Below, piece after piece: positions 1 through 64,000 of a stretch of 64,000 nt of DNA. Both the position numbers and the translations under genes were made by a program. Positions within the stretch are counted from its first letter, which is position 1. Each line of letters starts with the position of its first letter. Origin of the DNA: Pseudozyma flocculosa PF-1 (lineage: Eukaryota; Basidiomycota; Ustilaginomycetes; Ustilaginales; Ustilaginaceae); the NCBI RefSeq assembly GCF_000417875.1, contig NW_006920870.1, positions 870,727-934,726 on the forward strand. Direction: 5' to 3'. Below the pieces are notes generated by a model. The model saw nothing but the letters and a program-made list of their open reading frames with translations. It had not been told where the DNA came from and made no database searches.

Positions 1-309
1 GTCGAAAAGGACTACGAGCTCTTCCTGCGCGAGCTCGAGGAGGACGAGGAGATGCGCCAGAACATCAACCTCTACCGCGACCCGAAGAAGGAGGAAGAGG
101 CCAGGATGAAGAAGCAGCGCCTCGCCGAGCTCAAGGCGGCCAAGCTCGCCGCCCTCGCCGCCGGAGAGGAGCTCATGGACGACGCAGAGACCGACGACGG
201 CATGACGACCGACGGCGAGAGCGAGTTTGGCGACGACGACGCGCCGCGCGTCCGCATCGACGAGCTCCTCGACGACCTCGAGGAGATGAACATCGAGGAT
301 GCACAGTAG
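1..309 (+). CDS. NMD3: 60S ribosome export adaptor NMD3, C-terminal fragment
   Basis: The frame is open from the first base of the window and stops at TAG 307-309, so only the last ~102 residues are present. NMD3 binds nascent 60S subunits and recruits the exportin Crm1 to carry them out of the nucleus. What is seen: a run with FLRELEEDEEMRQNINLYRD, which resembles the conserved NMD3 stretch before its tail, then a Lys/Arg-rich segment (a possible nuclear localisation signal), an acidic patch, and a final IDELLDDLEEMNI segment spaced like a leucine-rich export signal, in the position where NMD3 carries one. The upstream part of the gene is outside the window. The assignment is based on similarity of the tail only; the export-signal role is inference from the family. 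Confidence 0.85.
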   Translation, partial: VEKDYELFLRELEEDEEMRQNINLYRDPKKEEEARMKKQRLAELKAAKLAALAAGEELMDDAETDDGMTTDGESEFGDDDAPRVRIDELLDDLEEMNIEDAQ

Positions 310-771
310 TCGACTCGGGCCCGGAGGCCCGGGCAGACGTGGCGGTACCGTGGCGGCACTCGTCCCTCTCGCCATTCAACCATTGCATCTCCGGCCATTG
401 CCTTCTCGTTTCTCAGGGCCGCGTCTGCCCGCCTGCCTGCCGGTCTGCCGGTCTTGCTGTGTGGCTGAGGAAGCACGACTTGGATCGAGCAATTGCAGCG
501 AGGATGATGGAGATGGAGCTATTCTACACATGGGGGGAAACTGGAGCGACCGCGGTGACTGCTGACGGGCTTCTGGGCGTAACGAGACGGGAACGGGAGG
601 CAACGACGGAGCACGGAAACGAAGGGCGTGCGGTGACAAAACAACACGAAGACGAGCGAGCGAGCGAGCGTTCGGGTTGCTGAGGAAGGCAGGCGACCTG
701 GGCCGGCACTTTGGGCCAACACGGCCATCGCGATCCTCGAGCGCGCTGAAGAGAAACGTTAGACGGCGACA
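310..771. other. convergent intergenic region NMD3 / LtrA
   Basis: This is the 3' flank of two convergent genes. Small open frames are present on both strands but none has recognisable protein character. I see no RNA gene or repeat beyond short GAGCGAGC runs near 653-672. Confidence 0.5.
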
Positions 772-3174
772 TCAAGCCGCATAAGCCCATCGCTGGCCCG
801 TCGAGAGCGGCTTCTCCTCGAGGTGGCCAATCTCGGACTCGATGCCGACGTCCTCCTCTCCGCGCTCGGCGGGCGTGAGGTCGTCGAAGGGATGCCAGGT
901 GGCCGTCTTGTCGAGCTTGTACTTTCTCTTCTCGTCGTGCGTCAGGGGCATGTGGGACGTGGAGCCCAGGGCCTCGAGGGGCACGCTGTGGCCGGCGTGG
1001 AGCGCGGCGGCGCGCTCGGCGTCGTACTTGCGCCCCACGGCGCCAATCTTGCCGATGGTCTCAAACGCGGTGAGGAAGGCGAGGAGCGAGACGTAGATGC
1101 CCAGCAGGTACAGGGCGTTCCACTCGTCCTGCGCCGCGGGGATGGCGGCCATGGCGGCGGCGATGAGGAAGCGCATCGAGAGGCGCATCCAGCGCGGTAC
1201 GAGGTTGGAGCCGTGGATGTCGAGGTTGCGGTGCAGCAACCCGATGACGCCGATGCACAGCATGACGCACGAGAGCGAGCCGCCAAAGTACCACACCTTG
1301 CCGCCGTGGATGGGGCCCGCCGAAGTGACGAGCGTCGAGAGCGAGGCGGCCATCAGGATCAGCGACGCCGTGAGCGGGAAGTGCAGGTGGCCAAACGTGA
1401 TCGAGGTGAAGCTGTTGCGGCGTAGGGCGTGCTGAAAGACGCGGCAGCCGTCGGCGTCGTAGTAGAGCCAGATGATAAAGAAGCTGATAGCGATGCCGAG
1501 CGCGGCGCGTCCAAACTCGGCGTTGAGGCCAAAGGTGCCGTCCGAGGCGACAAAGTTGCTCGAGATGATCGACTCGCCGACGATGAGGATGACAAAGAGC
1601 ACGTAGCGCTCAATCGAGTGCTCGTGCGAGAGCGCCGGGATAAACATGTGGTTGCCCGTCCGCTTCTTGCGGCCGTGGAAGGCCATCATGGCGCCGGCCA
1701 CGACGTAGCTCTGCAGCAGCTCGGCCAGGATGCCGACGCACATGGCGATGACGATGATGACTGGGTCGTAGGAGAGCAGCACGGGGAGGTAGATGCAGGT
1801 GATGAGCGCCATGGCCAGGCCGTTGAGCCAGAGCGCCGCGCGGAACTTGGGCAGCGAGAGGCCGTAGTAGAAATAGATGCCGACCCGCCAGAGCTTGGCG
1901 ACCATGAAAAAGGCGATCGCCGAGCCGATGGCCTTGTGGTAGCTCTCGGTGAACCAGTAGTTGTTGACCAGCTCGACGCCCAGGCGCACCTCCTCGGAAG
2001 AGCCACCTCCGCCTCCAGACCTCTTGAGGAGCGAGGCGGCGAGTCCGAGGGCACGGCGGTGGGGCTCGGCAGCCCCGCCACCAACCTCCTCGGTCACGGG
2101 TCCGACTTCGGCGCCTGTGCTCTCGGCGTAGAGCGCGAGCATCTCGGGCGTTGCCACGACGACCTCCAGGCCAGAGACGTTGGCGCAGTAGCCGCAGAGC
2201 AGGATCATCCAGCCGAGCAGGATGATCCTCTCGAGAACGTCGTCGGTGCCGCTGGTGTTGAGGAACCTGAGGGGAGCAGGAAGGATATCGAGCGTTGCCT
2301 CCGTGTCAGCGCTCTGGTGGCTCCGCACGACGCCCCCGCCATTCCGCTGCCACACTCACTTTCGCACGTCTGTCCAGATGGAAAAGCAAGGCCAAAAGGA
2401 GAGGACGAACTTGACGACGTTGATCGCGGAGCTGCTCTCGGCAGTCGCGTGTCCGATGCCGTTGACGACGGCGACAAAGATGAGGTCGAAGAAGAGCTCG
2501 TACTGGCTTGGCTTGCGCTCGTCCTTTTCGCGATACAGATTACCGGCGTAAAGCCACTGCCTGATGACGGGGCGCTTGACGAGGTGACGGAAGTTGACGG
2601 GGACGTCCTCGCCGTGCTCCTTGATGTGCGGGCCCGATCGCTTGCCACGGGCATGGACCATGTCAAACAGGCTGCCGGACCTCTCGTGACCGTGGCCGTG
2701 ACCGTGGCCGTGGCCGTGGCCGTGGCTGTCGATGGCGCTGCTCGCCCTGTTGTGGCCTTCCGCCTTGACTTCGTGCTCGCCCGTCTGCGAGCTCATCTTG
2801 GACAGGGGAATCGAGCCGAGTGCCTGACCGACGGGTCGCGTGTCCCACTGTTCGCTGGAGCGGGCGCTCTGGGAGGCGCGGTGAGAATAGGGGTGAGGTC
2901 GTTGGTGGTAGCTGTGCTGGTGGTCGGGGTCATGGAGCTGCTCGGTCGTCTCGACGGGGCGCCAGCCTCCGGACTGGGTCCTTAAGTGGGACGAGCCGTG
3001 CTCCTCCGGGTAGCGAGTGCCAAAGGGGCCGTAGAGGTTGGGGTCGATGACCTCGCGCTCCTCTTCGTCCTGTTGGAGGAGGATCTGGGCGTTGTCGCGG
3101 TCGTCGTCGCCGTCGTCATTGCGCCTGGCGGCGGGAGTGGGGGAAGCGAAGCGACTATGAAAGTTGGCCGACAT
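772..3174 (-). CDS. low-temperature-requirement A (LtrA) family membrane protein
   Basis: Two exons: 3174..2360 and 2266..772. The intron 2359..2267 has a GTGAGT donor and a CTCAG acceptor, and joining restores one frame of 769 residues. About 185 N-terminal residues are hydrophilic and probably disordered, with a His-Gly repeat of seven histidines at roughly residues 147-163. The conserved part begins near RKPSQYELFFDLIFVAVVNG, the typical entry into LtrA (PF06772) domains, and is followed by many hydrophobic segments that read as transmembrane helices. LtrA proteins are multispanning membrane proteins whose biochemical role is poorly defined; the name comes from a bacterial cold phenotype. 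A cytosolic tail of about 100 residues ends in RWAYAA. The gene is head-to-tail with the AhpC/TSA gene at 4853, also on minus. The family call is confident; a transport or sensing role would be speculation. Confidence 0.85.
2684..2733 (-). repeat. His-Gly dipeptide-coding repeat inside the LtrA gene
   Basis: Alternating CAC/GGC codons encode seven histidines separated by glycines in the cytosolic N-terminal region. The period is 6 nt and frame is kept. Such runs can bind metal ions; that role here is inference. Confidence 0.8.
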
Positions 3175-4852
3175 GACGGCGGAGGGCAGCCCAATGATGG
3201 CTCGTACTCAGGCAAGCGGCTTTGTGCGCGGTGCAGAACGAATCGAGGAGCCGTGGGGACGTGTTGCGATAGGCCGTGGGTCGGGAAGCCGTGTGCGATG
3301 GCGATGCGGGCGGCAGCGATGCGAAGACGAGACGGGAAACGATGCGAGCAGAGGAAGGGGATCTCAAAATGACCGAGAGAAGGGAGCCTAGTAGGCAGGG
3401 TCTGCTCCGATGGGGTTGCTAAGTTGGGAAGAGACAGAGTAGGGCAAAGGCGTTTCCTGCGCGAACGATGACGTTCACGCTCGCATGGATACGAGATCTG
3501 AAGGTCGGTTGCGGTGCGAATGAGCGAACGAGGTGGTGCCCAGATCGAGATGGCCACCCGTCCAGACGGCGTGCCAAATGGTGCTATGCGCGAGAAGCCT
3601 GATACAGTAGTAGTAGTCTGTGTGTCGTCGGGAGATTCAGAGTCGGTGATGGTCGTGGTGGTGGGTCAGAGACGAGCGACGACCCCCCTTCCCGAGGAAC
3701 GACGACCAAGCAAGGGCCGGGGACCTAGCAAGCCAGGCCAGACTAGGTCCAGCCTCGGAGCCACGGTGGGAGGTGATTCGTGAGGCGGTGCGGTGCATTT
3801 CGGGTGCTGGCCTCCGCCCAGCGTAGGGCCAAGCAAGCAAGGCTGCTTAACCGTTCGTGAATGCGGGGAGCTGCAGACTGCGAGCATATATGCATCGATG
3901 TGATATGTCAAAGCAACGGGACGCCCCGTCGCGCTGTGATCACATCCTCATCGCCCCTAGCCCTAGCCTGGCCTAGCCTAGCCTAGCCTCGGTCGTCCGG
4001 CAGCGTCGAGGCGTGGTTCGCTCGGGAAAGGGGGCGCGGCGGCCTCTCGGAAGTTTCCAGGGGTCGGGGGGCCCAGCGAGGTAGGGGAGACTCGGTCATG
4101 CCGAACCAACACGGACCGCCGCCAACACCGCCGCCCCCGCCCGCGCCGCCGCTTGCCAGCACAGCAGCAAGAAGCAGCAGCAGCAAAGCAGCGCGCCGCC
4201 GGCGTCGCCGCCCTGTTTCGCCTTGATTATTGCGCCGTCGGCTTGGCGCTAAAAATAGGCCGGTCCAGGGCGCGTTGGACACAACCCCTCGTCTTTCTGT
4301 ATGTACAAGAGCACTGGATCGCAGCCTGCGCGGCCGGGCCGAGCCGCTACAGACCTGTAGCACGATGATGGCGAACAAGGCGCGAGTTCCCTGTTCCTGG
4401 CGCTTCAGCCCGCAGAGGTCGAGCAACTCCATGCGGCGGGTCAGGTCAGGTCAGGTCAGGTCAGGTTAGGTCAGTTCAGGTCGACCACGTTTCGACGACG
4501 GGTGCCCCTGAACCCACTCGCTCGCTCGCTCGCTCCGGCCGTGACGCTGTGATGACGGATCGAGGTCCAATCCAGTCCAAGCGCCGTAGCGTTCGCCATG
4601 CGATGGTCCGGGAGGAACAAATGAATACAGGTGAGGCATAGGCAGTAGGGCAAGGGAGCGTATTAAGGTGTGGTTGGATAAGTAACGGGTGACCGACAGG
4701 TGACAACTACTATAAGATGAGGGGGTCCGGGTACGAGAGCAGGGCGGGCGGTAGCATCGAAGCAGGCGGGGCCGCCAACGAGGGCGCCCCAGAGCAGGGC
4801 AACGGGCGCGGACGGGAAGGTATCGGCACATGTGATCGTCGCTGCGCTGGCC
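3175..4852. other. intergenic region with short tandem repeats
   Basis: Lies between the start of the LtrA gene and the end of the AhpC/TSA gene, so it should hold the LtrA promoter and the AhpC/TSA 3' region. I see no supported gene. It contains a CCTAG-rich run at about 3956-3988, CAG-rich sequence near 4160-4190, and the TCAGG array at 4441. Confidence 0.5.
4441..4470 (+). repeat. (TCAGG)5 + TTAGG pentamer array
   Basis: Five perfect TCAGG units followed by one TTAGG unit, in an intergenic region. It is too short and of the wrong unit for a telomere (fungal telomeres are usually TTAGGG). Confidence 0.85.
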
Positions 4853-7800
4853 TTACCAGCGTCGAGCGGCGGCGGAGGCGACGACCTTGGACTTGGGCAC
4901 CTGTTGTTGGCCCTCCTCGTAGTCATCCTCCTCCTCCTCCTCTTCCTCCTCGAGGTGGGCCGACAGGCCATAGTTGGGGCGGTAGCCGCCGAAGCCGTAG
5001 AGGCTGCCCATGCTGGGGCTGGCAAAGGTAGAGCTGCGCGACGAGCTGGGCGAGATCGTCGGTGAGGCCGTGGCCGACTCGCTCAGCGTGCCGGTCGAGA
5101 GCGACCTCGACACCGACGTCTTGGTGGCTCCGCCGACACCGTCGGGGCTGCGCAGCCGAGGCGTCCACACCATCGTCGGCGTGTTGGCGGTGTCCGACTG
5201 GCCGTCAAAGGTGGGCTCGGTGTCGCTGTCGGAATCGGCCGCCTGCATCTGCCCGAGGGAAGAGGGGGCGGGACCGAACCCGGCCTCTGCGTCGGCATCG
5301 CCGAGGCGCTCCTTGTAGAAGCGTCCTGAGGGCTGACGCGAGAGCGAGTCGTAGACGTCGAGTTCCATCAGGAAGCTGCCGGCCATCGACGAGTCGCTGG
5401 CACGTTCGACGTCGTTCGAGACGCCGCGCGACATGCGCGAAGACACCGAGCCGCGGGCTTCGGCCAAAGCCGGGTCTCGCACGTCGCTGGCCCGCGTCTT
5501 GACCTCTTCGCTTGCCCTCCAACTGCCTTCGAACTCGATCGAGTCGATCGAGTCGGCCTCGCTGGTGGATCGATGGCTGCGCACCGACTCGGGCGCCTCG
5601 GGCATCTCGCGGCCAGCTGGCAAAGCACGGGGAAGATGGTCGACTTCGTGGACCTGGCGCCTGTCTCGTTGTTGCTCGGCGAAGGCGCCAGCCTTTGCGT
5701 CCTTCATGGCTGCAATCGGCGGGACTGACTGGCTCCGGTCCTTGACACCGCCGGCAAGGTTGCCGCCCGACTGGCTCTGTCGGAGAAGGATCTGCGACTT
5801 GAAGCTTGACAGCGGCGTCGACGACCTCGTGGCCGCCTTGGAGTGCTGGACGGCATTCTGTGACAGGACTCGGTCGGATAGCGGCTTCGACAGAGACGCG
5901 GCAGCCGCAGGCAGGCCCGACGAGACCGATGAGATCGATGAGGCCTTGGAGTCGTGCGTGCGCCCATCCTTGCTCGCAAACGTGTCTGAGCTGAGCAAGG
6001 GCGAGGACCTCGGCGAGGAGGCAACGCGCGGCGTGTCCAACGCATCGTTCGAAGGGCTCGCGCTCAGGTAGTCCAGCCCGCGACCGCGCCCAAGCCCAGC
6101 CTCGATGGCCTTGGCCGGCGGGGGCAGCGGCGTCGAGGTCTGTGACCGGTCGATGCCCGAGTAGAAAGACATGTTGCTCGACTCTGTCGACGGCGCCCGC
6201 GCCGAGCTGTACGAGTCAACGTTGCGGGACTCGTACGAGATTTTGCGCATGATCGACAGCGAGCGTCCGTGGTCGCGACCGGAGGCAAAGGTGTGCGAGA
6301 GGTCGGCCATACTGTCGGCGCTGGGCAGCGACACTTGCGATCGGCTGCTCTTGAGACGACTGCCGGGGAAGCGGCCCCAGAGCGAAGGACGGGCAGGCTT
6401 GTTGCCAGCCTGCAAGGCGCTCAGCGAGCCAGACGTCGACGAGGCGGAGCCCAACGAGGAGAGCGTGGCTACCGTGCCCGTCTTGGCGGCCAGCGCCTGC
6501 GCCTCCCTCTTGGCTTCCTTCTTCTGCTTGGAACGCCCAAAAGAGCGGCCGGTGCCGTTCCTGTTGCCTCCGGCCAACGTCGCAAGCCTGGCTGCGGCCT
6601 CGGCGGCCGACGGCGGCGGCTTTGGCGACTTGAGAGAGAGGTCGCAACCCGCCTGAGCCAGGATCCTGGGCACGTCGAGATGGCCATCGGCCGTCGTCAT
6701 GCGATGGGTAAAGGTGCACTGCAGGCCGGGCCCGAGGATGAACTCGCCACCGAGCAGCTTCATGTCTCCGGGGCTGCGGATCGGCATGTCAAAGAGGCCC
6801 TTTTTGATGGCGATCAGGATACCCTTGGTCATGCCGAGCTGGGCGTAGTCGGGCCTTGCGCAGGCTGGCGAGGCAGGCGCGACGAAACAGAGAGAAGAAG
6901 AGAGAGGGAGAGAAACGGATGGTCAGTCAGGCGCCGGCTTGGCTGCCACCACCAATATGCTCGCGGCACTCACCGGGACTGGCCTCGTTTGTGCGCATCG
7001 TCATGCCAAGAGCGCGGTAGATGTTGCGCTTCGGGTCGGCGTACAGCCGGTAGGGCACCTCCATCACCTGCTTGTACGCCTTCATGATCTGCCAGTCGCC
7101 CTGGCCGACGACGACGAGCTCCATGTTGGCCGCCTTGAGGGGCATCGGGTCGATCTTCTTGAGGGACATGGCAAATTGCTGGCAGAAGCCGCACCACCAG
7201 TGCCTGAGGAAGCAGACCAGCGTCCTCCGCGCCTTGAACAGGTCGCCGAACACGACCTGGCCACCATCCTCGTCGTAGAGGGTGCACTGAGACGCCTCGA
7301 AGAGCTGCAGCATCGTCGGCGGATGGATCGAGTAGGAGCCAGGTGGCGGCGTATCGATCGAGGCAGGCGTTCGCGCAGTGTCCCGCGGGCGCGAAGGTGC
7401 AGATGGAAGCACCTTGGGATCGTTGGACCTTGAGCCGCCACGCCTGACGCTCTCGGATCGGCCCGGCGCTCCCGCAGGTTCGACGGATGCCCTGGTCTTG
7501 ACGCTGGCACCCTTGACCCGGTCCGAGACACGGACCTCTTCTTCAAGGCCCCAGCCGACCGATTGGATCGGGGCATGCGGCCCAGGCACAATGGCGGGGG
7601 CCGGCTTCTGCGTCGTCGCATCCTCAGCAGCGCTCTTGGGGCCGTGCGAGGGTTTCGGATGCTGGCTGCCGGCGCGAGACGGCTCCTGGGCCGGCTTTGG
7701 ATCTCGGTTCAGCAGGACGGCGTTGGGAACCAAGGCTGCCGTCTTTTTCCTCTCCGCCAGCTCGCCGTCCTTGTCCTTGGTCGACAAGTCGTCAAAGACA

Positions 7801-10007
7801 AATTGCAGTCCTTCAATCTCGAGAAAGGACGGGACCTCGCCCGCGTCCCAGCCTCGGCGGAACTGGCCAGCGCCGCCGGTCGGGGCTGTCGAGGGCCGTT
7901 TGAGGTTGGCTCTGGACCGCGATCGACCTTTTGAGCCCGAGGCCTGCGATTCGCCGAGCGCGGACGGGGTCTTTGCCCTGGCTTGCCCATCCGATGTCTC
8001 CGTCCCTTGGTCGCCGTCCGCCGTCTCCTCGGCGACACCGCTCTTGACCTGGGCGTCCTGCCTCAGCGATGCAAAAGTCGAGCCCTTCAGCTCCGATTGT
8101 GGTGCTGCCTGGGCCGTCGAGGGCCGCACCCGGCGCATCGGCCGCCCCGATGAACTCTGTGGCTGCTTGCCCTTGGACGCCGCCGCCCGTAGCCTCTCAG
8201 CCTTCATCTCCTCCATCCGAGCTTGCGCGGCCTCCTGCGCCTTGCGCATAAAGTCAGATCCGCTGGGCGTCCGAGTGTGCGCGATCCGCTGCACCTGCGG
8301 TATCGTGGGCGTCTGATCGGGATCCTCGGATGCCCCGGCGGGGCCGACTGTGTTCGCATCGGTCGCCGCCGGCAATGCCGGAGCGGGCATCGATCTGGGT
8401 GAGACGGGCGCTGCATCGGCTGTCGAAGGCCGGCTGCTGGGCAGGTCGAAGGCTGCGCCGATCGGAGACTTGACGGATGCTGACGCCGACGTCGAGGCAA
8501 AAGACACGACGCTCGCATTGTCGTCGCGAAACTGAAGCGGGACAGGTTTTCTGCGAATCCGGTAGGTGGAGCCGGAATCTCCGGAGGCAGCCGAGCTGGC
8601 GCTCCCTCGGCGCAGCGCAGAGTCGAGGCTGGCGGGGTGTTGGGAGTGGTCCAACGCGCCGTCCGAGTGGCTACTGCCGCGCCGGTCGTAAGAGCGGCGC
8701 GGCGGCACCGCAAGCAGCTCCGACTTGACGGAGGAAGGCGACAGTAGTCCATCGGCCCTGATGGGCTGCCGTGAGGCTGCAGAGACGTCGGCATTCCCCG
8801 CCGGAACCTCGTTGGCGGCGGCGGCGTTTGCCGGTTGCTGCGCCGTTCCGGCTTCGTTTGTATCGCCTGTCCCTCCGCTGAGGTCGGCTCCGCCGACGAC
8901 GCCTCCTCGGATCGCATCTGTTGGGCTCGATCCCGGACTCGTACTCGAACCCGGCCTCGCCGAAGCTTCACCCTCGCCCCTGTCCTCGGAAGTGGCGCAT
9001 TCTTGGTCCTTGCTTTGGAGGAGCTCCTCCTCGAGCTCTTCCTCGGGTGAAGGCAGCGAGTCCCTGGCGCTGCTGCTCCGACGCGTGCTGTCGCGAACGA
9101 TGTCGCCCTCGCTGAGCCGCTTAGCCTGCGCTAGACCGACTCCTGGCACCTCGAAGCTGGTATTGGTGAAGACGGGCAGCGTCTGGCTGTGCCTGCCATC
9201 GCCGAGGAAGCTGCTGTGCCTGCGCGAGGATGGGGCGCCGCTCGAGGGGCGCGAGACTGCCGAGAGGTAGGAATGCGACGAGTCGCTGAGCGCCTCTCCT
9301 CCGCCGCGCCGGATCCACGAGGCCCGCTTCGAAGCTGGCGCAGCTGCCGAGCCGATGGTGAGCTCGCGCAGACCGCCTGGACTGGCGCCCTCCCGACGAA
9401 GTCCGACGTCGAAGAAGGCCGGGGCCGATTCGGGCGTCTTGGGCGACGGGTACTGGTCGCTGTGGACGGGAGCGGTGCCCGGGCGTCTGCGACGTGTCCG
9501 CGGCGAGAGGCCTCCGCCGCTCAGAGGAGAGCCTGCCGCGCTCCAGGCGCTGAGGTGGCCCGTGTCGCTAAACATGCCACGCTTCTCCTGCAGCTTCTGC
9601 TCGAAGATGAGCTGGCTGCGTCGGTTGGGGATCGATGGCGGAGACCTAACAGCGGCCGCCGTGCGCCGGCTGATGCCCAGACCGACGGCTTCATTGTCGC
9701 TCATGCTCCTCGACATGTGGGGAGCGACGCCGTCGTCGTCGGCTGCGATCGCACCCATGGAAGGTGAAGCGGGCAGCCTGCGCAGGCTGAGGCCGGCCTC
9801 CATGGCGTCGTTGGGGACCACAATCTCCTCGGTGTCGATCGACTGGATGGACCAGCGCCGCGCCGCCGACGAGGTGCTCGAGCCGGATGCGAAGGGCAGC
9901 GCGTCTGCGGAGATGGGCGGCGAGGCGTCGAGCATGGGTGACCCGGAGAAGCTTGGCGAACGGAGGTAGGTGATGGTCATAGTCCTTGGCGAGGGATCCT
10001 CTGGCAC
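4853..10007 (-). CDS. giant AhpC/TSA-type (PRXL2-like) thioredoxin-fold protein with long disordered flanks
   Basis: Two exons, 10007..6974 and 6864..4853. The intron 6973..6865 has a GTGAGT donor and CGCCAG acceptor, and the join reads SPACARPDYAQLGMTKG in one frame of 1681 residues. A thioredoxin-fold domain of the AhpC/TSA antioxidant family (PF13911 type) sits at about residues 895-1075, with strand-helix features LVCFLRHWWCGFCQQFA (a CxxC motif near residue 937), a VVVGQGD strand and LYADPKRNIYRALGM. In this family the cysteines are thought to act in redox chemistry; the substrate is unknown. The intron falls inside the domain, which supports the join. The first ~890 and last ~600 residues are rich in Ser, Pro, Arg and acidic residues with no recognised domain, far longer than the ~200-residue typical member. 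A start at the next Met (MTITYLRSP, 9 residues downstream) is possible. The redox-fold call is firm, the role unknown. Confidence 0.8.
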
Positions 10008-13000
10008 TCGACGTAGCGAGGCTGTGCGCTGCAGTCCCGGTCTGGTACGGCCGACTGTCGCCGGCGCTGTCGTTCAAAGGGCGTACCAGAAGGGGGACAA
10101 GACTACTCTTGGTGCCCTTGCCAGCCGGGCCAGGCTGGAGTCGGTGGCGGTCCGGGTGCAGAGTCAGGATCGTGGCCGGTTGTGATGGTCGATGTGTCGA
10201 TGGTGCCGTGCGTCGATTGCTCTAGGAAGAGATCAAGGTCTGGTGAGCCGGGTCGGGTCGATTTCGTCTGCCGACAACGCAGGCATTCGGTGCGGTGGAC
10301 GACGGCGGGCGCAGTTGCTGGTGCTGATTTCGGTCGCTGCGAGGATCCAGAGAAAGAGAGAAGAGAGATAGGCAGGCTGATGTCTAAAGGGTCAAGGTGA
10401 TGTTCCGATGCGCGAGCGTCGTAGAGGTCCAATGAGGAGACCGGGGCAGTGCAGAGCAGGGAATCCGACGAAGGCGAGTGCCCGTTCCAAGCAGCGAGAA
10501 GCGGTGTCGGACGTGGCGCTCTGACCGTGGTGGATGACGGGGTCCGAGGTCCGAGGCTGGTGCGAGCCAGAGTAATGATCGCCAAGCAAGAGTAATGAGC
10601 AGATGGAGCGAGGGCCCGAGGTGGGTTGATGGATGGCAACGATGAAGGGCCGGACGTGTGACGGGGCTGGTGAGCGGGCAGGTGATGGTGGTCGAGGTGT
10701 AGGCGGCAAGGTGGCTGCTCGTCATCCTACGAGGTGCGGCAGCTGGTTGCTCGATGGCGCCCTGCCTCGCTCGCTCTCTTCGGTCTGGCTTTGCCCCGCA
10801 GCCTGGACATGTGCGAGAGGCGGTCGGAGTTGGGCCAGGACGGCAGCCAGGTAGGCAGAGAGCTCGAGCAGCTTCCCAGCCCGACCAAAACGCAAGCAAG
10901 GCGGGCGAACCCCCTGCTTGCCCACCTGCCACCGGTGTGAAATCCCTGAAAAATGAAATAGTCAATCGGCTGTCTTGCCTTTTGGCTGCAAACGCCCGTC
11001 CGACGCCGGCTGCTTGGCCTGGCCTGGCCTGCCCAGCCCGGCTGCCAGATCCATGGCGGGTCTCCCCTCTCTAGCCTCGCCAGCAGAGTCTCCGACGTTC
11101 AGCTTTCCATCTCCGCGGCCGCAACCTCGGCAGCGCCTGCACCAGCCAGCCAAGGCAGGCCGCCTAATCCATCGCACCGACCTGCTGGTGCTTGCTCGTG
11201 CCGTCTCGGGGTCATCCGCCGCCCAGGCGCAGCCGCTTTGTCCACTGCCCGTTCTCTTTGCAGGTCGACGAGGCGGCGTCTGCACCAGCGCGGACAATCA
11301 CGCGGGTATCGACGACGACGACGACGGCGGCGACGACGGCAGCGACGACGGCAGCGACGACGTGATGTCAAGAGAGGCACAGGCAGGCCAAGGTACCTAG
11401 AAAGGCGCCCCAACCGCTGGCTGCTTGCTTGGCATCTCGCGACCCGCACAGGCAGGCCAGGTCTAGGCGCCGGTGGTGCGCCGCCATCTGAGGCCGCTCT
11501 GTCTCGCCTCTTTGTCCGGAGCCTGTATGTCTTGCTTGCCTAGCCTAGCAGCCCTCCCGCCAGAGCCCAACGCGAGACGGATCACCCGCCGGGATCTGGA
11601 AGTCAAGTCCAAAGGCCCCGTCAGGAACGACTGCCGTCACCACCGCCGTACGGTCCTTGCTTCTGGCCTGCCAGGCCACAGGCGGCAAGGCCGGCCGACA
11701 CAGCTGCCGCCTCGTCGCTCGTCTTGTCACTTGGCACTCTGCTCAGATCACGTACGCTGAGACCGTCCGGGATGGATCTCGACTCCCGGCCTCACCATTC
11801 TTTAATGGCATTCTCCGCTCACTCCATCACGATACCTTCGTCGCTCGATGACTTGCGATGAGGGTTCCAAGGCAACCTGCCATGAGAGCCCGCCGGCCTG
11901 ACATTTCGCCGACAGACGATGGCCGGGTTTACCTCTTTTGGCGCTGGATCTTGACAACCGCGGCGCCTAGAGGGGAAGGACACAAGTACGCGCCTGGGAT
12001 GGCAGCAGCGACGTGCAGCTAGAAGGCAGACAGGAGCAGGTGCAGCTGCTCGCTGCTTGTCGATTGCAAGGCCGCACACTCGCGCGCGCCGTCAAAACCT
12101 ACCAAGCAAAGCCAGCTCTCCTCGCCGCCTCTTTCGGCAAGGAGGCGTGGGTTTTTCTTCGAAGGCGCGGCGTGGATCACACACGAAGCCTAGAAAAGAG
12201 AGGCCGGCGGGAGCACGCTGCTGAGCTCGACGTCCCTCTGGGCGCGCGCAGCGAGGAACGGCCTTCGAGGAGGCCCCCCTGCCTTGTGCCTGAAAAGCGC
12301 CCTAAGCGAGAAGAGCGCGCCTTTGTTCCAAAGCGAACGCCAGCAGACGCCGTCGGACCAGGTTGGGACCACCAGCGCACCGTACGGTGCCTAGCAGCGA
12401 GAAGCCGCTCGCCGTCTGCTCCGACCCCCTTGCACCTTGCTTGCTTGTCGCCGATCAGTTTTGGCCTAAGTTATCCTGCCTGCCTGCCTGCTCTTTCGTT
12501 AGATGTTACGGTCTCGTGCAAGCAGGCAGGTAGTAGCGGGGAGACAAGGAACGAGGATGTGCGGCCCCTTGCGCCGATCCGGGGCCCTCGACCTTTGGTC
12601 GTTGCCCTGGCAATAATAGCGGGCGCTCCAAGGTGCCCGCCGACAAGAACCGGGGCAACGGAACCGGCGTCGAATGCGGGGGCGACCAACACGTAAGCAT
12701 GCCGGCACATCCGGCGACGAGTCCTGGGAGGACGACGCCTCATCCTTCCGACCAGGCTTTGTTTGTGCACCTGCGCGTCTTTGTGCAGCCTTGAATGACC
12801 CTGACCGGTGGGACCGCGGTTGGACTAGTAGTGATACTCTCCAGTGGTACCGGCGAGTGAAAAGTGAGGCGTGGTCGACGTGGTCGGAGCGTAAGATCGA
12901 GTACAAACGGGCGGACGGTCGGGCGCAAGAGACGCGCGACGGGGCTCTTCTGTCGAGGTGCTGCCGGAGCTTGCCCGAAAGCGCAGGCTAGGCTGAGCTG

Positions 13001-13220
13001 CTCGGGGTGCCGCCGACAACCTCGGCCTTGGCATTGTGTGGGTCGAGGTTGTATCGGGGATCGGGCGGGGCGCAGGGCCGATGCGCCAGAAAGCCAAGCT
13101 GGGCCGATGGCCTCCACACGACCCTCGGCGTCATTCCGATGAGTCAAAGGTGCCCTGCTTCCTTCCGCTCCATCATCACCTTTGCCTTCACCAATCCGGC
13201 CTCGTCCGACTCTCTTCACC
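10008..13220. other. 3.2-kb gene-free divergent region
   Basis: This stretch separates the AhpC/TSA gene (-) from IBA57 (+) and must include both promoters. Several frames of up to 227 codons occur (for example 12013-12696, +), but their amino-acid make-up is arginine- and proline-rich noise with no domain, and no exon chain could be built. It holds a GGCCT-motif block near 11014-11030, a (CGACGG)-type run near 11307-11360, and CCTGCC tetramer runs near 12477-12490. No tRNA or 5S rRNA was recognised. Confidence 0.45.
11014..11030 (+). repeat. TTGGCCTGGCCTGGCCT intergenic motif
   Basis: One of several near-identical GGCCT-unit blocks found in long intergenic regions of this window (also near 32768, 44116, 44317 and 60387). 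Confidence 0.6.
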
Positions 13221-14798
13221 ATGGCGAGCCTCTCGTCGACATCTATGCAGGCTTTGCGGCTACCCTGCCGACTCAGTGCGAGTTCGGTCGTCCGACACGC
13301 ATCAAGGAGCATCTCAAGCCTCGGCGCCGCTGCTCGGCCACACCGATGCCCAACCCCGCCCAGTGTCCTCTGCCGCCCTAGATCCACGTCGACCCGTATA
13401 GCTCCCTCGTTCGAGCCGCGCAGCCGCCTCTACTCGACCGCACCGGCAGGCTCTGCATCTCTGAAGGTGGCGACCGTGCCGGACCGAGGCGTGATCGAGG
13501 TCAAGGGCAGGGACACGGTAAAGCTGATCCAGGGCCTCGTCAGCAACGATGTCCGCAAACTCGAGAGGGGCGACGTCGACCTCATGCTCGCGTGCTTCGC
13601 AAATGCACAGGTACGTGACAGCATACGATGGACATGGGATCGTAAGAGAGTGACGCTGCTGACGTGGCGCCCGGCCTTTCTCCTCGGCCTTCTCTGATGG
13701 CAGGGCCGGATGCTGGCCGACGTCTTGATCCACCGCCTTCCGCCGGCCGAAGACGGGACGCCGCGATGGCTCTTCGACACCGACGCGCGCACCATGCCGT
13801 CACTGCTCTCGTTTATCAAGAAGTTCAAGCTGAGGTCTAAGGTGACGCTCAAAGACGTGTCGGACCAGTGGAGCGTCGTGCAGCTCTGGAGTGGCGCCGG
13901 AAGCGCGACGCCGCCCGCCGAGCTACTCGGAAGCAGCGAGGACCGCGTCGTCAGCCTCGACCCTAGGGCCCCGGACATGGGCTACAGGGCGGTAGTCCGC
14001 AACGGACAGGATCGTCTTTCCGCCCTTTCTGGTGCCGCCGCCGAGGTCGATGGGTCCGAATACACGGTCCACCGCATCGTCCAGGGCGTTGCCGAGGGGG
14101 CCATCGACTTCCCCGAAGCGTCCAGCGTACCCCTCGAGAACAACATCGACTACATGAACGGCGGTGAGCCCCGATCGAGTCCCAAGACAGACGGACGCAC
14201 CCTCGCTTCGATGGCCTCACCTTCTGACTCGTCACCGGCTCTTTCCCTCCCCACGTCTGAATCCGCAGTCGACTTTCGCAAGGGCTGCTACGTGGGGCAA
14301 GAGCTGACGGCGCGCACGCACCACACGGGCGTGGTGCGCAAGCGCATCGTGCCTATCAGCTTCTACCTCCCCGGCACGCCCGCACCCACCTCGCTCGCAG
14401 TCGACCCATCATTTACCACCAAGCTGCCGCCCGCCCTCGCTGAGGTGCGCTCGAAACCAATCACCCCACCGCCACCGCCATCGCAGGCCAACGGCCAAGG
14501 CGGCACTGACGGCGGTGATGCGGCAGCGCCAAAGAAGCCGACCCGAGGTCGATCGGCGGGCAAATTCACGACGGGCATCTACAACCTCGGCCTCGGTTGC
14601 CTCAGACTGGAGCAGGTGGCGAGGTGGCAGGACCCCACGACGGCACAGCGCGACGGCCTCGGCGACGACGCGGTCCACTTCACCTGCGAAAACGAAGAGG
14701 GCCAGACGATCCTCGTCAAGCCGTGGATTCCACATTGGTGGCCCGAAGCGCCCAGAAGAGCCAGCGAGGGGCAGGAGAGGACGAGTAGAGAAGGGTAG
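13221..14798 (+). CDS. IBA57: mitochondrial iron-sulfur assembly factor IBA57 (CAF17 family)
   Basis: Three exons: 13221..13610, 13704..14163, 14269..14798, giving 459 residues; introns are 93 and 105 nt with GTACGT and GTGAGC donors. IBA57 acts with ISCA1/ISCA2 in the matrix to mature [4Fe-4S] proteins, and belongs to the folate-binding aminomethyltransferase (GcvT-like) fold. The N-terminus (MASLSSTSMQALRLPCRLS...) is basic, Ser-rich and free of acidic residues, as expected for a mitochondrial presequence. The domain starts at about residue 75 with VIEVKGRDTVKLIQGLVSND, and the family signature KGCYVGQELTARTHHTG is formed just after the second splice junction. A proline/glycine-rich insert interrupts the C-terminal part. 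An upstream in-frame ATG at 13182 would add 13 residues, but the 13221 start gives the better presequence. Confidence 0.9.
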
Positions 14799-14901
14799 GA
14801 AGTCAGGACAGTGGCGGATGGTCTGGCGTGGCATCTCTGCAGGAGATGGACGAGGCGCTGCAATCAAAGACGCCATCAATAGTCTGTCTCGCCGAGGTCG
14901 C

Positions 14902-16929
14902 CTATCCGTCGTCGTTGACGTGGCCGTTTCCGTCGTCGCGCGAGATGCCATCGCTACCTTGCCCGCGATGAGAATTGCCAAGGCCGTCTCCACGCTCCGC
15001 AGCCAGCGGCAGCCGCGCCCCTGACTGCCTCGCGCCCATCACTGCCGAGACGGGCCCGGCAGCCTCGTTCCTCGAGGCGAGAAAGGCCTCATTCGTCCTT
15101 CTGGCCGCCCATCGCCACATTTCGGCAATCGACAGCGAGGCGGTCGACTCGACGTCGAGGTCGCCGGTCTCGACCCCGTCGTCGCCCAGGATGCTGCTGC
15201 CCGTGCTGGCCTCGCCGGCGGCGAAGCGCGCGAACAGGAGTGCAGGGTAGTCGATCCGTGGCGCGCCGCTATCGTCGCCGTCTTCGCTTCCGCCCATGCT
15301 ATCGTCATGGTCCGAGTCGCTCTCGTCCTCGTCGTCGCCGTCGTCATCAATGCCGTGTGCTTCTTCGCCATCGTCTTGTCCTTCGCTGTCGTTGCCATGT
15401 GTTCCGACCTCGGCGCCGGTCCCGTCCACGTCGTCGGCCGCCGAGACTCGATCTTGAAGAGCCTCCCGGCGGTCAGGCCGCGAATGCGTCCGCATCAGAC
15501 GTGCTCGCGCCTGCTTGTACTCGTCGCCACGGCGGTCGATCTCATCGAGATCGACGTCTGGAAGTTGCGGGTCCGCTTCGAGCGCGGTCCTGAGGCCGAT
15601 CGTGTACCTGCTTAGGCCGACCCACGAGGGATGCTCGATCTCGACCTCCTCCTCGTCGGACTCGGCTGCAGGCTCGGACCGTAGCTGTTGCAACGAAGCA
15701 CCGGAAAGGGCGCCGATCGCATCGAGGCCGAGCCGCTGCATGGCGCGCAGTCGCAAGACGTCGCTTCGCGAAAGGCTGCCGAGCATCCTGCGAGTGGCTG
15801 ATTGGCGCTCGTTCGTCGCCTGGTCACCGTCTGCCAGTTGAGCGTCGTTGGACCCGTCTGGTCGCCGTGGGCCTGCCGGGCTCTCGCTGCCGCCTCTTTT
15901 CTCGCTCTCCGCCTCGTCTTCGTAGCGGACGGCCACGGCCCTTGCCACTCGATGAAAAGATCTGTCGCCCTGCGCCCTTGTCATGAGGCGGGATGAGGGG
16001 AAGATGCGTGGGATCCGTGTCGCCTTGTTGGTGGGCGGGATCACGTCTAGGATCGGGTTGCCCTCACGCCCCTTGATCTTGAGAATTGAAGAGGAGACTT
16101 CGACCCGGTCGGCCATGGTGACTCTGGCATATCGGTTCGTCTTGGTGCGCTTCCTTCGTTTGGACCTGGGCTCCTGACCAGACTCGTCGTCGGCTGTTGA
16201 GTCGCCGACCTGACAGTCGAGACCGCAGAGCCTGCGGAGGACGTAGATGAGATCCGCCTCGGGCGGTGCTGCGTGCGGCGATGCGCTAGGCTGAGATGGG
16301 CCTGCCCCCTTTGCACCGGTGTTGAGAGCAGGCCGACAGAGGGCGGGCAGCTTGAGGAGCAAGTCGAGGAGGTCGGCCTCGACCTTGATCGTCTCCATCG
16401 CCCTGCGGCAGTGTGCGATGCCTACGCCGGCTTGAGGAAAGATCTGCGTGTCCCACAGGAGAAAGAGGGCAAAGACGACGCCGACGGCGGCCAAGGCGTC
16501 GTCGTCGCTCAGCGACGCGGCGGATTTGTTGGCCTCCTGAGAGCGGGCCAGTGGAAGGAGGCGCTCGAGAAAGACGCGCGAGATGGTCTCGCAGAAGCGT
16601 GTCTGCGTTTCGCGGTGGTCGGTGTAGGCAAAGTGGACGTAGTCCCAGCCGCCATGGATCCATGCCTGGGTAAAGACGTGAAAGGGCGAGGCACGCTGGT
16701 CGGCCTCTGCGCCGCCGTCGTTTGCGGGGCCGCGTGCGAGCCAGCGCCGCGCAAAATCGCTCAGCAATGCGGCGACGTCGAGCCTGAGTGGCTCGACAAA
16801 GGTTGCGTCGTGGGCCAAGCCGATGAGGGACACGGGGAGCAGGACAAGGTTGCGGACGAGCAAGGGCTGGGCATGGAGAGGCGGCGAGGCGAGTCGCTCG
16901 TCTCCGGTGCGCCTCTTGCGGCTGGTCAT
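14902..16929 (-). CDS. SNAPC1/SNAP43-like snRNA-gene transcription factor subunit (probable)
   Basis: Single exon, 675 residues. In animals SNAPC1 (SNAP43) is a subunit of the complex that binds the proximal sequence element of snRNA promoters. Similarity seen by eye: an N-terminal ~230-residue helical region with FTQAWIHGGWDYVHF, then VGVVFALFLLWDTQIFPQ, then IAHCRRAMETIKVEADLLDL, then ADLIYVLRRLCGLDC, in the same order and spacing as the human SNAP43 domain. A basic cluster (RSKRRKRTKTNRYARV) follows and may be a nuclear localisation signal. The second half is low-complexity and strongly acidic. The gene is convergent with IBA57, separated by about 100 nt, and divergent from the HMG-box gene. 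The assignment rests on a weak pattern match and should be treated as probable; an unrelated helical nuclear protein is the alternative. Confidence 0.55.
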   Translation of the reverse strand: MTSRKRRTGDERLASPPLHAQPLLVRNLVLLPVSLIGLAHDATFVEPLRLDVAALLSDFARRWLARGPANDGGAEADQRASPFHVFTQAWIHGGWDYVHFAYTDHRETQTRFCETISRVFLERLLPLARSQEANKSAASLSDDDALAAVGVVFALFLLWDTQIFPQAGVGIAHCRRAMETIKVEADLLDLLLKLPALCRPALNTGAKGAGPSQPSASPHAAPPEADLIYVLRRLCGLDCQVGDSTADDESGQEPRSKRRKRTKTNRYARVTMADRVEVSSSILKIKGREGNPILDVIPPTNKATRIPRIFPSSRLMTRAQGDRSFHRVARAVAVRYEDEAESEKRGGSESPAGPRRPDGSNDAQLADGDQATNERQSATRRMLGSLSRSDVLRLRAMQRLGLDAIGALSGASLQQLRSEPAAESDEEEVEIEHPSWVGLSRYTIGLRTALEADPQLPDVDLDEIDRRGDEYKQARARLMRTHSRPDRREALQDRVSAADDVDGTGAEVGTHGNDSEGQDDGEEAHGIDDDGDDEDESDSDHDDSMGGSEDGDDSGAPRIDYPALLFARFAAGEASTGSSILGDDGVETGDLDVESTASLSIAEMWRWAARRTNEAFLASRNEAAGPVSAVMGARQSGARLPLAAERGDGLGNSHRGQGSDGISRDDGNGHVNDDG

Positions 16930-17617
16930 GGCTCTGGCCCGCCGCCCGATTCACGGGAAAGGACGACGGCGACGACGACGACGACTGCGGCTGGGGCAGT
17001 TTGCTGCGGCTGCGGTCGTGGCGGGGAGGACGTTACAGAAGGGGCCGGGCTGGGTGGCGAGGTGGCGTCGACGTCCTGACCGGCGGCCTGTCCAAGCCTG
17101 CTGGCCTGACGCGTTTGACCTGGCCAGGCCTGCCTGCCTCTTTCCGGAAAAGGGCACAGGCGGTCCCTTTGTCGAGCTGGTCCGCGCGCCCGCGAGCTGG
17201 GCCAGGCAGGGGAAAAGGGCCCTCTAGCCCTGGCTGGCAGGGCCAGGCCTGGACGCCAGGCAGGAGGCAACCGTGCGTCACGCGGCACGCGCCCGCGAAA
17301 TGGCCTGCTGGGTTCGACTGGCCTCGCCTGCCTGCCTGGACTGGCTAGGCTCGACTGGGGACTGGGCTGGATTGACCGGCCAAGGTGCAAAATGCGGCGC
17401 GAGTGCGAGCAGCTCGTCGCCCTCGTCGATCCATCCGCGTCAGGTCAAACAGAGACCAAGGTCCCTCCTCCGCCTCGTCACTCCTCCACGCCACCGTCTA
17501 CCACCTTCGATCCTTTATCCACCCATCCATCCACCCTCCAGCATCTCGTCGACTCTGGCCTACCTAGCACCGAAGCTCGCGCCTCCTCTCCCCTCTTCTC
17601 GCTTCGCACCGATCGCA
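16930..17617. other. divergent promoter region SNAPC1-like / HMG-box gene
   Basis: About 690 nt between two divergent start codons. It is rich in CCTGGCC/GGCCAGGC words (for example near 17118-17140 and 17226-17250) and pyrimidine-rich close to the HMG-box start. No gene is supported. A GGTTCGACT near 17309 resembles a tRNA B box but no tRNA can be folded around it. Confidence 0.45.
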
Positions 17618-18733
17618 ATGTTCCCGCTCGCCCTCCTCACGAGGGCTGCAACCCGACCCCTCTCGGCGCAGCTACCGAGCCTCGCCCGTGCCGTCTCGCT
17701 CCCGCGCGCCACCGCATCCTTTGCCACCGCCGCCACAAAGACGGCCACCCGTGCCTCGGCTTCCTCGAGCTCCACCCCCAAGCCCAAGCGGGCCGCCTCG
17801 AAAAAGGCCGCAGGCTCCTCTACCAAGAAGGCTGCCACCAAGAAGCCCAAGGCCGCCCCCAAGAAGAAGGCGCCCAAGAAGGAGCCCAAGCTCAAGCCCT
17901 GGCAAGCCCGCGGTGCCGATGGAAAGCTCCGTGAGTCGATGCCGTGTGCCCTCGCGTCGAGTGCGCAGCGCGTGCCAACGTCAACGCTGACCGTCATGGC
18001 CTCGTCCCCGACCCCGTCCCTTTGCCTTTGCCTGCGCGCCCCCAGTCCCGCTGCCCTCGGCGACCAAGCCCACGCTCCGGTCCACCTTCATCATCTACAT
18101 GGCCGAGCGCCTGCCCACCTTTATGAACAAGCCCGAGTTCTCCAAGCCCAGCGCCAGGAGCGACAAGCCCGTGCTCGACATCATCAAGGCCTCGAAGCAG
18201 ATCGGCGAGGAGTGGAAGTCGCTGCCCGCCTCGGACAAGAAGGTGAGACTTTCCGGTGCCGCCTCGTAGTCTATCTCTCCGCTGCCCTGGACGTCGCTGA
18301 ACCCCCCTTGGCTTCCCTGCCTCGCTTCCTGCCTTGTCCCTGACAGAAATACGAGGACATCCACGAGAAGGAAAAGGCCGAGTACACCAAGGCCCTCGCC
18401 CACTGGAAAGCCTCGCTGACGCCCGAGGACATCAGGCGCCAGAACGCCTACATCTCGGCCCAGCGCAAGAAGGGCATCAAGGGCACCGCGCTCCTGCGCG
18501 ACCCCGCCAAGCCCAAGCGACCCAACTCGGCCTTCTTCGAGTACCTCGCCGAGCTGCGAGCGCAGGACTCGACCGGCGCCAGCGCCACCGAGATCGCCAG
18601 GAAGGGCGGAGAGAAGTGGAAGTCGATGAGCCCATCGTCCAGGGCGCCCTACGAGCAGAAGGCCGCCGGCGCACTCGAGCAGTACAAGAAGGACCTCGAC
18701 GACTACGTCCGCGCCAAGGAGGCACAGCTCTAG
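17618..18733 (+). CDS. mitochondrial HMG-box protein (Abf2/TFAM-like)
   Basis: Three exons: 17618..17930, 18046..18242, 18347..18733, giving 298 residues. The start MFPLALLTRAATRPLSAQ has the features of a mitochondrial presequence (basic, no acidic residues). A Lys/Ala-rich linker (residues ~50-100) follows, then two HMG boxes: the first from about residue 105 (KPTLRSTFIIYMAERLP...) and the second from about residue 220 (KPKRPNSAFFEYLAELRAQ), each ending in the typical EEWKSL / GEKWKSM and YEDIHEKEKAEY / YEQKAAGALEQYKKDL helices. Proteins of this layout package mitochondrial DNA into nucleoids. The presence of mitochondrial DNA polymerase gamma in the same window fits but does not prove a shared role. 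A nuclear HMG protein is the less likely alternative because of the presequence. Confidence 0.82.
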
Positions 18734-19204
18734 GCCGCCCGTCGACGCGCTCAGCGGCGATGAAAGAAGGTGGTTCCGGAGGGCACGCATCGTTGCAGCG
18801 CGCCCGAGGTCATCTCTTGGCCGCGTCGGTGTCGAGTTCGGGACCGACTTGTGGAAAGCGGTAGCTATCAGCTGGTCCTGGCGGAGGTCGCCATCAATCT
18901 ATTTCACTACTCGTACTGTGTCTGTCCCGTCTGCCGTGTTCGCCCCGGCATGAATCATCAGCTCGAAGCGCGGCAGCGAACCCTCGATGCTTCCGGGGTC
19001 ATCAGGCGGAGGGCATGGGGATTGCCACGCACGCCAAGCAGCCCCTTTCTCGCTTTCTCTCTTTTCTCCAATCCATTTCAGGAAAAATCAAGCACAACAG
19101 CGCGATGAGACGTCACAGCAAGCGAGGCGGGGGCGGGAGCGAGGGGCCGATCAGATCCTGCTCCGGGCGGAAGCAGCGGGGCGCTGGCGGTCGTCGTCGG
19201 CTAG
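18734..19204. other. convergent intergenic region HMG-box / PGI
   Basis: Shared 3' flank of two convergent genes, about 470 nt. I see no gene, repeat or RNA in it. Confidence 0.5.
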
Positions 19205-21919
<2,715 letters not shown>

Positions 21920-23527
21920 ATGTCGAGCAGGTGGGATAGCCAGCCCGCCGACGGCAAGGCAGATGCGGCCGCTGCAGGTGAGTACCGCTACGTGAAGCAC
22001 CACGGCAGCGACGGAGCTCGACTCGCAAGGCTGACTCTTCCTGCTGTCGCCCGCCTTGTTTGTTGCCTCTTGACCCACGCCTCTGTCTTCGCTTCCATCG
22101 CAGCCGCTGCTGCCGCTGCCAAGATCGCTGCGCAGTTCGCCCCTCCTCCTGGCGCATCTCCTGGAGGCGCCCATGGCGACGGTCGAAGGCCTCCCGGTCG
22201 CGAACACTCGGATGGCCCTCGGGAACGCAGGGTTGGCGACCCGCACGATGCCGAGTTCACCCACGACATCGAGATCAACGACCAACGCAATCGCTACATG
22301 CTCACAAAGGGTCAGACCCAGCAGATGGTCCACAAGGAGACCGGCGCCGTCGTCACCACAAAGGGTCTCTGGTACCCGGACAAGAGCCTCGCCACCGCAG
22401 AGAATCCGCCCCTCTACCTTCACATCAGCGCATCCACAAAGGAGATCCTCGATGCCGCCATCAAGCGCCTCGAGGAGCTCATGGCGCAGGAGGTGCCCCA
22501 GCTGGTCGAGGACCGCCACCAGCGCAGGCTCGACTACGAGGCGCAGCGGCCCCCACCGCGCGAGCGCACGAGGTGGCCCGAGGAGAAGCTGCCCATCAAC
22601 CTCGAGCCGCTGCGCAACTTCAACGTGCGCTCCAAGATCGTGGGCCCGGGTGGCATGTTTGTCAAGTACATCCAAAGCGAGACGGGCACTCGCGTCCAGA
22701 TCAAGGGCCTCGGGTCGGGATTCATCGAGACCGACACGGGTCGCGAGGCCGACGAGCCGATGCACATCAACGTCGCGTGAGTAGACGTGCCGGCCGCGCG
22801 CACACTCGGACAGACCGACGACCACGAGCGCTGACCCCTCCAACTACGCCTTTCCTCGCCTTTGTGCTCGCTGGTTGCGCGCAGCGGACCGAGCGACGAA
22901 CAGATCAAGGCAGCCATGGCCCTGGCGGAAGACCTGTTGGACGCCGTCAAGACCGAATGGGCCAAGGCCCGCGACGCGCTGGGCGGCGGCGGACCCGGAG
23001 GCTTTGGGCCACCTGGACCAGGAGGGCCGAGGGGCTACGGGCCCGGGCCCGGCGCGGGTTCGTACGGTCCTCCGGGCGGGCCCGGCGGATACGGGCCTAA
23101 CGGCTGGGGAGGAGGGCCGCAGCAGGGCCAGTGGGACCAGGGCTACGGCGGCGGTGCTCAACCGCCCATGCCAGATGGCAACCCGCCACCGCCGCCGCCT
23201 CCCGAGGATGAAGCGCCGCCTCCACCGCCTTCAGACGGCTACGGGCAGCCGGCATCAGCGTCCGGGTATGGTACGGACCCCAGGGGGCGGCAGGATGCCT
23301 ATGCCTCGCGTACGGGCCACGCCGGTGCAGCGGCGGCGAGCCCTTCGAGACCCGCTGCCACCGCTGCCGCCGCCGCTATACCGGCGCTGAGCCCCGAGGA
23401 GGAGCAGCTGGAAAAGTACTGGAAGGAGTACATTTCCTGGGAGGACAGCTTTGTGGCCTACCACAACCGCAAGCCGACCAAGGACGAGGGCGCGCAGGAC
23501 GTCCCCGACAAGTACCGCAAGAAGTAG
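21920..23527 (+). CDS. KHDC4/BLOM7-like KH-domain RNA-binding protein
   Basis: Three exons: 21920..21977, 22104..22776, 22885..23527, giving 457 residues. After an Ala-rich start it reads FTHDIEINDQRNRYMLTKG, then a first KH-like unit (TGAVVTTKGLWYPD...LYLHISASTKEILDAAIKRLEEL), then a second KH-type unit FNVRSKIVGPGGMFVKYIQ...IKGLGSGFIE...MHINVAGPSDEQIKAAMALAEDLL. This order matches human KHDC4, a pre-mRNA splicing-associated protein, and its fission yeast relatives. The C-terminal third is Gly/Pro/Tyr-rich with polyproline runs, ending in EKYWKEYISWEDSFVAYHNR, a segment that may bind a partner. The first intron (126 nt) is a multiple of three and lacks an in-frame stop, so an unspliced message would also be translated. 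The family call is good; a splicing role is inferred from relatives. Confidence 0.78.
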
Positions 23528-24463
23528 CTGCTTCCGTCGGGCCGGCAGCCTGCCGCCGTCGAGCCGTCGCTGCGCTCGTCGCCTGTACTTGTACCATGTC
23601 GAACCCATCGTCGTCTTTCTTGTGCTCGTAGACGAGCGACCGCCGCCGACTGGGCCGCAGCGAGGCAGGAGGGCCTGCACGAGGAGTCGCAAGATGCTCG
23701 ATAGAGCAGCGCCTGGCATCGCATGGATGGCTGACGCACGTCGAGAGGCAGGCAATCGATGCCATCGTCGCATCTAGCTGGTGACCAGGCTTGGATTGCG
23801 ATGGCAACGAGGCCTCCCTCGTCTGACTGGCCGTCGGCATGGCCGCTCGGCTTATCGCCGTGATCCGCCCACCTCCTCCACTTCGGGGGGCGCGGCCAAA
23901 TTCGCATCGGACGGTCCGAAGAAGGACCGGGTTGCGGGCGGGCGACAAAAGGGCTGAGGGCCATTACCCTTCAGGCGTTGGGCGCCAGGCAGGCAGGCAG
24001 GCCATGTGAGCGGGGCCCGGGGCCCAAGGCCAGAGGCAGAGGCAGAGGCAGGAGCAGAGGCTAGGATCCGACTGGGGACCCTGGTTAGCCTCGATTTCCA
24101 TCCTTCTTGGCCCCCCCGGCCGGCCTTGCTGCCTAGACTGCTGCTGGTGCCGCCTCCCGAGGAAGATCCCCCGCGATCCTCCGTGTCCCCCCTTCCTCCC
24201 TCTGCACCTTCACCTATCTCTTTTTGTCATCCTCGCCTACTCTCCTTACGCCTGGGCGTCTGCTGCTTGCTCATCTGCATCCCTGCCGGCGTCGTTCCTC
24301 CGTTCGCGACTTTTCCCAGGTCGACTCGCCCACTTTCTTTCGACAATCTCGACAGCGACAGCAGCAGCAGCAGCGTCGTTGGGCCGCAATCCTCTCTCCT
24401 CGCTACCGCCGCAGGCCCTTGCACAACTGATTCCGTCTCCTTATAGCACAGCCGCTCACCGAT
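23528..24463. other. intergenic region upstream of glutamate-cysteine ligase
   Basis: About 935 nt between two plus-strand genes. It holds GGCAGAGGCAGAGG-type repeats near 24030-24060, a CT-rich stretch from about 24130 to 24350 typical of a fungal promoter/5' leader, and a short CAG run near 24358-24375. No gene is supported. Confidence 0.45.
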
Positions 24464-26804
24464 ATGGGACTTCTCTCGCTGGGCACGCCGCTCGACTGGC
24501 CGTCCGCGCGGCCACTCGCCCCGCACGTCCGCAAGCACGGCATCGAGCAGTTCCTCGCCCTCTGGAACAAGATCAAGGACCGACGGGGCGACATCCTCCT
24601 CTGGGGTGACGAGATCGAGTACATTGTCGTCGCGTTCGACGACGAGACGAAGAATGCAAAGCTCTCGCTCCGTCAGGAGGAGATTCTCAAGGTGCTCAGC
24701 CAGAGCGACCACGAGACCCGCGAAGCCGCGCCCGGCCTCGCCAGCCAGATCCCCACCTTCCACCCCGAGTACGGCAGGTTCATGCTCGAGAGCACTCCGG
24801 GAAGCCCCTATGGCGCCAGCCCAAAGGAGCTGCGCGGCGTCGAACGCAACATGCGCCTGCGGAGGCAGATTGCCCGCTCCCACCTCAAGCCAAACGAGCT
24901 CCCCATCACCCTTACCTCGTTCCCTCGCCTCGGCGTCACCGACGCGCCCTTCACCGAGCCCCACTTTGAGGCCAACGGCAACGCCAGCAGGTCCATGTTC
25001 CTTCCAGACCAGATCATCAACCCGCACGCCCGCTTCCCCACGCTCACCGCCAACATCCGCAAGCGTCGCGGCTCCAAGGTCGCCATCAACATGCCCATCT
25101 TCAAGGACGTCAACACGCCCAGCCCATTCATCGACCCCTCGATTCCCTGGGACCGCGACTTCTTCCCCGAGGACCGCGAGGCCAAGGCGGGCGCGGCCAA
25201 GCCCGACCACATCTACATGGACGCCATGGGGTTCGGCATGGGGTGCTGCTGCCTGCAGGTCACCTTCCAGGCCTGCTCGGTGCAGGAGGCGAGGACCGTC
25301 TACGACCAGCTGATCCCCGTCGGGCCGCTGATGCTGGCGCTGACGGCCGCCTCGCCGGCATACCGCGGCTACCTGGCCGACGTCGATTGCCGCTGGAACG
25401 TGATCTCGGCTGCCGTCGACGACCGGACACCGCAGGAAAGGGACGAGAAGCCCCTCCCTCTCGACGGCCACACGCCGCGGGGCGGGCTGGACCGCGACTC
25501 GATCCGCATGCAGAAGAGCCGCTACGACTCGGTCGACTCGTACATCTCGCAGGACCCCTTGAACCGCAAAGAGTACAACGACAACCCGCTGCCAGTCAAC
25601 GAGGAGCTGCGGCAGCATCTGCTCGACTCGGGCGTCGACGAGCTGCTGGCCAACCACCTCTCGCATCTCTTCATCCGCGACCCGCTCGTCGTCTTTTCCG
25701 AGATGGTCGACCAGGACGACAACCTCTCGACCGACCACTTTGAAAACCTGCAATCCACCAACTGGCAGACGATGCGCTTCAAGCCGCCACCGCCGGGCGG
25801 CCAGATTGGCTGGCGCGTCGAGTTCCGCAGCATGGAGGTCCAGATCACCGACTTTGAGAATGCGGCGTTCAGCGTCTTTATCGTGCTGCTAACGCGCGCC
25901 ATCCTCAGCTTCGGTCTCAACTTCTACATGCCCATCTCCAAGGTCGACGAGAACATGGACCGGGCGCACCGGCGAGATGCCGTCAACACGGAAAAGTTCT
26001 TCTTCCGCAAGGAGGTCTACCGGACGCGGAACCGGCACCACTCGCGGGCGAGCTCGGCCGAGGGCCAGTATGGCGACATCCGCTCCAGGTCGGCCTCGCG
26101 GACGGGGTCGGGGCGCGCCACGCCGATCAATGGCCATAGCAACGGCGCAGCGGGCGCCGACCGGTTCGGCGCACTGGCCGAAAACTGGCCGCCGGTCGAG
26201 GACGAGTATGCCGAGTACTCGATGGACGAGCTGATCAACGGCAAGGTGCGTCTAGCAGCGGGGCCTGCGACGGTGGCAATGGCGCTGGAGCTCGCTGGCT
26301 GACTGAGCGAACTCGCCTTTGCTCTTCTTTTCTCCTCTTTTCTCCCCGTCTCGGCAGGGTGACGAGTTCCCTGGCCTGCTCACGCTCATCTACAACTATC
26401 TCGACTCGCTCAACATTGACGTCGAGACGCGGTGCGAGATGGGCCTGTACCTGGAGCTGGTGGGAGCGCGGGCCAACGGATCGCTCATGACGACGGCCAC
26501 CTGGATCCGCCAGTTTGTGCAGAGCCATCCAGAGTACAAGAAGGACTCGGTCGTGTCGCAGAGGATCAACTACGACGTGAGTGGGGCTCGGCGCCGGCGC
26601 ACAGCCTCCGGTCGATGCGTGGTTTGCGACCTTTGGCTGACTTTCTTGCTCCTTCTTCGTCCCTTATTGCCGTCGAACCGGCAACAGATGATCAAGAAGC
26701 TCGACGAGATTGAGCGGGGCGTGGTGGATGCGCCGGGCTTCCTGCCGGCCGGATACGCGCGGCGGCGGACCAGCCAGGAGACGCAGCCGGAGCTGGGAGC
26801 GTAG
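24464..26804 (+). CDS. GSH1: glutamate-cysteine ligase (gamma-glutamylcysteine synthetase)
   Basis: Three exons: 24464..26245, 26358..26576, 26688..26804, giving 705 residues, close to the eukaryotic catalytic subunit length. It catalyses ATP-dependent joining of glutamate and cysteine, the rate-limiting step of glutathione synthesis, in the cytosol. Seen: MGLLSLGTPLDW at the start, GDEIEYIVVAFD (glutamate/metal-binding region of the family), PEYGRFMLESTPGSPYG, the MDAMGFGMGCCCLQVTFQ segment characteristic of eukaryotic GCS, and WRVEFRSMEVQITDFENAAF. Residues ~545-590 form a Ser/Arg-rich low-complexity insert between catalytic helices. The first donor is GTGCGT, a rarer form in this window. 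Redox control by Cys residues is known in the family but cannot be judged here. Confidence 0.95.
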
Positions 26805-27287
26805 CTGCGGGCCCAATCATGCATGGCCATAACCTCTGTATCTTCTAACGCAGCATGGCCGCTTATTCCTAGACGCGTGGACCGAAGCCTCTGGCAGCCA
26901 GCAATGAGGGGGGGATCTCGACGACCTCGCAGCATGCTCGTGGGATGTGCGAGGGAGAGCGGGGGGGGGGGGGGGGGGGGGGCATGTCGGCCGTGCGAGA
27001 GGAGGCTTGCCGCAAAGCCATGACGCCGACGCGCAGCCGAGCTGACATCAAGGGTCCGCCGCTGCTTGCTCCGGATGTGGAGCAACGAGGGTCCCGTCCG
27101 ATGGATGGCCGTCCAGGAGTCAAAGCCAGCAGCTCCCTGGGCCGCTGGCTGGCCTGATAGGGCATCGTGAAAGCCTCGACCGCTCTCACCTCTGGCCTCG
27201 ACCACCACTCCGTTCGCTCCTACCGCGTGCCTCCATCCCCTCGCCTAGCTCACCTGCCATCCAACCCCGGCCCCTCATTGACGCACC
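26805..27287. other. intergenic region GSH1 / DUF1769 gene
   Basis: About 480 nt between two plus-strand genes; contains a pure 22-base G tract at 26961. No gene is supported. Confidence 0.5.
26961..26982 (+). repeat. G22 homopolymer
   Basis: Twenty-two consecutive G residues lying about 160 nt beyond the GSH1 stop codon. Length may be unreliable because homopolymers are error-prone in assembly. Confidence 0.85.
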
Positions 27288-28403
27288 ATGGCGCCCTCTC
27301 TCCGCATCTCGGCGGGACCCTCGGTCGATTCGCTCTCGACGGTGGCCGTCAACCACGACGACTCGCCCCTCAGCATCTCGACGTCCAACTTCCAGGGCCG
27401 CCTGACGGTGCGCATCAAGAACTTTTCGGGCGAGCAGCCGTCGGGCGCATCGGCGCAGGCCGACTCGGCCTACTTCAACGGCGGCCTGGGCAAAGGGTGT
27501 TCGTGGTCGATGCAGATCCAGGGACGCTTCCTCTCGCCCTCGCCCATTTCGAGCGACGACCTCGTCTTTGGCAACGAGTTTGACCGCCCCATCAAGGACC
27601 ACCTGCCCTACGGCACCGGGCTCGCCCTCCAGTTTGCCAAGGTCATCGACCCCAACCTCCAGCACGACCTGTACGCCGAAAAGCCCTGGGCCTTTTCGCC
27701 CTACATTGCCACCATGGGCCGCGTAGCCACCGCCCGCCTCGCCGCCGACAAGGCCGAGGGCAAGGACGGCTTTGATGGCTGGCCCGCCTTCCCCTCTGCC
27801 GAATCCGACACCGGGCCGCGGTACCTCGACGAGGACGTCACCTCGCTCTTCTACACGGCCGACGGCAAGCTCGACACGGCCATCGAGCCCGACGAGGACG
27901 CCGTCAAGAACCTCCGCGGCGGCGAGGCCGGCATCGAAAAGGCCCACGACTACCGCAAACGCTGGTTTGGCAACAAGGCCCACCGCCAAAAGTGCCCCGT
28001 CACCAGCGACCAAGTCGTCACGGCCGACTTTTTCAACGGCTTCATCGACTTCAACGACCTCACCCTGCACATCCCCTTTAGCGGCGGCCTCAGCTTTGAC
28101 CGTAAGTCGTCGTTCTCCCCTCGCACCAGCAGCGTCGCATCGTCGACTGACCGATGAGGCCTGATAATCCCTATACCCACCCTCTGCGGCCACAGTGAAA
28201 AAGTACTGGGACGGCCAGCCGGTGCGGTACGTGTGCAAGGACCAGAAGTCCGGCACCGTCTTTTTCGTCATCCAGTGAGTCTTCGTGCGGCGCTAGGCCT
28301 GGCAGCGGTAGGCAGCGGCAGCTGATGCCTTTCCCCGCCCACCGTCTCTTCGAATCCGCCCCTTTTCCCTTGCAGGTTCGACATCACCGATCTCGACCAA
28401 TAG
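27288..28403 (+). CDS. DUF1769-family fungal protein
   Basis: Three exons: 27288..28101, 28196..28274, 28376..28403, giving 306 residues; the last exon encodes only FDITDLDQ. The sequence has LRISAGPSVDSLSTVAVN, a GRLTVRIKNFSGE strand, IQGRFLSP, VFGNEFDRPIKDHLPYGTGLAL and AEKPWAFSPYIATM, the pattern of fungal DUF1769 (PF08588) proteins, whose biochemical function is not established. No signal peptide or transmembrane helix is visible, so a cytosolic or nuclear protein is likely. The third exon is very short but both splice sites are canonical (GTGAGT, TTGCAG) and the frame closes cleanly. The start is preceded by ACGCACC and is the first ATG of the frame. Confidence 0.75.
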
Positions 28404-28988
28404 TCGGCCGATCCACCCCCTCTTTGCCGTTATTAGAACACTCGCACCGTAGCTTCGCGCTTCTGCAATACACGGAACCCCGGGCAGCCCCTGTTTGAAA
28501 GTCCTACCTAGCTCGCCATGCGCAGTCGATCCAGACGGAGGTTGAAGACACTCGAACGGGATCCCATTCCAAAAAGATCGAACGAGGTCTAGCCGCGACA
28601 AGGGGAGATTGAGGGAGGAGGATGACGGAGAGGGTTTTGGAGCAAAAGGGGGCGGGAAAACTACGTGAAACCGTTACGACGAGGCAAATACGATCGCGGC
28701 TTGAGATCTCACGATCAGGCAAGCGGCGATCTCGAAAGAAGAAGCAGAGGAAATGGGAAGGGGGAAAGAGGGCTGTAGCTATGTAGAAAGACGTGGATGA
28801 CAGAAAGAGTCCGTGATTTGAGACGCGCCGGTGCCTTGAAGCCGAGACGACCGCGACCGATGCTTGTTGCGGGCAGACGAGTGCCGTGCCTTGCCACGTC
28901 GCTGGGCCATCGTCCGCGCCTCAGCATAGCCCACGAGAAGAGCCATGCAAACATCGCCATGCACCCCGCTAGGACGCCATCATGCCCT
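28404..28988. other. convergent intergenic region DUF1769 / mucin-like gene
   Basis: Shared 3' region of two convergent genes, about 585 nt. The minus-strand frame at 28715-28960 has no protein character and lies beyond the stop codon of the mucin-like gene. Nothing else is seen. Confidence 0.5.
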
Positions 28989-31313
28989 CTAAGGAGGGGG
29001 GGTGGTGCCCGAGCTGCCGTCAGCCGGGGGCGTCGTGGTGTCAGCGGGAGGGGTGGTGGTGTCAGCCGGAGGAGTGGTGGTGTCGGCAGGAGGAGTGGTG
29101 GTGTCAGCCGGCGGCGTCGTGGTGTCAGCCGGAGGCGTCGTGGTGTCAGCGGGAGGGGTGGTGGTGTCAGCCGGAGGAGTGGTAGTGTCAGCCGGCGGCG
29201 TCGTGGTGTCAGCCGGTGGCGTCGTGGNNNNNNNNNNNNNNNNNNNNNNNNNNNNNNNNNNNNNNNNNNNNNNNNNNNNNNNNNNNNNNNNNNNNNNNNN
29301 NNNNNNNNNNNNNNNNNNNNNNNNNNNNNNNNNNNNNNNNNNNNNNNNNNNNNNNNNNNNNNNNNNNNNNNNNNNNNNNNNNNNNNNNNNNNNNNNNNNN
29401 NNNNNNNNNNNNNNNNNNNNNNNNNNNNNNNNNNNNNNNNNNNNNNNNNNNNNNNNNNNNNNNNNNNNNNNNNNNNNNNNNNNNNNNNNGTGTCAGCCGG
29501 AGGCGTCGTGGTGTCGGCAGGGGGAGTGGTAGTGTCGGCAGGAGGGGTGGTGGTGTCCGCCGGAGGCGTCGTGGTGTCCGCAGGAGGAGTGGTGGTGTCA
29601 GCCGGAGGGGTGGTGCTACCGCCATCAGCCGGGGGCGTCGTGGTGTCAGCCGGGGGCGTGGTGGTGTCAGCCGGAGGCGTCGTGGTGTCCGCAGGAGGCG
29701 TGGTGCTACCGCCATCAGCCGGGGGCGTCGTGGTGTCAGCCGGAGGCGTGGTGGTGTCGGCGGGGGCGTGGTGGTGTCCACAGGAGGCGTGGTGCTGCCG
29801 CCATCAGCCGGGGCGTCGTGGTGTCCGCAGGAGGCGTGGTGCTGCCGCCATCAGCCGGAGGCGTGGTGGTGTCAGCCGGGGGCGTCGTGGTATCGGCAGG
29901 AGGCGTGGTGCTGCCGCCATCAGCCGGAGGCGTGGTGGTGTCAGCCGGGGGCGTCGTGGTATCGGCAGGAGGCGTGGTGCTGCCGCCATCAGCCGGAGGC
30001 GTGGTGTCGGTCGGGGGCGCAGGCGAGCCGCCGTCAGCCGGAGGCGTCGTCGAACCACCGTCAGCGGGAGGGGTGGTCGAGCCGCCGTCGGCAGGCGGCG
30101 TCGTCGAGCCACCGTCAGCCGGAGGAGTCGTCGAGCCGCCGTCAGCCGGAGGAGTCGTCGAGCCACCGTCGGCAGGAGGCGTCGTCGAGCCGCCGTCGGC
30201 CGGAGGGGGGGTCGATCCACCATCAGCCGGAGGAGTCGTCGAGCCACCGTCGGCAGGAGGCGTCGTCGAGCCGCCGTCGGCCGGAGGGGGGGTCGATCCA
30301 CCATCAGTGGGCGGGTTAGGGGCAGCAGCGGTGACAGTCTTGGTCTCCGTGGCCGTGGCAGCCGTCTTGGTGACGGTAGCTGGGGCGTTGGTAACGGTGA
30401 CCTTGGGGCCGTCGACAGTCACAGTCTGGGTAGCCGTCGAGGTGGCCTGGACGGTGCGGTCCTCGGTGATGGTAACCGAGTTGGTTGCCGTGGCGGAGAC
30501 GGTCTCGGTGACGTTGACAGCGTCGCCGGTGACGGTCGCGGTGACGAAGGCCGTCCTGGTCTTGGTGCGAGTCCAAGGCGCAGTCTTGACCTTGGTCGAG
30601 GTGACGGTCTGGGTGATGGGGTGACCGTGGTAGCGCGTGATGGTCTTGGTCGTTGTCTTGGGCTTGTAATGGTCGACGCCGTAGACGATCTGGAGGCAGG
30701 CCTCCTGGGCGACATCGCGGTAGGCGCGCAGCCAGCGGGGGACGCTGGCGGCGCGACGGTCGAGCGGCTCGGGGGTAGGCTCGACGACGTTGCCCTGGCC
30801 GTCGACGGTGACGGTGACGGTGGCGGTGGGCGTGACAGTCTCGGTGACGTCGTCGCCGGCCACCGTGACGGTCTCGGCGGCGGAGGTCTCGGTGGCGGTG
30901 GCGGCCTCGGTGACGGTGGCCGTCACGTCGTGGTCCTCGGTCTGCGTGGCGAAGACGGTGGCCACGGTGGTCTCGAAGGTGCTCTTGTTGGTGGGGATGT
31001 CGGTGACGGTGGCGTTCCTGGTCTTGGTCTTGTAGTGGACGGGGGTCTTGGTCGAGGTGACCTTCTTGACCTTGGTGACAGTGGGGTGCACCGTCTTGTA
31101 CTTGAGCTTGGTCACGGTCTTCTGGTGCGGGTGGGCACCGTTGAGGTAGGCCGAGCACCAGGCCTTGGACGAGCCGGGGCGGGCGATGATGATGCGCTTG
31201 GCGGCGTTGATGCGAGCCTGCTGCTTGCTGGTCGTGGCGGCCTCGGCGACATCAACGGGGGCCGAGAAGGCCAGGAAGAGGCCGATGAGGAGGAGCTTGG
31301 GGCTGACCTGCAT
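28989..31313 (-). CDS. secreted mucin-like Thr/Pro repeat protein (gap and frame breaks inside)
   Basis: Reads leftwards from ATG at 31313. The N-terminus MQVSPKLLLIGLFLAFSAPV...AEA is a clear signal peptide, followed by a ~310-residue Thr/Val-rich region (TVTATVTEAATATETS, TKTRTAFVTATVTG and similar) with two short Cys-containing units (AWCSAYLNGAHPHQ, EACLQIVYGVDHY). From about residue 330 it becomes a repeat of PPADGGSTT (9 residues) and then PPADTTT (7 residues). The repeat is interrupted by an unresolved gap of 262 N at 29228-29489 and by two apparent one-base losses near 29757-29765 and 29810-29818. Beyond the gap the repeat frame closes at TAG 28989-28991 after ADGSSGTTPPP. Such heavily O-glycosylatable proteins are secreted or wall-associated; no GPI-anchor signal is seen. 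Exact function unknown. Confidence 0.7.
29000..30310 (-). repeat. 21/27-bp coding tandem repeat with assembly gap
   Basis: Degenerate direct repeats encoding PPADTTT (21 bp) on the left and PPADGGSTT (27 bp) on the right, in the mucin-like gene. Copies are too similar for reliable assembly, which explains the N run at 29228-29489. Confidence 0.9.
29228..29489. other. assembly gap (262 N)
   Basis: Run of undetermined bases inside the tandem repeat of the mucin-like gene; its true length is unknown. Confidence 0.99.
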
Positions 31314-33151
31314 GGCGGCGAGAATTGGGTCAAAAGAGTGTAGAGTCGGGTCTGGGGTTGAGTTCGATTGGGAGCCGGAGAGGATCCAAAGAGGGCCGAG
31401 TGGGGCAGGTCAGGGAAAGGGGAGGGGAGTGAGCGAGGAAGCGGGGAGGGGAGAGGGGTTGGAATGGGATCTTGATGGGGATGGAATGGGATCTGAACGG
31501 TGAGGGGCGCCAAGTCTGACTTCTTATAGGCCGGCGAGCGCGACGATGGTGTCCTGGGCGAGTTAGTTAGGCGTCTGCCGTGTAGCCAGGGCTTCCATGA
31601 TGCGGACGGGTGGTGCTGCGACTGGCCACTGTGTGTTCATCGGTAAGCTCGAGGACGGCTCCGGAACACTGTCTCGAGCGGCCCTCGACGTGGCTCGAGG
31701 TGGATCAACAAGCACATCACGGGCCGAGGACGGTCTGGCCTTGTGTGAACGCCGAACGGCGGACGGACGAGGGACGACATGCAAGCGGCGAGCGGCCCCT
31801 CCCGACGGAAGGGAGACACGAGGCTGTCGTCGGTCATCAAGGCTCTCGGCATCGCGGAGGGGGCGAGAGTAGCCCTTGGCGTCGTGCTGGGACGACGGCA
31901 CGGCGACCTAAAGATAGACACGCCTGTGAGACCGGCGCAATGATCGACAGAGCGAGCAAGAGCGCGTGTGAGTCCGACGGTCAGCTGCTGTTCGGCTTGT
32001 CAGCAGCCTCCCCGCCCTCGGACGCATGCAACAGCCGGTGAAGGGTTTGCGTCCCGACCGAGGCATCTGCGATCCGGGCAGCGGCAGCGTGAGAGTGGGC
32101 CCAAGTGGATTGAGCTCAGTGTGTCCTGGCGCGTGAGTTGGTAAAGTAGAGACGGCCAGGCCCAAGGGAGAGGGAGACAGCAGCAATCTGCAGGGATTGG
32201 ATCTGACAGGCTCGAGGCAGGGCACCATTGGCGAGGCCGAGGCGCAGCTCGCCATGAAGCGATGCGAGCACGGGAGGCGGAGAAGGCGGGGAAAGGACTG
32301 CCATTGTGGGGAGGCCACGGAGCGTGGGTCGGGTCTAGTGGTGTGCGCGATGATCTGCAGAAGCCACGTTGCCCCGTGGCCGCCGCCATGCGCCTGAATT
32401 GCGGATGCGGTGGATACGATGGCTGGGAGGAGGGGAGGGGCTGGGCACTGGACGCCCAAACAGGAAAGGGCCACCGAGAATCGCGGGTGGGCCGGTGACG
32501 GAGTGAGGGAGCAGGTCGGGCAGAGGAGAGGCAGTGAAGCTTTCGATCCGGACGGCGATGGAGCGGTGTTGCTGCAGCTGCTGTTCCCGGGCCGTGTTGG
32601 TGGTGGCGCTGGGTCGGTGGTGGTGGTGGTTGTTGTGATGGCGGCGGTGGCCGTTGGTGCGCTGCGCCTGGCAGGAGAGCTTTGCTGCCCGCCCGCAGGA
32701 GCATGGCCGAGGGACAGCTCGACTTTGCCTGGCACTGCTTGACAGGAGGCTGGAGGCGGACGGCGGCTTGGCCTGGCCTCGGCCCCTCCGCCTGTGCGCA
32801 CGGCTGAGTTGCAACTTCGCCGAACGCGGCCAAAAAGGCGGAAGGCGGGAAAAGGTGGCCTTGGCCTGGCAGCAGCAAGCACCAAGCAGCCCACCGCCAG
32901 CTAAGCTTCTTCGCAAGCGGAGCCAGCAGCAGCGCGGCCTCGCCTCACCTGCCTCCCGGTCCACCACCCACGGCCACCAGCCCCATCTGGCCTCTTGCCT
33001 CGCCTGCTCCTCGGCTTTTCCTCCGCTCCGCCACCGCCATCTACCGACGCCGACCCTCCTCGGCTGCGATATCGGGTCAGCCCAACCGCACCCGCAAGCT
33101 GAATCGGCGTCGATCATCGCCCGCGACTACCTGGCTCGTCACAGCGACAAG
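31314..33151. other. divergent region mucin-like gene / ICT1-like gene
   Basis: About 1.84 kb between two divergent starts. It holds a TATA-like element for the mucin-like gene (31523-31528, minus), a GGCCT-motif block near 32768, and GGT-trinucleotide repeats near 32595-32650. Open frames such as 31908-32894 (-) have no recognisable domain and are not supported as genes. Confidence 0.45.
31523..31528 (-). promoter_or_regulatory. TATAAG box upstream of mucin-like gene
   Basis: TATAAG on the minus strand 210 nt before the mucin-like ATG, followed by purine/pyrimidine-rich leader sequence. A plausible core promoter element; not proven. Confidence 0.4.
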
Positions 33152-34359
33152 ATGCTCGGCAGACATCTCTTCGTCATCAACGGCCTCGCCCCTCGGCGGC
33201 TCGGACAGCCGGCGGCCGGGCGGTCGTTCCATCTGGCAGCCAGCGTCGTCGTAGTGCCTCGGCCACAGCTGCAATCGCAGTCTAGCAAGGCATCCGTCGG
33301 GTCCTCGCTGCCATGGTCCAATTCCTCGCTGCCATTCCCACATCCGAATCGTCGCCGCCGGACTCAGCTGCTTCGGACACCAGCATTGGGGTTCAGCAGC
33401 AGCGCAAGGCTATGCGCCGTCAGGGAGTACGACGAAGAGGAAATGAGAAACCGTCGGAGCTGGCTCGCCAAGTTCCAAGACGTCAAGCTGAGAAGGGAAG
33501 ACTACGACACCAGCTTTGCTCGGAGCAGCGGTCCGGGCGGTCAGAATGTAAACAAGCGTGAGTGCGCAACCGGCCTCTGAGCTTGGCGAACCGTCCGCCG
33601 TTCAAGCCCGCACTGTCCTGACGATCGACACCGGACACCTCGACTTGAAACCCCTCCGCCACGCGGTCACAGTAAACACAAAGGCAGAGGTGCGCCTCGA
33701 CCTCAGCCAGGCAGCGGCCAAGCCGCCCCCGCCGGGCACTCCAGACGCCAGTCCGCGCAGCTGGCTCACCCGCGATCTCGCATCCAGGCTCGCCAAGCAG
33801 TCGGTGAGTTGCCTCCGGATGCGCATGGACGTCCGCGTGCGCGTGCGCGCGCGCTTGCGCCCCTGTCCCGTGCCATATCGCCCAGACTCCACCGGTCTCC
33901 TTACCCGCTGACAAGCCTTCGCCTGGCCCACTGCTTGTTTACCTTCGCCCGCCGTTGCCGCCAACAGTCTTACTACGTGGCGTCGTCGCACTCGCTGCTG
34001 GTCACGAGCATGCGCCATCGGACACAGGAGGCCAACCTGCAGGACGCCCTCGACAAGGTAAGGCAAAGGCACGCTCAGCCGCACGGGGGAGATGTTGATC
34101 CACTCCTCTCCGCCCACCCTTCCTCGTGGCACAATGTCTCGTCCGAATATACGCTTACCGTGACTCGACGCCTCGCCCCTCACTTCCGTCTCAGCTTCAC
34201 GCACACGTGCTCGAGGTCGCATCCGAAGGCATCGTCGGCGAGACGAGCGAGGAGCAGCGCCGCAGGGTGAGGGCGCTCGAGGCTGCAGAGCAGCGCAGGA
34301 AGAAGGCCAACAAGATCAAGAGGAGCGACGTCAAAAGCGGCCGCAAATTCAAGGGATAA
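33152..34359 (+). CDS. ICT1-type mitochondrial peptidyl-tRNA hydrolase (RF-1 domain, GGQ)
   Basis: Four exons: 33152..33557, 33673..33803, 33968..34057, 34195..34359, giving 263 residues. The N-terminus MLGRHLFVINGLAPRRLGQ is basic and presequence-like. The RF-1 domain carries the catalytic motif RSSGPGGQNVNKLNTKAEVRL (GGQ at about residue 129-131), which is formed across the first splice junction; the third exon encodes a conserved SYYVASSHSLLVTSMRHRTQ strand-turn. The C-terminus is the Lys/Arg-rich tail (RRKKANKIKRSDVKSGRKFKG) that in ICT1/YaeJ proteins inserts into the ribosomal mRNA channel. These proteins release peptides from stalled mitochondrial ribosomes; ICT1 is also a large-subunit component. 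An open frame extends upstream to 32654, but the 33152 start gives the mitochondrial signal. Which of the ICT1/C12orf65-like groups it belongs to is not settled. Confidence 0.88.
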
Positions 34360-34547
34360 ACAACCGGGCGACCTGACCAGCGTTTGCCGCGTATCCGTCG
34401 CGCTGCCGCGCCAGTCCAGCCAAGGCAGGCCACGCGGATCTGGCCACGCCCTCGCTGCCTGTCAAGGGACCGACGGAATGGCTCGACGCGCCGATCCCAG
34501 CGTTCGACGTTCCGACGCGGCTGTCTTCGGGCGGACCACGGAAAGGA

Positions 34548-36625
34548 TCAGCCGAGGTCCCACACCTTCAGGGTATCATCCGTCGCGTACCAGGAGCCCT
34601 TGTGCTCAGCGTCGGACCCTGGTCCTTCCTCGCCGGACCCGTCGCTGCTGCTGCTACCACTGCTGCCGCTGCTGCGCGATCGGCGTGCATTAGAGGAGCG
34701 CGAACCGCCACGTTGCCCATCAGCTGGCGGCCAATTCCGTGAGCCGCACGCGGACAGCAACAGGGGCCGGTGGGGATGGAACGAGACGGATCCCACGGCA
34801 TCTGCATGGGTACCCAACCCAGACATCGCGATTCGATCGTGTCAGCGACATGGAGGCGAATCGAGGGACCAGCCGGCCAGGCGCAATCTGCGTCGACTCA
34901 CCTTGATGCGCCTTCCACTTCAACACAGGCTCGATGCGGACCGCAGCGGCGTCGAGGTCCTCCTCTGTCCCGTCAACAAATCTCCCACGGTCTATTCGCC
35001 ATATCGAGATGCAGCCTTTGGCGTCGCCGGCCGCCAGCATCCGGCCCGCCCAGTCAATGTCGAACCAGAACCTCTGCTGGCTGCTGGCAGTGGGCCTCGG
35101 CAGCGTGGCCAGCAGCGCTGCGTGCCTGTCCTCGCCGACTGCATTGTCCGCCTTGGCTCGGTGCGTGCCGGCGTCGAGAGGAGGGAAACTGAGGCGGTTC
35201 GGATCTCCGACGAGGCAGCGCGTGTCGTAGACCCTGATCGACTCTGACCTGCGGGAAGAGACAAAGAGGATGTGCGGCGAGAGCGGGTGGAAGGCGAGCT
35301 GGTGGATGCCGTCGCCGTCACGCTCCTGCCAGCCTGCCAGGCATGCGGATGCAGCCGTCAGGTGGCGCAAGCTGTTCCGCAGCGGGGCGTTGAAGGGCTG
35401 CGGGGGCGGCAGCCGGGCCGGATCGATAACATAGAGGCCGACCGTACCGGCAAACGTCCCACAGGCCAGCAGATCGCGCCGACTGGCCTGCGGGTAGCCT
35501 TCGTTGGCTTCGTCGTGCTGGTACGGTACGACGGCGAGTGCGGAGACGTGGCCACGCTGGCCTTCGCCTGCAGCCGTCGAGGCGGACCGGCTTTGGACCA
35601 GGGGGAAGCGCGAGTGTGTGTTGAGGCCAGGCGAAGCCAGCGAAATCACCGAGATCTGCGACCAGTCTCCGCAGTAGAGGCTGCAAGGGTGGCGAGGATG
35701 CAGCATGGATGCGGGTCAGTCGTACCAAAGCCCTCGCACGGTAACCTCTGCCTGGACAACGTACCGGCCGTGGTCCGGGCTGAAGGCGAGGCTGTGCGGG
35801 CCCACGAATCTCTCGACCTGGTTCATCATGCCGTAAGAGGCTCTTATCTAGAGAGGCGTGCAGGGAGAGGCGGTGTGAGCCGGGACCCCTGGTTCCTCGT
35901 CTCGCCTCTGCCGTGGAGAGGTGTGCCTCGTCACTCACGGAGCCATCGGTGCCATCGACGAGCCTCGTGGGCATGTCGCGGCAGCTGTGCGCAAAGCACC
36001 ACGAGATCCGGTAGTCCTGACCGTGTTGGTCCATGCCCTCTCGACCCTCTCCCGACGTCTTGTCCTCTTCGACACCGCTCGCGGCATCGACCGGCGCGTA
36101 GGCAGGCAACGGATACCATATCGCGTCCAGGACGGGCGTAGGAGAGCGAACCACGGTCTCCCTGTTCAAATGTAGGCGTGCGGGCCTTCCGTCGGACCAT
36201 GCCGCCTCTGCGGTGGTATGGTGCTCCGGCGAGGGTACAGCGTCCTCCAGCCTGAACACGCTCAGCCGATGCGACTCGCTCTGGGCCAGTAGCACGGTGC
36301 CATCTGGAGACCACGTCGCCCTCCGGTAGAAGTCGCGGGACTCCTGCGGCCCGCCCCGTCGTTGGTCTTCGGACCGCATGCTCTCGCGGCTAGGATCGTC
36401 GAGCTTGATCCTCTTTCTCTTTGAGGCCGTATGCGATGTTGTTGAGCAGCGCTGCCAGGCGGCGAGGACAGGTATGCCATCCTGGTGACCCTCGAGGCGC
36501 ACGGCAGGAGGTTGTGGGTGATGATAGTCGTAGTCGTGGCCCGATGCGAGCACCTCCCCGCCGGCAGTATCATCGTTGTCCTCGGGACGAGCCTGAGCAT
36601 CGGGCGGAGCGCCTATCGCGTCCAT
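34548..36625 (-). CDS. WRAP53/TCAB1-like WD40 protein
   Basis: Four exons on minus: 36625..35939, 35847..35765, 35680..34902, 34801..34548, giving 600 residues; introns are 92, 84 and 100 nt. The joined protein follows the human TCAB1 pattern: YRISWCFAHSCRDMPTRLVDGTDG then IRASYGMMNQVERFVGPHSL, AFSPDHGRLYCGDWSQISV, SALAVVPYQ..DLLACGTFAGTVGLY, HQLAFHPLSPHILFVSSR, RFWFDIDWAGRMLAAGDAKG and EPVLKWKAHQDAVGSVSFHP. TCAB1 (telomerase Cajal body protein 1) binds the CAB box of small Cajal-body RNAs and telomerase RNA; the budding yeast relative Swt21 is linked to snRNP/splicing. A Ser-rich insert lies in the last blade. The 83-nt exon 2 encodes the conserved RASY segment. The gene is convergent with the ICT1-like gene (188 nt) and divergent from the polymerase gene. 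Confidence 0.82.
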
Positions 36626-37075
36626 GCCGGGGTAGAGAGAGACCTGCTGCGATCACCGCTGCGCCGTCTGGCAGTCGGTCAGGAGGAGAGAGGGCGGTAG
36701 GAGCTCGTGGATGGTGTCGTCGAGGGCCGGTGCGGCTGCTTGCGAGCTCCATTTCGTCGGATTTGTGTGGCCCTTTTCCCCGCTCCACCTCTCAGCTGGC
36801 CTTCGCTCGGATGCCGGAACCAGGAAGATGGAGGGGGACTTGCCTGCACCCTGCGCTGACTGACCGAGGGAACACCTTCCTTCAGATCCAGGCCGACGCC
36901 GCTCTCGGTCCTGCCGTCATCACCACACACCCATCCGAACCCTCGCATCTCTCTCGCCCCTCACCGGCACACAGTTTCCCTTGCGGCCATCGTGAGCCGC
37001 CTCGGGACGATCCGAGGAGGGCCTCACCTACAAAACCGCGCCTGAGCCTGGATCCGTCGGGACCGGGCCGATGCG
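36626..37075. other. divergent promoter region WRAP53-like / MIP1
   Basis: Only 450 nt separates the two start codons, so the genes probably share a promoter. No repeat, RNA or small gene is seen. Confidence 0.5.
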
Positions 37076-40000
37076 ATGCACAGGCGGCCAAAGCAACCCT
37101 TGCTGGCCGCAGTCAATTGTGCCACCGCTCGCTGGCTGCGGCCACGCCACCCGTTTGCATCCCTTGCCGCGCTCCACTCGACGATAGCAGGCGCCGCTCC
37201 CCATAATGGAAGCGCAGATCGACCGAACGACGCCGGGACGCGGCCGACGAGCTCGATTCACGCAGGGCTGCCGCGCGGCCCCGGACCTAGCTTTTCGCCG
37301 CTGTGCTCGTCGACACCTTCAGGTCTTGGTTCGGCCCACATCCGCAGCTCCTCTTTGAGAGATGAACCGTTTCCCCGCCTGAAAGCACGGCTGGCATCGA
37401 CGATGGCCGATGCGCCGACCGAGAGCGAGGCGGCCATCCCGCGCAACGCGGTGGGCGTTCAGCTGCTGCCCGTCAAGCTGCACGCGCAGCTGTTCCCAAA
37501 GACGTCGGACCCCGTTCCGCCCGTCGACAAGCTCGCGCTCAGTATCAGCAAGGACCACCTCAGTCAGCACGGTCTCAAGGCCAGCCAAGCCGCGACATTA
37601 CCGCAGACGTCGTTTGACCTGCCCGCTCTCCAGGGGCGGGACCTCGCTGAGCACTTCTGGACCATCGGCCGGGAAGTGGCTCAGCCCTGGCTCGGAATGG
37701 CGCACGAGCTCGCCTCTTTCCAGCTCGTCGAGCCCCCGGAAGAGATCGACGATGAAACGGCGCGCAACATCGACGACTTCCGCTTCGACCCGGCAGAGTG
37801 GATCAACCTCGACCCGTCTCTCCGCACGCCGGATCACCTCAAGCCCATCAGGTGGTCGCAGGCACCGGGATGGACGCGCTACCCAATCCTCCGCTCCGAA
37901 GACGGCACCGAATCGGTGCTGGGCGCCGGCGAGAGCGTACCCTACCCGGACCAGGAGGACGACGCGCTCGTCTTTGACGTAGAGACCATGGTCAGCGAAG
38001 GGCCCTACCCCGTCATGGCCACCGCCGCCGGAAAGCGGGCCTGGTACAGCTGGCTCAGCCCGTGGCTCGTCGGGGAAGGCCCGGGGAAGGATAGCAAACA
38101 CCATCTCATCCCTCTGGGCCCCAGCGGGCCCGATTCGCACCCGCGCCTGGTCGTCGGCCACAACGTCTCTTACGATCGCGCCAGGACGCTCGAAGAGTAC
38201 TCGCTCGACCTCGGCTCGACGCGGTGGCTGGACACCATGAGCCTCCACGTCGCCACTCGCGGCATCTCGTCACCGCAGCGGCCGGCCTGGATGCAGCACA
38301 ACAAGGCCAAGGCCGAGAAGCGAGCCAAGAAGCTGCTCCAGCAGAGCCAGCTGCGCGAAGAGACGCGCAGGGCCATCGAGAACGCCCTCTCCGGCATCGA
38401 CTACGATGCAGAGGAGCTCGAGGGCCTCAAGCTCGAGGCGCTGGACCAGGACAAGGAGGGCGATGTAGGTTCGGGCGCCTCTGCCGAGGGGCAGGGTGAC
38501 GCGGAAGGGCCAACCGAGGGTGAAGCGTCCCCCTTCGACCTCGATCTCGACGGCAGCGACGACGCCGCCGCAGCCAACGCCGCGTCCAAATCGACTTCTG
38601 CGTGGCTCGAGGAGACGTCGAAGAACTCGCTCGCCGACGTGGCCCGGCTGCACAAGGTCCAGCTCAAGGTGTCCAAGACGGCCCGCGACGCATTCGTGGA
38701 CGGCACGCCGCGAGAGGAAATCCTCGCCAAGGTGCAGCACCTGCTATCCTACTGCGCCTCGGACGTCCTGGCCACGCACCAGATCTTCTGCAAGGTCTGG
38801 ACCGACTTTGCCGAAAGGTGCCCGCATCCCGCCACCGTGGCCGGCGTCTTGCACCTCGGCAGCACCCTCCTCCCGGTCGACGACGAGTGGCTCGACTACA
38901 AGGCTCGATGCGAGCGACAGTTCAACGAGGTCAACAGCGCCGTCACAGAGTGCCTGCTGCAGCTCGCGGAAAAGCTCAAGGAGGAGGGGACTGCCGGCGT
39001 GTCGTGGTTGACTGCCGAGGCCATCGCCGCCGAAAAGCAGCCGTCAGCGGATGGGAAGCCAGGCTCTGGAGCAACGTCGCAGACAGCCCTCGACCGCCCG
39101 AGAGTGTGGTGGGAAGACGACCCGTGGTACTCGCAGCTGGACTGGACCCCAAAGAAGCCGAAAAAGGCCCGTCGCGCGCAGCCTGCGCAGGACGGTGAGG
39201 AGGTCGTCGCGGTGGCCAGCGCCTTCGAGGTGCCGGCATGGTACCGCGACGCCGTCGTGCGGAACAAGACCAAGAGCGGATTCGGGCCGAAGACGCTCGC
39301 GGCGCAGCAGCTGCTGCGCCTCCATCTGGATGGGGCGCCCCTGATCCGCGAGGGCAAAAGCTGGACGACGGTACCCGTCGCCGGCAAGGGCGCCATCGAA
39401 ATCACGGGCAACATTCTCGGCGCACCCTCGCTGAAGAAGCACGGCGCGGTCCTCGAGAGCCGGGCAGGTTCAGCCGGCGAGCGCGTGCTGGCGGCCATCA
39501 AGGGCGAGCTGGATCTCGACGACGACGAGGTCGCCGCCCTGCTGCGGGAGGTCGCCGAAGCGGCAAAGGCGCTGGACCTTCAGACCGCCGCCAAGGATGT
39601 GCAGCTGTCGCAGCTCGACTGGAGCCCCAAGGAGCTTCGACGCGACGAGTTGATGGCCACGACCGCTGCTGCCGCCGCTGCGTCACTGAGCCCATCGCCG
39701 GACGGTTCCGGTGCCGACGTCGTCGTCGCGGCGGAGCCAGAGTGGTGGCCCAAGTGGTTTTGGGACCTGGTCAAGAGCTCGACGGGCGAATTGGCGGTGA
39801 CGATCCGCTCGGCCGTCGCGCCGCTGCTGCTCAAGGTCTCGTGGCGAGGCTGCCCCCTGTTTCGCAGCCGTGAGCACGGCTGGACCTATCGCCTCAACGC
39901 GGACGAGATGCGCGGCTTCGTCACGCGCCAGAAGCCGTTGGCATTCAAGCTGATCGCCGACGAGCATCTGCAGGCGCAGATCGATGCCAACTCCCCGAGC

Positions 40001-43000
40001 CAGCCGTGGCCCAAGGGCCGGGGCGCACCCAAGACCCCCCCGTCGCTCGATTCGGGCATCCACTTCTTCAAGGTCCCGCACAGCGAGGGCGAGAGCGCCA
40101 ACGTGGGCAGCCCCTTTGCGAAGAACTTCATCCCCTACTTTGAGGACGGCACGCTGCAGAGCCAGCACCCGGACGAGATCGGGCAGCGGGCGGCCAGGAC
40201 GGCGCTGGATCTCAACGCGCAGTGCAGCTACTGGATCGCGGTGCGGGACCGCGTCGACAAGCAGATGGTAGTGTGGGACGGCGAGGCGGGCACGCGGATG
40301 GGCTACGGGCCGGGCGTCAGCGGGGCACGCAGCGAGAGGCCGGGCGAGGCGGAGCGTGCCAAGGGCCTGATCCTGCCGCAGGTCGTCAGCATGGGCACCG
40401 TTACGCGCCGCGCCACTGAAAACACCTGGCTGACCGCCTCCAACGCCAAGAAGAACCGGCTCGGCTCGGAGCTCAAGGCGATGGTCAAGGCGCCGCCCGG
40501 GTACAGCCTGGTCGGTGCCGACGTCGACAGCGAGGAGCTGTGGATCTGCAGCGTCATGGGCGACGCCCAGTTCGGCATCCACGGCGCCACAGCCATCGGC
40601 TGGATGACGCTCGAGGGCACCAAGGCCCACGGCACCGACCTGCACAGCAAGACGGCGAGCATCCTGGGCATCAGCCGCAACCAGGCCAAGGTGTTCAACT
40701 ACAGTCGCATCTACGGAGCCGGCATCAAGCACGCCACGCAGCTGTTGCTCAAGGCCAACCCGTCGATGGTCACCGACGAGGCGACCAAGCTGGCCAAGGA
40801 GCTCTACGCGGCGACCAAGGGCCAAAACACGCACACCGACGAGCTCTTCGACCGCAAGTTCTGGTTCGGCGGCACCGAGAGCTACGTCTTCAACAAACTC
40901 GAGAGCATCGCGCTGAGCGATCGGCCGCAGACGCCGGCGCTCGACTGCGGCGTCACCAACGCCCTCACCAAAAAGTACCTCGGCAAGGTCGACTTTGGCA
41001 ACGGGCGGCTGTCGGAGGAGTACATGCCGAGCCGCATCAACTGGGTCGTCCAGTCGAGCGGCGTCGACTACCTCCACCTCCTCATCACGTCGATGGAGTG
41101 GCTCTGCCGCCGCTACAGCATCGATGCGAGGTTCATGCTCAGCGTTCACGATGAGGTGCGCTACCTCGCCCGCGACCACGATCGCTACCGGGCCGCCATG
41201 GCGCTGCAGATCGCCAACCTCTGGACGCGCTCGATGTTTGCCTTTAAGCTGCAGATGGACGACCTGCCGCTGGGCTGCGCCTTTTTCACCGCCGTCGACG
41301 TCGACAAAGTGCTGAGGAAGGAGGCCGACGACCCCTGCGTCACGCCCAGCCATCCCGAACCGCTGCCGAGCGGCGAGGCGCTCGAGATCCAGCAAATCCT
41401 CGATGCCACCAACAACGGATCGCTCTACCTGGACGGCCGCACCATGGACAACCGCGTACCCGCCGTCGCATCCGTCGCCCTGGATGCCGTCGAGGGTCGT
41501 TCGCAGTTCCTGCAGCCCGACTTTCCGGCCTACGTCCCCTCGACGCAGATGCACCGGTCGACGGGTCAGCGCGGTCTCAACTATCTCCAGGCGCAGGCCT
41601 CCAAGGAGATTGCCGAGATCCGCGCGCTGGAGCAGAGGGCCAAGGTCTCGTCGTCCGCGGCGGCACCGGGGCCGAGCAAGCCGAGAGCAACCCGCCGCAC
41701 GACGGCCGCCAAGGGCACTTCGCGGCTGAGCGAGGACGATTGGGTGCAGAGCTGCGCCGATGAGGCCTCCGCGACTGCCGCTCGGCCGAGTAAGCCCCGC
41801 GCGAAACGGGCATCTGCAACGGCGTCAACCGCCAAGTCGAGCGGTAAGGCGGCCGCCGCGGTCGGTAACGGCCAGCGCCGGGGCTTCAGCACGCGGAGCG
41901 CTGGCCCTGGGTCGCCGAGCACCCTTGATCTGGACTCGCTCTTCCCGAATCGGCCCTCTCGCCCCAAGCTGCCATTCTATCGGACCTTCGAGCACCGTAG
42001 GCGGATCCTCTACGGCCTCTACCGGCCGCTTCTGCGCAGCTGTCCCAAGGGTCTCGACGCTCTGCGCGGCTGGGTTCGCTACAGCGTGCGGAAGAGAAAG
42101 TCGCTGACCTCGGCGCGCCTGGTCGATGAGCTCTTCGAGGAAGGGTGCCAGCTCGTCGAGACATTTCGGCAGGCGGGCCGAGGCGACGCCAAGGCCATGC
42201 GCGCGCTCAAGCAGAAGGATCTGCGCATCCGGCGGCGGCTGCATCGTCTTAGCTGGCGGAGCTTTTGGGCCAAGAAGCTGCACGAGCTCAGGTACCCTCG
42301 GCGGATCCCGCACCACTCGGGTGCGCTGCTGCCGCCGACGATCTCTAACCGACCGCTGCCGAGGTACAAGCCGGTGCAGCCCGTGGCGATCAGCATGATG
42401 ATCTTCAAGCGCCGCCTGGCACGGCTGCGGCGCGCGGAAAAGCTGGCCGAGGTCGACGAGCTGCAGGCCGCACAGCACGGCGACGCTGCGATGCTCCGCG
42501 ACGTCCTCGACAGCGAGCAGCTCTCGTCGTGGACCGGCTTTCGTGAGTGGCGTCGGCACCTCGTGGCCCCTCCCCGCGCGGCCCTTGAGGGCTCTGGCAT
42601 GCTAACCTCCGGCGCTTCCATCCCTCTGTCCAAGCACGCCCTCGTCAGACGAGACGCTGTCGGAGCAGCGCGAGGAGCTGCGCAGATCGTTTGCGCTCGA
42701 CCACGCGCGAGCGCAGATGGTGTTTGACCGCAAGACGCTCGTGATGGCGAAACGGGCGCGTATCGCCAAAAAGAGGTGAGTAGTGTTGCCCGTGGCCGCA
42801 TACGACGCGGGTTCGCCAACGGTTGCTGATGCCGCGTGCCGCTGTCCTGGATCGCGCGCAGAGCACACCTTCGAGCCAAGCACCAAGCTGTCCAGCGCAA
42901 GCGTGCGAGCGAGGAGAGCCAACTGCCGACGAGCAAGAAGCGCCAGCTCCGACCGCGCCCCACACTCACTTCTTTGTCGTCGTGGGAGCGGCTGGCCGAG

Positions 43001-43006
43001 CTGTAG
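37076..43006 (+). CDS. MIP1: mitochondrial DNA polymerase gamma fused to a C-terminal LYR-motif domain
   Basis: Three exons, 37076..42542, 42649..42775, 42862..43006; joining keeps one frame of 1912 residues. The start is a basic presequence (MHRRPKQPLLAAVNCATARW). The polymerase part has exonuclease motifs I (VFDVET, ~res 299), II (VGHNVSYDR, ~359) and III (YCASDVLATHQ, ~559), and polymerase motifs A (GADVDSEELW, ~1148), B (RNQAKVFNYSRIYGAG, ~1200) and C (SVHDEVRYL, ~1358): a family-A, proofreading replicase of mitochondrial DNA. After about residue 1480 comes a low-complexity basic linker with QRRGFSTRS (~1600), then PKLPFYRTFEHRRRILYGLY + RPLLRSC, an LYR-motif helix (~1645) and a Lys/Arg-rich helical tail ending LSSWERLAEL. 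The LYR part resembles fungal LYR proteins of the Cup1-like type. It has no in-frame Met between ~41549 and ~42196, so it cannot start on its own in this frame. The simple frame ends at 42727, but canonical introns (GTGAGT) extend a coherent protein to 43006. Confidence 0.85.
41790..41920 (+). other. presequence-like linker inside the polymerase-LYR fusion
   Basis: Encodes about 45-50 residues with many Arg/Lys/Ser/Ala and no Asp or Glu, ending in GQRRGFSTRSAGPG. This composition is typical of matrix-targeting presequences, and RRGFST resembles sites cut by the mitochondrial processing peptidase. Cleavage is inference. Confidence 0.5.
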
Positions 43007-44177
43007 CGGGATGGGGTGCCGTCGAGGCAAGAACGACGCCGCCACCGTGGGGCGCGGCGGCGGATGATGTCAGGAACGAGCAAATCTATAATTAGAAGCA
43101 GTTCCGTTGCCACGGAGGGTGTCGCCGTTGATGCCGACTACTGGTCATCCATGCGAGATCCGCCCGCGAAGCTGCAGCGCAGCGCAGCGTTTCTGAGCGC
43201 AGCGGCACGCAAGAAGAATCCGGCGAGGAGAGGCCGAACGGACCGAACCCGAACGCAAAGAGATGGGGTGGCAGTGCTCGCTTCGACCCGGCTGGATAGG
43301 GCCGGGCTCGGCCGCTTGTTCTCGACTGCGTACGGCAGTACCGCCCGCACAGAGGGATCCGACGCACGGCGGTTTGTTTCGAGAAACTTCTTAGAGATCT
43401 TGCGAGGTGCAAGCGCAGCACGGCCTTGCCTACTGGCTGGGCTTGAAAGGCAGCAGGCAGCCATGGTCGGGTTGCCGGCGCGGTACTGTAGCCGTCCGTT
43501 CAAGCGGCGGCGGTTGCACCGACGACGTAGGCATAGGCGGTGAAGCGAGCGAGGCGGAGGCGAAGCGAGGATGGGAGATGTGCGAGGCGCATAAGGTGCC
43601 TTGGCGGCCGCAGCACCGACCGTTCCTTCGTTCGTACCGTGCGCCGCCCCGCTCCGTCCGCCCGCCTGCCTACAGTAGCTGTTCGTCGTTCGGCGTGTTT
43701 GATCGACGTAGGGCGCCCATCTCAGACACAGCCTTGGCCGGTCCCAGCGGCGTGCGTACGCATGAGGGAGGCGTCGCTCAAGATGAGAGGCAGAGCACGA
43801 AGTAGTCGCACGACGGAGGGTCGCCCTTTCTTGAGCAGCCAGGGGGCCCTCACTCGACGCCGATCAGGACGCCTCGAGACTGCAGCGGTTTGATCGTCAC
43901 CTCTCCGCCCTCGCCGCCGCCGCCACCATCCCCGCCACCATGCATCGCTTCCGCTCCCACCGGGCCGAATCGCGATGCGATGCCGGTACGGTGCGGTGGC
44001 GATGGCGATGGGCTCGCGGTGCAACGCAAAGGCAGGCCCACCCGGCCGGCGTTTGAAGTCGCAGCGGTCCAGCCTTCTTTCTCGGATGAGATGGCGTCAT
44101 TTTGCAGGGTCGAGCTTTGGCCTGGCCTGGCCCGTGGATTCCGTTTTCAGCAGCGGCGGCACCGACGCTGGTTGACG

Positions 44178-44203
44178 TGCCTGCCTGCCTGCCTGCCTGC
44201 CTG
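44178..44203 (+). repeat. (TGCC)n microsatellite
   Basis: About six perfect TGCC units in the promoter region of the Ncp1-like gene. Confidence 0.85.
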
Positions 44204-44426
44204 TCCCGGCCTGCTCTTTCTTTTCCTGCCTGGCTTTGCGCTCCACGTCTCGCCTGGCCTGGCCCGCCCCATTCCACACCCGCTGCACGAGGCTCCCTTT
44301 GCCTCCGCCCTTTGGCTTGGCCTGGCCTGGCCTGCGTGCCCTTGCCCGAACCGGCGTCCCTCCGCGTCCAGCCCCCGCCTCGACGACGCACGACTCCGAT
44401 CCGCCCCCCTCAGCAGCGTCACCTTG

Positions 44427-44455
44427 CCTGGCTGGCTGGCTGGCTGGCTGGCTGG
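44427..44455 (+). repeat. (CTGG)n microsatellite
   Basis: About seven CTGG units, about 100 nt before the TATAAG element of the Ncp1-like gene. Confidence 0.85.
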
Positions 44456-44557
44456 CCCAGCCCTCTCTCGAACGAGGGGATTGGCGGGGCCTCCCTGTCT
44501 GTGCCGCCATCGGGACTGGCTGCCTGCCACAGAGGAGCGAGGCCAAACCCGAGCTCG

Positions 44558-44563
44558 TATAAG
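44558..44563 (+). promoter_or_regulatory. TATAAG box upstream of Ncp1-like gene
   Basis: TATAAG 224 nt before the start codon at 44787, followed by a long CT-rich leader. This is the same word and nearly the same distance as seen for the mucin-like gene. Confidence 0.4.
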
Positions 44564-44786
44564 TACTCGCTCCCAGCGCCGCCTCGCCTCGCCCCTCTGC
44601 GCCATCCCCATCCTCACAAGACATCACCTGCCTCTGCCCCTGCTCTAGCCGCTGCATCCACGTATCGCGCCTAGGCATCTTCTAGCCGTCGACCACCACC
44701 ACCATACCCGCCGGCTCATACCCGAACGACGATACCGGCTTTTCCCCTCCCTCTTATTCCCTCTAATCGATCCAACCCCCTCCACA

Positions 44787-46109
44787 ATGGCTGACCTCCA
44801 GCGAAGCGGATCGGTGCTCGTCACCGAGATCAAGGCCGACCACGCCGCCCAGCCCTCGAACGGCTCTGCCATCAACGGACATGCCGTGCCCGGAACCGCG
44901 ACCGATGGCGGTGCTGCCCCCGCCGCGCCCCTCGACCCGAGCCTGACCAGCCCGCCCGCTCACTCGGCGCAGGCGTCTCAGGCCAGCGCCATGCCCTCGG
45001 TCCTGCCGCAGGCTGTTCCCGGCCACGTTGCCGACGCCTCGCAGGCCTCGGCCACCGGCAGCGTCGCGCCGCAGCCCCAGGTGCAGCCCATCCAGNNNNN
45101 NNNNNNNNNNNNNNNNNNNNNNNNNNNNNNNNNNNNNNNNNNNNNNNNNNNNNNNNNNNNNNNNNNNNNNNNNNNNNNNNNNNNNNNNNNNNNNNNNNNN
45201 NNNNNNNNNNNNNNNNNNNNNNNNNNNNNNNNNNNNNNNNNNNNNNNNNNNNNNNNNNNNNNNNNNNNNNNNNNNNNNNNNNNNNNNNNNNNNNNNNNNN
45301 NNNNNNNNNNNNNNNNNNNNNNNNNNNNNNNNNNNNNNNNNNNNNNNNNNNNNNNNNNNNNNNNNNNNNNNNNNNNNNNNNNNNNNNNNNNNNNNNNNNN
45401 NNNNNNNNNNNNNNNNNNNNNNNNNNNNNNNNNNNNNNNNNNNNNNNNNNNNNNNNNNNNNNNNNNNNNNNNNNNNNNNNNNNNNNNNNNNNNNNNNNNN
45501 NNNNNNNGACCCGCTCCGACGCGCCCACTCAGGACGGCGTTGCTCCGGCCGCCGCTGCCGGCGCTGCCGGTGGTGCGACTGCAGCTGCTGCCGCCCCCGC
45601 CGCCGCCGCTCCCGCTCAGCAGCCTGCGGCCGCTCAGCCCACCACCGAGGCCGCCGCGACTTCCGCCCACCGCCGTCCCGGCCCAGGCTGCGATGTCGTC
45701 CAAGGAGATCAAGAAGTACGACAAGCTGATGAAGACCGAGGCCAAGAGCGAGGAAAAGGCGCTCAAGAAGGCGCTCAAGGACGCGTCGACGTCCGAGAAG
45801 CTGCTGCGCAACGCGCGCGACGAAGAGGCCGAGGCGCTCAAGAAGCAGGAAAAGGCGACGACCAAGGAGCACAAGGCCGCAAAGGTGCTCGCCAAGGCGC
45901 AGGCCGAGTACGAAAAGTACGCCTCGGACCTCGAAAAGGCCAAGCAGAAGACGGAACTCAAGAAGAAGCACCACCAGGACATGATCCAGAGCTACGAGAC
46001 GACAAAGGCCCACATCGAGGAGCTGCGCAGCCGCAAGCTGGCAAACGACCAGGACCGCGCCAAGCGCGCCGCCTCGATCCACGGCACCGTCACCTCGATC
46101 CGCAAATAG
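44787..46109 (+). CDS. coiled-coil protein, Ncp1-like (contains assembly gap and frame break)
   Basis: Begins MADLQRSGSVLVTEIKADHA at 44787 and ends at 46109. The N-terminal ~100 residues are Ala/Ser/Gln/Pro-rich; 412 N (45096-45507) hide the middle; the C-terminal ~140 residues (MSSKEIKKYDKLMKTEAKSE...) form a long Lys/Glu/Ala-rich coiled coil with heptad character ending in TVTSIRK. This layout resembles basidiomycete proteins labelled 'DNA-binding protein Ncp1', whose role is poorly defined. Right after the gap the Ala/Gln/Pro-rich frame (QDGVAPAAAAGAAGG..., frame of 45509) is not the frame of the coiled coil; a one-base error near 45650-45680 is the likely cause. A TATA box and a long CT-rich leader suggest strong expression. 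The family name is tentative; the coiled-coil nature is clear. Confidence 0.6.
   Translation: MADLQRSGSVLVTEIKADHAAQPSNGSAINGHAVPGTATDGGAAPAAPLDPSLTSPPAHSAQASQASAMPSVLPQAVPGHVADASQASATGSVAPQPQVQPIQXXXXXXXXXXXXXXXXXXXXXXXXXXXXXXXXXXXXXXXXXXXXXXXXXXXXXXXXXXXXXXXXXXXXXXXXXXXXXXXXXXXXXXXXXXXXXXXXXXXXXXXXXXXXXXXXXXXXXXXXXXXXXXXXXXXXXXXXXXPAPTRPLRTALLRPPLPALPVVRLQLLPPPPPPLPLSSLRPLSPPPRPPRLPPTAVPAQAAMSSKEIKKYDKLMKTEAKSEEKALKKALKDASTSEKLLRNARDEEAEALKKQEKATTKEHKAAKVLAKAQAEYEKYASDLEKAKQKTELKKKHHQDMIQSYETTKAHIEELRSRKLANDQDRAKRAASIHGTVTSIRK
45096..45507. other. assembly gap (412 N)
   Basis: Run of undetermined bases inside the Ala/Gln/Pro-rich part of the Ncp1-like gene, probably a collapsed repeat. Confidence 0.99.
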
Positions 46110-46891
46110 GCTCGCGACGCGCCTTTCGCGCCGCCGCCCTCTGGTTTCTGGCTCTCTGCCCCGACCCGGCCGTTGCCACTCCTTCACTTCTCCACAGGTC
46201 CGCTCGTCCCAGGCGGGTGGACATCTGGGATCGGTCTGCCTCGGAGTTTTGCGATCCCCACCTCGAGCCCGGATCGCAACCATACCCCTCCTCTGGCAGA
46301 AGATCGGTCCCCGTTCTTGAATTGCGGATCGCGCTGCCGATGCCATTCCTTTTGCGCCCTGGAAACGGACGTCGACATGATGGGCGGGTGGATGTTGGCG
46401 AAACCTGTATGTATCTCTCTATATCCTCGTCGAACAGCATCCTCTCGCAGTCCGAGAGTCTGGGTCCCGGAGCGTGTATGTGTGTGTGTGCGTGATGAAC
46501 AAGGCCGAGGGTGCGCTGCTTTCGACTTTTAGCCGCGCCGCTCTCGCGCGAGAAGTGGCCGCCGCCATTTTTCCATTTGTAATCGGCTGGCGGTCGGCGG
46601 CTGTCTGCTCAGACGGGGCTTGGACCCACGGTTGGGTCTGCGGGGAGGCCAGAGACCTCGAGAACCTGGCCTGCTGGCTGGCTGGTGGCCTGCCTCAGCT
46701 TGGGCCGATTTTCCCCGCGGCCTGGTCCGGCTGTTCCGCGCGCGATCCACGCTACCGGGGCCTCGGTCGTTGGGCCTGGTCCTCGTCTTCGTCATCTCCA
46801 CCACCTGCGCACCGGCATCAACACTACCAGCCCTACCGCCACCACCACCACCGCTCCTTGCTCCATCAAAGCCCCCAGACAGTCGCCCAGC
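46110..46891. other. intergenic region Ncp1-like / SDH3
   Basis: About 780 nt between two plus-strand genes. Contains a short TG repeat near 46475-46492 and a pyrimidine/CCA-rich segment before SDH3. No gene is supported. Confidence 0.5.
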
Positions 46892-47818
46892 ATGCAGACC
46901 AGCAAGGCGCTCTCGCTCTCCCACCGCCTCGTCTCGCAGTCGTTCCGCGCCGCCCAGCCGGCCTCGGTCGGATCGGTCGGGCTGCTCCTCCGCTCGTCGC
47001 CCGCCGCCTCGAACCTGGCGGTGCGCGCCAACCAGATCGGCGCGGTGCGCACCGCCGTCTCGACGGCCAAGATGTCGCAGGGCGAGAACCTCGAGCTGCT
47101 CAACAAGCACCGCGCCAGCCGCCCCATCTCGCCCCACATGACCATCTACCAGCCCCAGCTCACCTGGATCGGCTCCGTGGCTAACCGCATCACCGGCGCC
47201 AGTCTCAGCGCTCGTGAGTGTCCGTCCATGGTGGCGGTTTGCGCCGCGCCGTCGCTGCTGCGGGGGATACCGCTTCGGGTCGCGTCGATACGCTCTGCCC
47301 TGCCGTCAATGCGGGGGACAAGGTGTGACTGACCGGATCACGCTCCTTCCTCTTTCCCCCATCTCTCTCTCCTCCGTGATCCTCCCCTCTTCACTTCCTG
47401 GCCCCCTCAGTGATGTACGGCTACGCCCTCGCCTACGTCGCCGCTCCGCACGTCGGCCTCGGCGAGCTCCTCACCTCGGGATCCATGGTCGACTTTGTCG
47501 CCCACCTCCCCTTCTGGCTCAAGCTCGGCCTCAAGGTCCCGCTCGCCGCCGCTTTCAACTACCACAACTTCAACGGCCTGCGCCACCTTGCCTGGGACTA
47601 CGGCTACTGTGAGTCGGCCTATCCCGCCCGTCCTCTCTCCTTCACCTGGGCGGACGACCTGGATTTGAAGACTGAACTGAAGCCCCGCCCTTCACACTCC
47701 CTTCTGCGAACACCTACGGATCCTCGTGCCAGGCCTCAACCTCAAGGGCGTCTACGCTTCCGGTTACGCCGTCATTGCCGCCACCACCATCTCGACCATC
47801 GCGCTTTGCGCCATCTGA
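46892..47818 (+). CDS. SDH3: succinate dehydrogenase cytochrome b subunit (complex II)
   Basis: Three exons: 46892..47213, 47411..47608, 47733..47818, giving 201 residues. It is the large membrane-anchor subunit of complex II in the inner mitochondrial membrane, binding haem b and forming part of the ubiquinone site. Residues 1-60 ([18 protein letters not shown]...) form a presequence. The mature part has [19 protein letters not shown] and VANRITG, the first SDHC signature with quinone-site Ser/Arg positions, and then [15 protein letters not shown], the second signature containing the haem-ligand histidine region. Three hydrophobic helices are visible ([43 protein letters not shown]). The first intron is 197 nt, longer than usual here, and both donors are GTGAGT. 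Confidence 0.93.
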
Positions 47819-48024
47819 GCGTGGCATCGTCGGCGACCGCGCTCAATGATCCTGATAGGCCTGAAATTCGAAACCCCAGTCCTGGCATCTCGAAACATCG
47901 TCTGCATCTGATATCGTGCGCCCCCGATGTCGTAACGCAGGAGGCGCACACGACGCTGAGCTCAGGCAGGTGGTTCAGATGTGTCGGAACCCACGCCGAC
48001 GAGACTAAGCTACACAGTGATCGT

Positions 48025-51000
48025 CTACCTCATGGCGCCCCGCTCATCCTCGCCCTCGCTCTCGCTGCCGCTCTCGTCGTCCTCGCTGCCGCTGCCGCTG
48101 CTCGCCTCGTCGCTGTCGTCGTCCTTGCCGAGATCGAGCTCGACACGCTCCATGTCGTAGCCGACCCGCTTCAGCTGCGCCTCAATCTCGTCGACCTTGG
48201 ACGGCGGCGCCACGACGGCGGCAATCGAGCGGGCCGGGTCAAAGATGGGCAGGATGTAGGTCTGTAGCGACTGCTGTACCTGCTCGATCGTGACGGCCTG
48301 TATGGTTCGGGTTTGCGGGTCAGAGGGGATTGGGAGGGGGGAGGGCAAGTCAGTCGGGGATGCACACTGGGTTTCGGGGGGGCGACGCTGCGCCGCAAGC
48401 ACGCGCACTCACGCTCATGTCGCTGAGCAGCTTCCTGCCGCGGTTCTTGCCGCTCATCTTGACGACGCTGTCGACAAAGCTCTCGGTGGCCGCCTGCCCG
48501 ACGGTGCCCTCGCTGTCGGCGACGCTAAAGTGGAGCGAGCTCTTGGCGCTCTCGAGGGTGGTCTCGTCGATCTTCATGCTGCCCTCGGCCAGCGCCTCGA
48601 TGACCTTTTTCGCCTCGAGGAACGCCTTGGCCGAGTCGGGCGAGCGGTACAGGCTGAAATGGATCAGCTGCGACTCGGGGTCGGAGCGGATCGACGCGCC
48701 ATAGGCCAGTCCGGCGCCGCGGATAAATCGCCACAGGAACGACTCCATGGCGTTGAGCACGGCGATGGTCACCACCAGCGCCGGGTTGTCGGCGTGCAGG
48801 TAGTGCGAGATGCCCTTGGCGGAGAAGACCGAGTACGACGACTCGATCGAGGGCAGCGCCGTGATGAGGCCGCGCTTCTTGGGGTCCCTGCCCAGCTCGC
48901 TCAGCACGTCTTTGGCCCACGGGATCGGGGTCGGCGCCGCCGTCTGCCACTCGGGCCGCACAAAGTGTTTGGTCCAGGCGCTCCTCGGCTCGTCGAGGTC
49001 CAGCACGTTGCCCGCCACCGAGATGCGCAGGTTCTCGGGCCGCATAATGGTCCTGCGGATCGTCTCAAAGTCGTCGACGACCTTGTCTGGCGTGGCGTTG
49101 AGCGCCTCGGCCAGCTTGGGCATGGCGCTAATCAGGGTCAGAAGCGAGTTGTTGAGCAGCGTCGACCGCTTCGGGTCGTGCTGCAGGCTGCGCGCCAGGC
49201 CCCACGAGATGGTGCGGCCGTCGCGCTTCTGCTCTGGCAGGCTCTGGACGATCTTGCTCGTGCCCACCTTGAGACGGTCGACGGCGAATTGGCTTCCCCA
49301 GATCAGGTCGCGGTACCAGGCGATGGCCTTTTCGTAGTTGGCCTTCTCCACCTTGATCTCGGCGCAGACGAGCTCCTGGAAGCCCGTGCCGACGCCGAGC
49401 GCAACGCTGTACTCGAGCGTGTCCTCGTCGAGGCCCTTGACGACCTCCTCGTAGGTCATCGAGCGCTGGCTGCCGTCCTGGCAGGTGACGGGCAGCGAGA
49501 ACATGACCGAGAGGTAGAGGTGGAGATGGGAGCGCAGCTCGGCGGGCACGTCGCTGGTAGACACGAGCACGCTGATGGTGACAAAGCTCGAGTCGACGTG
49601 GTCGAACTGCACAAAAAAGGGCAGCGTCTCGCCGTCGGCATCGACGTGCGCCTGCACCTTGCGATCGAGGTCGGCCGCCATCACGGCGGCCTTTGACGCC
49701 TCCTGGTCCTTGGCCACCGGCTCGTTGCGCGCCGAGCCGACAGGGATCCACTGGATGCTGTCGACGCTGGGGATCTTGAAGCTCTTGAGCAGCTCGTCGG
49801 GGATCTCGCGGTCGTTTTCCTTCTTGGCGGCCTCGAGCTTGTCGGCCAGCTTCTTGAGGCCGTCTTCGCCCAGCTCCGTGCGTCGCTTCTCCTCGAGCGC
49901 CTTGGTGTCGGCTTTGAGCTTGTCCACCAGCGGCGCCGAGGGGCGGCCGACGACGACGAGGCGCGGGTTGTCGACGAAGTACTTGCGCAGCACCTCGACC
50001 CATTGCTGCGACGTCCAGCCGGCCAGGGTGTCGTAGCGCGTCATGTCGTCGTTGGCGGCGTGGAGATCCTTGCCATCCTTGGAGCCGTAGAGGAAGTCCA
50101 TGATGATGAGGTCCGAGAAGCCGTCGGCGGGCTTGGTCTCGAGGCTGCTGAGGAGCTTGAGACTGTCGCGCTTGATGATCATCCTCATCCGGTCCATGTC
50201 GATGCCCTCGTCGGCCACCTTGGCGAGCAGCGCGACGACCTTGTCGTCGACCTCGTCGAGGTGCTCGGACGGGACCGAAGAGAAGTAGGCGTACAGGGTG
50301 TCGGCGCCCGCCTTTTCGGTGCTGCTGATGTAGACGTCGGTGAAGAGCGGATCGTCGCGCTCGACAAACTCCTTCTGGATGGCGCTGACCGGCGAGTCGG
50401 AGAGGTAGGTACCGAGAAGCTGGACGGCCTCCTTTTCGAGCCAGTCGTTGTACTTGGGTCCCATCCAGGTGACCTCGACCTCTCCGACGCTCTCGTCGTG
50501 CTCGGGAAAGTCGATGAACGCCCTGCGCCGCTTGGAGTCCGGCTGCGACCCCTTGGCCGGCGGGTCGGCGGGGTCGACGCCCGGCTGTTCGAGCTTGGAG
50601 CCGTCAATCTTGGGCACTGCGGCGCTCGGCGTCTCGACAAAGGGTCGCTTCCAGCCGCGGGGGCCGGCGACGCCGTGGGCCTCGCCGTGCTGCTTGAGGC
50701 GCTCCTCGACGCTGTTGAGCGTCTCCAGCAGCTTCTCCCTCTCGAGCGGACCGCAGACGACGAGCGCGGCGTTGTGGGGCGCGTAGTACTTGCCGTGGTA
50801 CTTGCGAATGTCGTCGATGGTCAGCACGCGCAGCGCCGACATGAGGCCGCCGGTCTCGCTGCGGTAGGCCGACGACTTTGAGTAGAGCATCCTCTGGGTC
50901 TTGAGCTCCATCAGGTCTCCGCTCGAGTTTTCGCGGCCCTGCATCTCGGAGAAGACGACGCCGGCATCCTCGCCCTGGCCGTTGATGTGATAGACCTCGG

Positions 51001-51496
51001 TGGTGAAGCCTGCGTCGGTGAGGGTGGGGAAAAAGGCGTGGTCGAGGTAGACGGGGAGCATGCGGAGGAAGCCGTCGGAGCCGGCGGTGGTGAGGGTGTA
51101 GGCGGTGTGGTCGTTGGCGGTCCAGGCGTTGGTGCCGCTGGCGAATGCGCGGTTGGCCAGCGTGTCGAGGACGCCCTTGTAGGGGTACTGCTCCGATCCG
51201 AGGAAGATGAGGTGCTCGAGGGTGTGGGGTACACCCGTGTCCTCAAAGATTTCGGTGGCAAAGGTCATGTAGCAGTTGAGGAGGGGCGACTGGAAGCTGG
51301 CCCAGGCCACCGTGAGGCCGGTGACCCTCGACTGCCACTTCTCTACGAACATGCCGGGTGCATAGTCGAGGTCGACGCGGGCGATGAGGTCAAAGTTGCC
51401 CAGGCTCGCCGGGGGTTCCTGGTCCTTGGAGAAAGGCAGGGTGGCGGCTGCTGCTGCGCCAGGCTTGCCGGTGGTGTAGCGGGCTGGGAGTGCCAT
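48025..51496 (-). CDS. M16 family zinc metalloprotease (Sdd3/YOL098C-like)
   Basis: Two exons on minus: 51496..48413 and 48297..48025, intron 115 nt with GTGAGT donor; 1118 residues. The inverted zinc-binding motif HTLEHLIFLGS (HxxEH, about residue 90) and the surrounding SPLLNCYMTFATEIFEDTGV and NAWTANDHTAYTLTTAG segments are those of the M16C group that includes yeast Sdd3/YOL098C and fission yeast SPAC3H1.02c; length fits these (~1040). They are pitrilysin-like peptidases with two halves enclosing a chamber; substrates are unclear. The C-terminus is an acidic Ser/Asp/Glu tail. In the same frame a further Met at 51745 would add 83 residues starting MPLASAFRLSTSACRSPAAT, which looks like a mitochondrial presequence, so cytosolic and mitochondrial forms are possible. 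I chose 51496 because it matches the usual family start (MALPARYTTGK). Confidence 0.85.
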
Positions 51497-52310
51497 GGTT
51501 GCCAGACCTTGTCTATGGGGAGGGAGAGGGTGGCTGGAGTGCTGCTTCTGAGCAGACGAGGCGGAGGTGGCTGCGGCTAGGGTGGGGGGCTTCCTGGCGC
51601 TGAGCGAGAGCGGGCGAGCGGCAGCGACTCCGACGGGGGAAGATCGAGCGCAGTGGAAGAGGAGTGCGCCTGACGAGCGCAGCAGCGTAGCAGCGGGAGA
51701 GCGACAGGCGGAAGTGCTGAGTCGGAAAGCGGAGGCCAACGGCATGGACGGGCGAAGAGAAGAGGCGGGGGGCTCCCTTTGGTCTCCCTCAAAAAAGGCG
51801 CAGCCGGAGAGTCTCCGAAGAATGTCGCCAGCGAGGAGGTCGTGTCGGTCTGAAACAGAGGGCCTCAGCAATATAGTATAATGGCCAGTTCAGGGCAACG
51901 GAGGGGTGGGATGGGCGGTGGGTTGGTGGTAGGTCGGGTCGGGCCGATGCCGTAGGATGGAGCAGGGCGGCCAACGTCCTCGGCTGATCGTGCGTACGTG
52001 GCGGCGCTTGCGCTTCTGCCGAAAAAGAAGCCGGCGCCTTCGGAAGTCGGAAGCCAGCCGGGCAAAAAAAGGGCATCGGCCGCTCCGGACCAGGCCGGCG
52101 TGGAGGCCGAATGGGTTTGCTCCGCGCCACCGGCCGGAGAAGGCGAAGGCGTGCTCGCCGCTGCCTGCTTTGTCAAACCGACCCTGGCCTCGGCACCACC
52201 TTCTCTCGCGACAACCAGCATCGCTCTCGTCCTTCAGTACTATCATCCGGCCTCTTGATCGTCAACGCACACACACATCTCACCCTCTCTTGTCGATTGG
52301 ACCCGCCGCC
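51497..52310. other. divergent region M16 protease / COX17
   Basis: About 810 nt; the left 250 nt may code the longer N-terminus of the M16 protease. An AT-rich island (AATATAGTATAATGG, about 51869-51884) stands out in the GC-rich background and may be a core promoter. No other gene is seen. Confidence 0.4.
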
Positions 52311-52652
52311 ATGCCTACCGCCATCGAGCCCAACGTCGAGACGGCCAACAAGTTTGTCACCGAGCTCAACCCCAAGGGCATCAAGCCGTGAGTAGCCGGA
52401 TGTGCCACGCCACCGCCTAGGCTGCGTGTACTTTCCTTGGGAACCTCGCTGACATGTACATATGGAGCATTGTGATGCTTTTCGATACATGCCTGCAGAT
52501 GCTGCGCCTGCCCCGAGACCAAGGCAGCACGGGATGACTGCTTCTTCAAGTTCGGACATAGCGTCGAGGAGGACGGCGAGTCGGCGAGAAAGTGCGAGGA
52601 GCTCGTGCGCAAGCACCGCGAGTGCATGGCCAGCCTGGGATACAAGATCTGA
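52311..52652 (+). CDS. COX17: cytochrome c oxidase copper chaperone
   Basis: Two exons: 52311..52387 and 52499..52652, intron 111 nt (GTGAGT donor, CTGCAG acceptor), giving 76 residues. COX17 carries Cu(I) in the intermembrane space to Sco1 and Cox11 for assembly of complex IV. The second exon begins with the copper-binding PCCACPETKAARDDC and ends with CEELVRKHRECMASLGYKI, the coiled-coil-helix-coiled-coil-helix (CHCH) fold with a CX9C second helix pair. The first Cys pair is spaced by 17 residues (CFFKFGHSV...SARKC) instead of 9-10, so the loop between helices is enlarged. No presequence is present, as expected for Mia40-imported proteins. The first exon is short and would be missed by simple ORF callers. 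Confidence 0.93.
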
Positions 52653-53310
52653 AGCCGCCACTCATACCACCGTCAGATAACTTTCGAGGCCCGCCTCGCT
52701 GGCCAAGATGAGACTCTTCTTTGCCCTTGGCCGCCAGCCAGATGTTGATGGCTCATCGGCCCCGCCGGACGCTCACACCCACCCGTGCGATGGAAGAGCA
52801 TCGCCTCAACATGCTTGATGGATCGACGTATGCTGCCGTTTGGCGGCCGCTTGAGCGTCGTGCTCCATGCCTCCCTCTCGCCTTGCGGCCCGCTACTTTC
52901 CTTCCTTGTCCTTGTATTTGTACCCCTGCATGTCTGAGCCAACGCAGCCGCTTTGGCTTGCTCGCTGGCCCTTCACCCCTCTGCAACTCCACTTTTGATC
53001 TGGCCTTGTCGAGCGGTCCCTCTGCTTGCCGGAAGGCGCTGTTGGCTGACCAGCGTTGCGTGCGAGCTGGTGATAAATCCGACGAGGACGACTGGGTCGC
53101 GTGGGACGGGCGCAAGCGAGCGGGGATTAAGATAAGACGTTATCGCAGCAGGCATCCGACGAGCGTGCCGCTTTCTTCCGGTCCACTTCGAGGACCTCGT
53201 CTGAAGGCTGGCTGACCTGAGCTCGGCCCCTCTGGCACTGGACCTTTCGACCACCACCACCATCACCAACCCCACCATCACCGACACCCCTCATCCCAGC
53301 CGGATGCAGC
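52653..53310. other. intergenic region COX17 / MET1
   Basis: About 660 nt between two plus-strand genes. Ends in a CACCACCACCATCACCAACCCC-like tract just before the MET1 start. No gene is supported. Confidence 0.5.
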
Positions 53311-56043
53311 ATGCACTTCGATACTTCCACGTCCGCCACCACCGCCGCCATGCCCACGAACCCTACCTCGCACGCCTCTGACCCCTCCCCCTTCCCACCG
53401 CCGGTATCCACCGCCAGCCTCCTACTCTCGCACCGCCCGCCCACCGGCAAGGTCGCCATCGTCCTAGGCACGGGCAAGCTGGCCGCCTCGAGGTGCTTCG
53501 CCTGCCTCGAAGCTGGCATTAGACCCGTCGTCGTTTCCGTCCAGGATGACGCTGCCGATGCCCAGGACCCACTCGCGTCGGGCGACGTGTGTCCGGAGAT
53601 CCGCTATCGGGTCCAACAGAACATGGTGACCTTCAAGACGATACGATACCAGTCCGCCTCAGCGGCGATGTCGACGTCGACGTCGACGTCGACGACAACG
53701 ACCCAGGCAGAGGCAATACGACGCAGCTGGGAGCAGCTACTCGACGAACTCGACGAGGGCGAGGCAAACTCCATCTTCATCGTTTGCATCACCGACACTC
53801 TCCATTCTGGGGACGCTGCCAAGCGTACCCCCGTCGAGGGTCATGTTGCGGACGCCGCCGCCGCCGATGTGGCCGCTTCGACCGCCTACGACCGAGCCGC
53901 CATCATCACCAAACTCTGCCGGAGGCGACGGATCCCCATCAATGTGGCCGACAAGCCCGATCTGTGCGACTTCAGCTTCCCGGCCTGTCACCGCTTCCCC
54001 TGCATCGACGGCGCGGTGCCGAGCTCATCTCCACTGCAGATTGCCGTCACCACCAACGGCCGCGGCTGTCGACTCGCGGGCCGGATCAGGAGGGAGCTGG
54101 TCAGCGCCTTGCCGCGCAATGTCGGCGACGCGGTCGAAAAGGTCGGCAGGATGCGGGATATGGCGAAGCAGGAGGACCAGGACCAGTCGGCCCAAGGCGA
54201 GGCGGCCGAGGCGAGCTCTTCGAAAGCCAGGAGGGCAAAGAAGCCGAGGGAGCGCACCGCCTCTGGAGCCTACAAGGATGTCGAAGAGGAGGACCTCAGC
54301 TTCGACACCACGCCGCTCAACAGTCCGGTGCCGCAGCTGACGCCCAAAAATCCGATGGACAAGGCCGGCATCAGCCTCAAGGCGGCGCTTGGAGCTTCGG
54401 CCGCCAAGCACGCCGCCTCAGAAAGGCAGAGGGAAGAGGCAATCGAGCGGACTAAGCGTCGGATGCGCTGGGTGGCGCAGATCAGCGAGTACTGGCCGAT
54501 TGAATACCTTGGCGGTCTCAAAGAAGAGCAGATGAAGGGCGTCCTCAGCACGTACGCAGGGGAGCAGCCAGCCGCCGGTGCCCCCAAGGCCCAGCCAGGC
54601 GACGTCGCCCAATCGTCAAACGACGGCGACGCGCCAGCCTCGCAGGCGGACGAGGATCGGACCGAGCGCGGTCGAGCCACGTCTCGCGCTCCTTCTCCAG
54701 AAAGACAGGCTCGCGCACGGTCCCAGCACTCGCTCGTCATCCGCCCACCGGCACCCGTACGCCAGAAGAAGGGCCACATCTACCTCCTCGGTTCTGGCAC
54801 GGGCCACCCCGGCCTTCTAACGGTGCTTGCACACCGCCTGCTCTCGTCGCCGGACACACACCTGATCCTGAGCGACAAGCTGGTGCCGGCCTCGATCCTC
54901 CGTCTGATTCCGTCATCGACGCCTCTGGAGATCGCCAAAAAGTTTCCGGGCAACGCCGAGGGTGCCCAGTCGGAGCTGATCGCCATGGCCCTCAAGGCGG
55001 CCATCGAAGAAGGCAAGACGGTCGTCCGCCTCAAGCAGGGCGATCCGTTCGTCTACGGCAGGGGTGGTGAAGAGGTGCTCGCCTTTCGACGGGCGGGCAT
55101 CGAGTGCACCGTTGTGCCCGGCATCAGCAGCGCCCTGGCCGCGCCGCTCATGCTCGGCATTCCCGTGACACAGCGCGGGGCGGCCGACAGCCTGGTGCTC
55201 TGCACGGGAGTCGGGCGCGGAGGCAAAAAGGTGCGACTGCCCGGCTACGAGCGCGGGCGCACCCTCATCGTCCTGATGGGCGTGGCGAGGCTCAAGGCGG
55301 TGGTGCAGACCCTAACGGGCAACAGCTTGCTCGGCCACACGGCTGCTGCCGCCGTCAGCGCTGCGGCGGCGGCGGCGGGCGAGGAGGACAGCATCGGCGA
55401 TCGCGACGGCCCGGCTTTCCCGCCGCACACGCCCATCGCCATCATTGAGCGAGCTAGCTCGTCGGACCAGCGCATGGTGGCGTCCACGTTGGCCGGGATC
55501 GCCGATGCGCTCGAGAGGAGCGGCGAACAGAGGCCGCCGGGCATGATGGTCATTGGCTGGGCCGTCCTTTCTCTCGCCGGCGAGGGCGACGTGCGGATCT
55601 CGGACGACGCCGCCGAGTGCACCGTTTCGGATGACTCGCCGTGGACGACGGATGCGGAAGCGCAGCAAGAATTGAAGCGGAGGGATCAAGCCAGGGTGGA
55701 CAGGTGGCTCGGCGCCAAGGGCTACATCGTCAGGGAGGGTCTGGACGAGGCCTACCGCGCATCGATGGAAGGACTGCTGTCGTCGGTGCGACCCAACGGG
55801 GACGCAGGCGCGGCTCCGGCGGCGACTACGGCAGCCACCCCCGCCGATGCCACGCAGATTGGCTGGACGACGCGCGACTCCGCGGGATGGGCGGGTCGGC
55901 GCTACGTCGACGGCAAGCCCGAAGGTGGCTGGGCGCCCGGCGAGGCGCCCAACCGGCCTGCTCGCGACGAGGCAGAGTATGCGCAGCATCAGGAGTATGT
56001 CGAAATCAGGGCCAGGCTCGCCAAGATGGACGGGCGCGAGTGA
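53311..56043 (+). CDS. MET1: siroheme synthase: Met8-like dehydrogenase fused to uroporphyrinogen-III methyltransferase
   Basis: Single exon, 910 residues (907-nt shorter start at MPTNP, 53350, is possible). The N-terminal ~45-270 residues form a Rossmann domain (GKVAIVLGTGKLAASRCFACLE; INVADKPDLCDFSFPA, containing the Asp that corresponds to the catalytic residue of Met8/CysG). After a low-complexity insert (about residues 285-480) comes an SUMT-type methyltransferase: IYLLGSGTGHPGLLT, VRLKQGDPFVYGRGGEEVL, VVPGISSALAAPLMLGIPVT. Together these convert uroporphyrinogen III to sirohydrochlorin and probably siroheme, the cofactor of sulfite and nitrite reductase. The combination is known from other filamentous fungi and is analogous to bacterial CysG. 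A (TCGACG)n run near 53669-53694 encodes STSTSTSTT. A C-terminal extension of ~160 residues has no recognised domain. Confidence 0.9.
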   Translation: MHFDTSTSATTAAMPTNPTSHASDPSPFPPPVSTASLLLSHRPPTGKVAIVLGTGKLAASRCFACLEAGIRPVVVSVQDDAADAQDPLASGDVCPEIRYRVQQNMVTFKTIRYQSASAAMSTSTSTSTTTTQAEAIRRSWEQLLDELDEGEANSIFIVCITDTLHSGDAAKRTPVEGHVADAAAADVAASTAYDRAAIITKLCRRRRIPINVADKPDLCDFSFPACHRFPCIDGAVPSSSPLQIAVTTNGRGCRLAGRIRRELVSALPRNVGDAVEKVGRMRDMAKQEDQDQSAQGEAAEASSSKARRAKKPRERTASGAYKDVEEEDLSFDTTPLNSPVPQLTPKNPMDKAGISLKAALGASAAKHAASERQREEAIERTKRRMRWVAQISEYWPIEYLGGLKEEQMKGVLSTYAGEQPAAGAPKAQPGDVAQSSNDGDAPASQADEDRTERGRATSRAPSPERQARARSQHSLVIRPPAPVRQKKGHIYLLGSGTGHPGLLTVLAHRLLSSPDTHLILSDKLVPASILRLIPSSTPLEIAKKFPGNAEGAQSELIAMALKAAIEEGKTVVRLKQGDPFVYGRGGEEVLAFRRAGIECTVVPGISSALAAPLMLGIPVTQRGAADSLVLCTGVGRGGKKVRLPGYERGRTLIVLMGVARLKAVVQTLTGNSLLGHTAAAAVSAAAAAAGEEDSIGDRDGPAFPPHTPIAIIERASSSDQRMVASTLAGIADALERSGEQRPPGMMVIGWAVLSLAGEGDVRISDDAAECTVSDDSPWTTDAEAQQELKRRDQARVDRWLGAKGYIVREGLDEAYRASMEGLLSSVRPNGDAGAAPAATTAATPADATQIGWTTRDSAGWAGRRYVDGKPEGGWAPGEAPNRPARDEAEYAQHQEYVEIRARLAKMDGRE

Positions 56044-56253
56044 GGGATGTAGTAGGCCTATACAAGAGAGGCGATCAAGGGAGATGATGACATTCAAACG
56101 AGTGTGCGGGATCCTGCGCTGCGGCGAGATCGAGTTGGGTAAGGTGACGGTACAAAGACAGTGAGCTGATGGGCGATGAGGGAGTGGCAGAGCAGAGCAG
56201 ATGGGGTAGCGATGAAGTGAAGCAGAGGCCAGAGAAAGCGGACGATCACGGCC
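56044..56253. other. convergent intergenic region MET1 / hypothetical gene
   Basis: About 210 nt between the stops of two convergent genes; nothing recognised. Confidence 0.5.
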
Positions 56254-58428
56254 TCATGTCTTGGCCGGAGCGATGTACACCCTACCCCTGCCTGGACCTT
56301 GCCTCAGTTTGGCCTTGGGCACCTGAGTCTTCTCGGTGCGCTTCCGGCTCCAGCTGACGGTGCTTATCTTCATCTCGACGACACCCGGGCCCTCCGCGGC
56401 ACCCTCACCGGGCGAGGAAGCGTTGGAGAGCTTGAACATGCCCGAGAGGGTGAGCTTTTTCTTGCCTTGCTGTCCTTGCGGCACGGCGAGGGAGTTGGAA
56501 GAAAGATCGAGGTTGGACACGGCGGGGCCTGAGGCGGTCGCGTTGTAGATAAAGGGCGATGTGGCGCCCGAGACGTCGCTGCGTGATGCGTTGCTCGGAG
56601 CGAGCGAGCTCGAGGTCGAGATCCGGGTCGACTGAGGTTGCGGTTCATGCTGCTGTCGCTGCTGCGGGCCTTGCTGCCGGTGGAGCTGCTGTTGCGGCCT
56701 CTGCTGGTCCATCGACTGAGAAATGCCGCCACCCCTGTCGTTGGACTGGGGGGCACTGCCGGCACGGAGCAGCGCCTCGAGAACCTCGACCTTTTTGGCC
56801 AGCTCGTCGACCTTCCTCGCATCCTCGCTGCCGACTTGACTGACCGACTCGTCCGGCCATGCCGTACTGGGAGGCGCAGAGATGTAGCTCGGGGGGACCG
56901 GAGCGCCTCTGGCGCCGCCGCCGTGATGGTGAAGCTCTCCCTGCGCGTAGCCCTGATGGTGTCGCGACGAGTCGTAAGCGCGATACTGCGACGACGCCGT
57001 GCGGTGCAGGCGCGCATCGATGGCGGCATAGTCGTGACGTGGCGGGGGTCGGTGGCCATACAGGCCATACAGCTCTTGCTGCGTGTACCGGTCTGGAGGC
57101 GATGAGCTATAGACATGGTGAGCGGGGACGTCGTATGGGTCGATGTACTGTCGAGCCCGCCCTTGATCGCGGGGATGGCTCATCGGTCCTTGAGTCGCGT
57201 AGCCGTCCCTCGCTGCTGGCACTGCTGCACAGCCGTCATCGTCTCGAAGATCCAGGTGGTGGACGCGAGGTGCGGGCGGAAGCGGGTCAGAGGGGACCGG
57301 CTTGACCGAGGTCGACATCCTGCTCTCGCGCTCGGCGCGGCTGCTTGCGACCGAGACGGTCGGACGCTGCGCCTCGATCGATGTCTTGCGATTGCCTTCT
57401 GCCAGGGCCTTCTGCACGAGCGCCATTCGAAGCTGCTCGACCTCCCTCCTCAGCGCCGAGACTTCGAAGTCGTCCGACATCGTCTTTGAAGTCGACAGGT
57501 CGACATCGCCATCTCCGCCGGTGCCGCGAGACGATTCGGTGGCGTTGACGTTTGTGGACGCTTGCAACGACGTCCGGCTCGGCTTGCGCTGGACTGGCTT
57601 GCCTCGCAGATTCCACGCGGATGGGGCATGGGATAGCTGCGGCGGCCTGGGTGTGCGATCGTCGGAGGACGTCCTCAGAGCCTCGTTGTCGCGGTAGTCT
57701 TCCTCGTCTGTGTTGTACGTCTCGGTCGACGCGACGCTCCGCAGCAATGATGTAGAGTTGGCGCTCCAGTCGAGGGTGTCGACCGCGCTCTGGTCGTCCC
57801 ATGCGGCTTCGCCAGACAGTCGGCGGTCCGTATCGCGGGAGCGTGAGCGCTCCAGACGACGACGGTACTCCTCCGCCCGCAGGACGAGCTCTTCGCCTCG
57901 CAGGCGGCTTCGGAAGCCCTCCATTTGGCGGTACGGGTCAAGCAGGTGCGGCTGACCGCTGCCGTGAACCTTTTCCGTGCTGCGATTGGCGAGCTTTATC
58001 ATCGAGCGGTCGGGATGGTGCGGAGGTGCGCCATCGCCCAGCCTGCTGTTGGATCGCGGCGGAGGATTGGGAAAGCCCGAGGTAGCGTGCAGGTACAGCG
58101 ACGACTCCCTCTTGCTCGAATGTTCCTGGTAGTCGCCAAGCATGTTGGACGACGGAGGCTCGACCTGCTTGTCCCGGTACTCGTCGACGAGAATGGGAGG
58201 CGAAACGGCTGTAGCGCTGGTTGATACGCTTGCGGAGTCGTCAAAGGTGGACCTGGCCGGCGACACGACCGTGGACGAAGTGGCGGCAAACGAGGGTCGG
58301 CGCTGACGGCGGTCGTGCTCTTGAAAAAGGATTCGGGTCGGCGAAGATGGGTGTCGTTGCTGGCCCTTGGGTAGAAGGAGAGGACGGAGGTGCGATTGGT
58401 CGAGGGCTGAGTTGGCTTCGCTGTCCAT
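56254..58428 (-). CDS. hypothetical Ser/Arg/Gln-rich protein with two short coiled coils
   Basis: Single exon, 724 residues, not recognised. Seen: a long disordered N-terminal half rich in Ser, Arg, Pro and Asp; a first coiled-coil segment DDFEVSALRREVEQLRMALV (about residue 320); a His/Tyr/Pro-rich middle; a second coiled coil EDARKVDELAKKVEVLEALL (about residue 560); a Gln-rich run; and a basic C-terminus with KKKLTLSGMFKLSNASSP and VSWSRKRTEKTQVPKAKLRQG. There is no signal peptide or transmembrane helix. The C-terminal SGMFKLS motif followed by a basic stretch may be a short docking segment. The gene is convergent with MET1. Open frame length, codon third-position GC and consistent low-complexity character support a real gene, but no function can be given. 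Confidence 0.7.
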   Translation of the reverse strand: MDSEANSALDQSHLRPLLLPKGQQRHPSSPTRILFQEHDRRQRRPSFAATSSTVVSPARSTFDDSASVSTSATAVSPPILVDEYRDKQVEPPSSNMLGDYQEHSSKRESSLYLHATSGFPNPPPRSNSRLGDGAPPHHPDRSMIKLANRSTEKVHGSGQPHLLDPYRQMEGFRSRLRGEELVLRAEEYRRRLERSRSRDTDRRLSGEAAWDDQSAVDTLDWSANSTSLLRSVASTETYNTDEEDYRDNEALRTSSDDRTPRPPQLSHAPSAWNLRGKPVQRKPSRTSLQASTNVNATESSRGTGGDGDVDLSTSKTMSDDFEVSALRREVEQLRMALVQKALAEGNRKTSIEAQRPTVSVASSRAERESRMSTSVKPVPSDPLPPAPRVHHLDLRDDDGCAAVPAARDGYATQGPMSHPRDQGRARQYIDPYDVPAHHVYSSSPPDRYTQQELYGLYGHRPPPRHDYAAIDARLHRTASSQYRAYDSSRHHQGYAQGELHHHGGGARGAPVPPSYISAPPSTAWPDESVSQVGSEDARKVDELAKKVEVLEALLRAGSAPQSNDRGGGISQSMDQQRPQQQLHRQQGPQQRQQHEPQPQSTRISTSSSLAPSNASRSDVSGATSPFIYNATASGPAVSNLDLSSNSLAVPQGQQGKKKLTLSGMFKLSNASSPGEGAAEGPGVVEMKISTVSWSRKRTEKTQVPKAKLRQGPGRGRVYIAPAKT

Positions 58429-60733
58429 GTTTGATGATTCTCGGAAGATGCTCTGGTGTTCTGAACGGTGCTTTGTGGCGACCGTTCAAGGGGACCGCGG
58501 GCGGGTGGCGGCCCTCCTTTTATCCTAACCACGACTATCCCTCGTGCTAGGCCCTTTTGCTGTCCCCTAGTAGGCGCTTGTCCCTCTGCCGAGCGCAACC
58601 ACGAGGCGAAGCGGCTTGCGGATGCTGACCCTTAGCGCTTGTCAGGCCAGCGGGCCGTGCGGAAGATCGGACCGGGACGGTAGCGGCAGTCCTGTGTGAC
58701 CCTGGAATCAAGGCGGCCCGGTACAGATCCGCCGGCGGGGTGCAGGGGGATGCGATCTCTTCAATGGCGAGGACCTTGACGTGTCCGGATGGACGAGGCG
58801 ATCAGAGCGAGGTGTTAGATATGAGAGAGGGGGAAGGAGAGAGGTGCCAGGTGCAAGATGGACAAGACGGAGGGGAGAGGTCAAAGTTCGCGTGAGATCG
58901 GCTCGCCAGGCGCGTGGCTATCTGTGGCCTCGAGGCGACCGGACGACCGCCGTGAGGACTGGTTGCATCTGTCGGAGGCAAGGAGGTAGCCAGCGTGGGC
59001 GCTCGGGGCGGTGGTCCGCACTGGGTTTGCCGTCGCGGTCAAGGATGTGGGCGCCGAGGCACGAGCCTCAAGACGGTGGAACAGCCAAGGCCGAGTAGTC
59101 TGCGTGTGGCGTCCTAATGCCGGGCATGACTTGGAGCAGGATAAGCGTCCCGGCAATCGTGGTTCGAGCGAGGCGGGGCCATGGGCGAGAGCTGCCAACT
59201 TGCCATCATGACCGGCCCTGGGAAAATTGTCAGGCTCGGTGCAGCTCTTCATGAGAAAGATTGTACAGCTTGTCGGGGCAGTCAAATGGGACAGCGTGCG
59301 CCGCGATAGCACAGCAGTAGGTGGGGGCCAGGCCTCTGCCGTTTGCGAGATGGCCGCCGTCCTTTGCGTAGTAGTGTGGGCCTGTGGGTCGCAGCGAGCT
59401 CCGACTGGAGATGAAGGCCGGGCCGACAAGTGAGCGCGCGGTCCGCATGCCTTACGCGGGAGCGGGGTCAAGGAGCATCATCGTAGAGACCTAGCATGGG
59501 AAGGCGTGCGTGGCGAGGCTCCGAGCGGATGAAGAAGACGGTGCGTCGTGGCTGGCGGCGACAGGGCTGAGCCCCGGTGCAAGGCCTGACTGGCCTGTCA
59601 AAGAGGGCGGGGCAAGCTCTTTTTCCTTATCTCGCGCACCGCGTTCACCACCCAGCAACGGCAGCAGCCACACAGCCATGGCACGAGCTGCCACCTAAAC
59701 GGCGGAACGTGATAGTTAGTACTCGGTTGACTGCATCGGTCGGTCCGTATGCGTCCAAGCAAGCCACCAACGGCGTAGAGAGGCCGTGATAAGATGCGCT
59801 GCGCTCGGTTCGATGGCTGCGCTGTTAACAGGCCGCATCTGCTCCTTGGCGGCCCCGCATCCTGGGAGCTGAGCGTTCCATTGGACATCCGTGCCCCGCG
59901 TCGCCGTTGGCCGCACGAAGGATGCTGCGGATGGCGTGCTGGACGGTAAGGTCCAGGCTGTAAGGAAGCCAGCTGGCCAGAGATGGCGGCCAGAGAGCTT
60001 GCTATATACGGGCAACCTCGGCGATGTTCTGCGAGCGGAACTCGTACATGGAGCACTCCGAGGGGCGACAGATAAGGGCGACTCGGCGGAGCGTCCAGGA
60101 GATAAGAGTGTCCGGCACCGAGGGAGCTAGCCCGATGCGGGTGTTCCCGATCTTAACCTGAAGTTCGATAGCTCTTCTCATGCAAGTCGGATCCGCGGGC
60201 ACAAACGACGGCGGGCCAAAGGCGCCACAGGCTGTCCAGTACGACACTCCAACCTGGCCTGGCATCGCAAGGTCCAGCAGCCCACTCCTTCAGTCTCGCT
60301 CGTACGGCCGAGTGTCCCACTTTCGAGGATCATCGATATCCTCTTCGGCGCGAGCGCGTTGCTGCGTCTCGGAAGCGGGCCGATCCGGCCTGGCCTGGTT
60401 CCCTCCACTTGGCCTGCCTGCCTGGCCAGGCGTGGCCACGCGGAGGGAAGCCGGCGGCGCGGAGCGACTCGCATGCAGGACCGGCACGCCGAGCTGCGCG
60501 ATGACTCTCGCTGCCCTCAGAGGACCCTGGCCGTCGGGTCTTCCGCTCCTTCGAAAGCAAAAGCAAGGCAGGCCATGGTGGGCCTCGTCTCGATTCAGGC
60601 TGTGCGTTCGATGTCAGCCTGGAGCTTCTTGCCTCGAGCTCTTCCATGGCCACCACCACCACCACCACCACTGCTGCCAGTGCCACTCCAGACCTGCCCG
60701 CTCTGCCTCCATAACCATCCGCCTGAGCCTATC
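58429..60733. other. 2.3-kb gene-free region upstream of pyruvate decarboxylase
   Basis: Divergent spacer between the hypothetical gene (-) and PDC (+). It contains a GGCCT block at about 60387-60399 with TGCCTGCCTGGCCAGGC just after, and CCACCACCACC runs near 60650-60675. No supported gene, tRNA or repeat element was found. A long promoter would fit a strongly regulated PDC gene (inference). Confidence 0.45.
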
Positions 60734-62843
60734 ATGTCCGAGATCAAGATCGGCGACTACCTCCTCGAGCGCCTAGCCCAGCTCGGCACTCGCACCGTCC
60801 AGGGTGTTCCCGGCGACTTCAACATGGGACTCCTCGACCAGATCGAGGACCACGCCAAGCTCGAGTGGGTCGGCAACGCCAACGAGCTCAATGCCGCCTA
60901 CAGCGCCGACGGCTATGCCCGCATCAAGGGCACCGTCGCAGCCGTCGTCACCACCTTCGGCGTCGGAGAGCTCTCGGCCCTCAACGGCGTCGCGGGCGCC
61001 TTTTCCGAGCGCGTCCCCGTCGTCCACGTCGTCGGCGTACCCTCGACGGGCGCTCAGGGAAGCCGCTCGCTCCTCCACCACACGCTCGGAGACGGCCGCT
61101 TCGACGCCTTCGAGACCATGAGCCGCCAGGTCAGCGCCGCCTCGGCCGTCCTCAAGAGGAGCGAGGGCGCCGCCGACGAAATCGACCGTGTCCTGACCGT
61201 GGCCGTCAGGCAGGCCCGTCCCGTCTACATCGCCCTGCCCACCGACCTGGTTCACGCCAAGATCTCGGCCAAAAACCTCGAGACACCGCTCGACACGGCC
61301 GTGCCCGCCAACGAGCCCGACGCCGAGCAGTACGCCCTCGACGTCGCCTTCCGACACATTGACGAGGCCGAGAACCCCGTCATCCTCGTCGACGCCTGTG
61401 CCATCCGACACAACTGCCTGCAGGAGACCAGGGACCTCGTCGAAAAGTCTGGCCTGCCCGTCTTCAGCACTCCGATGGGCAAGACGGCCATCGACGAGGA
61501 CCACGAACAGTACGGCGGCCTCTACATCGGCAGCCTCACATCGAACGGCGTCAAGGAGATTGTCGAGTCGGCCGACGCCCTCATCTTGATCGGCGCACTC
61601 AAGTCCGACTTCAACACCGGCAGCTTCTCCTACCGCACCCCCAAGCAAAAGACTATCGAGCTGCACTCGGACCACGCCATCGTCGGCTACTCCCACTACC
61701 CGGACGTCGGCATGAAGGGCCTGCTGCCCAAGCTCACCAAGAAGCTCGAGCCTCGCAGGCAGCAGAGGCTCGACGCGACCAGGAAGAGGATCACCCGCTT
61801 CGAGAACCGCCTGCCGCAGGAGGACGGAGACACGATCAGCCAGGCCTGGCTGTGGCCTCGTCTCGGTGAGTAGCGGGCCCGAGCTGGCGCGGGAGGCGAA
61901 CCATCAAAAGACTTGAAGCTGACGTTGCAGAACGCCCGCCCCCCCACTGCCACTTCACCAGGCCAATTCTTCAAGCCCACCGACCAGATCATTGTCGAGA
62001 CCGGCACGTCCAGCTTCGGCATGCTCGAGGCCAAGCTGCCGCCCTCATCGCACTTTGTCGCACAGATCCTCTGGGGCTCGATCGGCTGGAGCGTCGGTGC
62101 CACCCTCGGCGTCGCGCTTGCCGCTCGCGAAGAGAAGCTGGGCAGGACGTGTCTCTTTGTCGGTGATGGATCGCTGCAGCTCGTGAGTCCGGACGGCTTC
62201 TTCGTGGAACCAGGCCGAAGGGAGCAGCTGACTGAAGACAAAGATCTGCCGTCTTCTTCTCGCCCACTTCGCAGACGGTCCAGGAGATTGGCACCATGAT
62301 CCGCCAGGGTCTCAAGCCGCTGCTCTTTGTCCTGAACAACGACGGGTGAGTCTGCCACACTCGACGGCCTCGACCTGCCCTGACGTGTAGCAGGCTGACA
62401 TTTTGACCTATCCCTCGCCAACGGCAGCTACGAGATCGAGCGCCAGATCCACGGCCCTCAGCGCACGTACAACGACATTGCGCCGTACAACCACAAGCTG
62501 CTGCTCGACTTTTTCAGCGCGCCCGAGGACAGGACGGTGCCGAAGGACGAGAGCCACCGCAAGGACCCGCAGCCGTCGGCCAAGAGGTACCATGCCGTAC
62601 ACTCCAAGGCGGAGCTCGACGAGCTGCTCAAGAGCGTGAGTGGCAAGCGATCGCTGTGCAGACGACGGGATGTGGCACTGACCCGCAGCCTTGTCGGTGT
62701 TCTACCTCGACCTCACGCCGCAGGACGAACTGGACAACGTGCAGGCCATCCACCTCATCGAGGTGTTTATGAAGAGGGGAGACGCCCCCGCCGCCCTCAA
62801 GAGGCAGGCGCAGGCCACCAGCGGATCCAACAAGTACGAGTGA
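60734..62843 (+). CDS. PDC1: pyruvate decarboxylase (thiamine-diphosphate enzyme)
   Basis: Five exons: 60734..61865, 61962..62182, 62275..62345, 62428..62635 and about 62691..62843, giving about 594 residues. It converts pyruvate to acetaldehyde and CO2 in the cytosol for alcoholic fermentation. Seen: MSEIKIGDYLLERLAQLGT; the catalytic-glutamate segment VGNANELNAAYSADGYAR; HHTLGDGRFDAF; and the ThDP/Mg signature GDGSLQL...NNDGYEIE assembled over exons 2 to 4. The first four introns' donors are GTGAGT. At the last junction (donor 62636, acceptor CAG 62686-62688) the two exons do not share phase: exon 4 ends on a full codon, whereas exon 5 (LSVFYLDLTPQDELDN...) needs a one-base carry-over. A base missing from the sequence or an unusual splice site is the likely cause. 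The start at 60734 matches the family; upstream ATGs in the same frame add only low-complexity sequence. Confidence 0.92.
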
Positions 62844-63234
62844 ATCGACGTCACATCAAGGAGCAGCAAGCTCGACCGACCCCACCAGGCCAGCAAAGGC
62901 GGCCACCCTATTTTCATGATCCGCCACTGTATGACCGCCAGCACCGAGGGCGGCTGTCTCTGATTCCATCGGCAATGCCAGCGTTGTCACAGTGTCTGTT
63001 TGCGGCCGCTTATCTCGAACTCACGCCTCTGAGACTCGCTCCGTCTCGCATATCTGCCGAGGACGAAGCGGGCGATCGAGCGACACAGCCTGGTAGGGAG
63101 TGTGGTTGAACGATGCAGATGCGGTCATTCGGGAGCCCCGGCTCTGCAGGGCGGCTTCAAATACACATCACGACGAGGCCGAGCGACGATTCCGCCCGAG
63201 CCGCGATCCCGGATTCGCTTTTGCTCATCCTCGC
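62844..63234. other. convergent intergenic region PDC / aldo-keto reductase
   Basis: About 390 nt of shared 3' flank; nothing recognised. Confidence 0.5.
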
Positions 63235-64000
63235 TCAGTTGCCCAGGTTGACCTTGTGGGTGGCCTCCTTCTCGGACTCTTCGCCAAAGATGTTGATGTC
63301 CCAGAAGGGGCTGTAGGTCCTGGGGACGTTGAACCTGAGCTTGCCCTTCTCGGTGTGGAGGTCCGAGATGGTCTTGTAGTCGTCGTCGCTGAGCTCGATC
63401 TGGGCAAAGTTGGACTTGATGCGGCTCTCGGTGACCGACTTGGGGATGACGCTGTAGCCGCGCTTGACGCCCCAGGCGATGAGGACCTGGGCCGGGTCGG
63501 CGTTGAGCTTCTTGGCGATGGCCTGCACCTGCGGGTAGTCGACGATCTTGGTCTGGCCAGTCAGGTTGTTGCCGAGCGGGCCTACGCGCGGCGTTGAAGG
63601 GGTCGGGAAAAGCGCAGGGGTCAGTAACGGCGGTCGTACCCGCGATCTCGATGCGGGCCGGGATGACTCACTGTAGGCGGTCAGGTTGATGTTCTTCTCC
63701 TTGGCGTAGGCGACCAGGTCGTCCTGGGGCAGGAGCGGGTGGGCCTCGATCTGGTTGACGGCGGGCGCCTCGCCGGTGGCCTTGATGATGGTCTCGAGGT
63801 GCTCGATGGTGAAGTTCGAGACGCCGACCGACTTGACCTTGCCCGTCTTCTTGAGCGCGACCATGGCCTTCCAGGTGTCGACGATCGAAGTCTTCAGGTC
63901 GAGCTTGGCCTGCTTGCCATCCTCGCTCTTCGGAACAAGCTCCTTCGTCGGGTTGGAGCTTTCAAAGGCCGTGGGCCAGTGAATCAGGTACAAGTCGAGA
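63235..64000 (-). CDS. aldo-keto reductase, C-terminal part (gene runs off window end)
   Basis: Two exons visible: from the window end to 63672, and 63581..63235; the intron 63671..63582 has GTGAGT and GTAG ends. The joined part is ~224 residues, so roughly 100 N-terminal residues (including the catalytic Tyr) lie outside. These are NAD(P)H-dependent oxidoreductases of the (beta/alpha)8 fold. Seen: LDLYLIHWPTAFE, KSVGVSNFTIEHLETII, VNQIEAHPLLPQDDLVAYAK, TAYSPLGNN across the splice, and VIPKSVTESRIKSNF, which is the NADPH-binding IPKS motif. The sequence fits the xylose-reductase/glycerol-dehydrogenase (Gcy1-like) group, but substrate cannot be decided from the C-terminal part. It is convergent with PDC. 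Confidence 0.95.
   Translation of the reverse strand, partial: LDLYLIHWPTAFESSNPTKELVPKSEDGKQAKLDLKTSIVDTWKAMVALKKTGKVKSVGVSNFTIEHLETIIKATGEAPAVNQIEAHPLLPQDDLVAYAKEKNINLTAYSESSRPASRSRVRPPLLTPALFPTPSTPRVGPLGNNLTGQTKIVDYPQVQAIAKKLNADPAQVLIAWGVKRGYSVIPKSVTESRIKSNFAQIELSDDDYKTISDLHTEKGKLRFNVPRTYSPFWDINIFGEESEKEATHKVNLGN

Follow-up and report, generated by a model that had tools for sequence, protein, structure and literature searches.

We found that one open frame in the window, i.e., the whole 64,000-nucleotide stretch of DNA analyzed here, joins DNA polymerase gamma to a small basic protein composed of an LYR domain and a tail domain. It is probable that this gene encodes a tandem precursor, which would be imported as one chain and cut in the mitochondrial matrix into two proteins. 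The in-frame run-on from the polymerase into the LYR part, noticed in a preliminary description of this DNA, is real: the plus-strand open frame at 37046-42727 is uninterrupted, polymerase gamma coding starts at ATG 37076, and the resulting 1883-amino-acid frame stays open through the linker into the LYR domain and tail. In-frame ATGs within 41300-42400 lie at 41444, 41549, 42197, 42395, and 42398, in agreement with the earlier observation that none exists from 41549 to 42196. Placing the gene end at 43006 requires two predicted introns, and their removal gives a spliced fused product of 1912 amino acids. The features of the gene are as follows.

37076..42542, plus strand: exon 1, covering polymerase gamma through the LYR domain, linker included, and the greater part of the tail domain (open frame, translation)
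37841..38809, plus strand: 3'-5' exonuclease domain PF18136 (Pfam, residues 256-578)
40373..41197, plus strand: family A polymerase domain PF00476; motif C (HDEVRY) is close to the domain end (Pfam, residues 1100-1374; yeast Mip1 alignment)
41573..41596, plus strand: last piece (GLNYLQAQ) of the conserved C-terminal extension of the polymerase (alignment of relatives)
41597..41938, plus strand: linker of 114 residues, with low model confidence around the motif (alignment, structure model)
41765..41926, plus strand: presequence-like stretch without acidic residues, rich in R, K, S, and A (translation)
41876..41893, plus strand: RRGFST, in which RGFST exactly matches the published MPP/Icp55 site (motif position)
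41987..42178, plus strand: three LYR-type helices, with the L-Y-R codons at 42017-42025 (structure model, profile)
42317..42433, plus strand: tail-domain core SGALLPP..RYKPVQP..MMIxxRRxARxRR (invariant alignment columns)
42543..42648, plus strand: predicted intron 1, GTGAGT..GCTAAC..CAG, GT-AG (sequence reading)
42649..42775, plus strand: exon 2 (conceptual splicing)
42776..42861, plus strand: predicted intron 2, GTGAGT..CAG, GT-AG (sequence reading)
42862..43006, plus strand: exon 3, with stop codon TAG (conceptual splicing)

Just downstream, a plus-strand frame at 43007-43543 contains the presequence-like GLGRLFSTAYGSTAR; it is seemingly intergenic and possibly a product of chance. Elsewhere in the window, a minus-strand open frame of 1048 amino acids (6930-10073) matches AhpC/TSA families in its last ~120 residues, and runs of N occupy 29228-29489 and 45096-45507.

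The polymerase gamma identity proposed earlier is borne out by the occurrence of both PF18136 (E 8.4e-85) and PF00476 (E 5e-13) in the fused chain in a Pfam scan, and by its best solved relatives, yeast Mip1 (9c51; E 2.6e-218) and human POLG chains (E about 1e-195). By sequence, the enzyme is thus a member of the Mip1/POLG family. Its own C-terminal extension contains …HRSTGQRGLNYLQAQASKEIAEIRALE… and is followed by the linker, then by RRRILYGLYRPLLRSC, and then by the basic tail. In the genome (23.0 Mb, 33 contigs), the polymerase piece and the LYR part each gave a single match, and the PF05347 cut-off was exceeded at three further places.

We searched for homologues with residues 1250-1660 (covering the linker plus the beginning of the LYR domain); 7985 candidates were scored and 1642 proteins found, the best 120 of which were numbered P0004-P0123, P0004 being the window's own protein. 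An LYR/tail profile matched 69 of the 71 top-ranked relatives (P0005-P0075) among these best 120 of 1642, and one of the 48 in P0076-P0123, namely P0082. Within P0005-P0075, 29 of the 30 proteins read as bearing Ustilaginomycotina names matched; P0019, from Moesziomyces antarcticus T-34, is among the fused proteins. The two missed proteins, P0021 (Ustilago loliicola) and P0067, both break off within the linker, and six profile matches stop at profile positions 68-71, as if the open frame had entered an intron. Fused proteins are favored in this ranking because the query includes the linker and LYR start; nevertheless, the unfused-looking P0021 and P0067 stand within the first 71 ranks. In a tree built from the 120 polymerase cores, a split of support 1.0 set 47 proteins apart from the 71 with a profile match plus P0021 and P0067, both counted with the fused group by assignment.

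Carriers with checked taxonomy span three classes of Ustilaginomycotina, a subphylum of five: Ustilaginomycetes (Thecaphora frezii and Violaceomyces), Exobasidiomycetes (Tilletia horrida and Meira), and Malasseziomycetes (Malassezia nana). Neither Moniliellomycetes nor Peribolosporomycetes was represented by name among the best 120 of 1642 homologues, and the closest named relative among them was T. frezii (71% over the scored region). Thus, the joining of the two units in a single frame is conserved between species, and orthologues checked for a joined chain as opposed to two genes with a stop codon between them again support the fusion reported in the preliminary description.

This conservation carries more weight than the window itself. 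The chance of an open 107-codon linker in a single genome, computed for this genome, is ~0.16, so that one genome proves little and the occurrence of this fusion in relatives is the stronger argument. It is this chance, together with the ends of P0021 and P0067 in the linker and the fact that the relatives are known from protein sequences alone, that would speak for two ordinary genes run together, either through a frame open by accident or in gene calling; however, the fused relatives (69/71) were drawn from several source collections, and such an artefact seems to us highly improbable.

A 14-row LYR profile search added P0124 and P0125 (Rhizoctonia solani, Agaricomycotina, 470 amino acids). 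P0125 matched from profile column 69 on over 178 columns (hhalign probability 98.1), with LYR helices 1 and 2 unmatched; hence, the match covers the tail in a protein without a polymerase, and its model likewise is without LYR helices 1 and 2. This sequence suggests a separate tail gene outside Ustilaginomycotina. Since P0125 has the tail without the polymerase, the fusion is probably the derived state, on the thin evidence of one outgroup protein.

As for the LYR domain claimed in the preliminary description, the assignment held by way of relatives, profile, and model, although the window's own sequence had no match to the LYR Pfam model at E up to 10; NCBIfam likewise gave zero matches for the window's own LYR part. 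PF05347 matched 11 of 14 aligned relatives at E up to 10 (best 1.2e-07), was precomputed for 5 of the best 120 of 1642 homologues, and exceeded its cut-off in 3 of 5 scanned relatives, these three having been picked for carrying a precomputed match. A first Foldseek search of the model, against PDB and viral models, had nothing below E 0.001, and a second look at the model after this null result gave LYR rows. The model shows a three-helix LYR fold with L-Y-R in helix 1, and the family profile and the model (pLDDT 93) group the part with ISD11 (LYRM4) and its kin (NDUFA6, NDUFB9, and AltMIEF1), to which, as judged by sequence and model, it belongs. The LYR part alone as a protein query returned three short unnamed pieces and nothing else. 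Within the C-terminal part, conservation was highest in the core of the tail domain, which follows the LYR helices and had no Pfam match. If released, the LYR-tail part would have a computed mass of 36.6 kDa and a pI of 11.5.

We then come to the linker, in which an internal presequence-like stretch with an MPP/Icp55-type motif lies between the two units. The published site, as given in a passage of a review, is RX(F/Y/I/L)|(S/A)(S/T) (PMC8847149), and the window matches it exactly. In many relatives the linker before the LYR domain ends in a similar form (RGFST, RSFST, KAGFCT, RGLHTSA, or RAYSTS type). For counting, we used 67 linkers of 43 to 183 residues, i.e., that of the window and those of 66 of the 71 relatives P0005-P0075; P0021, P0046, P0051, P0066, and P0067 were left out (C-terminal parts of at most 300 residues). 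The pattern [FYLM][SCHA]T occurred in 55/67 linkers (1000 shuffles that preserved composition gave 13.6 on average and never more than 25), and in 48/59 of a thinned set with C-terminal parts less than 75% identical (shuffled mean 11.7, maximum 23). This pattern was chosen after viewing the alignment, whereas the published Icp55, Oct1, and "no-R" patterns were fixed independently, and the counts are not independent because the linkers share ancestry. The T in 60/66 of the motif logo is inflated, since picks were scored for the motif itself; the shuffles are the tests that count.

The strict published Icp55 site was found in 16/67 linkers (shuffled mean 5.0, maximum 14); in the window's 1883-amino-acid frame it occurs twice, with one copy in the linker. 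An R two residues ahead of [FYLM][SAHC][ST] was present in only 24/67 linkers. The weak "no-R" motif [FY][SA] was barely enriched (47/67 linkers; shuffled mean 35.9, maximum 46), and in the thinned set it reached 40/59 against a shuffled maximum of 41. An Oct1-type motif was also considered as a general linker motif and rejected, the published form occurring in 14/67 linkers, below the shuffled mean of 17.5. Elsewhere in these proteins, [FYLM][SCHA]T occurred at a rate of 0.17 in linker-length windows. It was found in only 20/67 of the N-terminal 120-residue stretches of the same polymerases, and this control thus fails to show the motif as a general import mark here. Control presequences could not be taken from other genes of the genome, as the frames around the matches had no recognizable N-terminal exons.

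A looser version of the motif was matched in 56 of 59 thinned linkers, and residue composition was determined around its last match there. Acidic residues made up 4.2% and basic residues 18.3% of the 30 positions preceding this match, compared with 15.0% and 18.2% farther upstream and 11.5% and 8.2% after the motif. In a model of 41147-42541 (465 residues), pLDDT fell under 50 at residues 213-253, and the motif (residues 244-249) sits between the helical extension and the LYR domain; the stretch is probably disordered, and the overall pLDDT of 70 reflects that the polymerase part of the model is a fragment. At the polymerase-LYR joint, a repeat search and a bacterial-type promoter scan (not made for fungi) found nothing, and codon-position G+C gave no clear separation of linker from intron.

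We infer that the cleavage-type motif in the linkers of most relatives, a feature absent from the preliminary description, argues for two mature proteins and against one coupled protein; the functional coupling of replication to Fe-S or acyl-carrier roles proposed there is putative. A chain that stays whole, with the LYR part as a permanent polymerase domain tethering the enzyme to ACP, the mitoribosome, or other nucleoid partners, would account for a linkage maintained across relatives of three classes, and yeast Mip1 likewise requires its C-terminal extension, according to part of a published study (PMC3303844). Yet the motif and the acid-poor stretch recur in linkers that are otherwise highly variable (43 to 183 residues), and yeast Mip1 is not among the 29 matches of the LYR-part profile at E up to 10. 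We consider a permanently whole chain unlikely.

The same motif might serve an LYR protein that is made also, or only, from its own mRNA started inside the polymerase gene. Two features in the window would be needed.

41760..41789, plus strand: putative private exon opening the LYR part in this alternative, MRPPRLPLGR, in another frame (sequence reading)
41790..41875, plus strand: 86-nucleotide intron in this alternative, GTAAGC..CCAG, joining the private exon to RRGFST (sequence reading)

Translation from ATG 41760 through ten codons and this splice would give MRPPRLPLGR-RRGFSTRS in the LYR frame, a plausible, mitochondrial-looking presequence; it is the sole ATG/GT-AG/phase combination found in 41555-41935, and it would explain the motif equally well. 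Against this, at least one like candidate arose in 111 of 1000 codon-order shuffles, and the T. frezii protein aligns, weakly, across the supposed intron. In favor of the tandem precursor, Met is absent between the polymerase end and the motif in 16/67 linkers, the window included. Besides, an mRNA of its own needs no common frame, and yet 69/71 relatives are joined (best 120 of 1642); if the LYR protein came from a private start only, there would be no explanation for the joined chains in dozens of relatives. We regard this explanation as still less probable than a whole chain; a private start may, judging by the sequence, give an additional transcript. The motif could also be a relic, or could serve such a separately started LYR protein.

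Returning to the tandem precursor, the steps may be pictured as follows. One gene would give a chain of polymerase gamma followed by the small basic LYR-plus-tail protein, which the N-terminal presequence would carry into the matrix. There, a second, internal presequence in the disordered linker would be exposed, MPP would cleave after the residue following the arginine (RG|FST), and Icp55 would remove F; the products would be a linker-tailed polymerase and an independent LYR protein, the two possibly in equal number. Genes of the M16 family, to which MPP belongs, were found in the genome. One of these relatives of MPP and insulinase lies within the window, ~5 kb beyond the point where the fused gene stops: a minus-strand open frame of 1179 amino acids (48353-51889) that includes PF05193 and PF00675, both M16 peptidase domains. 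This neighborhood is probably due to chance.

Eight proteins (P0048, P0058, P0060, P0061, P0065, P0072, P0075, and P0082) have the tail and lack the three LYR helices in their protein sequences; P0061 is from M. nana, and the other seven resemble it. Six of the eight keep a cut-site-type motif, P0060 and P0061 having degenerate forms only. Other Malassezia proteins (P0064, P0069, and P0070) retain the helices. Part of the helices is missing in P0052 (a partial record) and P0062, probably by gene-model effects because the Tilletia horrida record P0028 has them. P0064 (Malassezia vespertilionis, 2122 amino acids) carries an extra PF04193 domain, which we take to be a PQ-loop repeat, either through another fusion or because gene models were merged. 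Helix loss with the tail kept, if it is no gene-model effect, would place the tail under the strongest selection, above the LYR helices. On the wider proposal, that this is a polyprotein across Ustilaginomycotina, split by MPP and Icp55 at a conserved internal presequence into 1:1 products, with the basic tail as the selected cargo since a Malassezia-like lineage dropped the LYR helices and kept cut site and tail, we are evenly divided.

If the tandem precursor is true, the dose of the replicase would be tied to that of the LYR-tail protein, which would hint at a link of the latter to mitochondrial DNA replication. The mitochondrial DNA polymerase is single-copy in the genome, and the group of carriers includes smuts and Malassezia yeasts. 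Database gamma polymerases of about 1700 to 2000 amino acids may thus be two proteins. The fused proteins are already public under names such as "DNA polymerase gamma," and the novelty therefore lies in recognizing the tandem and its candidate cut site; in searches of an open-licence library, no listed title or shown abstract opening described a polymerase-LYR fusion.

Known mitochondrial tandem precursors are few, six being named in a review passage (PMC8847149), and a disordered linker with an inner presequence is a trait of such precursors, from which we infer cleavage here by MPP and then Icp55. In parts of the reports on Rsm22-Cox11 of Schizosaccharomyces pombe, a tandem protein is cut after import (PMC12375894, PMC4381221). 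As in that protein, two unrelated mitochondrial proteins share one chain here, with the cleavage predicted; the partners differ, and the first one here is the replicative DNA polymerase. In Arg5,6 of Saccharomyces cerevisiae, as the same review passage describes, MPP takes off the N-terminal presequence and cuts inside to give two enzymes (PMC8847149); the layout with an internal cut, predicted in our case, is similar, and the partners again differ. Fungal polymerase gamma extends past the motifs of the animal enzyme, as in the yeast Mip1 C-terminal extension (PMC3303844, in part), and the alignment with Mip1 ends at query residue 1509, the start of the linker. LYR proteins are described in sections of a review as adaptors and assembly factors of respiratory complexes, four of these LYR proteins binding acyl carrier protein (PMC4381221), and Cup1, an essential LYR protein of fission yeast, is stated in part of another report to be required for respiration (PMC12811382). 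By profile and model, the LYR helices here are like those of ISD11/LYRM4, NDUFA6, NDUFB9, and AltMIEF1; those chains of 69 to 154 residues are separate proteins, whereas the LYR part described here is extended by a conserved basic tail domain and follows a polymerase in its chain. LYR domains predicted to be fused to other proteins fill the nine rows of Table 2 of Angerer 2015, and, although the present fusion is alike in kind, in none of these nine rows is the partner a DNA polymerase (PMC4381221).
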